This document shows positions 1 to 62,646 of a stretch of 62,646 bases of DNA, piece by piece. The DNA comes from Lampropedia puyangensis. GTDB taxonomy: Bacteria; Pseudomonadota; Gammaproteobacteria; Burkholderiales; Burkholderiaceae_C. A program made the translations under genes and the position numbers. How positions within the stretch are numbered: the stretch's first letter is position 1; each line of letters opens with the position of its first letter. The notes under the pieces are model-generated. The model was not told the DNA's origin. It made no database searches and saw nothing but the letters and a program-made list of their open reading frames with translations. The stretch spans positions 1 to 62,646 of the forward strand of contig NZ_STFG01000018.1 in assembly GCF_004833285.1 (NCBI RefSeq). The letters are read 5' to 3'.

Positions 1-34
1 GAGATTCAGCCTCCACGGATACCGGTGCGATTCA
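1..34. repeat. IS3-family-like terminal inverted repeat at the left contig edge
   Basis: Positions 1-34 are the exact reverse complement of 62613-62646. Read toward the window edge the repeat begins TGAATCGCACCGG and continues with a TGGAG(G/A)CT core. From memory this resembles the ends of IS51-group elements of the IS3 family (TGAACCGCCCCGG...TGGAGACT). IS3 elements begin with TG and end with CA, which fits. The unique sequence starts at 35. The element body and transposase lie outside the window. Confidence 0.7.
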
Positions 35-594
35 GTTCCATGCCATTTCCCAGCGTAGCGATAGTTCCCAACAAAACCAGAATGAGCAAAGCCCATTAGG
101 TTGACCAGGCCCAGCATGTTGCTCTGTACATAAAATTCTGAGCCAGAGGAATTGGCAGATTGGACGTGATATTCGATACGTTCTTTGATAGCGCCCCGTG
201 GTGCTATTTGTGCATTGCCTGTGTCGACAAAACCGTAAAGAGCAGACCCCAGTAATAGCTGTCCTGCATCACCATCAGGAAACTGCATGTGTGCCACTGC
301 TTGACACGTTCGGCGCTCATTGTGTTTGTCATAGCCCACAGGAACCACTTGTTCAATCGTGATGGTCGATTGGCTATAAAAAAGAGTTGAAAGTCCAGTT
401 GGATCACCCTCTTGGGGTGCTCCAAAGGGTGTCTCCATCGCATGCTGCTCAATCAAATCAACCAAAGCGGTAGTTAGCTCCTGTGAATCACATTCAGGAG
501 GCTCAGACGCCCAACATCCTTGTAAAGCAAACACCGTGATGAAAGCTATCGTCCATTGAGCCGACCGCTGTACCAACTGGAAAATTGTCTGCAT
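1..594 (-). CDS. Exported or lipoprotein-like protein, 3' end cut by the insertion element
   Basis: An open frame with no stop runs off the left edge from an ATG at 594. About 187 native residues are visible before the IS repeat. It has a hydrophobic N-terminal segment (ITVFALQGCWAS) that reads as a signal peptide, with an LQGC lipobox-like cysteine at about residue 27. The mature part has a second pair of cysteines (ECDSQEL and RRTCQA), which might form a disulfide. I do not recognise the family. The start follows the stop of the upstream gene by only 3 bases, so the two form one transcription unit. The last codons at the edge lie inside the IS repeat, so the protein is probably truncated by insertion. 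Confidence 0.65.
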   Translation of the reverse strand, partial: MQTIFQLVQRSAQWTIAFITVFALQGCWASEPPECDSQELTTALVDLIEQHAMETPFGAPQEGDPTGLSTLFYSQSTITIEQVVPVGYDKHNERRTCQAVAHMQFPDGDAGQLLLGSALYGFVDTGNAQIAPRGAIKERIEYHVQSANSSGSEFYVQSNMLGLVNLMGFAHSGFVGNYRYAGKWHGTESHRYPWRLNL

Positions 595-597
595 GGC

Positions 598-1332
598 TTA
601 GCCCCCCACTCGTGTATTGCGTTGCTCTTGTTTTTGCGCTTCTTGCTCACGAATGCGCTGTGCTCTTTGTGCAATGGCGGCGTTTTCGGCATCTTGCTCG
701 GCGCGCACCCTAGCTTGCTGTGCTTCGCGCTCTCGTCGCTGTCGCGCCTGGAGCTCATGCTGTTGCACTTGCCATGCCTCAACGCGCTGCAGCCTCTCTT
801 GCTGCGCCCCACGGACACTAGCCTGAGCCACTTGTGCCAACCACTGATGAATGCGTTGCACACACTGATTCTGGGCTGCTCCACAAGGGCTCAGGGCGTA
901 GGAGCCTTGTATGCGCTGCTGCACGAGCTTTTGCACTTGCCCATCTGAAAACGCGATTTCTCCATGACCGAAATCAGGAGCTTGTCTCGAGACCTGTGCC
1001 CAGGTAGCTTGGTTAATCTGATGTAACACAGACATCAAGGTGGACTCCAGCATCAAAGCATCTGAAACATCGCGAAACTGTCCTGGAAATGGTGTTGGCG
1101 TATTTAGCGTTTGCCACACACTGGCCATGATCGGCGGCTCCTCACTGTTGGGGTGTAAATGCGCGAGTTCGCCATTGGCGACACCTTGTAAAAGGCTACT
1201 CATGCTCGTGTAGCGAGGCGCAGCATTCATGAACGATGAGGCCTGTGAGGCCAACGGTGCGAGTAGTGCAGCACATAGCAGTGCGCCACGCACAAAAGCC
1301 CGCCTTGGGCGTACTAAGTGATGTGAAAACAT
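598..1332 (-). CDS. Exported protein with C-terminal coiled coil
   Basis: This is a 244-residue protein of unknown function. A basic start (MFSHHLVRPRRAFVRG) followed by LLCAALLAPLASQAS is a clear Sec signal peptide cleaved near residue 32. The middle contains two cysteines (SPCGAAQNQC). From about residue 180 to the end the sequence is almost entirely Arg, Glu, Gln and Ala, a long charged coiled coil. The ATG at 1332 has the Shine-Dalgarno sequence AGAGGA seven bases upstream. The gene lies directly upstream of the truncated exported gene at 1-594 and shares its operon. A disulfide-bearing periplasmic protein with a coiled coil would suit a cell-envelope or conjugation assembly, but nothing in the sequence proves that. 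Confidence 0.7.
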   Translation of the reverse strand: MFSHHLVRPRRAFVRGALLCAALLAPLASQASSFMNAAPRYTSMSSLLQGVANGELAHLHPNSEEPPIMASVWQTLNTPTPFPGQFRDVSDALMLESTLMSVLHQINQATWAQVSRQAPDFGHGEIAFSDGQVQKLVQQRIQGSYALSPCGAAQNQCVQRIHQWLAQVAQASVRGAQQERLQRVEAWQVQQHELQARQRREREAQQARVRAEQDAENAAIAQRAQRIREQEAQKQEQRNTRVGG

Positions 1333-1422
1333 AAATTTGTCCTCTAATGGTTATGAATGGATGAATAAAACACACTTTACGTTTGGTTTTAAATGAATTT
1401 TGCCACACGATTCACAAAACAA

Positions 1423-1447
1423 AACTCATAGTTTGTGTACTCATAGT
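1423..1447 (+). promoter_or_regulatory. C-box-like operator: two ACTCATAGT repeats
   Basis: ACTCATAGT occurs at 1424-1432 and again at 1439-1447, separated by TTTGTG, 24 bases before the start of the XRE gene at 1471. The spacing and the central GTGT resemble controller-protein (C-protein) operators of restriction-modification systems, such as ACTTATAGT-CCGTG-type boxes. It suggests autoregulation by the adjacent XRE protein. Confidence 0.5.
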
Positions 1448-1470
1448 GGTGATTCGCGAACACTCCCGGC

Positions 1471-1773
1471 ATGTCTCGCGTCGTCGTCAATCACCCTCAA
1501 CCTTTGGATGCTTTCCAACAGGAGTCTCTTGTTGCGGTGCAAAAAAACTTTGGCAAACGTTTGCGTTCGCTACGCCATGAAAAGCTGATGACGATTGAAC
1601 AAGTAGCCGAAGGGGCTGGCCTACATGCAAACTACGTGGGCTCGGTCGAGCGCGGTGAGCGCAACGTGTCGCTGTTCAATATTTGGCGCATTGCGCACAG
1701 CCTGGGGCTCAAGCCAGAAGTGTTGATGACGTCCTTGCCTGAACCCCAGGTGCCTAATCACATCAAGCGTTGA
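1471..1773 (+). CDS. XRE-family regulator, C-protein-like
   Basis: A 100-residue single-domain helix-turn-helix protein. Residues about 27-87 match the HTH_3/XRE fold: FGKRLRSLRHEKLMTIEQVA, then AGLHANYVGSVERGERNVS as the recognition region, and NIWRIAHSLGL. The phrase YVGSVERGERNVSL is typical of controller proteins of restriction-modification systems and of related small regulators. No methylase or nuclease gene is next to it, so it may be an orphan controller or regulate the neighbouring unknown genes. It is divergent from the exported-protein pair. There is no good Shine-Dalgarno, consistent with the leaderless messages known for some C-protein genes. Confidence 0.8.
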   Translation: MSRVVVNHPQPLDAFQQESLVAVQKNFGKRLRSLRHEKLMTIEQVAEGAGLHANYVGSVERGERNVSLFNIWRIAHSLGLKPEVLMTSLPEPQVPNHIKR

Positions 1774-1806
1774 CCTTGATCAGTGATATGGCCTACGCGT
1801 GCTGCT

Positions 1807-2322
1807 CTAGGCCTTGGCTTTAGTCGGAATTGGTTTTGCTGCGTGCACCGAGAGAAACCAATCCACCCTCAGATGCGAAAAGTCCTGCGTAATTTGGCGC
1901 TTGGGCTCAATCCAGTTTCCTGGATCGATGATGTAGGCCCCTGTGATAGTGCTCTCTTGGCCTTTAACCGGACTTGGCCGGTGCCACAGTACATGCCTGC
2001 CGATTTCCATCTCATCCGTATAGTCAACATATAGCAGGGCGAGTGGAGGCAACGCTTCAAAGGTATCGAAATCCTTGTAATTTGAGGTGACCAGCTGAGC
2101 AGAGAGCATGGCAACCTTGGCAATCAAAGATTCACTCATATTGGCAGGCCCATGCTTGGCAAATCCAAGGCTATGCGCAACAGCTGTGACCTCTTGCAGA
2201 GTTTTGCCTGCAATCATGGCAATGCATGCCAAGACATCGTCACAGCGTTCAGATTGAGCAATACGCTTATAGGCAGCAGAAAAAGTTACTGGGGCGGATG
2301 ATGAGTTAGAAGTTTGACTCAT
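1807..2322 (-). CDS. Hypothetical protein
   Basis: A 171-residue protein without signal peptide or membrane segment. I chose the ATG at 2322 because AAGGA lies six bases upstream; an ATG at 2346 in the same frame has no such site. The centre reads MLSAQLVTSNYKDFDTFEALPPLALLYVDY, then HVLWHRP and AYIIDPGNW, which looks a little like a papain-like (C39-type) fold with a His and an Asp-Pro. The expected catalytic cysteine is not obvious: the only cysteines are in SERCDDVLACIAM near the N-terminus. I do not assign a function. It converges on the XRE gene and ends 34 bases after it. Confidence 0.6.
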   Translation of the reverse strand: MSQTSNSSSAPVTFSAAYKRIAQSERCDDVLACIAMIAGKTLQEVTAVAHSLGFAKHGPANMSESLIAKVAMLSAQLVTSNYKDFDTFEALPPLALLYVDYTDEMEIGRHVLWHRPSPVKGQESTITGAYIIDPGNWIEPKRQITQDFSHLRVDWFLSVHAAKPIPTKAKA

Positions 2323-2743
2323 GTACTTTCCTTGAAAATCACTCAAAAAAAAGCCATGCAGCAGCGCGACCTGAGTGTCAAGATCTGCTTTCGCAAAACC
2401 TAGTGGATGAGGTCGTTCTTTGTCTTACTGGTCGTTTTTAACGATCAGCAAGGGTTTCGATCAAGGATTGAGGAATTCGGTGATTCCAGAGAATTAAGTC
2501 ATTGCCCGTCGAACAGCTCTTCTTGGTGAGGCTTTGGGCTGAAATGACTGGTGCAATCGCTTGCACTGCGCATGACTGACGGTAATCAGCTCAGAAAACA
2601 TTGATTTTAAAAATAACGTTTTTTAAATGCTGATAGCTATATTTTATTGGTTTCAAGGCAGCCTATGTGAGAAAAATAACTTTATCAAATACCGATATTT
2701 GATCTACCCAGACATCAATAATGAGGTTGCTCAAGCTGAGTAT
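2323..2743. other. Gene-free stretch
   Basis: About 420 bases with no convincing open frame on either strand. The part near 2600-2700 is AT-rich with runs of A and T. I see no tRNA, repeat or clear terminator. Confidence 0.5.
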
Positions 2744-3064
2744 TTAGGTGCTCTTACTCCAGCGATCCATTAAGCCTTCAATGATGTCTGAGCCCGCATA
2801 TCCAGCAGCCATCAAGGTAAAGATGTACTCCCGATCAATGCTCTGCATCTGGTCGCTCCACTGGAGGATTGCTGTTAACAACGCTGCCAATGCCCCAAGA
2901 ACAATACTGATCCAGAATTTCTTGGCATCAAACGGAGTTTTAGTGCCTGCAGATGCATTTTTATCATGAAGCTTTTTAAGGCCAACGGCCACACGCACCA
3001 ACTGACCACAAGCTCCAACAAAAAATGCCAAGCATAGGTAAGCCAACCATCCCAGTGCATCCAT
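2744..3064 (-). CDS. Small inner-membrane protein, holin-like appearance
   Basis: A 106-residue protein starting at the ATG at 3064, which has AAGGAGAAAC directly upstream. A longer frame from 3124 lacks a ribosome site. Three hydrophobic segments are visible: LGWLAYLCLAFFVGACGQLV (about 4-24), FWISIVLGALAALLTAIL (about 48-66) and YIFTLMAAGYAGSDIIEGLM (about 79-100). The last includes a glycine-rich GYAGSD turn that I have seen in small phage or plasmid membrane proteins. The function is unknown. It stands alone in the accessory region near the left end. Confidence 0.6.
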   Translation of the reverse strand: MDALGWLAYLCLAFFVGACGQLVRVAVGLKKLHDKNASAGTKTPFDAKKFWISIVLGALAALLTAILQWSDQMQSIDREYIFTLMAAGYAGSDIIEGLMDRWSKST

Positions 3065-3287
3065 GTGTTTCTCCTTGTTAAGACAGTTTACACACAGTAT
3101 GTGCGAACGGATTCGCATGAGCACCTAGGAAAACCTTCGATGCGAGTGGTAGAAATCGAGCCAAAGCGGAAATTTAAAGTCTTAGATATGTGTCAATATC
3201 TGCGTTGTGGCTTAAAAATATCCTTCACTTATGCTTGCACCCGAAACTTCATTTCGGAATTAGGTTTTCGCGCGATAATTGCGAACT

Positions 3288-3641
3288 ATGTCAATTTTTC
3301 CGCTGTTTCGCAAACTCACCAAACTAGTGATAGTCTGGTTTGCTTTGTCGATTCTGGCTGCGACTGCATCGCCGATTGTGAATCCTAAGCGGATCGACTT
3401 TTTGTGTGCCGAGGGTGGTGCCATGAAAGTCGTGGTGGTCGATGACCAAGGCAAGATTGTTCCGATTGGCAATCACACCTTAGATTGTCCAAATTGCCTG
3501 CTGACAGCGCCACCGCTGCAGCTAGAGGCTGGGCAGACTGCATCAGCGTTCAGTTTTTCGCTGAGCCGCTACCGTGCAGCCCATATTCCGGCTTTGAGTG
3601 GCTCGGCATTGCCGCCACGGGGCCCGCCAGTTGCCCTTTAA
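3288..3641 (+). CDS. DUF2946-type small exported protein
   Basis: A 117-residue protein. It starts with a positively charged segment and one hydrophobic helix (KLVIVWFALSILAATASP), which may be a signal peptide or anchor. The mature part has a cysteine in DFLCAEGGAMKVVVVDDQGKI and the diagnostic DCPNCL motif near residue 64, and it ends in PPRGPP. This matches the DUF2946 family, found next to TonB-dependent metal receptors. A second family member (3932-4393) and a TonB receptor follow on the same strand, so a role in metal handling is likely. The ATG at 3288 is preferred; an in-frame ATG at 3279 would add three residues. Confidence 0.65.
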   Translation: MSIFPLFRKLTKLVIVWFALSILAATASPIVNPKRIDFLCAEGGAMKVVVVDDQGKIVPIGNHTLDCPNCLLTAPPLQLEAGQTASAFSFSLSRYRAAHIPALSGSALPPRGPPVAL

Positions 3642-3931
3642 TTTCTGCACTTTTTCGTGCAGGTGAATGTATGCCTGCCATGAGTAAGGGCGTTATTTCT
3701 GCCCTTGCATTGATGGCGCGGCAATGGCTGATGCATTCATCAGAGTTACAGCCTGGCAAGCCAAGCATATTGTTTTTGAAACTGTATCGCTGGCCCGATG
3801 CGCATCGCTGATATCTCTGAATTGGCATTCAGTTTGAACTGGGGTGGCCGATAAGGCGCTTTGCAGCTCGCCCCCTACAACCATCCATCAATAAGCACAC
3901 CGAGCACTGTTTTCTCAACAGGGCATCAGGC
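3642..3931 (+). other. Spacer between the two DUF2946 genes
   Basis: About 290 bases. A 43- to 46-codon frame (3671-3811) is open on the plus strand but has no recognisable features, so I do not call it a gene. I see no promoter or terminator with confidence. Confidence 0.4.
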
Positions 3932-4393
3932 ATGAATACTCCGAACGCTGTAGCAACACAACAACTGGCGCAAGTACGTCGGTGGCTTGTGCGTGGCTGG
4001 CGTTGGCGTGTTTCGATCTTGTTGCTGCTGGCCATATTTTTGCGCGCCTTGGTGCCGCAGGGCTATATGCCCGCAGCCTCCTCGGACCAAGATGTTTTCT
4101 TTGCGATGGTTGTTTGTACCCCTGACGGCCCTTTAGACGTTAGTGGAAAGCATTCCACCTCCCCCACTAGCACACCGCACTCGACGCCAGATGCGTCTGA
4201 GTCAGCGCATGCCAAAACCGTTTGCAGTTTTTCAGCCATGGCCTGGCAAATACTGCTCGATGGTTTATGGCTGGCCTTATTGTTTGTGCTGCTCTTACTG
4301 GCGATTCGGATCCTGCCCCCGCGCTATTGCGCGCCCATATGGGCACCGCGCACAGACATTCGCGCCGCCAGAGCGCCCCCATTCACTGTTTGA
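3932..4393 (+). CDS. DUF2946-type membrane protein, second copy
   Basis: A 153-residue protein with two membrane segments: WRVSILLLLAIFLRALVPQGYMP (about 27-50) and ILLDGLWLALLFVLLLLAIRIL (about 107-129). The PQGYMP sequence after the first helix, one cysteine before the second helix and the RAARAPPF tail are typical of DUF2946, although the DCPNCL motif of the first copy is missing. The loop between the helices is rich in Ser, Thr and Pro. It precedes the TonB-dependent receptor gene and is probably co-transcribed with it. DUF2946 proteins have no settled function; association with copper and siderophore receptors suggests metal homeostasis. Confidence 0.65.
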   Translation: MNTPNAVATQQLAQVRRWLVRGWRWRVSILLLLAIFLRALVPQGYMPAASSDQDVFFAMVVCTPDGPLDVSGKHSTSPTSTPHSTPDASESAHAKTVCSFSAMAWQILLDGLWLALLFVLLLLAIRILPPRYCAPIWAPRTDIRAARAPPFTV

Positions 4394-4558
4394 TCCTCAC
4401 GTCGTTTGACGCATTCGCTGCAAGTGCCTGATTGAATTACTGGCTGTGACGACTCGTTGAAAGACACAACGTATGCCGCCTCGCCTTGCCTCAGAGCAAG
4501 ACGTGGCGTGTGTATTTGCGCATGGCTTTTGCATGCGCGATCAACAGATGAATGCCTG

Positions 4559-6700
4559 ATGCAACACCCTCCATTTTTGATGGCTGCCCTTGCCGTCGCC
4601 AGTCTCAGCCTCGCCTTGCCAACGTGGGCCGACACGAATAACGCTACTGCTGATCATCAGCAAAACAACAAAACCTTGCCTGAGGTCACAGTGTCACTGC
4701 AAGACCTCCCGCAGCTCGCACAATTGCCATCGACCGGCTCTAACTTGGATCTGACGTCGCTTGAAACGGCAGCCAGTGTGCAAACCATTAGCCAGCAACA
4801 ATTGCGCGAGCGTGGCGATACATCCGTTGTCAATGCAGTCACAAGAGCTGCAGGGATCAGCAGCATGGGCCATCCTGGCAATATTGGTTCTGCCTTATCA
4901 GCGCGCGGTTTTACGGATTCGACCTCGGTGATGCAGCTCTACGATGGCACGCGCCAATATGGCGGTGCCGGTTTGAGCTTTCCTTTTGATACCTGGTCAA
5001 TTGCCCAGATTGAAGTGTTGCTGGGGCCCTCGGCGGTGATTTATGGCGATGGAGCCATTGGCGGCGTGATCAACGTCATTCCTAAAAAGCCCAGCAAAGG
5101 CAAGCCCGAGCATGAAATGCAGCTCACAGCGGGCAACCACGGCAAGCGAGCTGTTGCGTTTGGCAGCGGGGGCGCTATCAGCGAACAGCTCTCCTACCGC
5201 ATTGATGTCAGTGGTGAGCGCAGTGATGGCTGGGTTGAGCGAGGTGACACACGTGGCTTAGGCTTCAATGGTGCATTGCGCTGGGATCTCACGCCCCAGC
5301 TGAATGTGCAACTAAGCCATGCGTATGCCCGTCAAAAGCCACAAGCTTATTTCGGCACGCCGCTGGTCGATGGTCGCCCCATCAAGGATTTGCGACACAA
5401 CAACTACAACGTCAAAGATGCGTCGATTGTTTACCGCGACCATTGGACCGAATTGGCCGCGCAATGGGCAGCGACTGAGGATGTCACGGTGCGTGGCAAG
5501 CTCTACCGCATCAGCAGTGCTCGCCATTGGCGCAATTCTGAGGGGCTGGTCTACAACAATGCAAGCGGCATGGTCGATCGTGCGGACAATACCGAGATCG
5601 GCCACAACCAGGCACAAACCGGCGTGCATGTAGATACGGTGTGGCGCAATCGAGTCGCTGAGATGGCCAACCAAACATCGTTTGGCTTTGATTTCAATGA
5701 TTCCAAGTTCACGCACACCAACAACACTTATGTAGGCAGCTCTGGGCCAGTGGATTTGTACAACCCAGTGTCGGGCTTGTACCAAAGCGACGTTCCATTC
5801 ATTCCGCGCTATCGCAATAAGGCCAAGCAATACGCCTTGTTTGCTGAAAACCGCCTTGAGCTTACGGACCGCTGGTCTGTGATAGGTGGTCTGCGTTACG
5901 ACTACACCAAGCTCTCACGCTTTGATTTGGTGGCTAATAACCAGGCATTTGAGCGCAACTACAACAACACCAGCTGGCGTATTGGCAGCGTCTACAAACT
6001 GCAGCCCAATTTGTCGCTCTATGCCCAGTACTCCACCGCAGTGGATCCAGTTGCCAGCATGCTGCTGCTGTCACCCGCTAACAGTAGTTTTGATATGTCG
6101 ACTGGCAAGCAAATGGAGGTCGGCATCAAGCAAGTCTTCTGGGACAACAAGGCTGAGTGGACCTTGGCGGCGTATTCCATCAAGAAGAACAATTTGCTCT
6201 CGCGTGATCCGGCTGATCCCAGCTTGCGAGTGCAAGTGGGTGAGCGTACCTCTAAGGGGGTAGAGGCGACCTTGTCTTTGGCCCCAACGCCCAAGTGGCA
6301 GTTGGATTTGAATATGGCCATACTGCGTGCGCGATACACAGATTTCAATGAGTCTTCTGGTGGCGTGAGCGTTTCGCGCAATGGCAATGTGCCAACCGAT
6401 GTACCTGAGCGCCTGGCCAATGCATGGGCCAGCTACAAGGTCTTGCCCGATTGGACGCTCTCTGGAGGTGTGCGCTACGTGGGCAAGCGCTATGCCAACA
6501 ACGCCAACACGCTGACGTTGCCCGGCTACACGACGGCCGACTTGGCTGTGCAGTGGCAAGCAAGCCCTACAACCACGTTGACGCTGCGTGGCATCAACGT
6601 CACCAATAAGTACTACTTCACCACCACGTACTACACCAATACCCAGTGGTTAGTCGGAGAAGGACGCCGTTTTGAGCTGACGCTGAACCACCGCTTTTAA
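4559..6700 (+). CDS. TonB-dependent siderophore-type outer-membrane receptor
   Basis: A 713-residue outer-membrane active-transport channel. I start at the ATG at 4559, where a signal peptide begins (MQHPPFLMAALAVASLSLALPTWAD); an upstream ATG at 4457 gives a 34-residue non-signal extension. The plug domain covers roughly residues 60-190: SVQTISQQQLRERGD, ALSARGF, and LLGPSAVIYGDGAIGGVINVIPKKP, which is the classic plug ending. The rest is a 22-strand barrel ending in a terminal aromatic (LTLNHRF). The VIPKKP ending and overall form fit the FhuA/FpvA siderophore branch rather than BtuB. The PepSY gene follows after 12 bases, a usual pairing for siderophore uptake and cytoplasmic-membrane iron release. 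The ligand cannot be deduced. Confidence 0.85.
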   Translation: MQHPPFLMAALAVASLSLALPTWADTNNATADHQQNNKTLPEVTVSLQDLPQLAQLPSTGSNLDLTSLETAASVQTISQQQLRERGDTSVVNAVTRAAGISSMGHPGNIGSALSARGFTDSTSVMQLYDGTRQYGGAGLSFPFDTWSIAQIEVLLGPSAVIYGDGAIGGVINVIPKKPSKGKPEHEMQLTAGNHGKRAVAFGSGGAISEQLSYRIDVSGERSDGWVERGDTRGLGFNGALRWDLTPQLNVQLSHAYARQKPQAYFGTPLVDGRPIKDLRHNNYNVKDASIVYRDHWTELAAQWAATEDVTVRGKLYRISSARHWRNSEGLVYNNASGMVDRADNTEIGHNQAQTGVHVDTVWRNRVAEMANQTSFGFDFNDSKFTHTNNTYVGSSGPVDLYNPVSGLYQSDVPFIPRYRNKAKQYALFAENRLELTDRWSVIGGLRYDYTKLSRFDLVANNQAFERNYNNTSWRIGSVYKLQPNLSLYAQYSTAVDPVASMLLLSPANSSFDMSTGKQMEVGIKQVFWDNKAEWTLAAYSIKKNNLLSRDPADPSLRVQVGERTSKGVEATLSLAPTPKWQLDLNMAILRARYTDFNESSGGVSVSRNGNVPTDVPERLANAWASYKVLPDWTLSGGVRYVGKRYANNANTLTLPGYTTADLAVQWQASPTTTLTLRGINVTNKYYFTTTYYTNTQWLVGEGRRFELTLNHRF

Positions 6701-6712
6701 AGCCAAGCCGCT

Positions 6713-8326
6713 ATGTTTGCGACGCTTTTCAGTAAACGCTTTGTTTACTTGTTGCACCGCTGGAGCGGCATTGCCGCTTGTATCTTGATGGTGCTGTGGC
6801 TGGTCAGTGGCGTGGTGATGCTGTTTGTCGGTCACCCCAAGCTGCTGCCGGCTGAGCGGCTGGCCGCATTGCCAACTTTGCCGCAACAGGGCTGCTGTAT
6901 TGATGTGCAGCAGGCCTTGGCACAGGTTGCCCACCCCGAACAGGTGGCCAGCATCGCGCTGACTACGGTGGCCAACCAAGTGGTCTACCGTTTGCAGCGT
7001 AGCGATGGCCGTTTGGAGCTTGTTGATGCCATGAATGCACAAACGCTGCCAGCGGCCAATGCCGATACGGCGCTGGCCAGTGCCCAAGCTTTTTTGCCAC
7101 AGGCAAAGGCGCAAATGCTGGGTTTGGTCGACGATGACCGCTGGACTCACTCGCCGCGCTTGGATGCGCATCGGCCTTTGTTCAAGGTCCAAATGCAGGA
7201 TCCAGCCACAACTTGGCTGTATGTGTCCTCACGGAGCGGCGAAGTGGTGTTGGACGCGCCTCGTGATGAGCGCTATTGGAGCATGCTGGGTGCGTGGCTG
7301 CATTGGCTCTACATGTTCCGCAACGGCTCTAAAGATGCATTCTGGAGTTGGCTCGTGATTGGCCTGTCGGCCCTATGCACGCTCAGTGCGATTGCGGGTG
7401 CATTTGTCGGTGTCTGGCGTTGGCGCTTTTCAGGCCGCTACAAATCCGGCTCGCGCAGTCCTTATCGCAGTTTGGCGATGCGCTGGCACCACATCACGGG
7501 CTTGCTGTTTGGACTGATTTTGCTGGCTTGGATTTTCAGCGGCTTGATGTCGATGAACCCTTTTGGTGTTTTCAATGCCCAAGGCCCAGCGCCAGACCGC
7601 AAAGCCTACCAACCCGATGCGGGCCATGTGCAACTGGCCACCGCGCCTGCTGACATCCTTGGCCGACTGCTCAGCCAAGGATTCGCGGCCAAAGAGCTGC
7701 ACTGGTTGGTGCTGGATCAACAGCCTTATGTACTGGCCTTTGATGGCCAAGCGCGCACCAAGCTAATTGTTGCCAGCGCAGATGGCACAGGCTTTTCGGT
7801 ACAAGACCAATGGCTGCCCAGCGATTTACAAGCTGCTGGTGCCAAGTTGTTGGCCGCGCCCATCGTGAAGGCCGAAGTCTTGGAGCGCTATGACGCGTAT
7901 TACTACCAGCGCCAGGCAGCCTCTATGTACGCCGGTGATTTACGCGGTCTGCCTGCGCTACGACTGGACTTTGGCGATGCGAATGCGAGCTCGGTCTACC
8001 TCGATCTGCACAGCGGTCAGCTCGCGCTGAGCGTCAACCGAGCACAGCGCCTCTCACGCTGGTTGTTCAACTTCTTGCACAGCTGGGATTTGCCGCTGTT
8101 TTTGCAATGGAGTTATCTGCGTGAAGCAGCGCTGATTGCGCTCAGCATCGGTGCACTGTTCATTGCCGTAACAGGGCTGGTGATCGCTTGGAAATACCTG
8201 CGTGCCAGCCTGATGAAACGGCGCACTCTGCGCACCAAAGCAAGCCCGTCGCCAGCGCAAAAACACAACAAGGCATCTGCTATATCCACCGCGACTGGTG
8301 AGTCAGCTCGCACCGCGAGCCGCTAG
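6713..8326 (+). CDS. PepSY-domain membrane protein, putative siderophore reductase partner
   Basis: A 537-residue inner-membrane protein of the PepSY_TM family. It has an N-terminal membrane helix (about 17-40, GIAACILMVLWLVSGVVMLFVG), a periplasmic domain with LDAHRPLFKVQMQDP and TWLYVSSRSGEVV (PepSY repeat), a helix pair near 205-240 with WLHWLYMFR, another helix at about 258-285 (MRWHHITGLLFGLILLAWIFSGLMSMNPF), a second PepSY-like region and a last helix near 478-500. Histidines inside or at the ends of the helices (RWHHITG, WLHWLY, FLHSWDL) could bind heme. Family members such as FoxB and related proteins help release iron from siderophores. It is translationally close to the receptor gene (12-base gap). 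Confidence 0.8.
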   Translation: MFATLFSKRFVYLLHRWSGIAACILMVLWLVSGVVMLFVGHPKLLPAERLAALPTLPQQGCCIDVQQALAQVAHPEQVASIALTTVANQVVYRLQRSDGRLELVDAMNAQTLPAANADTALASAQAFLPQAKAQMLGLVDDDRWTHSPRLDAHRPLFKVQMQDPATTWLYVSSRSGEVVLDAPRDERYWSMLGAWLHWLYMFRNGSKDAFWSWLVIGLSALCTLSAIAGAFVGVWRWRFSGRYKSGSRSPYRSLAMRWHHITGLLFGLILLAWIFSGLMSMNPFGVFNAQGPAPDRKAYQPDAGHVQLATAPADILGRLLSQGFAAKELHWLVLDQQPYVLAFDGQARTKLIVASADGTGFSVQDQWLPSDLQAAGAKLLAAPIVKAEVLERYDAYYYQRQAASMYAGDLRGLPALRLDFGDANASSVYLDLHSGQLALSVNRAQRLSRWLFNFLHSWDLPLFLQWSYLREAALIALSIGALFIAVTGLVIAWKYLRASLMKRRTLRTKASPSPAQKHNKASAISTATGESARTASR

Positions 8327-8614
8327 CGGACTGAGGCCTTAGCAAAACCATTTCCCTCCATGACAAAGAATTTCTTCATGCTATTTTCAATCCATCGTCT
8401 GGCTCCGATTGGCAGCGCAGTGCTCTTGGCTTTTATGTGCAACAAAACCGACGTGTATCAAGCACACCTTGGGAGCCGTGCTGTGTTTCCAGCAAAGGGT
8501 CATTTTTGACTATTCAATATCAAGTTATCATTAACAAGATACCATATTGAATTGAACTCCCCTTACTGTCGCATCTATTAAATGACTGCTTAGCGACATG
8601 TAAAAACGATCAGA
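8327..8614. other. Intergenic region with a 9-bp inverted repeat
   Basis: No gene is seen. ATTCAATAT at 8512-8520 is matched by ATATTGAAT at 8544-8552, separated by 23 AT-rich bases, upstream of the DUF1624 gene. It may be a regulator site or the upstream part of its promoter. Confidence 0.4.
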
Positions 8615-9814
8615 ATGACAGCAAATCCCCCCTCTCCTCAAACTGCACAGAAGCCGGCTGTGCGCCTGCAATCCATTGATGCCTTGCGCGGCTTTGTAAT
8701 AGTGTTAATGCTGCTGGATCATGTCCGTGAGACTTTTTTCCTCCATATGCAAGTTAATGATCCAATGGATGTAACGACCACGGCACCGGGGTTATTTTTT
8801 TCACGCTTACTGGCACATTTATGCGCACCTATATTTGTATTTCTAACTGGTTTATCTGCATATTTATACGCATCAAAATACGTACATTCACAGCAAGCCG
8901 CCAGCGCATTTTTGTTCAAACGCGGCTTATTTTTGATTGTGCTTGAATTCACGCTGGTCAACTTTGCCTGGACATTTAGTTTCCCTCCATCGACCATATA
9001 CATGCAAGTGATTTGGGCCATTGGCATCAGTATGGTGATACTGTCTGTGCTGCTGTGGCTACCACGTTCAATCCTGATGGTGTTAGGACTCATCATCATT
9101 GCGGGTCACAATTTGCTCGATAGCGTTCACTTTGACGAATCAGGTTGGATGCACATACCTTGGGCGGTTTTACATGACCGTGGCTGGCTGCAAGTCACTG
9201 ATGGCCTGCGTATGCGCACGTCTTATCCTGTTCTACCGTGGATTGGAGTAATTTCGCTAGGCTATTCGCTTGGACCGTGGTTTGGCCAAGACGTGACTTT
9301 TGCTCAACGCCAAAAAAGTTTACTAAAGCTTGGCATTGCTTTGCTGTGCAGCTTTGTTGCCTTGCGAGCATTCAACAGCTACGGAGATAAACCTTGGGTT
9401 GAGGCCGAATCTTCGCTGATCTCTTTAATGGGTTTTCTTAACATTACCAAATACCCACCTTCGTTGTTGTTCATCATGCTAACTTTGGGTTTGGGGTTAT
9501 TGCTACTATGGAAGTTAGGGCGCCTTCAAGATAGATTCCAAGGCCACCTACCAGGTGCTCTAGCATGGCTGTGTACTTTTGGGGCAGCCCCGATGTTCTT
9601 TTATTTGCTGCATCTTTATGTTCTCAAGCTGATGTACCTGACGTGCGTGAGCATCTTGGGAAAAAATCAGGGGGGGACCTATTTTGGAGTGAACTCGGTA
9701 CTATCGATTTGGCTTATTACTTTGGTGCTAGTGTCTGCTCTGTATTGGCCTGTCAAAGCCTTTGCTCGGTTCAAAGCACAACGCCGCGACATTACGTGGC
9801 TAAAGTATTTGTAA
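8615..9814 (+). CDS. DUF1624/HGSNAT-like membrane acyltransferase
   Basis: A 399-residue polytopic protein with about 9-10 hydrophobic segments. The opening RLQSIDALRGFVIVLMLLDHVRE, with the D-A-L-R-G-F and D-H-V-R elements, is the signature of the DUF1624 (heparan-alpha-glucosaminide N-acetyltransferase catalytic-like) family. The histidine of LDHVRE corresponds to the proposed active histidine. Later segments include FVFLTGLSAYLYA and MFFYLLHLYVLKL. These proteins are thought to transfer acetyl groups across the inner membrane, but the bacterial substrates are mostly unknown. It stands alone, 288 bases after the PepSY gene and convergent with the hmu-like operon. Confidence 0.75.
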   Translation: MTANPPSPQTAQKPAVRLQSIDALRGFVIVLMLLDHVRETFFLHMQVNDPMDVTTTAPGLFFSRLLAHLCAPIFVFLTGLSAYLYASKYVHSQQAASAFLFKRGLFLIVLEFTLVNFAWTFSFPPSTIYMQVIWAIGISMVILSVLLWLPRSILMVLGLIIIAGHNLLDSVHFDESGWMHIPWAVLHDRGWLQVTDGLRMRTSYPVLPWIGVISLGYSLGPWFGQDVTFAQRQKSLLKLGIALLCSFVALRAFNSYGDKPWVEAESSLISLMGFLNITKYPPSLLFIMLTLGLGLLLLWKLGRLQDRFQGHLPGALAWLCTFGAAPMFFYLLHLYVLKLMYLTCVSILGKNQGGTYFGVNSVLSIWLITLVLVSALYWPVKAFARFKAQRRDITWLKYL

Positions 9815-9950
9815 TCGCGCATATTTCTCATCGCAGAAATTCTTGATAACTATTTCTTTACTTGGCAGGGGAGCTTACGGTGGTATTTCCAGCATTCTCT
9901 TGATCATCAGGCGATATCAACGTAAGGCATGGCCGTCAGGATAAAGAGTG

Positions 9951-10256
9951 TCATTCTGGGATGTAAACCATCCTGCCATCATCAAGCCGATAGGTAATGC
10001 CAGCCTTCACACCCTGGCCCTCACCGATTTCGCCACTCGATTCGTAGCGTGTCAGTTCTTCGCCCTTCTTGATGGTCATGCGCATGTCGGCTTGACCTGG
10101 ATTCTCTACCACGACAACATCGTTAGATGAGAAAGGGTTCAGCGGATTTTTAGCCACCACAATCATCAAGATCCCGATAACCACCAGAAACAAATCAATC
10201 AAGTTGACGACCGAAAGAATAGGATCGTCAGCCTCATCAGATTCGATGAATCGCAT
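9951..10256 (-). CDS. DUF2149 (HmuU/ExbD-like position) membrane protein
   Basis: A 101-residue protein with one N-terminal membrane helix (VVNLIDLFLVVIGILMIVVAKNPLNPF, about 15-41) after an acidic start, then a small soluble domain ending in YRLDDGRMVYIPE. This is the DUF2149 family. Its topology is like ExbD/TolR, one helix and a periplasmic domain, and an Asp (NLIDLF) sits at the start of the helix. It begins two bases after the stop of the ExbB-like gene with GGGGAGAT as ribosome site. It is the last gene of the receptor-CobN-ExbB operon, in the position of hmuU in Bacteroidetes heme loci. A role as the ExbD-like partner of the channel is inference. Confidence 0.8.
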   Translation of the reverse strand: MRFIESDEADDPILSVVNLIDLFLVVIGILMIVVAKNPLNPFSSNDVVVVENPGQADMRMTIKKGEELTRYESSGEIGEGQGVKAGITYRLDDGRMVYIPE

Positions 10257-10258
10257 GT

Positions 10259-10750
10259 TTATCTCCCCGAATGAATTGGCAACATGCCATTACGCTCCAG
10301 CTCACGCAGTTCCTGCAGAAGCCAGCGGCGGCGCACAGTCAAAATAAAGAAGGTGATACTGGAGGCAACCAACGCCAGAATGACGGCAGAGAATGCAGCA
10401 ACCAGATTCTCACCCACGCTGGTCGAATCACCGCTGCCCAGAGCCAGCAAAGCCGGCCCCATGGGAATCATGGTGGCAATCAAACCGAGCATAGGCGTGG
10501 TGCGGGAGACGATTCGCAGCCACTCAAGGCGACGAATGATCCATAGTTCCAAGTCATCAGCAGCACTGCCAGTTTGGCTCTGATATGCCGCCAGCACGGA
10601 TTGGTAACGCCGTCTTCTTCGTTGCCAAGCCTCCATCGCAAAACCGCCCAGTACGGCAAAGGCATACAACAGGCTCAACAGGATTAATAGCAGCACAGGT
10701 GCAAGAAAAAGGCCTGAGAGTTCATACAAACTGGATTCAAGAATGTTCAT
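10259..10750 (-). CDS. MotA/TolQ/ExbB-type proton channel (HmuT-like)
   Basis: A 163-residue protein with the fold of ExbB/TolQ: helix 1 at about 13-36 (LFLAPVLLLILLSLLYAFAVLGGF), a basic cytoplasmic loop (EAWQRRRRRYQ), helix 2 near 88-107 (TTPMLGLIATMIPMGPALLAL) and helix 3 near 117-140 (LVAAFSAVILALVASSITFFIL). The TPMLGLIATMIPMG and N-x-VAAFSAVILALVAS segments are the conserved core of the family. It is shorter than canonical ExbB (about 240) and matches the short form next to DUF2149 and CobN-like genes. It would use the proton gradient, with the DUF2149 protein, to drive the CobN-like protein or the receptor. The ATG at 10750 is used. Confidence 0.85.
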   Translation of the reverse strand: MNILESSLYELSGLFLAPVLLLILLSLLYAFAVLGGFAMEAWQRRRRRYQSVLAAYQSQTGSAADDLELWIIRRLEWLRIVSRTTPMLGLIATMIPMGPALLALGSGDSTSVGENLVAAFSAVILALVASSITFFILTVRRRWLLQELRELERNGMLPIHSGR

Positions 10751-10787
10751 AACCAAGAATTGTTTTTAGAGGGGAGTCAAAAAATCA

Positions 10788-13700
10788 TCAGCGGATGGTC
10801 TGTGTTCTGCCCAACGCAACAGCCTGCCTTGACTGCTGTGTTGCACCTGCAGCGGCGGCCAGCAACAATGCGGCCAGTGAAAGCCAGAAGACCCAACGCG
10901 GCGGAGGTTCTGCGGGCTGAACCTGTTCCATGACCTGCCCCTGCACTGCCACAGCCTGCGATTGAACTGTTGCTTGTGATTCGGTTTCTTGAGAGCTGGC
11001 GGGTTCAGAGGCATCAGGTGATGCAGCACTGCCTTGTGCACCGGCCCCCGCATTCATACCAAAACCGGCCAGCACTTTCTGCGCGGCCTGCCAGGTGGGT
11101 GAACTGGTTTGCACATCCACATCGTGCTGGTCAACCAGTTGCTGCCAACGCTGCGCCAGCTCGTGCTGAGTCTGTTCCGAAGCCTGCCAATAACCTTTGC
11201 GCACGGCTTCCATCATGCGTTCAATAAGCTGTGCCTGCGCAGTCGGGTTGTGCTTCTCAAACCATTCGTTGATTCCCAGCTCACGCTGGTCATTGACGTA
11301 GGTTTCGTGCAATGCCTGCCACTGATCGTCACGCACGATTCCTGGGTCGGTGACCTGCCAGCCCCAAAGGTTGTTAATCACTTTGAGCACGTTGACTGTG
11401 CCCGCATACCCTTCTTGCTGCATGGCACCAATCCATTGTGGGTTGTCATAACGCGTGCGCAGTTCATCGGCAAGAAAGCGCGCCGCGCTGGTCATGCGGC
11501 CAGTGCGTGGATCACGCAGGTCGGCAATATAAAGTTCTGGACTTTCGCCATCGAGGTGACGAACGGCCATGGACATACCGCCCAGGAACTGGAAAGGATC
11601 GTCGCCACTCAGCAAACCGTACGTGTTGGATGAGCGCGCCAGCACGGCGGCCTGTACCCCTTTGAGTTGCTCAGCGTAAAGGTTGACTCCAGGATGTTCA
11701 TCGCCCACGGCGATGGCCCAATCGCTGTTATTACTGCTAGCACTGTTGCCTTCGCGCTGGACTTTCTTGCCGGGCGCAGCATAAGCGTATTGCAGACGAC
11801 TCAAATATTGTTGTGCCAGTGGGGCATCATCTTCCCAACTGGTAGAGTCCAGCGTCGCATCAGCCAGACCGACACCGTAATCGCCGGGTTTGTTACCAAA
11901 AATGCGTGCACGCGCCAGAGTTGCAGCACGCTCGGCTGCAAGCCCTTGCGCAAGCAGGTTTTTCTCTGTGGTCAGGCTATTGATGGCCACGGCATTATCG
12001 GCTTCAGGAAGTTGCGCTATATTGTCAATGGCCTGCGCCAGCAAGCGCATGAAGCCGTCGAACTGATCGCGGTAGGCTCCCGTAACCTGAACCACGGCAT
12101 CAATACGGCCACGCCCAAGCTCCTCACGTGAGATGATCTCCAGTGCCCTTACGCGACCACCTTCGTCCCATACCGGGCGCAGGCCCAGCGCCAGCAGAAT
12201 CTGGCTTTCCACCATGCCGAGATGTCGCATGGCTTCCACCGACCACAGGCTGAAGGCCAGTTTGGTGGGAGCCTGCCCGTCATGATTGTTACGGTAATCA
12301 TCGATCAATGACTGCAATTGTTCGGCCGCTGCGTCATAGGCTGCACGGGTCGGCAATTTGTCTGGCTCAAAAGCATAGAGATTGCGCCCACTGGGCACTC
12401 CAGGGTTGCGCACCGGATCACCGCCAGGGCCGGGAGGCACATAGCGGCCAGACAATCCCAGAAGCAGGCTTTCGATTTCCTGCGTGTCTTGCAAGCCATG
12501 ATCGAGTTCACGCGCACGCTCCAGCATCTGGCGCAACGGTGCATTCTGGATACCCTTCAAATCCGTTTTTTCACGCAGATATTGGTGCAGCAAGCGGTAT
12601 GGCGCACTCTTGGCAAGTTCTTCATAACTGCCTGCAAATGGCTCTGAGCCGTGATCATGCTCTTGGTGGGCTTGGTGTGGGTGCTGGCCATGGTGCTGCT
12701 GTGTTGCTGACTGGCGATCCCATTCATCTGCCAATCGTTGCAATGGTTCACCCAATTGTTGCATCACGGTCAACAGCCGGTGTTCATCGCTGGCTGGCTG
12801 CCCGAATGTGTGCAGTCCCAGTGGAATATTTTGATTCGCCAGTTGGTGCAAGTGGTCATGCAAAGCATTGAAGAAGCCATCAAAATCGGCATCAATGCAT
12901 GCAGTATCCCATTCCAGATCCTTATCCATGCGCGAGGCCATCACGGCATCTTGAATCTGTTGACGAGTGCGTTCACGCACTGCTCCTTCTTCGAGTTGCT
13001 GGTACTCATGAATCAGTGCGTGCAAATCCACCAGTTCATCGTACAGAGCCGAAGGGGCAAACGGTGGAGTCTGATGACTGACAATCGTGGCACGCCCACG
13101 ACGCTTGGCCTGCACGGCCTCGCCTAGGTTATCCTGAATGTAAGGATAAATTACCGGAATATCGCCCACCGCCAGAAATGGATAGTCATCAGCCCCCACG
13201 CCACGATCCTTGCCGGGCAGCCACTCCTGTGAGCCATGTGTGCCAAAGTGAATCAGTGCATGCACCTTCTGCTTCTCACGCAGATACAGGTAATTGGCCA
13301 GATAGTAATGGTTGGGCGGCACCGCGGCATCATGGTAGTCCTTGCCATCCACATCACTGCGCGGCATTTGTGGCAGCACCGTCAGATTGCCCCATTGAAT
13401 GCGCGGGATGATGAAGTGTTTTTCTCCACTAATCTCACGAATCGCCCAATGGCTGGCAGGGTCACCCCATCGCGCATCCAGAGCCTGCTGTCGGCGCTCA
13501 GGCAAGGCTTGCAACCACTGCAAATATTGTTTCAAAGGCAGCGTATCCGCCAAGCCTTGTTCCAGCAGGCCGTCCAAGGCGGCATGGTCATAAAGTGGCC
13601 TCATTACTGCTTGAGCCTGTGTGATGATGCTTGCCTCTTCTTGTCCGGGTACTTGATAACCCGCCTTTGCCAATTCTGGGAGCAAACGCTCAATGCTGCG

Positions 13701-14939
13701 TGTGACGTTGAGATTGGAGGCAGAGATATTCCTGTCGCCATTGGGGTAGTTCCAGAACATCAATGCCAGACGTTTATCGGCGGCAGGTGTCGTTTGCAAG
13801 GTTGCCAAGTTCTTGGCCTTGTGCAATAAAGCATCCAGTTGTTCTGGGATGGCTGCTGGCTCGCCCTGCTCCAAGGCACTGAGAACCAGCGGATCCGTCA
13901 TGCCCCAGATTTCATAGACCGCCATGAATGGCGCAACCATCCGGCTCGGTGTGCCGCTTTCAGCTTCGCGCCAACTCTGCGTGTTGCCATCACGGTAGTT
14001 CAGGGTGGTCAGCACCGGAATGCCCAGTTGCTCAATCTCGGGCACTCGCTGCTCGGCATTGCCCATGTGCTGCATGTTGATGAGCACCTGAATGCCCTTG
14101 TCCTTCAACATGTGCGTCAAAGCCTGAGGCTTGTCACCATCAAACCAGAATGCCACCGGCAGCATGCCGAGCGCTTCGCTGCGGCGGATGGCGGCATCAA
14201 TCACGCCGGTCTGCATATTCGCCAGACTGGTAGCGTGAATGGCAAAGGCAATCCGCGGACTTCCCTGCTGCCAACGTGGTGCCGCAACATGCGGAGTGCC
14301 GGTACCCCAGGCGAGATAATCTTCAAAACTTGTAAATGCCGAACGGGCATCCGGGTGGTAATAAGCATCTGCGGGCAACAGAATGGGTGCGGGAACGTCA
14401 GCAACGCTCTGCCCTGCCAGCCACAAACGCAAATACGCAAAGAAATGGCGGTAATTCGCTTCGCCGCCGTTCTCATAATAGGCTGCGAGTGCATTTGCAT
14501 GCGGGGCAGGCAAACCACTGTGCGCAGTACTGCGCAGGCTTGCCTCCAGCCAGCGCACAGTGGGTCTTTGCAAAATGGGCCCTAGCTGCGTGCGCAGGCG
14601 CTCTCGCCCTCCGCGCAGGCTGGATTCCAGAATCAGCAAATCTGCCTGGCTTACCCAAGCCTCACGTGCGGCAGGCGTATCGCCTGGAATATCCTGGCTG
14701 TACACGCTCTCCAGTTGCACACCTGCCAGCCGTGCGTAGGTACGAAGTTTGTCCAGCTTACCAGGCAAGATGGATTCATCGGCCACCACTCGCACCAGTG
14801 GCATGTGACTGGTGGCTTCATCATCCGTATTTGCATGCGAGGGTTGAATCATTGCCAATTGCAGCAGAGCAAACGCAGCCCATAAGCACAGGTGCCATTG
14901 CCAATTACAGGCACCACGCATTGAGTGAACACGAGACAT
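10788..14939 (-). CDS. Periplasmic, membrane-anchored CobN-like chelatase subunit (HmuS-like)
   Basis: A 1383-residue member of the CobN/magnesium-chelatase-H family. Unlike cytoplasmic CobN it carries an N-terminal signal peptide (LWAAFALLQLAMIQPSHAN) and a C-terminal membrane helix (PPRWVFWLSLAALLLAAAAG, about 1342-1362) with a basic tail, so the body should lie in the periplasm anchored to the inner membrane. Family motifs are clear: LIHFGTHGSQEWLPGKDRG, YPFLAVGDIPVIYPYIQDNLGEAVQAKRRG in its core, and GRYVPPGPGGDPVRNP. A His-rich insert (seven His in HHGQHPHQAHQEHDH, about residues 741-757) is unusual. No CobS or CobT partner is present; instead the operon has an ExbB-like channel and DUF2149. 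This is the hmuR-S-T-U layout, where HmuS has been reported to remove iron from heme. Heme dechelation or metal insertion/removal is therefore the likely role, not B12 synthesis. The start is the ATG at 14939; a GTG three bases upstream is also possible. Confidence 0.85.
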   Translation of the reverse strand: MSRVHSMRGACNWQWHLCLWAAFALLQLAMIQPSHANTDDEATSHMPLVRVVADESILPGKLDKLRTYARLAGVQLESVYSQDIPGDTPAAREAWVSQADLLILESSLRGGRERLRTQLGPILQRPTVRWLEASLRSTAHSGLPAPHANALAAYYENGGEANYRHFFAYLRLWLAGQSVADVPAPILLPADAYYHPDARSAFTSFEDYLAWGTGTPHVAAPRWQQGSPRIAFAIHATSLANMQTGVIDAAIRRSEALGMLPVAFWFDGDKPQALTHMLKDKGIQVLINMQHMGNAEQRVPEIEQLGIPVLTTLNYRDGNTQSWREAESGTPSRMVAPFMAVYEIWGMTDPLVLSALEQGEPAAIPEQLDALLHKAKNLATLQTTPAADKRLALMFWNYPNGDRNISASNLNVTRSIERLLPELAKAGYQVPGQEEASIITQAQAVMRPLYDHAALDGLLEQGLADTLPLKQYLQWLQALPERRQQALDARWGDPASHWAIREISGEKHFIIPRIQWGNLTVLPQMPRSDVDGKDYHDAAVPPNHYYLANYLYLREKQKVHALIHFGTHGSQEWLPGKDRGVGADDYPFLAVGDIPVIYPYIQDNLGEAVQAKRRGRATIVSHQTPPFAPSALYDELVDLHALIHEYQQLEEGAVRERTRQQIQDAVMASRMDKDLEWDTACIDADFDGFFNALHDHLHQLANQNIPLGLHTFGQPASDEHRLLTVMQQLGEPLQRLADEWDRQSATQQHHGQHPHQAHQEHDHGSEPFAGSYEELAKSAPYRLLHQYLREKTDLKGIQNAPLRQMLERARELDHGLQDTQEIESLLLGLSGRYVPPGPGGDPVRNPGVPSGRNLYAFEPDKLPTRAAYDAAAEQLQSLIDDYRNNHDGQAPTKLAFSLWSVEAMRHLGMVESQILLALGLRPVWDEGGRVRALEIISREELGRGRIDAVVQVTGAYRDQFDGFMRLLAQAIDNIAQLPEADNAVAINSLTTEKNLLAQGLAAERAATLARARIFGNKPGDYGVGLADATLDSTSWEDDAPLAQQYLSRLQYAYAAPGKKVQREGNSASSNNSDWAIAVGDEHPGVNLYAEQLKGVQAAVLARSSNTYGLLSGDDPFQFLGGMSMAVRHLDGESPELYIADLRDPRTGRMTSAARFLADELRTRYDNPQWIGAMQQEGYAGTVNVLKVINNLWGWQVTDPGIVRDDQWQALHETYVNDQRELGINEWFEKHNPTAQAQLIERMMEAVRKGYWQASEQTQHELAQRWQQLVDQHDVDVQTSSPTWQAAQKVLAGFGMNAGAGAQGSAASPDASEPASSQETESQATVQSQAVAVQGQVMEQVQPAEPPPRWVFWLSLAALLLAAAAGATQQSRQAVALGRTQTIR

Positions 14940-14963
14940 CACATCAAGCCTGCTTTCCCAAAG

Positions 14964-16940
14964 TTAAAAACTGGCCGTAATGCCCAGAAAAACACTTCTT
15001 CCTGGTACTGCGTAGTTAAAGCGCGTGGTTTTGTCCGTCAGCAGGGTATTGCCCAGATTTTCGACCGACGCACTCAAGGTCCAATGCTCCGAAAAGCGAT
15101 AGTTCACATCCAGCGACCAGATGCTGTGCGCAGGCAATGCATACTGAACCGAACTGCTGTACATCATCTGGCTGCCTGTGTATTGGCCACGTAGATCGAC
15201 TTGCCAAGCGGCGGCTGGTTGCCAGCCCAAGCGTACATTAGCCTGGTGACGCGGCTGAGTTGCCAGAGGCTGTCCTGTTTGCTGGTTGCGCGCCTGCAGC
15301 CACGTGTAATTGCCGGAAAGCGCTAACTGAGGCAGCAATTGCAAGGAAGTGCCCAATTCCAGCCCACGGATACGAGCCCGCTCCACATTTTGATAAACCA
15401 GCTCCCGGTAAGCATCGCAATTGCGCTCGCAGTAAGTCTGAATCAGATCACGCACATTGTTCTGGAACACGGTAGCCTGCAGGCTCCAACCCGTTGCAGC
15501 TCGGTACTCAGCCCCCAGTTCATAGCTGGTACTGATTTCCGGTTTCAGGTCAGGGTTGCCGCGCACGCTGAAACTTGAGCTCGCTACGTAGTAGTCTGGC
15601 GACAACAGCTTGAGATTGGGAGCCTTGAAGCCGCGCCCCAATCCACCCTTGATGGTGAGTGCATTACTCACCTGATGCACCAGATAAGCTCTTGGGCTGT
15701 GTTGCAGACCAAATTTCTCATGATCATCGAGACGATCACCCAGCACCAGCGACCAGTTGGGTGCAAGCGCAAATTCATCCTGCACAAAAACCGCCTTATG
15801 GGTGATGTCGGCTTTGCCCAGTTCGTTCACCGAGCTGTCTTCCAGCTTTTCCTTGCGCAGCTCACCGCCCACTGTCAGCAAGTGGCGTTCACCCAGCGCC
15901 AGACTCAGACGTGCATCGGCAACTTCCTCGTTCAACACCTGTGGCCGTGTAGGCGTACCAACGTCTCGGGTATTTGTCTTGTCCAGCGAAGCGCCGTAAA
16001 TACGCACTTGGCTGCTGGCGTTGTTCCACTTCCCCTTGTGGCTCAGCGACCATTGCTTGCGTTCAAATGCGTCATAGCTGTTGTAATAGCTTGTGCCAGA
16101 CTTTGTGCCACGCTCACGATCTTCATTAACCCGACCTACGCTCAAATCGATACGTTGGTTGGCACTGGGCGTCCAGTTCAGGGCCACATTCAGGCTTTTG
16201 GCATCACGCCCTTCAATGTCTGAAACTTTCTCATCGGTTGCCAGCGGCGCATTGTCTCGACGTCTGGTTTCTCCATACACATTCAAGCCCAATACACCTG
16301 GTAGCAAAGGACCGCCGACATAAAAACCCACCTGACGACTGTCACCACCTCGACCATCCTCACGCCATCCGGCTCTAGAAGAAAAGCTGCCGCGCCACTC
16401 ATCGGTTGCGGCACGGGTAATGACATTCACCACACCACCCAAAGCATCAGAACCATACAGAGACGACATGGGGCCACGTACCACCTCCACGCGTTCAATG
16501 GCCTCGGAGGGAACCCAGCCGAGATCGCTGTCCGAATGGCCAATTACGCCACCGGACTGATTGATGCGCTGCCCATTGACCAAGGTCAGCGTGTAATCAC
16601 TGCCCATGCCGCGAATGCTGATGCCACGCCGCGTCAGCCCAACACCCCCTACGTGCACGCCAGGCAAACCCTGTACCGCGTCTGCCAGATCCTGCACCGG
16701 CCGTTTCACCAAATCGTCGCGTTTGACGATGGCGACGGAAGCAGGCGTTTCCTCCAATGTCGTCTCGGTTGCAGTGGCGGTCACGACCAGCTCATCAAGC
16801 AGTGGTGCTGACTCTTTCTGCAAATTCTGTGCATGCGCGCACGGGCTCAGACCCAGCACTGCTCCAAAAAATAAGGCACCGCAATAACGACGCCTTGACT
16901 GCTGGCAGGCCGACTGCCTTGGTTGCGCGATCCGAATCAT
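14964..16940 (-). CDS. TonB-dependent receptor, HmuR/BtuB-like
   Basis: A 658-residue outer-membrane receptor. The N-terminal signal peptide (RRRYCGALFFGAVLGLSPCAHAQ) is followed by a TonB-box-like region (DELVVTATATETTLEETPASVAIV), a plug with RRGISIRGMGSDYTLTLVNG and VEVVRGPMSSLYGSDALGGVVNVIT, and a barrel ending in LGITASF. In the barrel, GRGFKAPNLK (about residue 433) and NPDLKPE (about 461) resemble the FRAP and NPNL boxes of heme receptors. It is the first gene of a four-gene operon and stops 24 bases before the CobN-like gene. Heme or another metallo-tetrapyrrole is the likely ligand. I use the ATG at 16940; a longer frame from 16985 would overlap the palindromic promoter elements. Confidence 0.85.
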   Translation of the reverse strand: MIRIAQPRQSACQQSRRRYCGALFFGAVLGLSPCAHAQNLQKESAPLLDELVVTATATETTLEETPASVAIVKRDDLVKRPVQDLADAVQGLPGVHVGGVGLTRRGISIRGMGSDYTLTLVNGQRINQSGGVIGHSDSDLGWVPSEAIERVEVVRGPMSSLYGSDALGGVVNVITRAATDEWRGSFSSRAGWREDGRGGDSRQVGFYVGGPLLPGVLGLNVYGETRRRDNAPLATDEKVSDIEGRDAKSLNVALNWTPSANQRIDLSVGRVNEDRERGTKSGTSYYNSYDAFERKQWSLSHKGKWNNASSQVRIYGASLDKTNTRDVGTPTRPQVLNEEVADARLSLALGERHLLTVGGELRKEKLEDSSVNELGKADITHKAVFVQDEFALAPNWSLVLGDRLDDHEKFGLQHSPRAYLVHQVSNALTIKGGLGRGFKAPNLKLLSPDYYVASSSFSVRGNPDLKPEISTSYELGAEYRAATGWSLQATVFQNNVRDLIQTYCERNCDAYRELVYQNVERARIRGLELGTSLQLLPQLALSGNYTWLQARNQQTGQPLATQPRHQANVRLGWQPAAAWQVDLRGQYTGSQMMYSSSVQYALPAHSIWSLDVNYRFSEHWTLSASVENLGNTLLTDKTTRFNYAVPGRSVFLGITASF

Positions 16941-16961
16941 TTTCAATGAACCAAACACTAT

Positions 16962-16977
16962 TGATAAAACAGTATCA
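16962..16977. promoter_or_regulatory. TGATA-N6-TATCA palindrome in the divergent promoter
   Basis: TGATA at 16962-16966 and TATCA at 16973-16977 form a perfect inverted repeat in the AT-rich space between the receptor and CobW genes. It is a candidate binding site for a metal-responsive repressor (Fur, Zur or MntR type), probably acting on the receptor operon. Confidence 0.4.
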
Positions 16978-16986
16978 TAATTCATA

Positions 16987-17004
16987 TTGAGAATTTAATA
17001 TCAA
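16987..17004. promoter_or_regulatory. Fur/Zur-like operator candidate between receptor and CobW genes
   Basis: TTGAGAATTTAATATCAA is an 18-base near-palindrome (TTGAnAnT-nn-AnTnTCAA) reminiscent of Fur boxes such as AATGAGAATnATTCTCATT. It lies 23 bases upstream of the CobW start and between the two divergent genes, so one regulator could control both. The assignment to Fur or Zur is inference. Confidence 0.4.
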
Positions 17005-17026
17005 AAATGCTCAGATGGAAAATTTC

Positions 17027-18250
17027 ATGAAAAAACCAACCCCCACCCGTTTGCCAGTCACCGTTCTGTCCGGCTTTCTTGGCGCAGGCAAAACCACACT
17101 GCTCAACCACATCCTGAATAATCGTGAAGGTCGGCGCATTGCCGTCATCGTCAATGACATGTCAGAAATCAACATTGATGCTGACCTGGTTCGACAAGGC
17201 GGAGCGGAACTCTCTCGCACCGACGAGAAACTCGTTGAAATGAGCAATGGCTGCATTTGCTGCACTCTGCGCGAAGACCTGCTTCTGGAAGTACAACGCC
17301 TGGCTCAGGAAGACCGGTTCGATCATCTCGTGATCGAATCCACCGGAATTTCCGAACCACTGCCAATTGCAGAAACCTTCACTTTCACTGACGAAAACGG
17401 CCAGACTCTGGCGGAGATCGCACGGCTCGACACCATGGTGACGGTGGTGGACAGCTTTAATTTCCTGCGCGACTACGCCTCCCGCCAGAGCCTGACCGAG
17501 CGGGGCGAGTCACTGGGAGAAGAAGATCAACGCACAGTGGTCGATCTGTTGACTGAACAAATCGAGTTCTGCGACGTTCTGATCTTGAACAAAACAGATC
17601 TCATCAACAACGAAGAACTGAACCGTTTGCGTGCCATTTTGCACAGCCTGAACCCCAGAGCACGTATTGAAATCTCGCAATTCGGCCGTGTTCCGTTAGA
17701 TCGTTTGCTTGACACCCAACTGTTCGATTTTGAAGAAGCAGCCAAAGCGCCCGGTTGGCTGCAGGAGTTACGTGGTACCCACATACCTGAAACCGAGGAG
17801 TACGGCATCAGCAGTTTTGTCTATCAGGCACGCAGGCCATTTCATCCGCAACGCTTTTATGACTGGGTGCAAAAGGAGTGGCCGGGAGTGGTTCGCTCAA
17901 AAGGTTTTTTCTGGCTCGCCAGTCACCCGAAAATCGCTGGTTCATGGTCACAAGCAGGCGCTGTTGCAAGACACACCCCTGCAGGCTACTGGTGGGCAAA
18001 TGTGCCGCGACAGCACTGGCCACAAGATCCTGATGCACTTCAACATATTCATGAAAAATGGCACAAGGATGTGGGAGATGCGCGTCAGGAAATTGTCCTG
18101 ATTGGTATAAAAATGGATGAAACTGCGTTACGCCAGCAATTCAATGCTTGTCTACTGAGCGATACAGAAATGGCTCTTGGGCCAGATAGTTGGCAGGGTT
18201 TCTCAAACCCCTTCTCAGGCTGGCGTTCAAGTTCAGAGGATCAAGTTTAA
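17027..18250 (+). CDS. CobW/COG0523 GTPase, putative metal chaperone
   Basis: A 407-residue G3E-family GTPase. The P-loop GFLGAGKTT is at residues 16-24, followed by the COG0523 metal site CICC (Cys76, Cys78, Cys79) inside [22 protein letters not shown] (switch), and NKTDL near residue 189 as the guanine-specificity motif. The C-terminal CobW_C domain ends in [16 protein letters not shown], a tail I associate with zinc-related, Zur-controlled members (ZigA/YciC type). It is divergent from the CobN-like operon and shares its control region, so it may supply or remove metal for that system or respond to the same metal starvation. Start: the ATG at 17027 has GGAAA five bases upstream; the ATG at 17015 has none. 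Confidence 0.85.
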
Positions 18251-18337
18251 CCAAGCTGTCCCTTACATATTTTTGAGAGACAAATTTATTCTCCTAACGC
18301 TTCGATTCAGACGGGTACCATTCCCTAATAATTTATA

Positions 18338-18351
18338 TGTACAATAGTACA
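18338..18351. promoter_or_regulatory. TGTAC-AATA-GTACA operator upstream of the SMR-TetR operon
   Basis: TGTAC (18338-18342) and GTACA (18347-18351) form a perfect palindrome 20 bases before the first SMR gene. It covers a possible -10 hexamer TACAAT (18340-18345). It is a good candidate operator for the TetR repressor encoded third in the operon. Confidence 0.5.
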
Positions 18352-18371
18352 CATAATTTCTGAAATGTATT

Positions 18372-18686
18372 ATGGTCATATCAACGCTTATCTTCGGAGC
18401 CTTTTGCAGCACCTTGGGCACATTGGCGCTGAAAGGTTCGGAACAATTTCGAAAACCCGCTCCAACGATATTGGCGTTCCTGTGCTATGCAGGCTCGACC
18501 ATCCTGCTGGCTCGTGCGATAACGCTAATGCCAATCGCGTTAGCACATGCAGTGTGGACGGGGCTGGTCGCTCTTGCTTTATTAGCCATCGACCGGTGGG
18601 TGTTTCACCTGGCGCTGTCCGCGAGCCGAGTAGCAGGTTTTTTCTGTGTTCTGGCGGGCATCGCCGTTCTGGGAGTTTGGGCATGA
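18372..18686 (+). CDS. SMR-family transporter subunit 1
   Basis: A 104-residue small multidrug resistance protein with four helices: ISTLIFGAFCSTLGTLALKG, TILAFLCYAGSTILLARAI, ALAHAVWTGLVALALLAI and AGFFCVLAGIAVLGVWA. ARAITLMPIALAHAVWTGLVA matches the SMR core AxxxIPxxxAYAVWxGxG. The first helix lacks the usual membrane glutamate (E14 in EmrE), having Ser or Thr there, so it is likely one half of a heterodimer with the next gene, as in EbrAB or MdtIJ. Its stop overlaps the start of the second SMR gene (ATGA). The substrate is unknown. Confidence 0.8.
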   Translation: MVISTLIFGAFCSTLGTLALKGSEQFRKPAPTILAFLCYAGSTILLARAITLMPIALAHAVWTGLVALALLAIDRWVFHLALSASRVAGFFCVLAGIAVLGVWA

Positions 18687-19030
18687 TGCAGTCACCTACG
18701 CTACGGACGTGGCTGCTGCTTTTGGCGACAGTGTTCGCCGAAGCGAGCGCGACCTTGCTGCTGAAACTCTCCGATGGTTTCCAGCGTATCGCCCCGGGCT
18801 TGATGTCTTTTGCCGTCTATGCGCTTGTGCTTTTCCTGTTCTCGCATGTATTGGCCAGGATTCCCGCGAGTGTGGCCTATACCGTCTGGGCAGGCCTGGG
18901 CACCTTGCTGCTGATCCTGTCCGGCTGGGTGTTCTTCGACGAAGCTATGACCTTCCATAATTTGGCAGGCATTGCTTTGATCGTCGTTGGGGTGGTCATG
19001 ATCAATCGCCATCGGGCGTCGGCATCATGA
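18683..19030 (+). CDS. SMR-family transporter subunit 2
   Basis: A 115-residue SMR protein that begins inside the stop of its neighbour (ATGA overlap). Helix 1 reads LLLLATVFAEASATLLLKLSDGF and carries the conserved glutamate (E20) used for proton and substrate coupling. It is followed by LARIPASVAYTVWAGLGTLLLIL, the family hallmark, and a last helix LAGIALIVVGVVMINR. Together with the first subunit it should form an asymmetric efflux pair for cationic compounds or related small molecules. The TetR gene overlaps its end by four bases, which shows a single translationally coupled operon. Confidence 0.85.
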   Translation: MMQSPTLRTWLLLLATVFAEASATLLLKLSDGFQRIAPGLMSFAVYALVLFLFSHVLARIPASVAYTVWAGLGTLLLILSGWVFFDEAMTFHNLAGIALIVVGVVMINRHRASAS

Positions 19031-19584
19031 CTGGGGCGAAAGGTAAGCGTGGCGCGGGTGATCCAGGACGACGCGATCATCTAATCGAAGCTGCGCTGTC
19101 TCTGATGTTTATCAAAGGTATTAAAGGCGTAAATCACCGAACTGTGGCTGCCAAGGCCGGCGTGCCCTTGGGCTCAACCACCTACTATTTCCATGATCTT
19201 GATGCATTGCTAATCGCTTCCATCGAGCGTCTGACGCAACGGAGGCAGACTGAAATGGATGCATGGAGTGAGCGAATTTCATCGCTGGATGAAATGCTGG
19301 TCGAGCTGGCGGACCTAATCGTCAAGCGCCTGACACGAGATCGGCAAGAAACCATGCTGTCGTACGAACTCTATTTCCTTGCGCTGCGTCGTCCGGAGTT
19401 TAGCCATTACAGCGAAGCGTCGACACAAGTACTCAGAGACACCATCCGGCGCTTTGCGAATGAAAAGACAACACGCACTTTGACTGCGCTTGTGGATGGA
19501 CTTGTAATAGAAGGACTACTGTCTACGCACATTCCGACGGCTCAGGATTTGCTCGAAACGATGCGTGTCGTGGCAACAGCATGA
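19027..19584 (+). CDS. TetR-family repressor of the SMR pair
   Basis: A 185-residue TetR regulator. The DNA-binding domain spans about residues 15-65: RRDHLIEAALSLMFIKGIKGVNHRTVAAKAGVPLGSTTYYFHDLDALL, with the recognition helix VPLGSTTYYF. The ligand domain follows and ends at VATA. It overlaps the second SMR gene by ATGA and is the third cistron, so it very likely controls its own operon through the palindrome at 18338-18351. The inducer is unknown. Confidence 0.85.
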   Translation: MTGAKGKRGAGDPGRRDHLIEAALSLMFIKGIKGVNHRTVAAKAGVPLGSTTYYFHDLDALLIASIERLTQRRQTEMDAWSERISSLDEMLVELADLIVKRLTRDRQETMLSYELYFLALRRPEFSHYSEASTQVLRDTIRRFANEKTTRTLTALVDGLVIEGLLSTHIPTAQDLLETMRVVATA

Positions 19585-19680
19585 ATGGTAAGGGAGAGTA
19601 TCTTGGCAGATTGCAGATTGGACCACAGGTAGCTTGCGTCTCACAATGACAGTAACGGGCCAACAAAGAATATTCTCAAA

Positions 19681-19703
19681 CGACCGAGGCTGTGAGGAAA
19701 CGC
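19681..19703 (+). repeat. IS-end-like 23-bp repeat, copy 1
   Basis: CGACCGAGGCTGTG followed by AGGAAACGC matches 22744-22766 at 21 of 23 positions in the same orientation. The GAGGCTGTGnGnAAACGC form is like the outer ends of some insertion sequences. The roughly 100 bases that follow look like eroded transposon sequence with no intact frame. Confidence 0.45.
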
Positions 19704-19861
19704 AAAAAACTCTTCGGTTTGTTGTGAGGCAGCAAAGTGGTGACGCGGGCATCGAGCCAGTGGTGATGCAGCTGGCCATTGAAAACCTGCGGCTCCACCC
19801 TGATTCTGCGCTCTTACAAATTTTCGATCCTGTGCGATTAAGGCTCCCAGAACGCGAGTGA

Positions 19862-20270
19862 CTACGACTCTCTCAGTCCGTCGGCTGTTCTCGCAAGAAT
19901 CTCGGCCAGAGATCACGGCGCATCCGGTCAAACGCTCGATGTCACCGCTGACGAGGTCATAGGAGCCGCGCGCCTGCCGCACCTCATGGATATCACTGCG
20001 ACGACAATGACCTCAGGCAGCCCCGCCTTGATCAGCCCGGTTCGCAGTCCTTCGGCGGGCATCACGTTCAAGACGAAAGGACGCTGCACAAGCTGCGCAA
20101 TCAACCTGCAGACCGTTCCACCGCGCAGAACGTCAGGTCCCGCCAGCTGATAAATGGCGACCTCGTGGCTCTCACTAGTCAGTGCGGCAGCCGGCGACTT
20201 TGGTTACGTCGTTGCGCGAAACGAAACTTACGCGGCTACCCGATTTCGCACAAAGCGGCATCAGCTGCCT
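19862..20270 (-). pseudogene. NmrA/SDR-type NAD(P)-binding oxidoreductase remnant
   Basis: Stitching three frames on the minus strand gives the C-terminal third of an NmrA-like NAD(P)-binding protein: GSRVSFVSRNDVTKVA, then (shift) AALTSESHEVAIYQLAGPDVL, RPFVLNVMPAEGLRTG and GLPEVIV, then (shift) RQARGSYDLVSGDIERLTG, then (shift) LAEILARTADGLRES and a stop at 19862-19864. The family normally has about 280 residues; the N-terminal Rossmann part is missing and the frame is broken at least three times. The remnant abuts the end of the intact SDR gene at 20276. It was probably left by rearrangement in this transferred segment. Confidence 0.65.
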
Positions 20271-20275
20271 GTATC

Positions 20276-21031
20276 TCAGATCGACTGGCCGCCGGAGACT
20301 TCGATGCGCTGGCCATTGACCCAGCGATTGTCGGTACTCAGTAGGCTCGCGACCATTGGGCCTATGTCATCGGGCACACCAACACGACCGAGCGCAGTCA
20401 TGTCCGCGAACGCCTTGTTGTAATCCGGGATGTCGCGCACAGCGCCATCAAGAAAATCGGTTTCGATCGCACCCGGGGCGACTGTGTTGGCGGTGATGCC
20501 TCGGCTACCCAGCTCCTTGGCCATGTAGACGGTCAGAATCTCCACCGCGCCCTTGGCTGCCGAATAAGCTGAAAATCCCGGGAAGGATACGCGCGTCAAG
20601 CCGGAGGAAAAGTTGATAATGCGCCCCCCGTCAGCGAGCACCGGCAGCAGAGCTTGGGTAAGGAAGAATACGCCTTTGACGTGGACATCAAAGAGTGCAT
20701 CGAACTGCGCTTCGGTGGTTGCGGCAAAGTCTGCCATCTCTCCATGCCCGGCATTATTGATGAGGTGATCCAGCGTGTCGCGGCCCCATGTTTCGGTCAG
20801 TGCCTGGCGCACGCCAGCGACAAAACCTTCAAACGAGGGCACATGGCTTGTGTCGAGTTGGAGAGCGACCGCCTTGCGGCCTCCCGCCTGGATTTCGGCA
20901 ACGGCGGCGGCGGCGGCCTCCTTGCCGTTGCGATAAGTGATGATCACATCGCCGCCATGGCGAGCGATGCTCAATGCCGTGTTGCGTCCGAGGCCCCGAT
21001 TGGCGCCAGTAACCAAAGAAATAGTCGTCAT
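20276..21031 (-). CDS. Short-chain dehydrogenase/reductase
   Basis: A 251-residue classical SDR. The Rossmann motif GANRGLG (residues 8-14) binds NAD(P), NNAG is at about 91-94, the catalytic Ser lies in IINFSSGLTRV, and Tyr and Lys in SAYSAAKGAVE (about 156-160). The end GRVGVPDDIGPMVASLLSTDNRWVNGQRIEVSGGQS is typical of the family. The ATG at 21031 follows AGGAGCATTTC. The AraC gene starts 163 bases away on the opposite strand, a regulator-target arrangement often seen for such SDR genes. The substrate is unknown. Confidence 0.85.
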   Translation of the reverse strand: MTTISLVTGANRGLGRNTALSIARHGGDVIITYRNGKEAAAAAVAEIQAGGRKAVALQLDTSHVPSFEGFVAGVRQALTETWGRDTLDHLINNAGHGEMADFAATTEAQFDALFDVHVKGVFFLTQALLPVLADGGRIINFSSGLTRVSFPGFSAYSAAKGAVEILTVYMAKELGSRGITANTVAPGAIETDFLDGAVRDIPDYNKAFADMTALGRVGVPDDIGPMVASLLSTDNRWVNGQRIEVSGGQSI

Positions 21032-21193
21032 GAAATGCTCCTGAGTGCAAAAGTCTTCATGGTAGGAATTTGGCCCGCGTTCGGGTTGCCTGATTATGGT
21101 TTTTTCTTGCCTAATTATCCTGATGATATTTCACGCGGATCATAAAACTGTAGTATTTTCCAATATTAACGCCGCCAAAAGCATCCATTACGC

Positions 21194-22165
21194 ATGGAAA
21201 AAATTGCACAATCCTACTCTGACACTCCATTCATGGGCGCCGCAACTGCACGCATTGGCATCACCGACGCGCTGCTGCAACTTGCAAGCCGATATGCCGA
21301 CCGGCACGCCAACGCCGATGGCTTAGCCGCCACCCCTGTAGAGGGCGTGGTCATCTTGCGCGAGGCAGCGCCTTCGTTGCTTCAGTATGCGATCAGCAAG
21401 CCACTGGTGGCGCTAGTGTTGCAAGGAGGCAAGCGTGTGACCATGGGTAGCCACAGCTATGACTTCGGCGCTGGCGAGTCCCTGCTAATCACGATGGATG
21501 TGCCAACGGTGAGCCAGATCACCATAGCCAGTCGAGCCGCCCCCTACTATTCCCTGGTGATGGAGTTGGATGCTGCAGTCATCGCCGATCTAGCCGGCGA
21601 AATGGGGGGGCAACCGGCGCGGCTGGATCAACCCGTGCGTGTGGATCAGACCGAGTCCGATGTGTCCGAAGCCGCGTTGCGCCTGCTCAAGCTGCTGGAT
21701 CGACCGAGTTCGCTGCCCGTGTTGGGCAAGCAGATGGTGCGCGAACTGCATTTTTGGCTGCTGTGTGGGCAGCATCGCCATGCCATCCGTGCCTTAGGCG
21801 TTACCGATAGCCACACCGCGCGCATTGCGCGGGCCATCTCCATCCTTCGCGCAAACTATACACAAGCGGTGAGCGTTGAGCGCTTGGCCTATGCAGCAGG
21901 GATGAGCCTATCGTCGTTTCATGCACATTTTCGCAGCATCACCACGCTCACTCCCCTGCAGTTCCAAAAGCAATTGCGTCTGCTCGAAGCGCGCCGTCAC
22001 ATGCTGTCCGATGGCGCTGCCATCAGCCAAGCCGCCCACTGTGTGGGCTATGAAAGCGTGTCGCAATTCACCCGTGAATACACTCGCATGTTCGGCCAAC
22101 CGCCAGCACGTAGCATCCGCGAAATGCGCCTACAAGCGCAATCGGCGATGAAACGCGAGGGCTGA
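21194..22165 (+). CDS. AraC-family regulator (AraC_N type)
   Basis: A 323-residue regulator. The N-terminal half (about 40-190: TPVEGVVILREAAPSLLQYAISKPLVALVLQG and GAGESLLITMDVPTVSQI) matches the AraC_N cupin-like domain. The C-terminal half has two helix-turn-helices: VERLAYAAGMSLSSFHAHFRSIT and ISQAAHCVGYESVSQFTREYTRMFGQPP. It is divergent from the SDR gene and likely activates it, possibly in response to a reactive compound, as is common for this subfamily. The segment appears richer in G and C than the flanking core genes. Confidence 0.85.
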   Translation: MEKIAQSYSDTPFMGAATARIGITDALLQLASRYADRHANADGLAATPVEGVVILREAAPSLLQYAISKPLVALVLQGGKRVTMGSHSYDFGAGESLLITMDVPTVSQITIASRAAPYYSLVMELDAAVIADLAGEMGGQPARLDQPVRVDQTESDVSEAALRLLKLLDRPSSLPVLGKQMVRELHFWLLCGQHRHAIRALGVTDSHTARIARAISILRANYTQAVSVERLAYAAGMSLSSFHAHFRSITTLTPLQFQKQLRLLEARRHMLSDGAAISQAAHCVGYESVSQFTREYTRMFGQPPARSIREMRLQAQSAMKREG

Positions 22166-22306
22166 GCAGCGTCAGTGCACGCATTGTGAGCGCGCAGCCA
22201 CGCAGCTGGAGATTTGAGCATTTAATTCAGGCGCGGCCGTTTATCCAACGCTCAAGCCACTGGAAGGCTCCCCCTGCGAGTAAACGCCATACATCAGCGG
22301 ACCTAT

Positions 22307-22552
22307 TCATTGCATGAGATAGCGCCACTTCACCATACGCTCGCCCAAGTCTAAGGTATCTCCATCGACATTAAAGCGGCCATCGCCCTGGTGATGAATC
22401 AATCGTGTTCCCTTGCGTGCCGTGTCGATCCAGATGCGTTGAACCTCCAGGCCCCACAGATTGCAGCGGCGTGCCCTCCCGTCATCGGCGACGCGCCATT
22501 TTTGTCTACCGATGCTGTGGCAAGGCAAATTTGTGGGCTGCATTGACTTCAA
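22307..22552 (-). CDS. Short unknown frame, possibly a gene fragment
   Basis: An open frame of about 81 codons, most likely beginning at the ATG at 22543. It reads CHSIGRQKWRVADDGRARRCNLWGLEVQRIWIDTARKG and then RLIHHQGDGRFNVDGD. The composition is protein-like, with conserved-looking W, G and D residues, but I do not recognise a family. An in-frame stop lies a few codons upstream of the frame and no ribosome site is clear, so it may be the 3' remnant of a larger gene in this decayed region. Low confidence as a functional gene. Confidence 0.35.
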   Translation of the reverse strand: MKSMQPTNLPCHSIGRQKWRVADDGRARRCNLWGLEVQRIWIDTARKGTRLIHHQGDGRFNVDGDTLDLGERMVKWRYLMQ

Positions 22553-23029
22553 GACAGACTGCAGTGCTGGGCGCTTTCATGTGCACAGCCTATATCTAGA
22601 GCCAAGCTGAGAGCCTGACGCAGCTTTTCACAACGGGATGCAGAACACCCTTAGCGAGTTGGGACGATTTTGTGGCTGCACTGAAGTGCACAAGACAATT
22701 TCGTCTCTTCAAGTCTTGCAATTGAAAGACGAAAGTCTACTTACGACCGAGGCTGTGTGAAAACGCTTGGCTGACAGCTATTCAAAAATTAAAATCAAGG
22801 CACCTAGTTTTAGCATTGAGATATTTCCGGCAGCTAAGCAAAATGTAATCTGCCCCTAAGAAATCAGCAGTCATTACAAAAGCACATGATTTGCACACCT
22901 TGCCTTGCCGCATGCACAACCGGCACAATGCCAATACGTGATTTTCAAGTACAAATATCTATCAAAATCTACCTTCATCGTGCAAACAAGCGCACTTTTT
23001 ACAATGGGTAAAACTGTGGGTAGAAAATA
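22553..23029. other. Gene-free stretch with an IS-end scar
   Basis: No coding frame of note. It contains the second IS-end-like repeat at 22744-22766 and AT-rich sequence from about 22780 to 23000 leading to the hairpin at 23030. Confidence 0.5.
22744..22766 (+). repeat. IS-end-like 23-bp repeat, copy 2
   Basis: CGACCGAGGCTGTG followed by TGAAAACGC differs from 19681-19703 at two positions. The pair brackets the pseudogene, SDR and AraC segment as direct repeats, which suggests it came in by, or was shaped by, IS-mediated recombination. Confidence 0.45.
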
Positions 23030-23059
23030 AAAAAAGCCACCTATCAGGTGGCTTTTTTT
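23030..23059 (-). terminator. Intrinsic terminator downstream of tRNA-Ser
   Basis: GCCACC (23036-23041), loop TATCA, GGTGGC (23047-23052), flanked by seven A on one side and seven T on the other. It can work on both strands; on the minus strand it ends the tRNA-Ser transcript 30 bases after the gene. Confidence 0.85.
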
Positions 23060-23088
23060 AGTAAAATCAATGATTTATCTTTTTTTAT

Positions 23089-23178
23089 TGGCGGAAGCGG
23101 TGAGATTCGAACTCACGGAAGGCGTAAACCTTCGACGGTTTTCAAGACCGTTGCATTCAACCACTCTGCCACGCTTCC
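23089..23178 (-). tRNA. tRNA-Ser (anticodon TGA)
   Basis: The minus strand gives a class II tRNA of 90 bases including an encoded CCA. The acceptor GGAAGCG pairs with CGCTTCC, followed by G and CCA. The anticodon arm ACGGTCTTGAAAACCGT holds TGA, there is a long variable arm (CGAAGGTTTACGCCTTCC), and the T arm is GTGAGTTCGAATCTCAC. It reads UCN serine codons, mainly UCA. Confidence 0.95.
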
Positions 23179-23368
23179 CTATTTTGGTTGGCGAAAACCG
23201 CACTCTTGAAGATGGGCTTACGCTTTTGAAGGTCGCCATTGTAAGTGCAAATTCAAGCCAGAAATACATTTTCAGCAGAATGTTGTTTACTTGCGCTGAT
23301 TGACTGCGTCGCTAAACGTAAAGTTGCGAATTACGCAATAGCCAACTTAATGCTTCACCCCAGTCAGT

Positions 23369-24247
23369 TTATTTGCGGTGCTTACCGCGAATCACTGCAG
23401 CATCACACCAGCGCTGGGCGATGTTAGGGGCGGTGGTACAAACTGCTGTGTAAGTGGCCGTTGTGACTGCACGCTCGAGCAACTGGATGTCCGCTTCATG
23501 CTGGCGTGCCACGTGCGGGTCCTCGAAGAAGATGGCCCGATGGCATTGGTTGTTGAGCACCAAGGCTGCAATTTGCGCATCACCACCCAACGGCCCGCTG
23601 TTGTAGCGCTGCACCCAAACTTGGTCTTTAGGCCAACCTTTGCTCCAGGCTAATTCATTGAGTTGCTGTCCCGTAGTACCAGTACCCACACGGCTGCCAA
23701 AGCGTGAGAGCAAGTCAAAATTGCGAGCCACAAAATCCATCATGGTGGGCTTCATGGCATCGTGTGCGATCAAAGCCAATGTTTGCTGCGCATAGTCATG
23801 GAACACGTCGGCTTGCGGATCAGGCGTAAGACCGGCATGAATGCGCTCCATCTCCATCCAGTCGCGTGCGCTGGCTACCGTAGACAAGAAAGGTTTTCCG
23901 TGAATGACGCACTGGCGCTTTAACGCCAAAGCTTCAGGAAAAATCGAGGAAGGATCAACAGGATCCATTAAATAAACGATGCCATCGAGTGTGCGCTCAG
24001 GCGTTCCCATACCTACAACTTCAGCGACAAGCTGCATCAAGCCCCCTTGGTGCCCAAAGGGATAGCGCTGAAGGCCCGAGTAGCCTTGTAGCTTGCTAGA
24101 GGAAGCAATTGCGTCGTACGTGCGGCCAACGGTATGCAGTTGCAGCGCTAGTTCGGAGACGCCCGTTTCGCAATAGTGCAACCAAGTAAAAAGCGCGCCC
24201 TCTTCGTTTTGATGATGCAAGCGATTAGCGGCCAGTCCCAGTCTCAT
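23369..24247 (-). CDS. Methylglyoxal synthase-like protein with two MGS-like domains
   Basis: A 292-residue protein, about twice the length of E. coli MgsA (152). The C-terminal half (about 150-285) is a recognisable MGS domain: LALIAHDAMKPTMMDFV, VGTGTTGQQL, YNSGPLGGDAQIAALV and IFFEDPHVARQHEADIQLLERA, matching HxxGTTG, SGPxGGD and FFxDP of MgsA, with the GGD aspartate kept. The N-terminal half is laid out the same way (RLGLAANRLHHQNEEG, RTYDAIASSSKLQGY, GHQGGLMQLVAEVV, VYLMDPVDPSS) but has HQGG where the catalytic GGD should be, so it may be an inactive copy. If active, it makes methylglyoxal from dihydroxyacetone phosphate. Confidence 0.75.
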   Translation of the reverse strand: MRLGLAANRLHHQNEEGALFTWLHYCETGVSELALQLHTVGRTYDAIASSSKLQGYSGLQRYPFGHQGGLMQLVAEVVGMGTPERTLDGIVYLMDPVDPSSIFPEALALKRQCVIHGKPFLSTVASARDWMEMERIHAGLTPDPQADVFHDYAQQTLALIAHDAMKPTMMDFVARNFDLLSRFGSRVGTGTTGQQLNELAWSKGWPKDQVWVQRYNSGPLGGDAQIAALVLNNQCHRAIFFEDPHVARQHEADIQLLERAVTTATYTAVCTTAPNIAQRWCDAAVIRGKHRK

Positions 24248-24551
24248 AGAGATTCCCGTTTAAAGAACAACCAAAGGTGGCTAGTATCGCCGCTAATACG
24301 GCTTTAGAACGTGGTCAGGATCTGCACTCAATCGCACAAAACTCAAAAAAAGAGGCTGTGAAAGCGCCTGTTGCCGCGCATGCGCCTGTATGTGCAAAAC
24401 AGGCAACGCCGCAATGCGTTTTTTTAGACCTTGCCTTTTGGATTTCAACGCGGTCTGCGTGGAGATCCTAAACACGTTCTTACGCACTGTTTCGTAATCT
24501 CCAAGCAGCGGCTTTATTCAAACAGTCAAGCGGTGATCTGCCGCAACACAT
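24248..24551. other. Intergenic region, no gene
   Basis: About 300 bases. GCCTGTT near 24368 and AACAGGC near 24398 could form a long-loop hairpin downstream of the GNAT gene, and GAGGCTGTGAAAGCGCC near 24352 weakly recalls the IS-end-like repeats. Nothing firm. Confidence 0.35.
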
Positions 24552-25049
24552 TTAGTCGATCAGCTTTTGCCAAAACTGTGCCTGCCCCATGGCAGGATCC
24601 AGCGCATAGGGAGCGTAGCCGAATTGGCGATAAGCCGCTTGTGCTGTGGTATTGCCAGTCAACACCTCCAGCGTCAACTTGCAGGCACCGATCTCACGTG
24701 CAATGGTTTCCGCTTCATTGAACAAAAGCCTCGAAATACCCTTGCCTCTATATGCAGGGGCTACCGCTACGTCGTGCACATTCAAAATAGGTTTGCATGC
24801 GAAGGTGGAGAACCCTTCCATTGCATTGAGCAGGCCCGCAGGCTGACCATCGCAAAAAGCCAAGACCACGTAGGTTCCAGGGCGGCTCGCTAAGGTAGCT
24901 GCTAAATTTTCCCGTGTTGCAGCAGGTAACGGCTCTGCGCCACCCATAGGGTCTTGCGCATAACTATCTAGTAATTCGACCAGCGCCCGGGCGTGCGCTG
25001 CATCATGCAAATCGGCCTGTACTACGGTGGTTTTCAAATCAAGTGTCAT
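24552..25049 (-). CDS. GNAT-family N-acetyltransferase
   Basis: A 165-residue GNAT acetyltransferase. I start at the ATG at 25049 (MTLDLKTTVVQADLHD); the longer frame to 25307 is not protein-like. The acetyl-CoA site is seen in VHDVAVAPAYRGKGISRLLFNEAE (about residues 94-117), where the R-G-K-G loop binds the pyrophosphate. It is followed by LEVLTGNTTAQAAYRQFGYAPYAL, a typical GNAT end. The acceptor is unknown. It appears to be a single-gene unit upstream of the methylglyoxal synthase-like gene. Confidence 0.8.
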   Translation of the reverse strand: MTLDLKTTVVQADLHDAAHARALVELLDSYAQDPMGGAEPLPAATRENLAATLASRPGTYVVLAFCDGQPAGLLNAMEGFSTFACKPILNVHDVAVAPAYRGKGISRLLFNEAETIAREIGACKLTLEVLTGNTTAQAAYRQFGYAPYALDPAMGQAQFWQKLID

Positions 25050-25416
25050 CTTCAGCGTCCATCGGAAAGAACAATCCGAGATTGGAGCATAAGTTAGCGC
25101 AACGCCCAGTCGGTATCTGCACGTCACCCACGTTGGCTTGGTTTTGAGGAATGAGGCTGCACGCTTCCAACAAAAGCCTTCACGCTCACAAGCGACGTAC
25201 AACGCAATGCCAAAGGCAAGACCGGATAGCGAACAGAATACGCATTCAGCATGGCCAATACCTGCCAGGGCTTCGCCTGCACTACCGCACAACTGCCTAC
25301 AATGCATGCCAATCTTCAGAGATCAGGCCGCAAGTGGCCTATTTCTTTTTCTTTTCCAGTGATGCGCATGGGTTTATCCCCGAGCAGATCCCCCCTTTTT
25401 TTGTGAGTGAGACAAC
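25050..25416. other. Intergenic region between divergent genes
   Basis: No gene is supported. AGGCC-GCAAGT-GGCCT at 25325-25340 followed by a T-rich run looks like a weak terminator on the plus strand, although no plus-strand gene precedes it. Confidence 0.35.
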
Positions 25417-26007
25417 ATGGCCTCCATTTCCACACCCGGTGAGACATTCAAGCTCTACCCCAAGCGGCATAAACTGGCCTTAGGCGCATTTGGCACAGGC
25501 TGCCTTTTTCTTCTTGCGGTGGCCGCTGCGGTGCTGGGGCCTTCGGGCACGTCGATGTTCTTCTTTTTACGTGACCCCATCTTGTATTACAGCGTCATGG
25601 CGCTTGGCATGGCTGTGTTTGGGTTCTTGTTGTTTTTCTCGCTGCGCAATCTACGCACCCCAAAACCCTGGGCCACTTTGAACGCAGAGGGCATTGAGAC
25701 TACGACCTTCAGTTCGCAATTTTCAGCCCCTTGGAGTGCATTTAACGGTATTGCCCGCATGAGCAACAAGCGCAGCGATATTTTGGTGCTATTACTCAAA
25801 GAGCCTGACGCATTTTTGGCGCAGCTTCCCAGCGGGCGCAACAAGACTATGGCCAAAGCACTGATCAACCGCTTTCACAGTCCATTTCTGGTCGACATCA
25901 GCGCACTTCAGGCAGACCCACAACAGGTCATCTTGTATTTGCAGTCACACATCCAATCAGATGCTGCACCTCAAGAGGCAACTACCGCTGCCACGCAAGC
26001 AACATAA
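25417..26007 (+). CDS. STM3941-like membrane protein
   Basis: A 196-residue protein with two adjacent N-terminal membrane helices (LALGAFGTGCLFLLAVAAAVLG, about 21-42, and YYSVMALGMAVFGFLLFFSL, about 54-73) and a cytoplasmic domain. It follows the pattern of the STM3941 family: FKLYPKRHKL before the first helix, PWATLNAEGIETTTFSSQFSAPWSAFNGI, and FLVDISALQADPQQVILYLQSHI at the end. The function is unknown. It converges on the pabBC gene. Confidence 0.65.
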   Translation: MASISTPGETFKLYPKRHKLALGAFGTGCLFLLAVAAAVLGPSGTSMFFFLRDPILYYSVMALGMAVFGFLLFFSLRNLRTPKPWATLNAEGIETTTFSSQFSAPWSAFNGIARMSNKRSDILVLLLKEPDAFLAQLPSGRNKTMAKALINRFHSPFLVDISALQADPQQVILYLQSHIQSDAAPQEATTAATQAT

Positions 26008-26026
26008 ACCATCCTCAGAGCCGGCC

Positions 26027-28144
26027 TCAAACAACCAAGCGTGCATGGAGTGCGCCGCGCAAAGCATTGCACACTACGATATCTGCTGCACCCAGTACCT
26101 GCGCTTTGGTTAAACTGCGCTCTTGAATGTTCCATTCGCCACTGTCCAACAACACGCTACGCATGACACCAGGTAATACGCCCTCAGCTAGAGGTGGTGT
26201 GTACCAAGGGGCATGAGGATCAGCATCAAGTTTGACCAACACATTGCTACGCGCACCCTCAGTCAGATAGCCCTGCCTATTGAAAAACAAGGCATCAAAC
26301 GCCCCCACAGCCTCGGCCGCTTTCATGGCCCTGTCGTAGTCGCTTCGCAAACTCGTCTTGAACTGACGCAGCCATGCGGGGGTATGGCAAGCAGCATGGG
26401 CCAGAATGACCGCTACCGAACCATCCCCAGACAACATCAATGGCTGCAAAAGGCCATGGGTGAATGCCAACTGGCCATCACTACGCAGTGCCATGCGCAA
26501 ACGCCAATCGCCAGTGGCATGTGCATCGAAGTGCTCTTCAATGTATGTCTGCAATTGGCTTTGCCAACGCGGTCGATCATGCGCAAAGCCCAGTGCTAGT
26601 GCGCTAGATGCCAAACGCGCAACGTGCCTCTCCCAATATGCAGGGCATGAGGCGCCTGCAGACACGCGCATGGTTTCAAACAATTCAAAGCCGGTTGTGT
26701 CATGCAGCGCAAAACCAGCTTTGAGATGGCACTCTTGCCATTCTTGCTCTGCTTGACTGTCCCACACAATGCCAGCGCCCACAGAAAACTGCACTGCATG
26801 GCCCATCGCCGCAGGGGGCAACACCCTAGCAGGCAATTCCAGCGCCACGTCAAGCTGTAGAGTGCGAATCGGTACGCTCAAACAGTAATTCAGCGTAGCC
26901 GCCTCATTCGCTGGCTCTTGCACTAGTAGCTCGTGGATAGAAGAAGCCTCCACCCAGCCAATTGCACCGGTGTACAGTCGACGTTGGTGCGCGTCTCGTG
27001 TCATGAGTACACCATGCGCCTCGTGGCATTGCGCCCCATATGATTGGGTCCCATCTATTGGCATGCTGCTGGTAGGCGCGCCTTCGATGCAGGCAATCAG
27101 CTCCATGGTTTTGCGCTTGGGCGCACCGGTAATGGAGCCACACGGAAAGCTCGCGCGCAAAACTTCCGCCAAACCTGCCTCGGGCCGCAAACGCGCCTGC
27201 ACTGTACTAGTCATCCCCAGCACTTGCCCATTGCGTTGCACTGCAAACAAATCACGTACCTGTACGCTGCCTGTTTGTGCCACCGCGCCCAAATCATTGC
27301 GCAGCAAATCCACAATCATGACGTTTTCAGCACGATTTTTCGGATCGTTGTGCAACCACTGCGCCGCCTGTTCTGTTTGCGCGACCGTGGCTTGCACGGC
27401 CGTGGTGCCTTTCATCGGCTTGGCCACAATGTTGCCATCGTTGACCTGAATGAAAAGCTCAGGCGACAAGGACAGCACCCAGGGCTGGTAGCCAGCTTGC
27501 GCTACTGGCAGGCGCATCAACGCGCCAAATTGCGCTGGCTGACGTTGGCGCAAGTGGCGGTATAGCGCCAGCGGCGAACCATAGCTACGGCCATGGAACG
27601 CAAAAGTGTAATTAATCTGATAGGTATCACCGCGTTCAATGGCTGCATGGATTTCATCAATCGCCTGCGTGAACTCCGCTTGGTTGACTTGAGATTGCCA
27701 ATCAAACAAACCAGCATCGGGCCATGCCAAGGTGGCTACCTGCGCATCTAACCACTCCTTCACTGCAGTTCTGTCCATACGCTGCATTGATGCAAAAAGT
27801 TCCACGCGCAAACTCGGTACAGGCGCAGATACCGACGGGGTCCGCGCATGAGAGATTTGGCAACCACCAGGCACAAGCCCCTGCAACTGCATCCCCCACT
27901 CATAGTCCGCCAGTAATACGGCATGCAGGCCAGAAGCCAGCGCCTGCTGCACACGCGTCTGCCATGCCTGCAGATCATCCGCATCGGTGCATACCAAGCT
28001 GGAGTGCCAGTGCGTATACAGACGGCTAGCGGGTCTCTCGACAGTGGCATCACAGTCATCGAGCAAGACAAATGCTTCTCCTGTTTCTGCCGCAAAAATG
28101 GGCGCCGCTTCACGCGCGCCCAGCTCGCTCCACGAACTTTGCAT
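26027..28144 (-). CDS. PabB-PabC fusion: aminodeoxychorismate synthase I and lyase
   Basis: A 705-residue bifunctional enzyme for p-aminobenzoate in folate synthesis. The PabB part (about 1-455) shows the chorismate-binding motifs ERGDTYQINYTFAF, KPMKGTTAV, RAENVMIVDLLRNDLGAVAQ and SFPCGSITGAPKRKTMELI. The PabC part (about 475-705) is a class IV PLP enzyme: LFETMRVSAG, FKTSLRSDYDRAMKAAEAVGAFDALFFNRQGYLTEGARSNVLV in its core, with the PLP lysine expected in the FKTSLRSDYDRA region. Such fusions are known in betaproteobacteria. The glutaminase PabA is not in this window. I use the ATG at 28144 (AAGG seven bases upstream) rather than the GTG at 28162. Confidence 0.85.
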   Translation of the reverse strand: MQSSWSELGAREAAPIFAAETGEAFVLLDDCDATVERPASRLYTHWHSSLVCTDADDLQAWQTRVQQALASGLHAVLLADYEWGMQLQGLVPGGCQISHARTPSVSAPVPSLRVELFASMQRMDRTAVKEWLDAQVATLAWPDAGLFDWQSQVNQAEFTQAIDEIHAAIERGDTYQINYTFAFHGRSYGSPLALYRHLRQRQPAQFGALMRLPVAQAGYQPWVLSLSPELFIQVNDGNIVAKPMKGTTAVQATVAQTEQAAQWLHNDPKNRAENVMIVDLLRNDLGAVAQTGSVQVRDLFAVQRNGQVLGMTSTVQARLRPEAGLAEVLRASFPCGSITGAPKRKTMELIACIEGAPTSSMPIDGTQSYGAQCHEAHGVLMTRDAHQRRLYTGAIGWVEASSIHELLVQEPANEAATLNYCLSVPIRTLQLDVALELPARVLPPAAMGHAVQFSVGAGIVWDSQAEQEWQECHLKAGFALHDTTGFELFETMRVSAGASCPAYWERHVARLASSALALGFAHDRPRWQSQLQTYIEEHFDAHATGDWRLRMALRSDGQLAFTHGLLQPLMLSGDGSVAVILAHAACHTPAWLRQFKTSLRSDYDRAMKAAEAVGAFDALFFNRQGYLTEGARSNVLVKLDADPHAPWYTPPLAEGVLPGVMRSVLLDSGEWNIQERSLTKAQVLGAADIVVCNALRGALHARLVV

Positions 28145-28162
28145 GTTTTGGCCTTGCTTCAC

Positions 28163-28831
28163 TTATTCCTGCTTGAGCAACGCCTGCACCGCTGGCCACA
28201 CCGTTTGCACAATCAACGGCTGAGCCTGCGCATTTGGATGGATACGATCGCTTTGAAAATACTTGTCCAAGTCTGCGGGGTCTGAAATGGCCTCCAAGAT
28301 GAAGGGAACCACCGCTACCGTTTTGTCTTTACCCACTTGCGCAAACACCTGAGCAAACTCGCTGGAATACTTGGCCCCATAATTGGGCGGCACCTGAATG
28401 CCCAGCAGCAAGACCTGCGCCCTAGCCGCTTGCGCTGCATCCACCATAGCAATCAGGTTGTCTTGCGTGCTGCTCAGCGGCAACCCTCGCAATGCGTCGT
28501 TGCCCCCCAGTTCAATCACCACGTATGCCGGTGCATGCGCTTTCAGCAATGCAGGCAAACGGCTACGCCCGCCTGCAGTGGTCTCGCCACTGATGCTGGC
28601 ATTGACCACCTCCACTTTGGAAGAGCCCTCGTGCAATTTCTGGCTCAACAGTTGAACCCAGCCCTGCCCTCTGGCCAACCCATACTCTGCACTGATCGAG
28701 TCCCCCAACACCAGCATTTTCGTACCTCGGGCAGCCGCACTGACTCCGCTGGCATGCGCCAACGGCGCGACTAACCCCCACACCAACACACCCCAAAAAA
28801 GCCCCAAAAAGATACGAGACACTACAGTCAC
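28163..28831 (-). CDS. tesA: TesA-like SGNH arylesterase/lysophospholipase
   Basis: A secreted SGNH hydrolase of about 222 residues. Block I GDSISAEYGL carries the nucleophile Ser, block III GGNDALRGL the oxyanion Asn, and block V DRIHPNAQAQ the Asp and His. The start is uncertain: a GTG at 28885 overlaps the divergent ABC gene, while the GTG at 28831 gives a short, well-formed signal peptide (VVSRIFLGLFWGVLVWGLVAPLAHASG) with no overlap, and I prefer it. It is divergent from a YbbA-like ATPase, as tesA and ybbA are in E. coli. Periplasmic thioesterase, esterase and lysophospholipase L1 activities are known for the family. Confidence 0.85.
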   Translation of the reverse strand: MTVVSRIFLGLFWGVLVWGLVAPLAHASGVSAAARGTKMLVLGDSISAEYGLARGQGWVQLLSQKLHEGSSKVEVVNASISGETTAGGRSRLPALLKAHAPAYVVIELGGNDALRGLPLSSTQDNLIAMVDAAQAARAQVLLLGIQVPPNYGAKYSSEFAQVFAQVGKDKTVAVVPFILEAISDPADLDKYFQSDRIHPNAQAQPLIVQTVWPAVQALLKQE

Positions 28832-28846
28832 GCTACATTGGCGACG

Positions 28847-29599
28847 ATGAAAAACCTTGATCACACTGCTTCCCCTATTGTTCACACTGCACCTGAGAGC
28901 GCACCAACGCGCCCAAGTTCAGCCAGCAAGCCGATGATTATGGTGGATCAGTTGGGCAAAGCAGTCCAGGACTCCACAGGAACCCTGCAAATTTTGCACG
29001 GTATTAACCTGCAATTGCCTGCGCAAACCACGGTCGCCATTGTCGGAGCATCCGGGTCAGGCAAAAGTACCTTGCTGTCCATTCTTGCGGGACTAGACAC
29101 GCCCACAACAGGCACTGTTTACCTAGATGGGCAAGATATCTTTGCGCTCAATGAAGATCAGCGGGCGGCGCTGCGGGCACAAAAGACTGGTTTTGTATTT
29201 CAAAACTTCCAGCTCTTGGGGAGTTTGACGGCACTCGAAAACGTCATGCTCCCGCTGGAGCTGGCAGGACAGCGGCATGCCCGCACACAGGCCACCGAGA
29301 TGCTTGCCCGTGTGGGCCTGTCCCAACGGCTCAACCACTACCCCAAAGTCATGTCTGGGGGAGAACAGCAACGCGTAGCATTGGCCCGTGCTTTTGTGGT
29401 GCAGCCCCAAGTACTGTTTGCAGACGAACCCACCGGCAGCCTGGACTTCGCCACTGGCCACGCGGTCATGGAATTGATGCTCCAACTCAACCAAGAGCTC
29501 GGCACCACGTTGGTGATGGTGACCCACGACCGAGAACTGGCCGCGCGCTGTACTATGCGCGTGCGTATCGATGCTGGGCACGCCCACCTTGAAAGTTAA
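28847..29599 (+). CDS. ABC transporter ATPase, YbbA/LolD type
   Basis: A 250-residue ATP-binding subunit of the MacB/LolD/YbbA class. Walker A GASGSGKST, Q-loop FVFQNFQLLGSLTALENVMLPLELAG, signature MSGGEQQRVALARAF, Walker B VLFADEPTGSLD and the switch His in MVTHDRE are all intact. The N-terminus has about 35 extra low-complexity residues. In E. coli the matching ATPase YbbA is followed by the permease YbbP; here an MFS gene follows instead and no FtsX-like permease is seen, so the partner must lie elsewhere or be lost. The ATG at 28847 is used; the TTG nine bases upstream is less likely. Confidence 0.85.
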   Translation: MKNLDHTASPIVHTAPESAPTRPSSASKPMIMVDQLGKAVQDSTGTLQILHGINLQLPAQTTVAIVGASGSGKSTLLSILAGLDTPTTGTVYLDGQDIFALNEDQRAALRAQKTGFVFQNFQLLGSLTALENVMLPLELAGQRHARTQATEMLARVGLSQRLNHYPKVMSGGEQQRVALARAFVVQPQVLFADEPTGSLDFATGHAVMELMLQLNQELGTTLVMVTHDRELAARCTMRVRIDAGHAHLES

Positions 29600-29767
29600 G
29601 CGCTTGACTGCTCAAACGTGGGCTTTGCGCCATACCAAAAAATAGGCATTTGAGAGCGCACTGCGACGGTTGGCGCAAACAGCCAAGGGTTTCCACCTAC
29701 ACCCAATCGCACCACCTTGCAACTCGCGCAACAATCTGGGGCCTTTTCTACCCCACAGTGCGCGTCC

Positions 29768-30934
29768 ATGACTTCTGCTTCTGCCGTCTCCCATTCCCGC
29801 TGGCCTTTACTGGCCTTAGCCGTCGGCGCCTTCGGCATTGGCACCACCGAATTCGGCCCCATGGGCATGCTGCCCACGATTGCTGCCGGTGTGGATGTCT
29901 CCATCGCCTCTGCCGGCATGCTGATATCTGCCTACGCAATTGGTGTCATGATCGGGGCGCCTTTCATGACATTGCTACTGTCCCACTGGCCTCGGCGCAA
30001 AGCCTTGATCACGCTGATGTCGATTTTCACTGTCGGCAACTTACTATCAGCCTGGGCACCAGACTATGCCAGCCTGATGGTGGCACGCATCATCACCAGC
30101 CTGAACCACGGTGCCTTTTTTGGCATTGGTTCAGTAGTTGCTGCCAGCTTGGTGCCACGAGAGAAGCAAGCCAGCGCCGTTGCCACGATGTTCTTAGGAT
30201 TGACGATTGCCAATATTGGCGGCGTCCCCGTCGCAACCTGGCTAGGGCAAACCATAGGCTGGCGCGAATCCTTCGTGGCCATTTCAGCGTTAGGTCTGCT
30301 GGCCATGACTGCACTGGCCCTCGCTCTGCCGCAAGGCAGTCGTGGCAGCATGCCCAATGTCCGTGCTGAACTGCGTGTATTGGTTCAACCTACCGTACTG
30401 CTGGCCATGGCAACTACCGTTTTGGGCTCAGGCGCGATGTTTGCGCTCTACACCTACATCAATCCCGCGCTGGAAACTTTCACCAATGCTTCACCAGGTT
30501 TTGTCACGGCCATGCTGGTGCTCACTGGTGTTGGCTTTACGATCGGCAATACTTTAGGCGGGCGCTGGGCCGATCGCTCACTGGTCAAAACGCTACTGAG
30601 CTTTCTGTCGCTCATCGCCATCAGCATGCTGGCCTTTCCCTATCTGGCCCAAACACATGTAGGGGCCGCTATTGCGCTGTTGGTCTGGTCTATTGCCGCA
30701 TTTGGCGTGGTACCGCCAGTTCAAATGCGCGTCATGCGCGCTGCCAGCGGCGCACCTGGTTTAGCTTCTTCAGTCAATGTAGGGGCATTTAATTGCGGCA
30801 ATGCGATTGGTGCCGCTGTCGGCAGTGTGATCCTGAAGGCCGGTCTGGGCTATGCCGCAGTGATGTGGTGTGGGGCTGGCTTGGCGGTGTTGGCTTGCTT
30901 AACAGTTGCCGTGCCCGCCTTGAGAAAACGTTAA
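29768..30934 (+). CDS. MFS efflux transporter (AraJ/YdhP-like)
   Basis: A 388-residue major facilitator protein with 12 predicted helices. The start LLALAVGAFGIGTTEFGPMGMLPTIA with the TTEF-PMG motif is characteristic of the AraJ/PbuE/YdhP sugar-efflux-like branch of drug:proton antiporters. The loop after helix 2 has WPRRKALI, and the helix 5 region reads LTIANIGGVPVATWLGQTIGWRESF (motif C-like). The start at the ATG at 29768 follows 168 bases after the ABC ATPase on the same strand. The substrate is unknown. Confidence 0.8.
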   Translation: MTSASAVSHSRWPLLALAVGAFGIGTTEFGPMGMLPTIAAGVDVSIASAGMLISAYAIGVMIGAPFMTLLLSHWPRRKALITLMSIFTVGNLLSAWAPDYASLMVARIITSLNHGAFFGIGSVVAASLVPREKQASAVATMFLGLTIANIGGVPVATWLGQTIGWRESFVAISALGLLAMTALALALPQGSRGSMPNVRAELRVLVQPTVLLAMATTVLGSGAMFALYTYINPALETFTNASPGFVTAMLVLTGVGFTIGNTLGGRWADRSLVKTLLSFLSLIAISMLAFPYLAQTHVGAAIALLVWSIAAFGVVPPVQMRVMRAASGAPGLASSVNVGAFNCGNAIGAAVGSVILKAGLGYAAVMWCGAGLAVLACLTVAVPALRKR

Positions 30935-30994
30935 GGCATTGATGGGGCTATACAGACCCCATATCGCCATCCTAAAACGGGCATTTCCACACTT

Positions 30995-32005
30995 TTATTT
31001 TGGTCTGCTCAATGCGTTGGTCAGTAGGCGAGAGGTGATATCGACGATTTGCACCATTCGGTCGTAAGCCATACGGGTGGGGCCAATGACGCCCAAGGTC
31101 CCTACCACGTGGCCATCCACTTCGTAAGGGGCGCTGACAATGGAAAGCTCCGAAACAGGAACGATGTGGCTTTCGCCACCAATGTAAATTTTCACGCCTT
31201 CGGCCTGGCCCGTGACATCGAGCAGTTGCAAAATTTGATTTTTCTGCTCGAACAAATCGAATGCGCGGCGAATACTGTCCATGTCTTTGGAAAAGTCGCT
31301 CACGGCCAATAGATTCCGCTCGCCAGAAATCACCACATCTTTGTCGGTCGTGCCGTCAGCAGGTGCAGTCTCACTCATGGCCGCTTCCATCAAGCCGGCA
31401 ATTTCACCACGCAAGCGGTTGACCTCGGTACGCAAACGCTCACGCACTTGATCGACCGACAAACCCGAATAATGGGCGTTGAGAAAGTTACTGGCCTCCG
31501 AGAGCTGGTCTTGCGAGATATCGGCCTGGGTCAGCACCACTTTGTTTTGCACATTGCCATCTGGGGAAACCAATATCACCAGTACGCGTTGCTCGGACAG
31601 GCGCAAAAATTCAATGTGGTGAAACACCGAACTTTTCTGCGGCGCCACCACTACGCCCACAAATTGGGACATGCTCGAGAGCATTTGCGCCGCACTGGCG
31701 ATCACGCGCTGCGGTTGGTCCACGCTCAGGGAAGGCGCCTGCATATGCAACTGCTCACGCTGCACGGTCATCATGCTGTCGACAAATAGGCGGTAGCCCC
31801 TTGGCGTCGGCACCCGCCCTGCCGAGGTATGCGGACTGGCAATCAAGCCCAAGTCCTCCAAATCCGCCATGATGTTGCGGATAGTGGCTGCCGACAGGTC
31901 CAAACCAGAAGATTTGGCCAGCGTGCGCGAGCCCACCGGTTGCCCGTCCTCAATATAACGTTCAATCAGAGTGGTTAGCAGTAGTTTGGCGCGGTCATCC
32001 AGCAT
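30995..32005 (-). CDS. hrcA: Heat-inducible transcription repressor HrcA
   Basis: A 336-residue repressor of heat-shock chaperone genes through CIRCE operators. The N-terminal winged helix reads [68 protein letters not shown] in segments, the diagnostic HrcA region. The later IYIGGES and [17 protein letters not shown] near the C-terminus are also conserved. Its ATG at 32005 overlaps the stop of mutY in TGATG, so the two are translationally coupled. No groE, dnaK or CIRCE element is seen here. Confidence 0.95.
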
Positions 32006-33153
32006 CAGCACATTTTATCGGTATCCGCGAAGGTGCTGTGCTTGAGCCATGCCAATAAAGGCGCAGGCAATGCCCAGCGTCCCTGAATAAGCTGATCAAC
32101 GTCAACCCATTCGAGGTGACCCAGAGGCATATCGCCATGCCCGACCATCTGCACAGACGGTGCTGCCTGGCTTGGAAGTTGAGCCACCACGGGCACGAGA
32201 TTCAAGTCTTTGTGTGTCAACACATGACGAAAACCAGGCTGCCAATCCAAGCCACCAGCCTGCCCACCTAGGTTTTGCCACGCCAGCAAAAGCGCGGCCT
32301 CATCTTCAAATGTAGGAAATGCATACAGCTGCGCCCAGATGCCCTTGTCTGGACGCTTGTGCAAAGCCAGTTGCGGGAGCGCAATTGAACTCTGACTGTC
32401 ACATTGATGATGCTGGTCGCGGCACAACACCAACCAGTACCACGTAGAAGAGCTGCGTTTGAGCTTACGGGTTTTGCGTGGCAATACATGCGTCAATTGC
32501 TTCAAACGGGCTTGGCAATCACCAGCAACCGGGCACGCGCCGCAGTGCGCACGCTTGGATGTACACACTGTGGCACCCAAATCCATCAGCCCTTGGGTAT
32601 AAGCTGGCATGGCATTAACGCCATCCTGCTTGGGAACCAAAGCTTCGGCTTTAGCCCACAAGGTTTTGATGGCCGATGCGGAGGCCAAGTCTTCTTCAAA
32701 CCCTAAATAACGGGCCATTACGCGCTGAACATTCGCATCAAAAATGGAACGCTGTACACCAAAACAAAATGCCGCAATCGCATGGGCAGTCGAACGCCCC
32801 ACTCCTGGTAACTGCACCAATAAGTCAGGATCGCTAGGGAATTGCCCGTTGAACTGCGCCACCACCATTTGTGCAGCACGGTGGAGATTACGCGCCCTGC
32901 TGTAATACCCCAATCCACTCCAGAGCGGCATGACTTCGTCTACAGAGGCATGCGCCAACGCATCCACCGAAGGAAAGACTTCCAGAAACCGCGCGTAATA
33001 CCCCAGCACGGTTTTCACTTGGGTTTGCTGCAGCATGATTTCGGAGAGCCATACGCGGTAGGGGTCGCGGGTATTTTGCCAAGGCAAGCCATGTCGGCCA
33101 CTGCTGCGCTGCCACGCGACCAAACGATCTGAAAAAAAGGACACGCGTTTCAC
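32005..33153 (-). CDS. mutY: A/G-specific adenine glycosylase MutY
   Basis: A 382-residue DNA repair glycosylase that removes adenine opposite 8-oxoguanine. [24 protein letters not shown] contains the catalytic Glu38. The helix-hairpin-helix reads [15 protein letters not shown], and the catalytic Asp is in [16 protein letters not shown]. The 4Fe-4S cluster cysteines C-x6-C-x2-C-x5-C are present in [17 protein letters not shown]. The C-terminal NUDIX-like domain that recognises 8-oxoG follows ([17 protein letters not shown]). It starts at a GTG and overlaps hrcA at its 3' end. Confidence 0.95.
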
Positions 33154-33216
33154 CAGGAAAGCACTACTGCGAGCGCAGAGATCAAAAGAAGTAAGACAGC
33201 CGTTTATATCGCGCCA

Positions 33217-35223
33217 TCATGCACGCACAGGCTGAGGCTGTCCAAGGTCGAAATCAAGGCTGCTGAGCATGGAATGCAAGGAGTCTTCCAATCGGCTAGT
33301 GCGATCTTGCAATTGTTCGGAAACCGACGCCAAGGCATCGATATCAGCCTGCAACTCCTGCAAGCGTTCAGTCAAATCCAATTCAGCCTGCTCAATACGC
33401 TCAATGGTTTCGCTGCGGTTCAAAAAGCTATGCCTGCGCTCTTTCAACTGCACATCCAATTGGGCGGAAGAAGCCTTACTCCACAGTTCTAATTCATTGG
33501 AGACAGCCTCAAACACAGAACGCAAGCGCATGGAAATAGCGGCAACCAAACGCTCACTGAACTCGTTCGAAGAAAACCGCAGCGCATTGGCAACGGAAAA
33601 ATGGTTTTTATTGCTTTGCGCGATCTTGTCCAGATCCTCAATGTACTGCCCAAGATTGAGGGCTTGTGGCGCAGTGAGTGAAAACCCAAATTCGGTATTC
33701 AGGCTATCAAAAGCATCTATCGCCAAACGGTGCATCTGATCGGCAATTTCCTGCGTCGCTTCCACCGACTCCTTCAAGCTATCAAAGGTTTCAAAAAAAC
33801 GTTTCTGAAAGCCGAAAGTGAGCATTTTCCCTTGCAGTGCAGCCGTCAGGCTGGCCAATTCACTTTTGATGGTTTTACTGCTCAGCTGCTGAAAACCTTG
33901 GTTGAGCAGCTTATTTTGCGCCGCACGCAGACCCAAGATCTTGTGCACACTACTGTCGAACTCTTTGCGTTCACGGGCAATACGCATACGAATGCTGCGC
34001 CTTGCACTGCTATTTTTACCCTGCAGGCCTGCAATCTCCTGCATTTGTTCGGTCAGGTCACGCAAACGCACCGTCAGTATCTGCTGCGCATCCGCACGCA
34101 ACTCCGCCAACCCTTTGAACAAGGCATGGTTAAGCAATTGGTGGCGTTGCCCCAGCAAGGTATCAACCAGCACCGATTCCAATTGGCGAATCGCGCTCTC
34201 ACGCAACAATGCATCGTCCTTGGTGATTTTGGCCACCAGCGCTTTTTGCGCAGAAATCGCAATCACCTGGTTGAGCGGCACACCCAAGGTTTGCGCAGTG
34301 GTTTGCCGCTGCTTTCGGATCTGTGTTTGGTGCGCTTCCTTGGAGGTCAGGCTATCCCAGAGCGTATCAATTTTATTGAGGACCACCAGACGCATTCCAG
34401 AGGAATCCACATGTGGGCCGAGCAAGTCTTGCCAAATACGCAGGTCAGAGCGGGTCACGCCTGTGTCTGCCCCCAAAATAAACAATACCGCTTGTGCCTG
34501 CGGCAACAGGCTGATCGTCAATTCCGGCTCAGCCCCAATCGCGTTCAAACCGGGCGTATCCAGAATCACCATACCTTTTTTCAGCAGCGGGTGCGGGAAG
34601 TTGATGACCGCGTGACGCCACTTGGGCACATCGACCAAGCCAGACGCATTGAGCGGTGGATTATCATCTGCACCATCCACCCAAAAACCCAGACGGCGCG
34701 CTTCGGCCACATCCACACTGATGGTTTCGGTCACGCGCTCAACAGCAGCAGCCACGCTATCACCGGATTTGGCGTTGAGCGGCACCGACAACCATGAAGA
34801 GGGTTTGAGCCGCCAGTCGGCCAAGCTCGCCCCCAACTTGCGAGTCTCGATGGGCAACAAACGCACACTGGGCGTGTAAGTCGCATCCCAAGTCAACTCC
34901 GTTGGGCACATGGTTGTGCGGCCTGCGCTGGCGGGCATGATGCGCCGACCATAGCTGGAGAAAAACAGGGCGTTAATCATCTCCGACTTGCCGCGTGAAT
35001 ACTCTGCCACAAAAGCCACTGTGAGCTTATCGTCGAGCGTTTGCTCATGCAAACGGCTCAAACGCTCCATTGCAGAGGCATTGCGCAAGCCTTTGCCTTC
35101 GAGCCATGCTGAGAACACACTCAGCTCTTTGGCAAATTCAGCACGCCATTGCCCATATTGGTCAAATCGTTGATTGAATGTCTGACTCTCAATGCTCACT
35201 GTGATTGCTTTATGGTGTGGCAT
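33217..35223 (-). CDS. Dynamin-like large GTPase
   Basis: A 668-residue dynamin-superfamily protein. The G1 motif AEYSRGKSEM (about residues 75-84) replaces the usual first glycine with alanine but keeps GKS. G2 is the threonine pair in GRTTMCPTEL, G3 is DTPGLNAIGAEPEL (about 222-235) and G4 is LNKIDTLWD. After the GTPase domain come long alpha-helical, charged segments (residues about 350-660) with coiled-coil ends such as RIEQAELDLTERLQELQADIDALASV, as in bacterial dynamins. It lacks an obvious transmembrane paddle. A role in membrane stress response or remodelling is inferred from the family. It is a single gene between mutY and rnk. Confidence 0.8.
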   Translation of the reverse strand: MPHHKAITVSIESQTFNQRFDQYGQWRAEFAKELSVFSAWLEGKGLRNASAMERLSRLHEQTLDDKLTVAFVAEYSRGKSEMINALFFSSYGRRIMPASAGRTTMCPTELTWDATYTPSVRLLPIETRKLGASLADWRLKPSSWLSVPLNAKSGDSVAAAVERVTETISVDVAEARRLGFWVDGADDNPPLNASGLVDVPKWRHAVINFPHPLLKKGMVILDTPGLNAIGAEPELTISLLPQAQAVLFILGADTGVTRSDLRIWQDLLGPHVDSSGMRLVVLNKIDTLWDSLTSKEAHQTQIRKQRQTTAQTLGVPLNQVIAISAQKALVAKITKDDALLRESAIRQLESVLVDTLLGQRHQLLNHALFKGLAELRADAQQILTVRLRDLTEQMQEIAGLQGKNSSARRSIRMRIARERKEFDSSVHKILGLRAAQNKLLNQGFQQLSSKTIKSELASLTAALQGKMLTFGFQKRFFETFDSLKESVEATQEIADQMHRLAIDAFDSLNTEFGFSLTAPQALNLGQYIEDLDKIAQSNKNHFSVANALRFSSNEFSERLVAAISMRLRSVFEAVSNELELWSKASSAQLDVQLKERRHSFLNRSETIERIEQAELDLTERLQELQADIDALASVSEQLQDRTSRLEDSLHSMLSSLDFDLGQPQPVRA

Positions 35224-35372
35224 ACGATGGGCCTGATCGTACCGGCAGGCCCATCAGAGAAATGCCTATGGAATGCGGTTGAAATGCGATTTAACAGTTG
35301 TCAACATAATAGGCCCATCCTGAACAACAAGAGAGCACAAAGCGGCTGTTACGCCATTGTGTTGACATTAAT

Positions 35373-35789
35373 TTAACGATGCAACTCTCCATTGCGCTCA
35401 GGCTGGAATAAAACCTCTTTGACATGCACCGTCATCACTTTGCCACCCGGCGCGGGCCAACTGAGCGAATCACCCACAGATAGCCCTAATAGCGCACTCC
35501 CAATAGGAGCAAAAACCGAAACACGGTCGTCCATCCCTTGGAGATCGCGCGGGTAGACCAAGGTCAGCGCAAACTCCTTGCCAGTTTCAGCAATCACGAA
35601 CCGCACCGTGGAGTTCATAGTCACCACTGTAGGGGGAATTTCCTCTGGCGGCAGAATCTCAGCCCGGTCTATCTCTTTCTCCAGCGCATCACGGTGCGCA
35701 AAGGCCGATGCAGGCATGGCCTCCAGCAACGCTTCAATGCGGTCCACATCCAGTGAAGAGAGAATTAAAGGGGGTTTGGCATCGGCCAT
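35373..35789 (-). CDS. rnk: Rnk-type regulator of nucleoside diphosphate kinase
   Basis: A 138-residue protein with the Rnk layout: an N-terminal short coiled-coil part (LDVDRIEALLEAMPASAFAHRDALEKEIDRAEI) and a C-terminal GreA/GreB-like FKBP domain (PTVVTMNSTVRFV, FALTLVYPRD, RVSVFAPIGSALLGLSVGDSLSWPAPGGK in its core). Rnk lacks the long coiled coil of GreA and binds RNA polymerase. The ATG at 35789 has AAGGAG six bases upstream. The gene is monocistronic by position. Confidence 0.9.
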   Translation of the reverse strand: MADAKPPLILSSLDVDRIEALLEAMPASAFAHRDALEKEIDRAEILPPEEIPPTVVTMNSTVRFVIAETGKEFALTLVYPRDLQGMDDRVSVFAPIGSALLGLSVGDSLSWPAPGGKVMTVHVKEVLFQPERNGELHR

Positions 35790-35901
35790 GGGTCACTCCT
35801 TGCAATGGCAACAACGTGTGCAGTTCAACGCCACTGGCATTTCTCAGTTTCTTGCGCTGAGCGCCACGTCACGTGCTTGCTTTATTCGTAAAACCAGCAC
35901 T

Positions 35902-36975
35902 TTAGCCCATATTCACGCCACATTTCCCGCCACTTTGCCGGTACAGCGATGGCGAGACCCCCACCCAACGTGTAAATGCACGTGTAAAGCTCTTGGCATT
36001 GTCAAATCCAACACTGGCAGCAACTTTCTTGACAGGGTAGGACGTACGCAGCAGCAACTGCATCGCCTTCTCGCAATGCACTTCATCTTTGATTTTCTGC
36101 AAACTCATCCCATCCTCTTGCAAAAAACGGTGCAGGCTACGCACAGAGACATGCAGCGCCTGAGCCAAGCTCTCTGCCGTGTACGTCTGTCCAGGTTTGG
36201 CATTGGCAAGCAACTGCCGCACGCGCTGTTGCATCAACCTGTCCCTGCGATAAGGCTTGACCACCACCAACAAGGCTCGCTGCAGCATCAGGTTGAGTGC
36301 AGCTTCATCGCGCCGCACCGGCATATCGAGATAGTTCACATCAAACTGCAAACTGGCACGTTCAGCTTGGTAGCAAATACGCGCAGGAAACATGACCGCC
36401 ACTTGCGCAGCGTAGTCTGGAGCCTCAAACGGCAGATCGACTTGGGTCAGACGAATTTGCGAATCGAGCAGCCAACATGAAAAACCATGAATATTGCGTA
36501 GCAGTGTCATCAAGCCCAGCCTGCGCCTATCCGCACAAGCCAGTTGCCGCTCATGCACCGTCACCTGTGCCAAGCCTGCGCGCTCATCCAATTGCAGGTG
36601 CAAGTCATCGGTTAGCAAACCATGGTGGCGGCACCAACGGCGCAAAGCGATTCGCAAGTTCGGCGCACTCAGGGTGGCACGCGCAAGAAAACCATAGCTG
36701 CCCCACCGCATCGGACGAGACAGCCAACCCAAAGCCTCATCGTCAAGCTCTTGCATGGCAAAAACCGACAATCGCTCCATTTGCAAGGCCGTCATCAAGC
36801 CTTGCGGATTAGCCCTATCAGATGGCGTAATTTGTGCATATTCCAACGCCTTTTCGGGGTCTTTCCCGTACTGCTCATAACATTGCAAAACGGTATGCAA
36901 AAACGCAACCGGAGTCGCCCTAGCGGGCTCTCGATCCATGGGCATTCGGACAGGCTTGGCAGCATTTTTCGTCAT
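35902..36975 (-). CDS. AraC-family regulator (arabinose-binding-domain type)
   Basis: A regulator of about 357 residues of the OruR/ArgR-like AraC class. The large N-terminal ligand domain (about 25-240: AFLHTVLQCYEQYGKDPEKALEYAQI, GFLARATLSAPNLRIALRRWCRHHGLL) is the Arabinose_bd domain, and the C-terminal HTH pair reads AESLAQALHVSVRSLHRFLQEDGMSLQ and KKVAASVGFDNAKSFTRAFTRWVGVSPSLYR. It lies divergent from the acyl-CoA synthetase gene that opens the liu region, 134 bases apart, so it is the likely local regulator of that gene or of leucine/isovalerate catabolism. In other bacteria liu genes are under MerR- or TetR-type regulators. An ATG at 36981 is an alternative start. Confidence 0.8.
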   Translation of the reverse strand: MTKNAAKPVRMPMDREPARATPVAFLHTVLQCYEQYGKDPEKALEYAQITPSDRANPQGLMTALQMERLSVFAMQELDDEALGWLSRPMRWGSYGFLARATLSAPNLRIALRRWCRHHGLLTDDLHLQLDERAGLAQVTVHERQLACADRRRLGLMTLLRNIHGFSCWLLDSQIRLTQVDLPFEAPDYAAQVAVMFPARICYQAERASLQFDVNYLDMPVRRDEAALNLMLQRALLVVVKPYRRDRLMQQRVRQLLANAKPGQTYTAESLAQALHVSVRSLHRFLQEDGMSLQKIKDEVHCEKAMQLLLRTSYPVKKVAASVGFDNAKSFTRAFTRWVGVSPSLYRQSGGKCGVNMG

Positions 36976-37109
36976 AGGCATTAATCAGGCAATGTTGCAA
37001 ACAATTTTGGCACAAATTGCACCCTCCATGGCCACGACTTTTACGCACACCAACATTAAGATAGTCACTCAACAGCGAGCCGCAATGAGAATGGCCCACA
37101 GGAGACACA

Positions 37110-38816
37110 ATGCAAAATCCCGCCCTCAGCTACGCCAAAGGCAGCCAAACTCCCGCCTTGATTGAACAAACCATTGGCGACTATTTTGATGCCATGGTTG
37201 CCCAGTACCCTGACCACGATGCACTCATCAGCCGCCATCAAAACGAGCGATTGACGTACAGCCAGCTGCAGGCACGCGTAAACCAATTTGCCAGTGCATT
37301 ACTGAGAATGGGCTTGCAAGCAGGAGACCGCATTGGCATTTGGTCGCATAACAATGTCGAATGGGTACTGATGCAATTGGCCACGGCCAAAGTCGGATTG
37401 ATCTTAGTAAACATCAATCCGGCTTACCGCACCTCAGAAGCCGAATACGCACTCAATAAAGTGGGCTGCAAAGTGCTGGTCACAATGCCCAGCTTCAAGA
37501 CCAGCGACTATCTGGGCATGTTGCGGGAGTTGGCTCCTGAGTTGACCACAGCCTCGACTGGCCAATTGGCTGCACGGCGTTTGCCATTTCTGCGCCAAAT
37601 CATTTGGATTGATGTGGCTGGACAAGGTGAAGATCAAGTCGGCATGCTGCGTTTTTCTGACGTGCTGGCCACTGGTTCTGCCAACGATGCACAAGTGGCG
37701 CAAACACAAGCTAGCTTGCGCCAAAACGATCCGATCAACATCCAATTCACCAGCGGTACCACGGGCTTCCCGAAAGGGGCCACTCTGACCCACCGCAACA
37801 TTCTCAACAACGGATTCTTCATTGGTGAGTGCATGGAACTCGGCCCCACCGACCGGCTCTGCATCCCCGTGCCGCTTTACCACTGCTTTGGCATGGTACT
37901 GGGCAACTTGGCCTGCTTGACACATGGCAGCGCCATTGTTTATCCCAACGATGGATTCGAGCCTCTTTCCGTGCTTGAAGCCGTACAAGCTGAGCGCTGT
38001 ACAGGCCTACACGGCGTGCCAACCATGTTCATTGCCGAGCTGGATCACCCACGTTTTGCTGAATTTGATCTCTCCACTTTGCGCACCGGCATCATGGCCG
38101 GTACTTCATGCCCGATTGAAGTCATGAAGCGTGTGGTCGAGCGCATGCACTTGAGCCAAATCACGATTGCCTACGGCATGACCGAAACCAGCCCCGTCAG
38201 CTGCCAAAGTGACACGCAAACGCCATTGGAAAAACGTGTGACTACAGTGGGCAAAGTGCAGCCGCATCTGGAAATAAAAATAGTCGATCCAGGCACTGGT
38301 GAAACCGTCGCACGCGGCCAATCAGGCGAACTGTGCACCCGTGGCTATTCAGTCATGCATGGCTATTGGGGCGACGAGGAAAAAACCCGCGAGGCTATTG
38401 ATGCTGAGCATTGGATGCACACCGGTGACTTGGCCACGATGGATGAAGAGGGCTATGTGAACATCGTGGGTCGCATCAAAGACATGGTGATCCGTGGCGG
38501 TGAAAACATTTACCCACGCGAGATTGAAGAGTTTCTCTACCGCCATCCACAAATTCAGGACGTGCAAATCGTCGGAGTGCCAGATAAGAAGTATGGGGAA
38601 GAGTTGTGTGCCTGGATCATCGCCAAACCAGGCCAAAGTCTGACCGAAGAAGATGTGCGTGCATTCTGCAAAGGGCAAATTGCGCACTACAAAGTGCCCC
38701 GCTATATCCGCTTTGTCGATGCATTCCCCATGACAGTAACCGGAAAAATCCAGAAGTTTCTCATTCGTGATGCAATGAAACAGCAACTGGGCTTAACCGA
38801 AGCGGCGTCCGCCTAA
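37110..38816 (+). CDS. Acyl-CoA synthetase (AMP-binding), liu-associated
   Basis: A 568-residue member of the acyl-adenylate-forming family. The ATP motif [18 protein letters not shown] (about residues 208-225), [10 protein letters not shown] (A5), [39 protein letters not shown] split over A7-A8, and the catalytic lysine in [11 protein letters not shown] (A10) are all intact. It activates a carboxylic acid to its CoA thioester. The position beside methylcrotonyl-CoA carboxylase genes suggests short branched acids such as isovalerate or a medium-chain acid. GGAG lies five bases upstream of the ATG. Confidence 0.85.
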
Positions 38817-38840
38817 TCACTGCGCATGATGCACACGACC

Positions 38841-40697
38841 TCAGTGCCTGCTGTCTTGTATGCCCACATCCGGCGCCATCAAATCGGCGCCGCTTGCGGC
38901 ACTCGATACGGTCGTCTGTTTTTCCGTATGGGCAGGAGTGTTAGCACCGCTGCCAATAGCTGGTGTGCTTTGGGTTTGTTCTGCTTCGTTGCGCCGGGCT
39001 TCTTCCAACGCAGCTTCAGCCACCTGCCTGTTGAGTTGGGCAGCCTCCATCCGGCGGTTAATGGCCACTTCAGCCAAGTCGAGTTCACTCACCAAACGCC
39101 TGAGCGAATCGTCATTGATCAAATGCTTGCGGCGCAGACGGTAAATTTCCTCCCGCTCCGCTTGCACACCTTTAAGGCGCAAGCCCATGTCCAACTCCAG
39201 CGTCTTGCCATGCTGCACACGCTCACGCAGTTTGACCAAATCAGGATCGCTGGTGTCATCCAATGCGTTAAGGCGCTCCCGATAGTCCTGCGCCACTCGG
39301 CCCAATACTGCTGCACGCAAGGCCTGCTCTCCAGAAGAACCTGGAGCGGCCTCCTCTGCCTGCAAAGCCACCAAGGCAGCATGGCACGCAGCAACTCGCG
39401 CATGGCGTTCCTCTCGGTCGGTAGCATGCTCTTTCACGGCGGGCATTTTGTGCAAGATCCAAGGCAGCCCCACACTACCAATCAGCAAAGTGGTGATGAT
39501 GACTCCTGCCGCCAACATGACCACCAAGTCTCTGGAAGGAAACGCCTGCCCACTGGGCAGCAGCAAAGGAATCGACAAGGCGCCAGCCAAGGTTACGGCG
39601 CCACGAATTCCCGCCACCGTCGCCAACGCGGTGAGCAAAAATGTGGGGTTGTGCCCCAAGGCCCCTTTGTGATAAACCTTGCGCAACGCCCCCTGTACAC
39701 CAATGTGCAACCAAATTGCCCGCAACAGCATCGCCACTACGGTGATGGCGACAATCAACCCGGCCAGTTGCCACCAGTTGTAGTCGCTTCGGCCCTCTGC
39801 CTCACGAATCAAGGTCGGCAGCTGAATACCCAACAACAAAAAGATGGCACCATTGAAAGCCGACTCGACCATCTCCCAGGCATCGTTGCTTTGCATGCGC
39901 TCTGTCACAAAGCGACCACGGTCCAAGTCAGTGAAATTGGTCGCAATCCCTGCTGCCACCGCAGCCAAAATGCCAGAGACGCCCAAACGCTCCCCCATGA
40001 TGTAGGCAGCAAAAGGCAGCAGCAACAGCAGCAACACCATTTGAGTCGATACGGTATCGCCAATGCGGCGTGTGACCAAGTTGCGCACATAGCCAAAAGC
40101 CCAGCCGAGCAACGCGCCAACGACCACACCGCCAATGGCAATCCAGGCAAAACTACGGCCAACTTCCATCCACGAGAAGGCGCCCGTCATGGCTGCAGCT
40201 ACAGCGAATTTCAGCGCAACCAAACCCGAAGCATCATTGAGCAAGGATTCCCCTTCCAGAATATGCATGGTTTTGGTGGGCATTCCCAAATTCCGTGTGA
40301 TGGCCGACACGGCTACGGCATCGGTCGGAGAAAGCACTGCGGCCAGTGCAAACGCCACCGGCATAGGCATGGAGGGAATCAACCAATGGATAAAGTACCC
40401 GAGCCCAATGACCGTGAAAAACACCAGCCCCAAAGCCAGTCGAAGAATGGGGCGGTGCAAGGCAAAAAATTCACGTTTGGGGATGCGCCAGCCATCGGCA
40501 AACAGCAGTGGCGGAATAAACAGCATCAAAAACAGCTCTGGATCGAAACCAATATGCAGACCCGCTTGCGGCCACGACAATGCGCAACCCAGCGCAATCT
40601 GCAACAGCGGCAATGGAATGAATTTGACGTAACGCGCCAGCAGCCCGGATGCTGCGCCAAACATCAAAACCAACAAAACAATTTCAAGGGTATGCAT
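38841..40697 (-). CDS. CPA1-type sodium/proton antiporter
   Basis: A 618-residue antiporter. The ATG at 40697 begins a membrane segment ([17 protein letters not shown]). About 12 helices fill residues 1-420; [18 protein letters not shown] and [22 protein letters not shown] are the CPA1 core, with the ND pair for ion binding. A cytoplasmic tail of about 190 residues (helical, with [18 protein letters not shown] and [26 protein letters not shown]) follows. It exports sodium or potassium in exchange for protons. It lies on the opposite strand inside the liu region, between the acyl-CoA synthetase and liuB. Confidence 0.9.
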
Positions 40698-40798
40698 GGT
40701 GCGCCAGCGCAAGCAGGCCACATGCGACCAACCCAGCGCCATTCAATTCAACAAGAGACAATCAACCAGCTCACAACCGAGCCAGCGAGGACATCAAC

Positions 40799-42421
40799 AT
40801 GGCCATTTTGAACTCAAAAATCAACGCCCGTTCCGTAGATTTTCAAAACAATGCAAGCGTAATGCGTGCCCTGGTTGATGACCTGCAACAGCAGTTCAGC
40901 ACCATTGAGCAAGGCGGCGGCGCCGCTGCACGCGACAAACATCTGGCGCGGGGAAAACTACTGCCGCGCGACCGCGTGCAAGCCTTGCTCGATCCTGGCT
41001 CTCCGTTCCTTGAAATCGCCCCTCTGGCAGCATTGAACATGTACGACAACGCCGCCCCAGGCGCTGGCGTCATCTGCGGCATTGGCCGCATCAATGGTGT
41101 GGAATGCATGGTGGTCTGTAACGATGCCACCGTCAAAGGCGGGACGTATTACCCGATGACGGTGAAAAAGCATTTGCGCGCACAAGAAATTGCCCAGCAA
41201 AATCACCTGCCTTGCGTGTACTTGGTCGACTCTGGTGGCGCCAACCTGCCCAACCAGGACGATGTTTTCCCTGATCGCGATCACTTTGGCCGCATTTTTT
41301 ACAACCAAGCCAACATGAGCGCCCAGGGGATCGCGCAAATTGCGGTAGTAATGGGCAGTTGCACCGCTGGTGGCGCCTATGTTCCTGCCATGAGTGACGA
41401 GACCATCATCGTGAAAAACCAAGGCACCATCTTTTTGGGTGGACCACCGCTGGTCAAGGCCGCTACGGGCGAAGTCGTCAGTGCAGAAGACTTGGGCGGC
41501 GGCGATGTTCACACCGGCCTCTCGGGCGTCGCAGACTATTTGGCGCAAAACGACATGCATGCGCTGGCTCTAGCGCGTGAGAAAGTCAAAAACCTGCATT
41601 GGGCTAAAACGTCCAACCCTGCCGATGCCACTCCTGAAAGCCCACGCTTTGACAGCGAAGAGCTCTATGGTTTGATCCCGCTGGATGCGGCAGGTAACCA
41701 AACACGCAAACCGTTTGATGTACGCGAAATCATTGCGCGCATAGTGGATAACAGTGACTTCGACGAATTCAAAGCGCGCTTTGGCAGCACGCTGGTCACC
41801 GGCTTTGCGCGCATTGAGGGCATGCTGGTGGGCATCATTGCCAACAACGGTATTTTGTTTTCAGAATCCGCACAAAAAGGAGCGCACTTTATTGAGTTGT
41901 GCTGCCAACGCAAAATTCCATTGGTGTTTTTACAGAACATCACTGGCTTCATGGTCGGGCGTAAATATGAAAACGAAGGTATTGCCCGCCATGGAGCCAA
42001 GCTGGTCACTGCGGTCGCCACCGCGAATGTGCCTAAATTCACCATCATCATTGGCGGCAGCTTTGGCGCTGGCAACTACGGCATGTGCGGCCGCGCTTAC
42101 TCACCACGTTTTTTGTGGATGTGGCCCAACGCGCGCATTTCTGTCATGGGCGGCGAGCAAGCTGCCAGCGTGCTGGCTACCGTCAAGCGCGACGGTATTG
42201 AGCTCAAAGGCGGCCAATGGAGTGCCGATGAAGAAGAGGCCTTTAAAGCCCCCATCCGCCAGCAATACGAAGAGCAAGGCCACCCGTATTACGCCTCTGC
42301 TCGGCTGTGGGATGATGGCATCATCGATCCTGTCGATACCCGACGGGTTTTAGCGCTGGGCTTGTCTGCAGCTCGCAATGCCCCGATTGCAGATGCGAAG
42401 TTCGGCATCTTCCGTATGTGA
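40799..42421 (+). CDS. liuB: Methylcrotonyl-CoA carboxylase, carboxyltransferase (beta) subunit
   Basis: A 540-residue biotin-dependent carboxyltransferase that carboxylates 3-methylcrotonyl-CoA to 3-methylglutaconyl-CoA in leucine degradation. The crotonase-like repeats show [56 protein letters not shown], and [22 protein letters not shown] followed by [18 protein letters not shown] is typical of MCC rather than propionyl-CoA carboxylase. The ATG at 40799 has GAGGA seven bases upstream. It heads a run of plus-strand genes up to liuD at 47235. Confidence 0.92.
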
Positions 42422-42423
42422 AC

Positions 42424-42987
42424 ATGACCATCACCATCCGTCCCCTGACCACCAACGACTCTATGGAGGCGCTGACTACCTTGCTGCATACAGCCTACGC
42501 CACACTGGCGACCCAAGGCTGGAACTTCACAGCAGCCACGCAAAGCGCCGAGACGACTCGCGAACGCGCCACGCAAGGCCAATGCTTCATTGCAGAAAAT
42601 GGCACCAAAATGGTTGGAACCATCAGCATCGCCCCGCCCAAACCTGCCAATGGCCGCTACTTGCAAGATGCTGTACCTGAGCTGTATGCAGACTTTAGCC
42701 ATGCCATATTGGCGCAACTGGCCGTCCACCCCGAAGCCCGAGGTCAAGGGATTGCAGAAAGGTTACTCGATTGCGCTGAAAAATGGGCCCATGACCATAG
42801 TTTTAGTGCTGTGGCACTGGACACCGCCGAACCTGCCACAGCACTGCGCGCTCGCTACCAACGCCGCGGCTATTCAGATGCAGGGCACGTGCAATGGAGT
42901 GGCAAAACGTACGCGTCGGTTTTGATGCGCAAAGCACTCCACCCTCACACCGCCACCTCCTTGTTTGAAGCAACATCAAAGCCATGA
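42424..42987 (+). CDS. GNAT-family N-acetyltransferase in the liu cluster
   Basis: A 187-residue acetyltransferase. The acetyl-CoA loop is in LAQLAVHPEARGQGIAERLLDCAEKWA (about residues 95-121, with R-G-Q-G), and the later VALDTAEPATALRARYQRRGYSDAG completes the fold. It begins two bases after the liuB stop and overlaps the next gene by ATGA, so it is co-translated with liu genes. The substrate is unknown; it may act on an intermediate or be a passenger. Confidence 0.8.
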   Translation: MTITIRPLTTNDSMEALTTLLHTAYATLATQGWNFTAATQSAETTRERATQGQCFIAENGTKMVGTISIAPPKPANGRYLQDAVPELYADFSHAILAQLAVHPEARGQGIAERLLDCAEKWAHDHSFSAVALDTAEPATALRARYQRRGYSDAGHVQWSGKTYASVLMRKALHPHTATSLFEATSKP

Positions 42988-43451
42988 CTTATTACGCCGA
43001 TATCCACTGGAGCCTCAACGGCGGGGACTTTGCTAAAGGACGCTATAGCCGCGCCCATACATGGCAATTTGACGGCGGACAGATTATTCCCGCCTCCCCA
43101 TCGCCACACATCGTGCCTGCACCATGGTCCGATGCGCAGGCTGTCGATCCGGAAGAAGCGTTTGTGGCAGCCTTATCGTCATGCCATATGCTGACTTTTT
43201 TATGGCTGGCCTCGAAAGCCGGTTTCATCGCACAGGCATACCACGACCGTGCGGAAGGCGAAATGGCATGCAACCCCAACGGGCAGCAATGGGTCAGCCG
43301 CGTCACGCTATACCCTGCCGTGCAATGGACAGGTCAAGCGCCCGATGCCGCAACCTTAGAAGCGCTGCACCACCAAGCCCATGAAGAGTGTTTTATTGCG
43401 CAATCGGTCAAAACAGAGGTGCTTTGTCAACCTCGCCAATATATCTATTGA
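42984..43451 (+). CDS. OsmC-family protein
   Basis: A 155-residue OsmC/Ohr-like protein. EEAFVAALSSCHMLTFLWLASKAG (about residues 53-76) contains the first conserved cysteine in the SSCHMLTFL helix, and the second, AHEECFIAQSVKTEV, lies near residue 136. These two cysteines form the peroxidatic pair of organic hydroperoxide reductases of this fold. It overlaps the GNAT gene by ATGA. In the liu cluster it could protect from, or metabolise, oxidised compounds, but that is inference. Confidence 0.85.
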   Translation: MTYYADIHWSLNGGDFAKGRYSRAHTWQFDGGQIIPASPSPHIVPAPWSDAQAVDPEEAFVAALSSCHMLTFLWLASKAGFIAQAYHDRAEGEMACNPNGQQWVSRVTLYPAVQWTGQAPDAATLEALHHQAHEECFIAQSVKTEVLCQPRQYIY

Positions 43452-43488
43452 AACAACTGCCACCTCACCTTAACGAAGCCAACGCAGC

Positions 43489-44322
43489 ATGACTAACCTC
43501 CACGTCACCCATCATGACCATGTCGCTACTGTCACCCTAGCGCGCGCCGACATGCGCAATGCGTTCAACGATGCCGTCATCGCTGAACTCACCCAGACCT
43601 TCATCGAACTGGGCCAATGCCAAGACGTGCGCGCTATTGTGTTGGCTGCTGAAGGCAAGGCCTTTTGCGCCGGAGCCGATCTGAACTGGATGCGCCAGAT
43701 GGCCGATTACACCCGCGAAGAAAACATCGCTGACGCAGGAAAACTAGCAGATATGCTGCACGTCATTTACGCATGCCCCAAACCCACTGTAGCCCGCATT
43801 CAGGGAGACGTGTATGCAGGAGGAATGGGACTGGTAGCTGCATGCGATATTGCCGTAGCCGTTGAAACGGCGGGCTTTTGCCTCTCCGAAGTGAAGCTGG
43901 GCCTTATTCCAGCCACCATCAGCCCGTACGTGATTCGGGCAATGGGCGCTCGTGCTGCACACCGTTATTTCTTGACGGCCGAACGCTTCAGCGCACAAGA
44001 AGCGCTGCGCATTGGTTTCATCCATGCGCTAGTGGCAGAGCCTGAAACGGCACAAACTGAATCGAACCAAGCCACCACAAGTGATGGATCAGTTTCAGCC
44101 TTGGATCAAAAAATCGCCGAAATCACCCGCGCGTTGGTGCAGGCTGGACCACAAGCCGTTCAATCAGCCAAACAACTGGTCATGGATATTGCTGAACACG
44201 CTATCACGCCGGATTTAATTGCCCAAACCGTTGAGGGCATTGCCAATATTCGCGCCAGTGCCGAAGGCAAAGAAGGGGTGCAATCATTCCTGCAAAAGCG
44301 CAAACCCCAATGGCTTAGCTGA
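43489..44322 (+). CDS. liuC: Methylglutaconyl-CoA hydratase-like enoyl-CoA hydratase
   Basis: A 277-residue crotonase-fold enzyme. The oxyanion hole is AEGKAFCAGADLNWMRQM (about residues 55-72). YAGGMGLVAACDIAVA and GFCLSEVKLGLIPATISPYVIRAMG (with the catalytic Glu regions) follow, and RYFLTAERFSAQEALRIGFIHALV closes the active site. The F-C-A-G-A-D-L-N-W-M form fits LiuC, which hydrates 3-methylglutaconyl-CoA to HMG-CoA, and the position between liuB and liuD agrees. A Ser/Thr/Gln-rich insert (residues about 185-205) is unusual but small. Confidence 0.88.
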   Translation: MTNLHVTHHDHVATVTLARADMRNAFNDAVIAELTQTFIELGQCQDVRAIVLAAEGKAFCAGADLNWMRQMADYTREENIADAGKLADMLHVIYACPKPTVARIQGDVYAGGMGLVAACDIAVAVETAGFCLSEVKLGLIPATISPYVIRAMGARAAHRYFLTAERFSAQEALRIGFIHALVAEPETAQTESNQATTSDGSVSALDQKIAEITRALVQAGPQAVQSAKQLVMDIAEHAITPDLIAQTVEGIANIRASAEGKEGVQSFLQKRKPQWLS

Positions 44323-44387
44323 CTTGCCAGCCAATACGCATCAGCACCAAATTGGGCTACATCTACTGAACAACGATCGCAAGTGAT

Positions 44388-45146
44388 ATGGACAACGCCA
44401 GCACCACCACTGACCGTCTTGTTGAAGGCCTGCACAGCGCTGGCATTCACCTCAATGGCAGCGCCCTCCACGACACCGCAAGTCAAATCAGCGGCCGCAT
44501 GGAACATGCCTTGAGTGGCATGGACATGACCAGCTTGCTTGCACTGGCTGCCGCGCTGGGCTGGGCCAGTGGGCTGCGCCTCTATGCCGTCGTATTCATC
44601 ATGGGGTTGGTTGGCTATATGGACTGGATTACCTTGCCTGGTGGTTTAAGCATGCTGCAAAGCCCCATCGTGCTGTTCTTCAGCGGCATCATGCTGTTTG
44701 CAGAGTTTTTTGCCGACAAAATCCCAGGATTCGACTCACTCTGGGATGTGTTGCAAAGCGTCATTCGTGTGCCCGCCGGAGCGGCGCTGGCAGCCTCTGT
44801 CTTTGGCGTTGATAACGCCCAAATGGCCATGGTCGCAGCCTTGATGGGAGGCACTTTGGCGGCCACCAGTCAGGCAGCGAAAACGACCACCCGTGCGGCT
44901 ATTAATACCTCTCCAGAGCCTTTCTCCAACGTCACCGCAAGCTTGGCAGAAGACGGCATGAGTATTGGCGCTATCTGGTTGGCCCTGACCAATCCTGTCG
45001 TTTTTATCGTCCTTCTCGTCATTGCCGTTGTAGCCATGTGGTTCATCACATGGTGGATGTTCAAGTTCTTACGTGCGGCTTGGCGCACCCTGCAACGCCT
45101 GCTAGGGAAAGAGGCTCCCCATCCCGCAGGAAAACCTATCCCCTGA
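44388..45146 (+). CDS. DUF4126 membrane protein
   Basis: A 252-residue protein. After an amphipathic N-terminus the body has about 5-6 hydrophobic segments: MTSLLALAAALGWASGLRLYAVVFIMGLVGYM, SPIVLFFSGIMLFAEFFADKIPGFDS, AAVFGVD-like AALAASVFG, MVAALMGGTLAATSQAAKTTTRAAINTSPEP in part, and a last helix VVFIVLLVIAVVAMWFITWWMF. The FFADKIPGFDSLWD and TRAAINTSPEP stretches are hallmarks of DUF4126. The function is unknown. It lies between liuC and liuD, probably in the same transcript. Confidence 0.8.
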   Translation: MDNASTTTDRLVEGLHSAGIHLNGSALHDTASQISGRMEHALSGMDMTSLLALAAALGWASGLRLYAVVFIMGLVGYMDWITLPGGLSMLQSPIVLFFSGIMLFAEFFADKIPGFDSLWDVLQSVIRVPAGAALAASVFGVDNAQMAMVAALMGGTLAATSQAAKTTTRAAINTSPEPFSNVTASLAEDGMSIGAIWLALTNPVVFIVLLVIAVVAMWFITWWMFKFLRAAWRTLQRLLGKEAPHPAGKPIP

Positions 45147-45195
45147 AATAACCGCCGCTATTGCTGCTGTATTCAACTATCTTGAGGAGACAAGC

Positions 45196-47235
45196 ATGTT
45201 TAAAAAAATCTTGATCGCCAACCGCGGCGAAATCGCCTGTCGTGTTGCCTCTACGGCACATCGCTTGGGCATACAAACTGTAGCGGTGTATTCCGATGCC
45301 GATGCCCAGGCCAAGCACGTCCAAGTCTGCGACGAGGCAGTACGCGTAGGCGGCAACACGCCCAAGGAAAGCTATCTGCAATGGCAGAGGATCATCGAGG
45401 CAGCCCAAGCCACCGGAGCACAGGCAATCCATCCTGGTTATGGTTTTTTGTCAGAAAACGAAGACTTTGCCAAAGCCTGCGCGACTGCAGGCTTGGTCTT
45501 TATTGGCCCGCCTGCTTCGGCCATCCAAGCCATGGGGTTGAAAGCAGAATCCAAGCGCCTAATGGAAAAAGCAGGCGTGCCACTGGTGCCGGGCTACCAC
45601 GGCACGGACCAAGACCCCACACTCCTACAGCGTGAAGCGGATCGCATCGGCTACCCGGTGTTGATCAAAGCCAGTGCAGGCGGAGGCGGCAAAGGCATGC
45701 GCATCGTAGAACAGTCACAAGACTTTGATGCAGCCCTGCAATCTTGCAAGCGCGAAGCCATCAACAGTTTTGGCGATGACAACGTGTTGATCGAAAAATA
45801 CGTTCAACGCCCTCGCCATATTGAAATCCAAGTATTTGGTGATACGCAAGGCAATGTGGTGTACTTGTTTGAACGTGATTGTTCAGTACAACGCCGCCAT
45901 CAAAAAGTGCTTGAAGAGGCACCTGCACCCGGAATGACGCCATTACTTCGCCAAGAAATGGGGCAAGCTGCTGTAGCAGCGGCCAAAGCCGTGAACTATG
46001 TCGGCGCCGGTACCGTGGAGTTCATCGTAGAGCAACCCGGTGGCTACGACAAACCTGAAGACATGAAGTTCTACTTCATGGAAATGAATACACGCCTGCA
46101 GGTAGAGCACCCTGTTACCGAGGCCATTACAGGCGCAGATTTAGTGGAATGGCAATTGCGAGTTGCCTACGGCGAGCCACTACCTAAACAACAAGAGGAA
46201 CTGCACATTCACGGCCATGCGATTGAAGCACGGATCAATGCAGAAAACCCCGACAATGACTTCTTGCCCGCCACCGGTAATCTGTCTGTCTATCGCAAAC
46301 CACAAGCAAGCAGCTTTGCGATCAGCGAGGTTCGCATTGACGATGGTGTTCGCGAGGGCGATGCCATTAGCCCCTATTACGACTCGATGATCGCTAAGCT
46401 GATTGTGCATGGCGACACAAGAGAACAGGCACTGGCGCGTTTGGACGAAGCACTCGCACAGCTACACATTGTTGGACTACCGACAAACGTGCAATTTCTC
46501 AGACGGGCGATCAAAACAGAGTCTTTTGCCAAGGGTAAATTGGATACCGCACTGATTCCACGCGAAGCAGAACACCTGTTCAAACAAACGGCATGGCCTA
46601 TCCCGTTCAGTGTTGCAGCTGCCGTCGCCCACGCTTTGCAGCAAGAAAAGACACCACACGGAAAAGACCCGTTTGATCGCCATGACGGCTGGCGCGGTTG
46701 GGGTGTAGCCAAGCGCTTTTTCTTGTTTGCCAAGGGGGAAGACAAAATCAGCGCCACGATCAGCTACCTGAACGATGGAGCGCTGCATTTGGATATCCGC
46801 CCGCACGGAGACCACCAAGCCACACCTTTAGGTGAAGGTACTCTGCACTTTGTACCCGTTGCGGGGAGCGATGCCATAGAGGTCAGCTACGCTAATCACA
46901 GTGCACGCTTTTGCGTTTATCGGCATAACGATGCCATTGAAATCTTCGCACCTCGCGGTCACGACGTCTTGACCTGGATTGACCCGCTTAGGCAAAACGA
47001 AGAACAAGGCGAAGGCGGCCGCCTCACAGCCCCCATGCCAGGAAAAGTGGTGTCTTTTTCCGTGAAAACAGGCGACGCCGTCAAAAAAGGCCAGCCACTG
47101 GCGGTCATGGAAGCCATGAAAATGGAACACACCATCGCTGCCCCACGGGATGGCATTGTCGGGGAACTGCTATTTACACCAGGAGACCAAGTCATGGATG
47201 GAGCAGAACTACTGACGCTCACTGAAGCGAAGTAG
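45196..47235 (+). CDS. liuD: Methylcrotonyl-CoA carboxylase, biotin-containing (alpha) subunit
   Basis: A 679-residue subunit. The biotin carboxylase domain (about 1-450) starts MFKKILIANRGEIACRV and has the ATP-grasp loop KASAGGGGKGMR, ERDCSVQRRHQKVLEEAPAP in part and FYFMEMNTRLQVEHPVTE. The C-terminal biotinyl domain (about 605-679) holds the biotinylated lysine in AVMEAMKMEHTI. Together with LiuB it carboxylates 3-methylcrotonyl-CoA. The ATG at 45196 is preceded by GAGGAGACAAGC, a strong ribosome site. HMG-CoA lyase (liuE) would be expected next but is not in the window. Confidence 0.93.
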   Translation: MFKKILIANRGEIACRVASTAHRLGIQTVAVYSDADAQAKHVQVCDEAVRVGGNTPKESYLQWQRIIEAAQATGAQAIHPGYGFLSENEDFAKACATAGLVFIGPPASAIQAMGLKAESKRLMEKAGVPLVPGYHGTDQDPTLLQREADRIGYPVLIKASAGGGGKGMRIVEQSQDFDAALQSCKREAINSFGDDNVLIEKYVQRPRHIEIQVFGDTQGNVVYLFERDCSVQRRHQKVLEEAPAPGMTPLLRQEMGQAAVAAAKAVNYVGAGTVEFIVEQPGGYDKPEDMKFYFMEMNTRLQVEHPVTEAITGADLVEWQLRVAYGEPLPKQQEELHIHGHAIEARINAENPDNDFLPATGNLSVYRKPQASSFAISEVRIDDGVREGDAISPYYDSMIAKLIVHGDTREQALARLDEALAQLHIVGLPTNVQFLRRAIKTESFAKGKLDTALIPREAEHLFKQTAWPIPFSVAAAVAHALQQEKTPHGKDPFDRHDGWRGWGVAKRFFLFAKGEDKISATISYLNDGALHLDIRPHGDHQATPLGEGTLHFVPVAGSDAIEVSYANHSARFCVYRHNDAIEIFAPRGHDVLTWIDPLRQNEEQGEGGRLTAPMPGKVVSFSVKTGDAVKKGQPLAVMEAMKMEHTIAAPRDGIVGELLFTPGDQVMDGAELLTLTEAK

Positions 47236-47611
47236 CGCCTGTGTGCGATACGCTGCGTTTAAGCAGACATCGCACATAAGACAGAATGCTATGAGCGATT
47301 GGCCTCCTCTGGCATCCTCCCAATCCAAAGGAAAAGGGAAATCCTTTCGATGTGACTTGTCTTTCTACAAGCACTAGCGCTGCATCACACCCAAACCAGC
47401 CATCCGACTCACGGTTGCAGTGCAGCAGTCGCTTGGGCTGATATTCATTTATCCTCATTCACAGCCATGTCGATTCGCTAAAACTTTATCGTTTCGTTGC
47501 ACGCCTTACTCCGCGCAGTATTTTTAGATTCAATTCTCCACACACTGTCGGAAAGAAAACGAAAAAATCCATCACATGCTGTATACGCATCACTATTGAA
47601 TTCACAGCCAT
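47236..47611. other. Intergenic region between liuD and the porin gene
   Basis: About 375 bases between convergent genes with no convincing frame on either strand. The hairpin at 47612-47639 closes it. Confidence 0.5.
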
Positions 47612-47639
47612 AAAAAAACGCCTCTTTCGAGGCGTTTTT
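47612..47639 (-). terminator. Intrinsic terminator of the porin gene
   Basis: CGCCTC (47619-47624), loop TTTC, GAGGCG (47629-47634), with runs of A before and T after. It lies 36 bases past the porin stop on the minus strand and can act in both directions. Confidence 0.85.
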
Positions 47640-47675
47640 GCTATTTAACCAACCTACGCTAGGTAGGTAGTCAAA

Positions 47676-48725
47676 TTAGAAGTTGTGGCGCAGACCGATA
47701 GCGAAGTTGTTTTTATCGGTGAAGTTGCTGCCGTATGTTGGGCTATCTTCGTCAGCACGGTAGTAAACACCGTACACGAATGTGCGCTTGGACAGAGCAT
47801 ATTTAGCTTCAACCACAGCATCGATACCGTCGCGGTTGCCGTTACGGTCTTCAGCGTACACCACATCAGCTGTCAAGCTGAATGCGCCGAATGGGATAGA
47901 AGCGCCCAAAGAGTAACCTTCAACGCCTGGGTTCACGTTAGTGGAACCAGTTGTTGGGCCGCCCAGGTAACCAGCAGCAGCGATGTCGTTGTAGTGGTAA
48001 GAACCAGCCAACTTCACAGCGCCGAAGTCGTAGGAAGCGCCAATGCTGCTGTTCTCAACACGGCTTTTCTTGTTCCAGCCTGTGTCCACTTCAGCGTAGT
48101 TGTATGCTGCAGCAACAGCCAATGGGCCATTTGCGTACACCAGACCGATGTCGTAGTGACCTTTAGTATCGCCAACACCGTATGTGCTGTTCAAAGCGTA
48201 GTTATCTTCAAACACATAACCCACAGTTGCTTTGAAGCCACCGAAGCTAGGTGTTGCGTAAGTGATCATGGCGTTGTCACGTGAACCACCGCCGTAACCG
48301 AAGTTCAGAGCAACTGCTGAGTAGTTAGCAGTACCTGTCAATTCGTAAGCAGCTGTAGCGCCATGAGAAGGAGTCAATTGACGACCAGCGCGGATAGCAC
48401 CGAAGTCACCAGACAAACCAACCCATGCTTGACGTGCAAAAGTTGCACCAGTGCCGCTGCCACCGTTACCACCAGTAGCGCCGTCAGCCAGACGCACTGC
48501 TTGTTCCAGTTGGAAGTTGGCTTTCAGACCGTTACCCAGGTCTTCAACACCACGGAAGCCAATGCGGCTAGTACCGTTATTGATGTTGCCGTTGGAATGT
48601 GCGCCTTGTGTATCGTTGGCGTCGCCCAAAGCGATATCGGCCACACCGTACAAAGTCACAGAAGATTGGGCCATTGCCAAGCCAGAAGCAGCAATAGCGG
48701 CCAAAGCGATTAGAGATTTTTTCAT
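47676..48725 (-). CDS. Trimeric outer-membrane porin (OmpC-like, Burkholderiales type)
   Basis: A 349-residue general porin. The signal peptide is MKKSLIALAAIAASGLAMAQ, followed by SSVTLYGVADIAL, the standard first strand of Burkholderiales porins. RIGFRGVEDLGNGLKANFQLE and FARQAWVGLSGDFGAIRAGRQLTP (with the loop-3 constriction region following) are conserved, and the protein ends in IGLRHNF with the C-terminal phenylalanine needed for outer-membrane insertion. The ATG at 48725 has GGAG eight bases upstream. Its sequence is strongly codon-biased, as expected of a highly expressed gene. Confidence 0.95.
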   Translation of the reverse strand: MKKSLIALAAIAASGLAMAQSSVTLYGVADIALGDANDTQGAHSNGNINNGTSRIGFRGVEDLGNGLKANFQLEQAVRLADGATGGNGGSGTGATFARQAWVGLSGDFGAIRAGRQLTPSHGATAAYELTGTANYSAVALNFGYGGGSRDNAMITYATPSFGGFKATVGYVFEDNYALNSTYGVGDTKGHYDIGLVYANGPLAVAAAYNYAEVDTGWNKKSRVENSSIGASYDFGAVKLAGSYHYNDIAAAGYLGGPTTGSTNVNPGVEGYSLGASIPFGAFSLTADVVYAEDRNGNRDGIDAVVEAKYALSKRTFVYGVYYRADEDSPTYGSNFTDKNNFAIGLRHNF

Positions 48726-48836
48726 TGCGGATACTCCAAGGTTAAACATAGGGCTCCGGTACGGGGGGTCTTGGGCTTTGAATCACCTGATTTCAGTCCC
48801 GCCGGTTCCCCGAGCCAACCTCCTGGTGGGGAAGTT

Positions 48837-49178
48837 ATGCGTATTGCAACAGACCCTGAGAGGCTTGGCAAAGAGTATTTGCAATTGCTTGGCCTTTCGT
48901 CTCAAATTCGTTGCAGAAGGGCAACAACACACCGTCCTGAGCCTGACCATAACAAGTGGCGATCACTCACGATGAAAGAAGCAGCGAAAGCGTTGGCGAG
49001 CCGATACGGCAGAAACTTGACAACTGCTATACCAATGCAAGTCATGGCCGAGCTATACCTCAAGCTAGATCGAGCGCTCAGGCTGAAAAAACTACAATGC
49101 CGTCTTCGCTCTGCCCCATGCATACATCAAACTAACGACGGCACAGTTTCGCAGCAGCAAGAAGCACTTATCAAGTAA
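48837..49178 (+). CDS. Small uncertain frame between porin and exporter genes
   Basis: A 113-codon frame whose most protein-like part reads MRIATDPERLGKEYLQLLGL and MKEAAKALASRYGRNLTTAIPMQVMAELYLKLDRALRLKK. The first ATG has GGGGAAG nearby. No family is recognised, and the start lies close to the porin promoter region. It may be a real small gene, or chance. Confidence 0.3.
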   Translation: MRIATDPERLGKEYLQLLGLSSQIRCRRATTHRPEPDHNKWRSLTMKEAAKALASRYGRNLTTAIPMQVMAELYLKLDRALRLKKLQCRLRSAPCIHQTNDGTVSQQQEALIK

Positions 49179-49191
49179 GGGCAACAAGAAT

Positions 49192-50463
49192 ATGCACAAC
49201 AACATCCCTTCGCACAACTCCTCTGCCACACAGCATTTCGCTGAATTACCCATCATGCGCTCGGTATGGGCGTTTCCCGCTTTATTGGCCGCGCTGAGTG
49301 TGTTAGGCCCGTTCTCCATTGATACGTACCTGCCTGCTTTTTCCGGAATTGCTGGCAGTCTATCGGCGTCGCCTGTGCAAATGCAGCAAACACTCTCGGC
49401 GTATTTGCTGGCCTACGCCTTCATGAATTTGTTTCATGGCGCATTAGCAGATTGCTTTGGTAGGCGCCCTATCGTTCTGTGGGGGCTGGCCACATTTGCC
49501 TTAGCCTCTCTAGGGTGCGCGCTAGCGCAATCCATCGAACAATTGATTCTATTTCGGGCTGTGCAGGGGCTGTCATCAGGTGCCAGCATGGTCGTTTCTC
49601 GGGCCATTATTCGTGATGTTTATCCGCCAGCACAGGCGCAAAAGGTCATGAGTCAAGTCACCCTGTATTTTGGGCTGGCACCTGCTGTTGCCCCTATATT
49701 AGGAGGTTGGCTCTACACGTGGTTCGGTTGGCATAGCATTTTCTGGTTCATGACCCTCTTAGGCGCTGGTTTGTGGGCAGTGAACTGGCGTGCACTACCG
49801 GAAACTTTATCAGCCGCCCAACGCCAACCTCTGCAACTCAAACCACTTTTACAGGGTTACATGGAGTTGGGGTTGAGTGCGCGATTTCTCCTGTTAGCCA
49901 TCAGCAGTGCGGTGCCATTCAATGGCATGTTTGTCTACATTCTGGCGTCACCTGAGTTTTTAGGTTCGCACTTAGCGTTGCAGCCAACCCAATTCTTCTG
50001 GATGTTTCTATGCACGATTGGCGGGATCATGGCAGGGGCTATCGTGAGCGGGAAAATGGCAGGCACACTAGCGCCGAAAAAACAGATACGGCTAGGTTTT
50101 TTGATCATGGCCGCAGCATGCCTGCTCAATACAGTGATCTCGCTATGCGATGTGAAACTCCCATTTGTAGCAATCCCGCCTCTGGGTATTTTTTCGTTGG
50201 GTTGGGCCATCCTGATGCCGCCTATCACACTGCTGGTGCTCGATATCAATCCAGCAAGACGTGGCATGGCATCTTCGCTGCAGGCTTGCATCAACTCGGC
50301 AGCCAACGGCGTGGTTGCCGGAGCCATTGTGCCACTGGTAATGCATTCCACTTGGGCGCTCGCGTTGGCTTCCGCCAGTTTCTGGGCCATCGGCTTAATT
50401 GCTTGGATTGTTTTGCACCGCCGCTGGCCTGACATTGGCCGCACCCATGCGCCTGCTTCGTAA
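49192..50463 (+). CDS. Bcr/CflA-family drug-resistance MFS exporter
   Basis: A 423-residue MFS protein with 12 helices. LGPFSIDTYLPAFSGIA in helix 1, AYAFMNLFHGALADCFGRRPIVLWGL (motif A), RAVQGLSSGASMVVSRAIIRDVYPPAQAQKVMSQV in the helix 4 region and YFGLAPAVAPILGGWLYTWFGW (motif C, antiporter) are the Bcr/CflA signature. These pumps export bicyclomycin, chloramphenicol-type drugs or small peptides. It is a single gene before the PHA depolymerase. Confidence 0.88.
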   Translation: MHNNIPSHNSSATQHFAELPIMRSVWAFPALLAALSVLGPFSIDTYLPAFSGIAGSLSASPVQMQQTLSAYLLAYAFMNLFHGALADCFGRRPIVLWGLATFALASLGCALAQSIEQLILFRAVQGLSSGASMVVSRAIIRDVYPPAQAQKVMSQVTLYFGLAPAVAPILGGWLYTWFGWHSIFWFMTLLGAGLWAVNWRALPETLSAAQRQPLQLKPLLQGYMELGLSARFLLLAISSAVPFNGMFVYILASPEFLGSHLALQPTQFFWMFLCTIGGIMAGAIVSGKMAGTLAPKKQIRLGFLIMAAACLLNTVISLCDVKLPFVAIPPLGIFSLGWAILMPPITLLVLDINPARRGMASSLQACINSAANGVVAGAIVPLVMHSTWALALASASFWAIGLIAWIVLHRRWPDIGRTHAPAS

Positions 50464-50616
50464 GCAATTCACGAAACGCGCAGAGAAGCTTCGCCTGAGA
50501 GGGTGACTACTCGATTTGTCACTTTTCTTTAAGATGCGGGTATGCCCGAGCCTAGGCCCGTAGCAACTGTCACGGTCTACTGCTATATTGTGCATTGCAA
50601 CAAAAAAGGTCATGCC

Positions 50617-52119
50617 ATGCTTTACCAACTTTATGAGGCACAACGTGCCATCTCTGAGCCATTTGCAGATTTCGCAAAAGCCACATCGAAGTTGTTCTCC
50701 AACCCTTCGTGGATGTTTGCAGACACTGCCCTAGCACACCGCGTTGCAGCTGGCTACGACTTGCTTTACCGTTTAGGGAAAGACTACGTCAAACCGACAT
50801 TTGATATTGAAACCGTGGATATGGACGGCGTTGATGTCGCCATTCATGAGCGCGTAGAGATGGATTTGCCATTTTGTGAGTTGCGCCGCTTCAAACGGTT
50901 CTCGGATAACAGCGCCACGCTTGATGCCATGCTGAAGCAACCCGTGGTTCTGATTGTCGCTCCTCTCTCAGGCCACTACGCCACACTGCTGCGTGAGACT
51001 GTACGCACGATGCTCGGTGGCCACAAAATCTACATCACAGACTGGAAAAATGCACGTACCGTCCCGTTAGAGGAAGGCGTATTCCATCTGGACGACTACG
51101 TCAACTATGTGCAGACCTTTATCCGTTACCTGCAAGAAAACTATGGCAATTGCCACGTGATGAGCGTATGCCAGCCTACTGTGCCTGTGCTGGCTGCCAT
51201 TTCTCTTATGGCTAGTCGAGGTGAAACCACCCCTTTGTCTATGACCATGATGGGAGGCCCCATTGATGCACGCAAAGCACCTACTTCGGTAAATAACCTG
51301 GCCACCGAGCGCAGCTTTGAATGGTTTGAAAACAACCTGATCTACCGCGTTCCGCACGGTTACCCGGGCGAAGGGCGTTTAGTCTACCCCGGCTTTTTGC
51401 AGTACACAGGGTTTGTCGCCATGAACCCCGATCGCCATGCCAGCAGCTACTACGATTACTTTCAAAACCTGATCAAAGGTGACGAAGATGCAACTGAGCA
51501 CCATCGCAAATTCTACGATGAGTACAACGCCGTTCTGGACATGGATGCCCACTACTACCTGGAAACGATTGAGACCGTCTTTCAGAAGTTCAAATTGGTC
51601 AATGGCACTTGGGAAGTACGCAATCCAGCAGGCCAAGCAGAATTGGTCAAACCTGCAGATATTCGCCATACCGGTCTGATCACCATCGAAGGCGAACTCG
51701 ACGATATCTCTGGCTCTGGCCAGACCCAAGCTGCGCATACATTGTGTTCAGGCATTAGAGATGCAGATCGCGCACATGTGGAAGTCAAAGGGGCCGGCCA
51801 CTATGGTATTTTCAGTGGCAGCAAATGGCGCAAAATCGTCTATCCGCAAGTACGTGATTTCATTTTGCGTTTTCAGCCAGCGCCTGCCACCAAACTAGAA
51901 AACAATAACGCACCGACTGAAAAAAAACCTATTGCAGCGAAAACGTTAAAGGCTGCTACAAAGAAACCCGCTGCAACAGCGTCTTCAACAAAGCGCCCCG
52001 CACGCACGACACCCGCAAAAAAAACAACCGCAGGTACGACTACCCAACCCCCAGGAAAAGCTCCCACACGCCCGGCCAGTAAAAGGCCCGTCGCAGTGCA
52101 AGCGCAAACACTGGATTGA
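50617..52119 (+). CDS. phaZ: Intracellular polyhydroxyalkanoate depolymerase with Lys/Ala/Pro tail
   Basis: A 500-residue enzyme that breaks down stored PHB. The start MLYQLYEAQRAISEPF is typical of PhaZ1-type depolymerases. The pseudo-lipase box HVMSVCQPTVPVLAA has cysteine as nucleophile (about residue 186), as in the PhaZ1 group of Cupriavidus. The other conserved stretches are VLIVAPLSGHYATLLRETVRTML, MGGPIDARKAPTSVN and the histidine in VKGAGHYGIFSGSKWR. The last 80 residues form a basic repeat tail with KKPAA and RPARTTPAKKTT, like the histone-H1-type tails of phasins such as PhaF, which bind DNA. The ATG at 50617 has AAAGG upstream. Confidence 0.9.
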   Translation: MLYQLYEAQRAISEPFADFAKATSKLFSNPSWMFADTALAHRVAAGYDLLYRLGKDYVKPTFDIETVDMDGVDVAIHERVEMDLPFCELRRFKRFSDNSATLDAMLKQPVVLIVAPLSGHYATLLRETVRTMLGGHKIYITDWKNARTVPLEEGVFHLDDYVNYVQTFIRYLQENYGNCHVMSVCQPTVPVLAAISLMASRGETTPLSMTMMGGPIDARKAPTSVNNLATERSFEWFENNLIYRVPHGYPGEGRLVYPGFLQYTGFVAMNPDRHASSYYDYFQNLIKGDEDATEHHRKFYDEYNAVLDMDAHYYLETIETVFQKFKLVNGTWEVRNPAGQAELVKPADIRHTGLITIEGELDDISGSGQTQAAHTLCSGIRDADRAHVEVKGAGHYGIFSGSKWRKIVYPQVRDFILRFQPAPATKLENNNAPTEKKPIAAKTLKAATKKPAATASSTKRPARTTPAKKTTAGTTTQPPGKAPTRPASKRPVAVQAQTLD

Positions 52120-52150
52120 TGTGCTCAAGGACGCAATACCAATAATTACC

Positions 52151-52177
52151 AAAGGACTTCAAGAGAAGTCCTTTTTT
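52151..52177 (+). terminator. Intrinsic terminator after phaZ
   Basis: AAAGGACTT (52151-52159), loop CAAGAG, AAGTCCTTT (52166-52174), then TTT. It begins 31 bases after the phaZ stop. It may also serve the pcp gene arriving from the other strand. Confidence 0.85.
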
Positions 52178-52224
52178 ATCCCAGTGCGAAAACGCTTATT
52201 TATGCAGGCAATGTGGCAAGCCTC

Positions 52225-52875
52225 TCAATATATCGAGCCACCAACCTCACGCACATCACACGGGCACTCAAGTGCAACCGCAATGGCCTCCTCAATTGCA
52301 GCAACCATCATATTGTCATCAAGCGAAGGCACCCCTTCACCAGTCGCCCACGGAAGATGAATAAAGCCTGCCCGCATGCCCTTACCACTAGCATGCGCCA
52401 TGTGCAGCCCGCCATACATCACTTGATTGCAGACAAAAGTGCCTGCCGAGTGTGAAATCTCCGATGGGATGCCCAAAGCCCGAATAGCACGGCACATGGT
52501 TTTGATTGGAAGAGTCGAGAAATATGCCGCAACCGCCCCAGCGACAACCGGAACATCAATGGGCTGTTCTCCCTCATTGTCGGGAATTCGCGCGTCAATC
52601 AAGTTGATAGCGATGCGTTCAATGCAGATGGCTGAGCGTCCGCCAGCCAAGCCTAAACAAACCAACATTTGCGGTTGATAGTTATCGAGCAAAGCACGCA
52701 AACGCACGAGCGACTGGCCAAATGCAGTTGGTAAACATGCTGCCACTATTGCGATGCCGCCAATGTTATGCCCATGTAAAGCCTGTGCCACACGCCAACT
52801 GGGGTTGCTTGCCGCACCAGCAAATGGTTCGAATCCGGTAACCAAAACGGGAGCAGTAGATACAGGAAGGCTCAT
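52225..52875 (-). CDS. pcp: Pyrrolidone-carboxylate peptidase (pyroglutamyl peptidase I)
   Basis: A 216-residue C15 cysteine peptidase that removes N-terminal pyroglutamate. VLVTGFEPFAGAASNPSW (about 10-27) is the family signature, the catalytic Glu is in GGRSAICIERIAIN, Cys is in HSAGTFVCNQVMYG and His in AGFIHLPWA. The ATG at 52875 is used; a longer frame to 52950 overlaps the end of the peptidase gene upstream. It follows the M20 dipeptidase gene on the same strand with 40 bases between, and the two may cooperate in peptide recycling. Confidence 0.92.
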   Translation of the reverse strand: MSLPVSTAPVLVTGFEPFAGAASNPSWRVAQALHGHNIGGIAIVAACLPTAFGQSLVRLRALLDNYQPQMLVCLGLAGGRSAICIERIAINLIDARIPDNEGEQPIDVPVVAGAVAAYFSTLPIKTMCRAIRALGIPSEISHSAGTFVCNQVMYGGLHMAHASGKGMRAGFIHLPWATGEGVPSLDDNMMVAAIEEAIAVALECPCDVREVGGSIY

Positions 52876-52915
52876 ACCACTTGCCCTTTTCTTATGGTGT
52901 GCTTGCGCCTCAAGC

Positions 52916-54391
52916 TTACTGAGCTGCAGCAGCCGCAGACATCGCGGCAATCACTTGCGCCACAGCTGCCGTGAGCTTCTTCGCATACGGCACATGCAAA
53001 AACTCATTAGGACCATGGGCATTGCTTTTGGGGCCTAACACTCCACAAACCATCATTTGAGCAGAAGGGAAACTCTCACTCAATAACCCCATCAAAGGGA
53101 TTGTGCCGCCCTGCCCAATGTACCCACAGGGCGACCCAAAGTGCGCCAGACTTGCCGCATCTAAGGATTGCTGGAACCAGTTGTCCATGGACGGTGCGTT
53201 CCAGCCATTGGCACCATGCAGGTCTTCAAGAGTTACCTTGGCTTGGTACGGCGCATTGTCTTCCAACAGATTTTTCATCTGCTCAATACAAGCGGCTGCA
53301 TCCACCAATGGTGGGGTGCGAATACTCAACTTGAAGGCGGTATACGGGCGCAACACATTGCCAGCATTGTCTAGGCTGGGCAGCCCCTCCGCACCGGTCA
53401 CACTCAAAGTTGGGCGCCATGTACGTTTGAGCAATGCCTCCACCGGATCAGTAGTCGTAGGCAACGCGAATAAGGTAGCGCCACCGCAATCGTAATGCGC
53501 CCAAGGAAAACGGGCATACGTATCCTCACCCAAAATACCAGCGGTGATCTGGGCTTGTACAGTACGTTCAGCAGGAATATCGCAGTGAAACACCTCAGGC
53601 AGCAAATGGCCACTCGCGCTGTCTTCTAACCTATCGAGCACTTGCCGCATGATGCGAAATGAAGAGGGCACAACACCCGAGGCATCTCCTGAATGAATAC
53701 CTTCAGTCAAAATCTCCACCTTCAACGTGCCCGTGATGTTTCCGCGCAAATTGGTTGTTAACCACAATTGATCGTAATTGCCTGCGCCCGAGTCCAGACA
53801 AATCACCAAGCCTACGTCACCCAGTTTGGGTTTGAGGGCATCGATATAAGGCAGCAAGTCAATGGAGCCGCTCTCCTCAGAGGTTTCAATTAACCCAACA
53901 ATGCGGGGATGCGGGATATTTTGCCGCTTCAACTCAGCAATCGCAGCCACGCTGGCGTATACGGCGTACCCGTCATCGGCACCGCCTCGGCCATAGAGCT
54001 TCCCATCCAGGTACTGAGGCGTCCATGGCCCCAGATCGCTACGCCACCCAGAAAATTCAGGCTGCTTATCCAGATGCCCGTACATCAATACGGTTTGCCC
54101 ATCGGCTGCCGTGGCGGGCACCTCAAAAAACAGCACTGGTGTGCGACCGGGCAAGCGCACAATTTCCAAACGCAGCCCTGTAACCCGCTGCGCAGCAACC
54201 CAGTCCGCAGCGTTTTGCACCACTTTTTCAATCAAACCAAGGGCTTGCCAGTTCTTTTCAAACATCGGCGATTTCGCAGGAATCGCAATGTATTCGGTCA
54301 AGCGCCCAACAATGTCATCATCCCATTTCTGAGAGAGCGTTTCTAACGCTTGTTGCGGAGCAAATTGCGCAGGGGTTGCTGGGGCGTTCAT
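52916..54391 (-). CDS. M20-family dipeptidase (CNDP-like)
   Basis: A 491-residue zinc peptidase. Metal ligands and catalytic residues are seen in VLMYGHLDKQPEFSGW (His and Asp), YGRGGADDGYAVYA (bridging Asp), LIETSEESGSIDL (Glu-Glu) and CLDSGAGNYDQLWLTTNLRG. The dimerisation domain follows, and the last zinc-binding His lies in NAHGPNEFLHVPYA near the C-terminus. The length and motifs place it with the CNDP/carnosinase-like dipeptidases (M20A). I use the ATG at 54391, since the frame start at 54400 is a TTG. Confidence 0.9.
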   Translation of the reverse strand: MNAPATPAQFAPQQALETLSQKWDDDIVGRLTEYIAIPAKSPMFEKNWQALGLIEKVVQNAADWVAAQRVTGLRLEIVRLPGRTPVLFFEVPATAADGQTVLMYGHLDKQPEFSGWRSDLGPWTPQYLDGKLYGRGGADDGYAVYASVAAIAELKRQNIPHPRIVGLIETSEESGSIDLLPYIDALKPKLGDVGLVICLDSGAGNYDQLWLTTNLRGNITGTLKVEILTEGIHSGDASGVVPSSFRIMRQVLDRLEDSASGHLLPEVFHCDIPAERTVQAQITAGILGEDTYARFPWAHYDCGGATLFALPTTTDPVEALLKRTWRPTLSVTGAEGLPSLDNAGNVLRPYTAFKLSIRTPPLVDAAACIEQMKNLLEDNAPYQAKVTLEDLHGANGWNAPSMDNWFQQSLDAASLAHFGSPCGYIGQGGTIPLMGLLSESFPSAQMMVCGVLGPKSNAHGPNEFLHVPYAKKLTAAVAQVIAAMSAAAAAQ

Positions 54392-54457
54392 AAGGCTCAA
54401 GGTCGTTTAACAAAATTTAAGCAAGTATTGTGTCACCAAGAACAAACAAACGCGCGT

Positions 54458-54946
54458 CTAGCGGCGTTCCCCTAAAGTCCCACGCATGCGTTGCGCCATT
54501 GACCAGCCACGCCACATCAGAGGAGCCATCCAAAGTGCCGTCTTAAAGATACGCTTGGGGCCCACCACCAAACTGACACCAAGAGCCAATCCGACTGCAA
54601 CGGGGTGCTTGAACGCAAATGCTTGTACCTCTCCCACCAACGGTAACGCCTGCGCCAGTTCACCTTGGTGGAGAGATCTATTCTGAGCAGAGCGCTCACG
54701 TGCACCAACAGAAAAGCCGGATGTGACTGCATTGCGCTCTTCTCTATTCCAATGGCGCTGAGCTTCACGCTGGCTCCACCTGCGTCGCTGCGCCAAAATG
54801 CGCAGCATCACTTTTTGCTCTTGTGGTTGCACAGTCTCTGCCATATGCACTTGTTCAGAAGCTTGCTCAATGGCTTGCTGCAACTGCAAAATCCGATCGA
54901 GTTTGGCCTGCGCCGCAGACAGTTCCCCATTTCTTTCTACTGTCAT
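54458..54946 (-). CDS. YqjK-like small membrane protein of the envelope cluster
   Basis: A 162-residue protein. The N-terminal two thirds are charged and helical (AAQAKLDRILQLQQAIEQASEQVHMAETVQ, ILAQRRRWSQREAQR). A hydrophobic part begins at FAFKHPVAVGLALGVSLVVGPKRIFKTALWMAPLMWRG near residue 108. This is the third position of the DUF883-YqjE-YqjK-type clusters of proteobacteria. The ATG overlaps the stop of the holin-X gene (ATGA). The function is unknown. Confidence 0.65.
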   Translation of the reverse strand: MTVERNGELSAAQAKLDRILQLQQAIEQASEQVHMAETVQPQEQKVMLRILAQRRRWSQREAQRHWNREERNAVTSGFSVGARERSAQNRSLHQGELAQALPLVGEVQAFAFKHPVAVGLALGVSLVVGPKRIFKTALWMAPLMWRGWSMAQRMRGTLGERR

Positions 54947-55344
54947 AGCCGCTCCTTCAGATCACGAAAATCCTGTGCCAGCACTTGCCGTGTCAACACG
55001 AATGGCTGGGCCATCTTCTTGACCATGCGCACCATCGCCACAATGGCAACCAATAGTGCTACGCCCCAAGCTCCCGCAATCCACGCCAAGGCTGTGCCCC
55101 ACTGCGGGGTTTGCCACCAACTCAGCAGCACCATGAATGAGCCGACAATCAGCGCACCAAATAGCAGCATGAGTAATAAAGCAGCAGCCACAATCAAACC
55201 GACTATGGCGGAAAACTGCTTCTGCCCCTCTAACCGGGCCAGCTCCAATCGATCAGACAGCGCGATCGAGCTCTCATCTACCCAATACCGCGCCGACTCA
55301 CGAAACCTGTCAAGCCCAAGCAATGATTGCCACTGAATTGCCAC
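54943..55344 (-). CDS. Phage-holin-X/YqjE-family membrane protein
   Basis: A protein of about 133 residues. The N-terminal amphipathic part (ALSDRLELARLEGQKQF) and two membrane helices (IVGLIVAAALLLMLLFGALIVGSFMVLLSWW and ALAWIAGAWGVALLVAIVAMVRMV) match the Holin-X/YqjE family. I place the start at the GTG at 55344, with GGGAGG seven bases upstream, because earlier in-frame starts (ATG at 55389) fall inside a strong hairpin. It is in one cluster with the DUF883 gene upstream and the YqjK-like gene downstream (ATGA overlap). These proteins affect the envelope of non-growing cells, but the details are unknown. Confidence 0.7.
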   Translation of the reverse strand: MAIQWQSLLGLDRFRESARYWVDESSIALSDRLELARLEGQKQFSAIVGLIVAAALLLMLLFGALIVGSFMVLLSWWQTPQWGTALAWIAGAWGVALLVAIVAMVRMVKKMAQPFVLTRQVLAQDFRDLKERL

Positions 55345-55362
55345 AATAGATCCTCCCAATAG

Positions 55363-55414
55363 AAAAGCCAGCGAGGCCAACCACCTCATCAAAGGCGCGG
55401 TCTCGCTGGCTTTT
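55363..55414 (-). terminator. Strong terminator-like hairpin between DUF883 and holin-X genes
   Basis: AAAAGCCAGCGAG at 55363-55375 pairs perfectly with CTCGCTGGCTTTT at 55402-55414, leaving a 26-base loop. It lies 72 bases after the DUF883 stop on the minus strand and ends in a short T-run (TTTTCTATT). It may end most DUF883 transcripts, with partial readthrough to the next genes. Confidence 0.6.
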
Positions 55415-55485
55415 AAGCCTACATGATACGAATAGGGTGGCCCATCAAGCTGGTGCGCGGCCCCTGTGCTTCATGCGATCAGCAC

Positions 55486-55791
55486 TCAACGGCGCGCCAG
55501 CAAATAACCAAGCAATGCGCCAACAGCAATCGCAGCGCCTGCCACTTGCCATGGCTCATCGTGTGCGTACTGGTTAGCTGCATGCGCATGGTCTTTCGCA
55601 CGGCTTGCCGCTTCTTGCGCAGTACGCACCGCTGCATCGCGCAAGTTGTGGTAGCCCTCATCAAAGCGCTCACGAATCTGGCGAATTTGGGGCACGTCAT
55701 CCAAATCACGGCTGGAGATCACATCACGCAGTTCGTCGACCAGCTTCTCTAGTTCATCGCGGGGTTGAGTTTTTCCAGAAAAAATTCCCAT
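55486..55791 (-). CDS. DUF883 (ElaB/YqjD-like) ribosome/membrane-associated protein
   Basis: A 101-residue protein. The charged helical body (LEKLVDELRDVISSRDLDDVPQIRQIRERFDEGYHNLRDAAVRTAQEAA in parts) is followed by QYAHDEPWQVAGAAIAVGALLGYLLARR, the family hallmark: EPW, a glycine-rich membrane helix and terminal RR. ElaB and YqjD of E. coli sit in the inner membrane and bind ribosomes in stationary phase. The ATG at 55791 follows AGGTGTGAT. It is the first gene of a YqjD-YqjE-YqjK-like cluster. Confidence 0.88.
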   Translation of the reverse strand: MGIFSGKTQPRDELEKLVDELRDVISSRDLDDVPQIRQIRERFDEGYHNLRDAAVRTAQEAASRAKDHAHAANQYAHDEPWQVAGAAIAVGALLGYLLARR

Positions 55792-55949
55792 ATCACACCT
55801 CTGTTTGTTGATGAATGATTTGTAAACATAGCCGCAACAGCAAGCTGCAACTCATGTGCTTTGCATCATAACGCCATCTGCATGTCAGAGAGAACAGGTC
55901 CATTTTCACCATGCTAAAGCCACGTGTTTAGCACTTGAGCGGCCGATTG

Positions 55950-56729
55950 CTACACGGCAAAACCATCATCAGCCGCAATAGTGGCACCATTAACAAAATG
56001 GCTTTGGCCACTGGCCAGTAACACGATCAGCGCATCCAAGTCTTGCGGTTGGCCTATTTTCTTGCGCGGAAGCATTTGAATTAGCTTTTGCCCTGCTTCT
56101 GTTTGAAAATGGGCACGGTTGATTTCCGTTTCAATGTAACCAGGGCACAGCGCATTGGTATTGATACCAAACCGCCCCCACTCCAGCGCCATAGCCTTTG
56201 TCATCTGCACAACACCTGCTTTACTGATGGCGTAGATGCCAATCATGGGCAGCACTTTCAAACCAGCCATAGATGCCACATTGATGATGCGCGCACCACT
56301 CAATACCCCGCCTGTGGCCTTAGCCCGCTCAATCATCTGCTTGGCAACTGCTTGTGCGACGAAAAAGGCCCCCTTGAGGTTAGTGCCGAGCACAAACTCC
56401 CAATCTTCCTGGCTGACATCCTGCAGTTTTTGTGTCGTACTCACTCCCGAGTTGTTGACCAAAATATCAATAGGGCCCGCCATTTCCTCTGCTTGGGCAA
56501 TAGCGGCCTCAATCGAGGATTGACTGGTCACATCCAACTCGACCACAAAAGCCTGCCCGCCCGCTTGCGCAATGCCTTGCGCCACCGACTCCAAGGAGTC
56601 ACGCCTGCGGCTTGCCAAAACCACCTTTGCGCCAGCAGAAGCCAAAACCATCGCGAATTGACGTCCAAGCCCACTCGAAGCTCCAGTCACAATTGCTGTT
56701 TTTCCACTCAAATCTATTGTGTAAGCCAT
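55950..56729 (-). CDS. Short-chain dehydrogenase/reductase, FabG-like
   Basis: A 259-residue classical SDR. TGASSGLGRQFA is the nucleotide-binding loop, LVNNSGVS the NNAG-equivalent, and the catalytic Ser is in INVASMAGLKVLPMIG with Tyr and Lys in YAISKAGVVQMTKAMALEWGRFG. The end FVNGATIAADDGFAV is typical. The ATG at 56729 has AAGGA six bases upstream. Single gene; it may act in acyl-CoA or hydroxy-acid metabolism (3-oxoacyl reductase style), but the substrate cannot be read from the sequence. Confidence 0.88.
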   Translation of the reverse strand: MAYTIDLSGKTAIVTGASSGLGRQFAMVLASAGAKVVLASRRRDSLESVAQGIAQAGGQAFVVELDVTSQSSIEAAIAQAEEMAGPIDILVNNSGVSTTQKLQDVSQEDWEFVLGTNLKGAFFVAQAVAKQMIERAKATGGVLSGARIINVASMAGLKVLPMIGIYAISKAGVVQMTKAMALEWGRFGINTNALCPGYIETEINRAHFQTEAGQKLIQMLPRKKIGQPQDLDALIVLLASGQSHFVNGATIAADDGFAV

Positions 56730-57075
56730 GTATGTTCCTTGTATCATTAGGCGCTTTTGTTGCTGCGGCCCATATTCATTAAGTTAGGCAGTGCAAATGG
56801 CTGGCGTAAGGGTTGTGCCTCCTACTCGAGACAGCGCCTAAGGCAAACACAAATACCGCTGTGTTGCTCGCCCATGCCGCGCACTAAACGGCCACTACAG
56901 CCAGTAGCCTGCATTGTCACTTTTCGGCTTGCGCCAACAGTCACACAAACGACAAGGCGTCACGCAATAGACAAGGTGCTGCGATTTTTCATGCACCATG
57001 CGCAGCATTAGCACCAAAACGATAGAGTGAGACTAGCCATCGCCCATCAAGGCGAGCCCCACAGGAATGAGTAAT
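56730..57075. other. Intergenic region before ETF-QO
   Basis: About 340 bases between divergent genes. No RNA gene, repeat or convincing small frame is seen; it should hold both promoters. Confidence 0.4.
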
Positions 57076-58767
57076 ATGACAAACGAAGAAATTCTCGCCC
57101 AATACGGCCCACGTGAATCCATGGAGTACGACGTTGTGATCGTCGGGGGCGGACCAGCAGGGCTTTCTACGGCCATTCGCCTCAAGCAATTGGCGGCAGA
57201 GAAAGGCCAAGATATCAATATTGTGGTGCTGGAGAAAGGCTCTGAGCCCGGCGCGCACATTCTCTCTGGCGCAGTGATGGATCCCATTGCCATCAGCGAA
57301 TTGATTCCCGACTGGAAGGAAAAAGGCGCGCCACTGAACCAAGCTGTCAGTGAAGACGAAGTGCTGCTACTGACCGAAACAGGCGCAACCAAAACACCTG
57401 CGGCGCTCATTCCCAACAACTTTCATAACGAAGGTAACTACGTCATCAGCTTAGGCAATGTCGTGCGTTGGCTGGCTGCGCAGGCTGAGGCCTTGGGCGT
57501 GGAAATTTTCCCTGGTTTTGCCGCCACTGAAGTCCTGTACGACGAGCAAGGCGCCGTCAAAGGCATTGCCACAGGCAACATGGGCATTGGCAAAGATGGT
57601 GAGCCCACTGGTGAATTCCAGTTGGGTATGGAACTGCATGCGAAGTACACCATTTTTGCCGAAGGCGCACGCGGACAACTAGGGCGTCAATTGCTCGCGC
57701 ACTTTCAGCTGCAAGATGGCAAAGCCCCACAAAGCTTTGGCATTGGCATCAAAGAACTTTGGGAAATCCCTGCTGATAAAGCCAAACCCGGACTGGTCGT
57801 GCACACTGCAGGCTGGCCTATGGATAAAGACACATTCGGGGGAGGCTTTCTCTACCACATGGAGGACAACAAAGTTACCCTCGGTTTTGTCATTGGCCTA
57901 GACTACAAAAACCCATGGCTAAGCCCTTTTGAGGAAATGCAGCGTTGGAAAAAACATCCTTCCATCCTCAAACACATTGAAGGCGGTAAGCGCCTAAGCT
58001 ATGGCGCCCGCGCCATCAACAATGGCGGAATCCCCAGTCTGCCAAAAACCATTTTCCCTGGTGGTGCACTCGTAGGCTGCAATGCGGGTTACCTGAACGC
58101 CAGTCGCATCAAAGGCAGCCACGCAGCCATCAAAAGCGGCATGCTGGTCGCTGATGCCGTTTTTGATGCTGTTATCGCAGGGCGCCAGCGCGACGAACTG
58201 ACCGCTTACCCCGAGGCCTTTGAAAAGAGCTGGTTGCACCAAGAGCTCAAAGCCGCCAGTAACTTCAAGCCATGGTTCAAAAAGGGCCGCACAGTAGGCA
58301 TGCTAATGACCGGCGTTGAGCACTGGTTACTGCCCAAAATTGGCGTCAAAACACCACCGTGGACACTCAAAAATCCAGCTGCTGACCACACGTTCCTCAA
58401 GCCCGCAGCCGAATGCACCAAGATCGACTATCCCAAGCCAGATGGGAAAATCACCTTTGACCGCCTCTCCAGCGTGTTCATCAGCAATACCAACCACGGT
58501 GAAAATCAACCTGCGCATTTGACACTTAAAGACGCCAGCGTCCCCGTAGAGATCAATCTGCGCAAATTTGGTGGTCCAGAATCTCGTTACTGCCCCGCTG
58601 GCGTATATGAGTTCGTAGATGACGCGGCTGGTGAAGATGGCAAGCGCCTCCAAATCAATGCCCAAAACTGCGTGCACTGCAAAACCTGCGACATCAAAGA
58701 CCCCACACAAAACATTGTCTGGGTCGCGCCTGAAGGCGGCGGCGGCCCCAACTACACCGACATGTAA
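57076..58767 (+). CDS. Electron-transfer flavoprotein-ubiquinone oxidoreductase (ETF-QO)
   Basis: A 563-residue flavoprotein. YDVVIVGGGPAGLSTAIRL is the FAD Rossmann motif. EKGSEPGAHILSGAVMDP and GNVVRWLAAQAEALGVEIFPGF follow, and AEGARGQLG completes the FAD site. Near the C-terminus CPAGVYEF and NCVHCKTCDIKDPTQNI supply the four cysteines of the 4Fe-4S cluster. It passes electrons from acyl-CoA dehydrogenases through ETF to the ubiquinone pool and so would serve isovaleryl-CoA and fatty-acid oxidation. I prefer the ATG at 57076 (AGGA nine bases upstream); the ATG at 57067 touches that site. Confidence 0.93.
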   Translation: MTNEEILAQYGPRESMEYDVVIVGGGPAGLSTAIRLKQLAAEKGQDINIVVLEKGSEPGAHILSGAVMDPIAISELIPDWKEKGAPLNQAVSEDEVLLLTETGATKTPAALIPNNFHNEGNYVISLGNVVRWLAAQAEALGVEIFPGFAATEVLYDEQGAVKGIATGNMGIGKDGEPTGEFQLGMELHAKYTIFAEGARGQLGRQLLAHFQLQDGKAPQSFGIGIKELWEIPADKAKPGLVVHTAGWPMDKDTFGGGFLYHMEDNKVTLGFVIGLDYKNPWLSPFEEMQRWKKHPSILKHIEGGKRLSYGARAINNGGIPSLPKTIFPGGALVGCNAGYLNASRIKGSHAAIKSGMLVADAVFDAVIAGRQRDELTAYPEAFEKSWLHQELKAASNFKPWFKKGRTVGMLMTGVEHWLLPKIGVKTPPWTLKNPAADHTFLKPAAECTKIDYPKPDGKITFDRLSSVFISNTNHGENQPAHLTLKDASVPVEINLRKFGGPESRYCPAGVYEFVDDAAGEDGKRLQINAQNCVHCKTCDIKDPTQNIVWVAPEGGGGPNYTDM

Positions 58768-58779
58768 ACAGACAACGCA

Positions 58780-58820
58780 AAAATGGCCGCACCCTCACTT
58801 AAGGTTGCGGCCATTTTTTT
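58780..58820 (+). terminator. Intrinsic terminator after ETF-QO
   Basis: AAAATGGCCGCA at 58780-58791 pairs with TGCGGCCATTTT at 58806-58817, followed by TTT. It starts 12 bases after the ETF-QO stop. Confidence 0.85.
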
Positions 58821-58972
58821 CTGGCACTGTCACGCACAAGGCACTTATCCCTTGTGCTCGGGTTGCACAGTCCGTTGCGCCCAGCTACATTGGGGTTACA
58901 GCCATGGACACCATTGCGTTGTAACCATGCACTCTCACTCCACATCAGTTCAATCCCATCAGGAGACTCGCC

Positions 58973-59935
58973 ATGCCTCGCATTCCCGCAGCCTTGCAGC
59001 ACCTGCGCCTTCCCGTCATCGGCTCCCCGCTTTTTATCATCAGCAACCCACAATTGGTGATTGCCCAATGCAAAGCAGGCATCGTCGGATCGATGCCTGC
59101 CCTGAATGCTCGTCCTGCCGAATTGTTCGAAGAATGGCTCAAAGAAATCACTGAAAGCCTGGCTGCCCACAACGCCCAACATCCCGATCGCCCAGCAGCT
59201 CCTTTTGCCATCAACCAAATCGTGCACAAGAGCAATGACCGCTTAGAGCATGACATGGCCTTGTGTGTCAAATACAAAGTCCCCATCATCATCACCTCAC
59301 TGGGTGCCCGCCCTGAAATCAATGAAGCCGCACACAGCTATGGCGGCGTGGTGTTTCACGATGTCATCAACGATACCTTTGCGAAAAAAGCCATCGAAAA
59401 AGGTGCTGACGGCTTGATCGCAGTCGCAGCAGGTGCAGGTGGCCATGCAGGGGTGAAAAGCCCGTTCGCACTGATTCAAGAAATTCGCCGTTGGTTTGAT
59501 GGGCCTCTGGCACTCTCTGGCTCCATTGCCACAGGCGATGCCGTTTTGGCAGCACAAGCCATGGGTGCCGATTTCGCCTATATGGGCTCCGCCTTTATTG
59601 CAACTGAAGAAGCCCATGCTTCAGCTGAATACAAACAGGCTTTGGTGGACTACACCTCTGATGACATCGTCTACTCTAACCTCTTCACTGGCGTACACGG
59701 CAACTACCTAGCACCCAGCATTCGCGCAGCCGGCCTCGATCCAGATCATCTCCCTGAAGGCAAACTCAGTGACATGAACTTTGGTGGTGATGGATCGAAA
59801 AAAACCAAAGCATGGCGCGATATATGGGGCTGCGGACAAGGCATTGGAGCTATCGACGAAATACTGCCCGCACAACAACTGGTGCAACGCATTGAACGCG
59901 AATACCAAGCCGCCCGCCAGCGCTTATTCGCTTAA
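58973..59935 (+). CDS. Nitronate monooxygenase-type flavin-dependent oxidoreductase
   Basis: A 320-residue TIM-barrel flavoprotein of the nitronate monooxygenase (2-nitropropane dioxygenase) family. LPVIGSPLFIISNPQLVIAQCKAGIVGSMPALNAR is the N-terminal FMN-binding part. GADGLIAVAAGAGGHAG carries the catalytic His, and GSIATGDAVLAAQAMGADFAYMGSAFIATEEA is the phosphate-binding barrel end. It may oxidise nitronates or, in some relatives, act as an enoyl reductase. The ATG at 58973 follows AGGAGACTCGCC. Confidence 0.88.
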   Translation: MPRIPAALQHLRLPVIGSPLFIISNPQLVIAQCKAGIVGSMPALNARPAELFEEWLKEITESLAAHNAQHPDRPAAPFAINQIVHKSNDRLEHDMALCVKYKVPIIITSLGARPEINEAAHSYGGVVFHDVINDTFAKKAIEKGADGLIAVAAGAGGHAGVKSPFALIQEIRRWFDGPLALSGSIATGDAVLAAQAMGADFAYMGSAFIATEEAHASAEYKQALVDYTSDDIVYSNLFTGVHGNYLAPSIRAAGLDPDHLPEGKLSDMNFGGDGSKKTKAWRDIWGCGQGIGAIDEILPAQQLVQRIEREYQAARQRLFA

Positions 59936-60116
59936 ATGCCTTTGAACGCGAGTTTGGATGCGAGAGCAAAGAGAGCGCACCCAATTCAAAACTCCCCGCG
60001 TAGAGCCGCTACAATCGCCTTGCACCAGAAAACTCGCACATCGAACCATACTGACAAGAGGTCCTGTCTCGCATGACTCCTGTGTGAATCAGTTTCTTCA
60101 AGTACTCAGATACCCA

Positions 60117-60191
60117 GTCCCGGTAGTTCAATGGATAGAACGCGACCCTCCTAAGGTTGAGATACAGGTTCGATTCCTGTCCGGGATACCA
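60117..60191 (+). tRNA. tRNA-Arg (anticodon CCT)
   Basis: A 75-base tRNA with encoded CCA. The acceptor GTCCCGG pairs with CCGGGAT (one G-T wobble), the D arm is TAGTTCAATGGATAGAACG, the anticodon arm CGACCCTCCTAAGGTTG holds CCT, and the T arm is ACAGGTTCGATTCCTGT. It reads AGG codons. It marks the border between conserved genes and the accessory right end. Confidence 0.95.
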
Positions 60192-60328
60192 GAAAGAACT
60201 CGCTAGACACAGATCAATGTTCAAGCATCCCAACCGTAGCAATTCACGGCTTTGTTTGACCACATTTAACAATTTGACAAAGCCCAACATATATGCACAG
60301 CCGCATTAAGACAGGCAAATTCAATAAC

Positions 60329-61132
60329 TCAGAAAAATATGTCCGTACCCAATGAGGATGCATACTGGCCAGGTGTAACACCAAAAAAACGACGAAACAG
60401 AGCAATAAATCCACTCACGTTGTCATAGCCCATATCCAGTGCGGTTGCCATGACCGATTGGCCCGACATGAGTAGCTCTAATGCCCCCAATAGCCGCACG
60501 CGCTGTCGCCATTCAGTAAAGCTGAATCCTGTTTCAGCGATAAAGCGGCGGCTCATTGTGCGCGGCGCAATACCAGCCCAACGCGCCCAAGCATCAAGAC
60601 TTCGATCATCTCCAGGGCGCTCAGACAAGGCCTGTGCAATCCTAAGTAACCGCGTATCGCTAGGCATGGGCAAACCCAGTGCCACGCGAGGAAGGGCCGC
60701 CATTTCGTCCAGCATGACATGCGCCAGTCGCGACTGCGCAGCATCCAACCCAGTGCCTGACCATGAGGTAGACCGCAGCACTGCCTCACGCAGCAAGCCA
60801 GAAACAGACAACACACAAGGCTGGGCTGGCATTGCCGCACACACATCAGCAGCAACATAGAGACTCCATCCTGAAAATGGACCATGCGAACGCAAACTAT
60901 GAGGTACATCAGGCGGAATCCAGACCGCATGCGTTGCAGGCACCACCCAGCGACTATGTGCAGCACTAACTGAAATAAGCCCCTTAGTAGCACAGAGCAA
61001 CTGCCCTCGTGCATGCTGATGCCAATGCGTGTCACGGATGGAGTCACTTTGTGCAATCGCCGTGATTAGAACCGGACCGCTGGAAGAGCAGGCCTGTGCA
61101 TAAGACAACAAAGGGATATTCGCCATTGGCAT
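60329..61132 (-). CDS. AraC-family regulator with cupin N-terminus
   Basis: A 267-residue regulator. The N-terminal cupin domain shows HWHQHARGQLLCATKGLISV and VPATHAVWIPPDVPHSLR, the AraC_binding pattern of NimR/YdeO-type regulators that control efflux or catabolic genes. The C-terminal HTHs are LDAWARWAGIAPRTMSRRFIAETGFSFTEWRQRVRLL in parts and SVMATALDMGYDNVSGFIALFRRFFGVTPGQY. It is divergent from the SnoaL-like gene and may regulate it. Confidence 0.85.
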   Translation of the reverse strand: MPMANIPLLSYAQACSSSGPVLITAIAQSDSIRDTHWHQHARGQLLCATKGLISVSAAHSRWVVPATHAVWIPPDVPHSLRSHGPFSGWSLYVAADVCAAMPAQPCVLSVSGLLREAVLRSTSWSGTGLDAAQSRLAHVMLDEMAALPRVALGLPMPSDTRLLRIAQALSERPGDDRSLDAWARWAGIAPRTMSRRFIAETGFSFTEWRQRVRLLGALELLMSGQSVMATALDMGYDNVSGFIALFRRFFGVTPGQYASSLGTDIFF

Positions 61133-61227
61133 AAAAAAGATATCGAATGTCGCCTATATCGTACTAGAGCCATTCGCATCAGCATACAGTGCAGACAAAT
61201 TCAGCAGATAGCGCAGGAGCAATCGCA

Positions 61228-61620
61228 GTGACAGCAATCACCATAGCAACCGCATTAAACGAGATCCTCAACAGACTTGACATTCCAATAGACGATATTC
61301 TTGACCGCCACTTCAGCCCTGATTACAGGCAACGGACTAATGGCCAATGGGACGATCGTGAAGCCTTCTCGCAACATCTCCATGCATTGCGCAAAATTGT
61401 CGCATTAGCCGATATAGAAATACTCGACGAGCTACGCGATGGCAACCGTTATGCAGACCGCCACCGCGTACATATCACCAAGCACAACGGCGAAAAAGTA
61501 GTGCAGGAAGTCTATCTATTCGCGCAACTAGATGACGCGGGACGCTTCACACGCATAGAAGAAACCACGCTGATGCTGGAAGGAGCAGAATCCGACCGGG
61601 CGATAGGCTGCATCAAATGA
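61228..61620 (+). CDS. SnoaL-like/nuclear-transport-factor-2-fold protein
   Basis: A 130-residue cone-fold protein. The pattern LNRLDIPIDDILDRHFSPDYRQRTNGQWDDREAFSQHLHALR followed by VHITKHNGEKVVQEVYLFAQLDDAGRFTRIEETTLML is typical of SnoaL/NTF2-like polyketide-cyclase-fold proteins. I use the GTG at 61228, which has AGGAG eight bases upstream; a GTG at 61189 gives a longer, unlikely N-terminus. The ligand is unknown. It is divergent from the AraC gene. Confidence 0.7.
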   Translation: MTAITIATALNEILNRLDIPIDDILDRHFSPDYRQRTNGQWDDREAFSQHLHALRKIVALADIEILDELRDGNRYADRHRVHITKHNGEKVVQEVYLFAQLDDAGRFTRIEETTLMLEGAESDRAIGCIK

Positions 61621-61647
61621 GGCTCGAAGTCATATAAGGTAAATGCA

Positions 61648-61680
61648 ACAAAGGCCATGAAATAGTCCATGGCCTTTGTT
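61648..61680 (+). terminator. Intrinsic terminator after the SnoaL-like gene
   Basis: ACAAAGGCCATG around 61649-61659 pairs with CATGGCCTTTGT at 61668-61679, about 30 bases after the stop. The T-run is short, so it may work in part. Confidence 0.6.
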
Positions 61681-61977
61681 TATTTCTCTCATCTTATGCA
61701 CGCTTATTTATCGCGAAGCATGCAGTGCATCAAGCACCTCTATCCTCATCTGTAGGTTCTCATTGATTCTGCGAATTCGCGTACATCATGCCCTATAGAC
61801 TTTGCAAATTCATTGAGAATAAATTGATGACTCATTCTCCTGATTCTGCAAATTTCCTACAACAGCTACTTTCAAGTTCTGACGGACCATCAAAATGATC
61901 TTCCCAACTGAAAGAAATCTTTGCCAATAGCCTAGATAGAGGGAAGCTGCGCCGTCAAGTCCTCCAAGACACCTCAA
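61681..61977. other. Intergenic region at the right accessory end
   Basis: About 300 bases between the hairpin and the truncated gene. No frame, tRNA fragment or att-like copy of the tRNA-Arg 3' end is seen. Confidence 0.4.
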
Positions 61978-62646
61978 TTATGGTGCTGACTGTACGGGTC
62001 CGGTCGGCATCAATTTCTGAACCCAGTCAACAGAAAGAAGATCGGCTCGACGGTACACAATCTGTCTGCAATTTCCAATGGCACGACTTGCCACGGGGGC
62101 GACTCCTCTTTCGGTCAATTCAGCTGCAATGGTAGTGCTTGAACTGCCCCTCAACTTTGCCAGCATGGTCGCGAAGACGTACTCGGTCTGAAATTTCAGG
62201 ATTGAATCGACACGTACTCCTCGCGCGCATCTTCTTCCAACAACTATTGGCAAAGTCTCTAACAGCGATAGTCTAGCCAGTGCATAACCGACCTCTTGCT
62301 TGACTCCAAGGGACTTTGCTGCATCGGGAATCGATATGACCGAACTATTTGTTGCTCGATATTTAGCGATAAGGGCAGCTCGGTCAAACAATAGGCCAAC
62401 AAGTCCATTTTGTCGTGGGTCTCGCCCAATGGCTGAAAATTTTCCCCACTCCAGATCAACAATGAGCTGAGCCAACTGCTCTTCACCGAGTGGGCCATAC
62501 CGAAACAAGTGGCCAAGAGAAATGGCCGAGTAGGGAACGTCAGTCAAGGACTTCAGGAGGCTGAGTCGGACACTCCACGCCTGCACCCATGAGTTGGGTA
62601 TGAGCCAAGGCGTGAATCGCACCGGTATCCGTGGAGGCTGAATCTC
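61978..62646 (-). CDS. DNA-binding protein with two HTH units, TniQ-like, 5' end cut by the insertion element
   Basis: The frame is open to the right edge; about 211 native codons remain, and the start shown by a GTG at 62622 lies inside the IS repeat. Two tandem winged-helix units of the excisionase/MerR kind are visible: VISIPDAAKSLGVKQEVGYALARLSLLETLPIVVGRRCARGVRVDSILKF in parts, then FATMLAKLRGSSSTTIAAELTERGVAPV with CRQIVYRRADLL. This pattern resembles the C-terminal part of TniQ-family transposition proteins, but that is inference. The native N-terminus appears to have been removed by the IS insertion at 62612/62613. Confidence 0.5.
   Translation of the reverse strand, partial: EIQPPRIPVRFTPWLIPNSWVQAWSVRLSLLKSLTDVPYSAISLGHLFRYGPLGEEQLAQLIVDLEWGKFSAIGRDPRQNGLVGLLFDRAALIAKYRATNSSVISIPDAAKSLGVKQEVGYALARLSLLETLPIVVGRRCARGVRVDSILKFQTEYVFATMLAKLRGSSSTTIAAELTERGVAPVASRAIGNCRQIVYRRADLLSVDWVQKLMPTGPVQSAP
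62613..62646. repeat. IS3-family-like terminal inverted repeat at the right contig edge
   Basis: An exact inverted copy of 1-34, beginning TGAATCGCACCGG. The three to four bases flanking it (GGCG at 62609-62612) do not match those flanking the left copy (GTTC at 35-38), so the two ends come from different insertion sites. Confidence 0.7.

Follow-up and report, generated by a model that had tools for sequence, protein, structure and literature searches.

The window, as we call the whole 62,646-nucleotide stretch that was analysed, carries a minus-strand run of genes for a TonB-dependent receptor, a CobN-like protein, an ExbB-like protein and a DUF2149 protein, divergent from a gene for a CobW-type GTPase (Table 1). 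This arrangement was proposed in a first-pass annotation and is confirmed by family matches and open frames. Each of the five reading frames is open across its stated coordinates, and the gaps of 24, 37 and 2 bases hold with ATG starts. For the receptor, a start at 16940 is more likely than one at 16985, because the predicted signal peptide comes after ATG 16940. The receptor reaches the cut-off of none of the 25 models listed out of 33, among them BtuB. The gene set is no chance association, since the CobN gene has ExbB and DUF2149 genes after it, in its own orientation, in 79 of 79 named relatives. The order had been equated with hmuR-S-T-U lacking hmuV, which is incorrect. The gene table of PMC10434189 gives the Porphyromonas gingivalis order as hmuY-R-S-T-U-V, with a hypothetical protein at T and the MotA/ExbB and DUF2149 proteins last; the window corresponds to hmuR-S-U-V, with hmuY and hmuT absent.

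Table 1. Genes and putative operators of the locus
Feature	Position	Strand	Evidence and remarks
DUF2149 protein, 101 aa	9951..10256	minus	PF09919, 93.2 bits
ExbB/TolQ-like channel protein	10259..10750	minus	PF01618, 25.9 bits (cut-off 22.9); ORF open to TTG 10756
CobN/HmuS-like class I chelatase homologue	10788..14939	minus	PF02514, 1004.8 bits; NF004644
TonB-dependent receptor	14964..16940	minus	PF00593/PF07715; ORF open to 16985
Second putative Zur-like operator	16959..16980		family zigA box, 20.0 bits
Putative Zur-like operator	16985..17006		family zigA box, 22.9 bits
zigA, COG0523 zinc metallochaperone GTPase	17015..18250 (start 17015 or 17030)	plus	PF02492/PF07683; NF038288

The GTPase had been described as a CobW protein. 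Its COG0523/CobW-type family stands, but its identity is ZigA: it matches NF038288 with 696 bits (cut-off 600) and reaches 154 bits against the CobW model (cut-off 332). It is the only gene in the genome to pass the NF038288 cut-off, and the CxCC motif of ZigA is found as CICC at residues 80-83. Clustering of the mechanically called ORFs in the neighbourhoods found little apart from zigA.

The CobN-like protein and the ExbB/DUF2149 pair

The signal peptide and C-terminal anchor ascribed to the CobN-like protein are borne out by hydrophobic termini that are common among relatives; a simple hydropathy cut is passed by 68 of 79 N termini and 71 of 79 C termini (78 named loci and the window). Its best PDB match by sequence is HmuS (PDB 9d26), 28% identical, which supports homology of the operon to the Hmu machine; the alignment to 9d26 starts at HmuS residue 119, beyond Met79. 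HmuS His538 corresponds to H569, within an HFGTHG stretch at 565-570 that fits HFG(T/A)HG, and its equivalent is invariant in all 82 clade members. HmuS His254, of the head/neck heme site, aligns with H292; this His is shared by 80 of the 82 clade members and by none of 13 sister-family and 6 other sequences. At HmuS His1209 and Glu1212 stand D1115 and Q1118, and the LSLDHxxEFMGG stretch of HmuS is absent from the window protein, which has LLSGDDPFQFLGG there. Metal removal may not be the reaction of this protein, because the His1209/Glu1212 pair is missing. Reading DH..E as a mark of iron and DD..Q as one of zinc does not hold as a simple rule: DH combined with Glu or Asp occurs in 77 zinc-clade sequences, and DD..Q in 13 of 13 sister-family sequences. 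Where HmuS has a methionine-rich insertion, the window protein has a His-rich one within residues 743-820 (78 residues, 9 His, 1 Met). This insertion was rejected as a general feature of the zinc clade; it is confined to the window and Lampropedia, and in most members the stretch is 55-61 residues long and contains 0-4 His.

Of the two NCBIfam CobN models, NF004644 is passed (1665 bits, cut-off 1248) and TIGR02257 is not (536 bits, cut-off 822). A second CobN lies on contig 1 of the genome, flanked by genes for a CobW-type GTPase and a ChlI-like protein, which are B12-type neighbours, and groups with M. tuberculosis CobN in the tree (support 100/100). Among the scanned neighbours of the window gene, no CobS/CobT or ChlI/ChlD genes are seen. 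The window protein is thus distinct from the B12-type CobN, as had been supposed. It falls in a clade supported at 100 for 82 rows, and in a 28-row clade (100/100) together with Pseudomonas aeruginosa PA7 (locus L109) and others. One locus with a split gene (L112) was excluded for that reason from motif and tree counts, and one at a contig end without a receptor (L087) from box counts. L096, binned as a cyanobacterium and nested with Bosea, is probably contamination and was kept in the counts; L132, which repeats L114, and the near-identical L085 and L086 were all counted. A plasmid search gave 6 records with a relative, the best at 55% identity.

For the ExbB-like protein, a sequence search of the PDB gave no match at E 0.01. 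Its structure model (mean pLDDT 94.9) is predicted to fold as TolQ and ExbB, whose chains are the best PDB fold matches, with probability 0.99-1.00 for most and a best E of 0.013. DUF2149 is modeled as one membrane helix (12-36) carrying Asp D21, followed by a small beta domain of five strands (mean pLDDT 79, pTM 0.43). D21 is invariant among 76 aligned sequences; ExbD likewise has one helix with an Asp. A PDB fold search with the DUF2149 model gave no meaningful match. By profile, DUF2149 matches the designed protein 8qag at E 8e-5.

Putative operators in the divergent promoter

De novo motif discovery upstream of the receptor genes of the 78 named relatives recovered the canonical Zur box, with a likelihood gain of 540 against 18.6 in one shuffle. 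With sequences held out, the box is present in 66 of 78 relatives. Across classes the held-out counts are 40/51 and 26/27, against 0/51 and 1/27 in control segments. Zur boxes on this operon extend well beyond P. aeruginosa. An earlier count of 60/78 included L067 by a marginal 11.5-bit site, which is a miss in the held-out count. Genes for zigA, rpmE2, dksA2, rpmJ or a ZnuD-like protein lie in 19 of 79 named loci, an uncontrolled count made with marker queries from L042, L071, L077, L158 and the window.

The canonical box is absent from the window region, and a search of the whole genome with 2 mismatches gave 3 sites, where the control pattern, its reverse, gave 2. In the window's five-member clade no canonical Zur site exceeds 12 bits (L067 being the marginal case), and its three Steroidobacteraceae members show no zinc link with the markers used. 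The window has a different box, a zigA box trained on other genera of its family with the window held out. The two best non-overlapping sites of the whole 62.6 kb lie inside the divergent promoter, as do the three best sites overall. This promoter is AT-rich, and the best site has p 0.007 when tested against a Markov null of the promoter itself. The second operator contains TGATA-N6-TATCA at 16962-16977. As a regulon marker this pattern alone was rejected, and it was replaced by the trained model, because its only other exact site in the genome lies inside an ORF whose protein reads as integrase-like. In Lampropedia hyalina the receptor ORF is closely preceded by the best site of the 24-kb locus (20.1 bits, next 11.2). 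For Corticibacter populi the sites just upstream of the receptor ORF rank second and third (19.8 and 19.5), and the top site (25.4) precedes the ZnuD-like gene of the same locus by 1.5 kb. Among the genome's Fur-family proteins, one shares 54% identity with the Fur-family protein encoded divergently from a family member's zigA, and 23-25% with the other two in the genome. The zigA box is presumably bound by Zur. Predicted Zur operators call for caution, because only 4 of 11 such boxes in Cupriavidus proved true according to PMC6103462.

A Fur box was rejected. A sister family of this machine within Burkholderiales has a Fur-like motif with sites of 20-26 bits, whereas the Fur-like model reaches 6.0 bits (rank 23) within 16941-17030, where the zigA box scores 15.6 on the same scale. 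The window's best Fur-like site, weak at 11.8 bits (next 11.1), is at 16928-16948 and spans the receptor start.

A probable zinc-limitation operon and the alternatives

The regulatory elements, ZigA, the clade shared with P. aeruginosa PA7, the His-rich insertion and the P. aeruginosa data make a link of the operon to zinc and Zur quite likely. On balance the operon is probably the betaproteobacterial counterpart of P. aeruginosa PA1922-PA1925, and would acquire zinc by energised removal of the metal from an imported chelate in the periplasm. In outline it looks like a zinc-shortage version of the HmuRSUV-type heme-demetalating machine of gut bacteria. When zinc is scarce, Zur would leave the two operators of the divergent promoter, allowing both transcription units to be expressed. 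The receptor would carry a zinc chelate over the outer membrane. The anchored CobN-like protein would then strip the zinc by chemistry of the HmuS kind, as homology and conserved residues suggest, with H569 and D1115 toward the metal; this demetalating role has not quite an even chance. The ligand would most likely be a tetrapyrrole or another large planar chelator, and a tetrapyrrole as such is possible though somewhat doubtful. ExbB/DUF2149 may act as an ion-driven motor on the chelatase, replacing the AAA+ ATPase with which cytoplasmic class I chelatases are reported to work (PMC7689651). Freed zinc would enter the cell by another carrier, for example a ZIP-family protein, of which one was found, and ZigA would pass zinc to client proteins.

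The earlier suggestion that the pair drives the chelatase is favoured by gene neighbourhoods, while the function itself is conjectural; we rate it just under an even call. The alternative that the pair energises the receptor, with the CobN-like protein binding zinc or its chelate in the periplasm without catalysis, appears unlikely. Pair and receptor share an operon, the EMBO J paper states that HmuV and HmuU power HmuR, and L138 has the pair without CobN. However, in six Rhizobiales-type loci the receptor is swapped for another type and the pair stays with the CobN gene, and in L139 no receptor was found beside CobN-ExbB-DUF2149-ZigA. A mere binder also sits poorly with the invariant His538 equivalent.

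A different metal was weighed as well. If the CobN-like protein were an HmuS-type heme dechelatase, the operon would feed the cell iron; it has HmuS as best PDB match, the gene set of hmuR-S-U-V, both His538 and the HmuS-specific head ligand His254, and the weak Fur-like site over the receptor start. We consider this very unlikely, as the operon adjoins zigA, the promoter fits the zigA box far better than the Fur-like model, Asp/Gln replaces His1209/Glu1212 with the Met-rich insertion absent, and the P. aeruginosa kin are Zur-regulated. Equally improbable is that zinc shortage leads to import of a cobalt chelate such as cobalamin, from which the CobN-like protein takes out or swaps the metal, letting cobalt substitute for zinc. 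The Asp/Gln motif is of CobN type, NF004644 is passed, and the P. aeruginosa authors suggest a cobalt link; but the GTPase is ZigA and falls short of the CobW model, a separate B12-type CobN operon exists in the genome, the receptor misses the BtuB cut-off along with those of the other listed models, and regulation points to zinc. Of the Hmu-like proposal in the first-pass annotation, the homologous machine and the anchored CobN homologue survive. The equation with hmuR-S-T-U and the CobW identity do not, and a heme or cobalamin role is not supported; the ZigA identity, the Zur boxes in most relatives and the missing HmuS features speak against that role.

Zinc acquisition by demetalation, the preferred reading, joins two literatures, that on the Zur-regulated PA1922-PA1925 and that on the heme dechelatase HmuS; among the papers listed by a literature search on the two together, none named both. 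Should the zinc operon prove to be the same machine, it would give a testable answer to the role of the CobN homologue in zinc uptake and a candidate motor for a periplasmic class I chelatase without ATP. The natural His/Glu and Asp/Gln variants are ready for mechanistic work. More speculatively, and with a rather low probability, the protein would be a zinc dechelatase, a periplasmic class I chelatase working backwards to remove zinc from an imported zinc-tetrapyrrole or like chelate, with an ExbB/DUF2149 ion motor in the place of the cytoplasmic AAA+ ATPase. It would form one branch of a wider machine with sister branches for Fur-controlled iron and Bacteroidota heme, in which regulator, receptor, active-site residues and insertion determine the metal.

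Comparison with known systems

The ExbB-like protein is predicted to share its fold with the TolQ and ExbB of TolQ-TolR and ExbB-ExbD, but the window proteins are shorter and DUF2149 has no PDB fold match. With the CobN of CobNST the window protein shares the class I chelatase family, the DD..FQ motif of M. tuberculosis CobN and a pass of NF004644. It differs in its signal peptide and anchor, in its GTPase, which is ZigA, and in the lack of CobS/CobT and ChlI/ChlD among its scanned neighbours. The likeness to hmuYRSTUV comprises the receptor, anchored CobN homologue, MotA/ExbB and DUF2149 in that order, with His538 and His254 kept. The window lacks hmuY, hmuT, the Met-rich insertion and LSLDHxxEFMGG, and its context is zinc rather than iron. 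In the tree HmuS falls outside the Zur clade, a position that is unsure because of its long branch.

The closest system is PA1922-PA1925 of P. aeruginosa, already known as Zur-regulated, whose association with zinc is in print (PMC4542158, PMC8531726). PMC4542158 reports 147-fold induction of PA1922 and 122-fold induction of PA1923 in a znuA mutant, with a predicted Zur site, and PMC8531726 a gel shift of the PA1922 promoter by Zur. It has the same four genes in the same order (receptor-CobN-ExbB-DUF2149), the same clade and a zinc context. Against the PA7 locus, which gene content and its Zur box suggest is the PA1922 locus, identities are 52% (receptor), 50% (CobN-like), 73% (ExbB-like) and 76% (DUF2149). 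The window differs in having a divergent zigA, two family-type boxes in place of a canonical Zur box, and a CobN-like protein with Asp/Gln instead of His/Glu and a longer, His-rich insertion.

Operon layout and protein identities

The genes and sites of the operon are collected in the table, with features from other loci (L-numbers) that are discussed below. The gaps within the four-gene run are 24, 37 and 2 bases if ATG starts are assumed. The longest receptor ORF begins at 16985; the next ATG, at 16940, is followed by a normal-looking signal peptide, and with this start 74 or 89 bases separate the divergent receptor and zigA.

Coordinates of the operon, its predicted operator sites and related features
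Feature	Location	Strand	Remarks
Receptor, CobN-like, ExbB-like and DUF2149 genes	window 9951-16940	-	four-gene run; ORFs and profile matches
zigA	window, start 17015 or 17030	opposite to four-gene run	
Best zigA-box site of the 62,646-base window	16985-17006		22.9 bits
Second zigA-box site	16959-16980		20.0 bits
Third zigA-box site	16979-17000		17.9 bits; overlaps the other two
Second uptake-type cluster adjoining the operon	window 3932-8326		putative small membrane protein, TonB receptor, PepSY-domain protein
Long ORFs overlapping on opposite strands	window 38826-40811; 38841-40742	+; -	near acyl-CoA-type genes; (+) ORF without Pfam match
Strongest zigA-box site of Corticibacter populi	L071 1519-1540		25.4 bits; 1.5 kb before ZnuD-like gene
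Metal ABC transporter with sole ZnuA-family protein	L146 8491-12840 (own genome, contig 1)		beside mntR
CobN, ExbB, DUF2149 and ZigA in a single run	L139 8944-15695 (G303)		DUF2149 50 bits
ExbB-DUF2149 pair	L138 5468-7362 (G058)		near histidine kinase and PQQ dehydrogenase genes
Replaced receptor, CobN-ExbB-DUF2149 unchanged	L044, L046, L057, L081, L096, L107		upstream of CobN

The CobN-like protein (1383-1384 residues) has a hydrophobic stretch at each end, as do 68 of 79 and 71 of 79 in the set of relatives. It passes the NCBIfam CobN model NF004644 (1665 bits, cut-off 1248) and stays below TIGR02257 (536 bits, cut-off 822). The L. puyangensis genome (3.97 Mb, 99.57% complete) contains two CobN genes. 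The second is flanked by genes for a CobW-type GTPase and a ChlI-like protein, both judged by reading, and groups with M. tuberculosis CobN with support 100/100 in a careful tree of 46 proteins. The window protein lies outside this B12-type group, as the first-pass annotation had supposed, and is not a B12-type chelatase. The same annotation placed a CobW GTPase beside the operon. A divergent COG0523-type gene is indeed present, but its product is ZigA: it scores 696 bits against NF038288 (curated cut-off 600), where no other gene of the genome exceeds the cut-off, and misses the CobW model (154.4 bits, cut-off 332.1).

Relatives and the ExbB/DUF2149 pair

A genome scan matched 87 stretches, and the best 80 gave 79 named loci, nearly all proteobacterial and one binned as cyanobacterium. 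The CobN gene is followed by ExbB and DUF2149 in all 79, and 72 have a receptor of the window's type. Six Rhizobiales-type loci carry instead a 785-880-residue ORF that groups apart, with the ExbB/DUF2149 pair still beside CobN; the two of these ORFs that were scanned are both TonB-dependent receptors. L087 starts at the CobN gene. A quick tree of 101 proteins unites the window with Lampropedia hyalina and three Steroidobacteraceae in a clade that is nested within one of 82 (the zinc clade); both have support 100. The careful tree gives 100/100 at both levels and places P. aeruginosa PA7 within the larger clade. Among 150 sampled genomes of the window's family, 27 have a CobN-like match and only the window itself exceeds 45% identity; given this scarcity of close matches, the operon was probably acquired by transfer. 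The operon on the L096 contig, binned as the cyanobacterium Kaiparowitsia, nests with Bosea and is probably contamination of that bin.

The best fold matches to the model of the ExbB-like protein (pLDDT 94.9) are TolQ and ExbB chains; most have probability 0.99-1.00, and E is no better than 0.013. The DUF2149 model is of moderate quality (pLDDT 79, pTM 0.43); it consists of five strands and one helix, in which an Asp (D21) is invariant, and has no fold match in the PDB. In 399 Burkholderiales genomes DUF2149 passes its cut-off at 29 places, and the DNA covered contains a CobN homologue at 28 of them: in the window, in 22 of the 23 loci covered over 10-20 kb and in five covered over 3.2 kb. Three sub-cut-off places have no CobN in 3.2 kb. 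At L139 no receptor was found in 20 kb with the window receptor as query and Pfam on three neighbouring ORFs. L138 lacks CobN over the 20 kb covered, which counts against a tie between the pair and CobN. The CobN of L139 is distant, with relatives in L025-L028 and L031, and a Zur-like palindrome lies upstream of its zigA.

Predicted operators and zinc supply

When the regions upstream of the receptor were searched for palindromic motifs (78 regions: the window, 72 named loci and five others), ATGTTATAATATAACAT emerged, with a gain of 540 against 18.6 in shuffled sequence. It agrees with the Zur motif GTTA-N5-TAAC cited in PMC4176598. The 99% shuffle level is passed in 60 regions, L067 being marginal. 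Among those missed, six loci of Stutzerimonas carry a strong box before rpmE2, at a distance of 313-428 bases upstream; in Thauera L077 and L046 the box precedes zigA. In a cross-class test on longer regions of 78 named loci, training on alphaproteobacteria recovered the box in 40/51 of the remainder and the reverse in 26/27 (control segments from the same loci, 0/51 and 1/27); the misses are L041, L046, L063, L066, L067, L071, L072, L077, L104, L106, L113 and L115. The predicted boxes upstream of the receptor in Pseudomonas-named loci L054, L074, L078, L091 and L095 disagree with PMC10393844, according to which Zur control of PA1922 appears, among the Pseudomonas surveyed there, to occur only in P. 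aeruginosa. Zinc-starvation genes occur in 19 of 79 loci (zigA 11, rpmE2 8, dksA2 3, rpmJ 3, ZnuD-like 2), a count made without a control set and with queries drawn from some of the counted loci; all labels except zigA come from reading the proteins.

The canonical box was searched for in the window and is absent. A motif trained on the zigA upstream regions of ten other-genus family members, with the window excluded, is tAATGAtAttGCaaTaTCATTa, a palindrome unlike the canonical box (gain 104.6 against 29.5-33.1 shuffled); L155 and L157 are without a site and L152 has a weak one. After the three window sites the next scores 16.3 bits, and no site above 15.2 bits is seen in 105 kb of other genome pieces. 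The best two again lead with a uniform background. Part of the score is due to the AT-rich promoter, because under a first-order Markov null of this 105-base promoter the best site has p 0.007; two such sites have p 0.0001. In the 24-kb L. hyalina locus the top site (20.1 bits, next 11.2) immediately precedes the receptor ORF, as do the second and third best of Corticibacter populi (19.8, 19.5). None was found in the Steroidobacteraceae members. The predicted double site recalls the double Zur site at the zinc CobW gene of Cupriavidus metallidurans, described in PMC11340326.

The genome encodes three Fur-family proteins. One is 54% identical to the protein that family member L158 encodes divergently from zigA, and its identity to the other two is 23-25%; a Fur-family gene adjoins zigA in four of ten family zigA loci. 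This protein of the genome is a putative Zur; it scores 31.9 with the NCBIfam Zur model, far under the cut-off of 167. Typical ZnuABC was not found in the genome. The sole ZnuA-family binding protein adjoins mntR (216.6 bits, cut-off 153); its scores for EfaA (208.6), AztC (199.7) and ZnuA (84.2) are all under their own cut-offs and do not separate manganese from zinc. There is one ZIP-family protein.

A second Burkholderiales CobN-ExbB-DUF2149 family (L120-L123, L125, L127-L130, L133; further out L134-L136) has a mostly different receptor and CobN 34-47% identical to the window's; family loci L165-L178 are similar to it by identity. A motif search upstream of the receptor in eight of its loci and L126 yielded AATGAgAAT.ATTcTCATT (gain 53.3; three shuffles reached 20.8-25.0), which resembles a Fur box. 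It exceeds 20 bits in five of the nine loci and has no site in L120 and L128, and in L126 the zigA box scores better (19.8). On this small number of loci, one gene set appears to be under Zur control in one clade and may be under Fur control in another.

Comparison with HmuS and the P. aeruginosa zinc operon

According to PMC12583661, HmuS, the Bacteroidota heme dechelatase, works with His538 and with His1209, which is held by Glu1212; its family is marked by Met79, His254 and an insertion rich in methionine. In the alignment, window H569 and H292 correspond to His538 and His254, whereas D1115 and Q1118 replace His1209 and Glu1212. At these positions the motif is DH plus Glu or Asp in 77 zinc-clade sequences, and DD..Q in all five of the window's clade and in 13/13 of the second Burkholderiales family. 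The His254 equivalent is present in 80/82 of the zinc clade, 0/13 of the second family and 0/6 other sequences. The insertion is His-rich in the window (78 residues, 9 His, 1 Met) and L. hyalina (80 residues, 12 His); it has 70-81 residues with 4 His in the three Steroidobacteraceae and 55-61 with 0-4 His in most others. The Hmu-like reading of the first-pass annotation thus stands as homology to the HmuS machine, with both histidines kept, and fails at the replaced pair and the insertion: by the defining marks of HmuS the operon is not a member.

In P. aeruginosa, expression of PA1922-PA1925 is reported to rise 45- to 147-fold when znuA is mutated, its role being left open, and a Zur site is predicted at PA1921/PA1922 (PMC4542158); Zur binds the PA1922 promoter in vitro (PMC8531726), and PA1922, PA1923 and PA1925 are more abundant in zinc-depleted cells (PMC11761036). 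No link between zinc and HmuS came to light in the literature searched. In the main text of the EMBO J paper on HmuS the word zinc is absent, though Zn(II) is named once. HmuS and PA1923 appear together in no paper among the matches listed, subscription journals being mostly outside the search. The window operon is real and of a kind already known, a variant form of the zinc operon PA1922-PA1925, and its greatest value is a testable bridge between that operon and HmuS.
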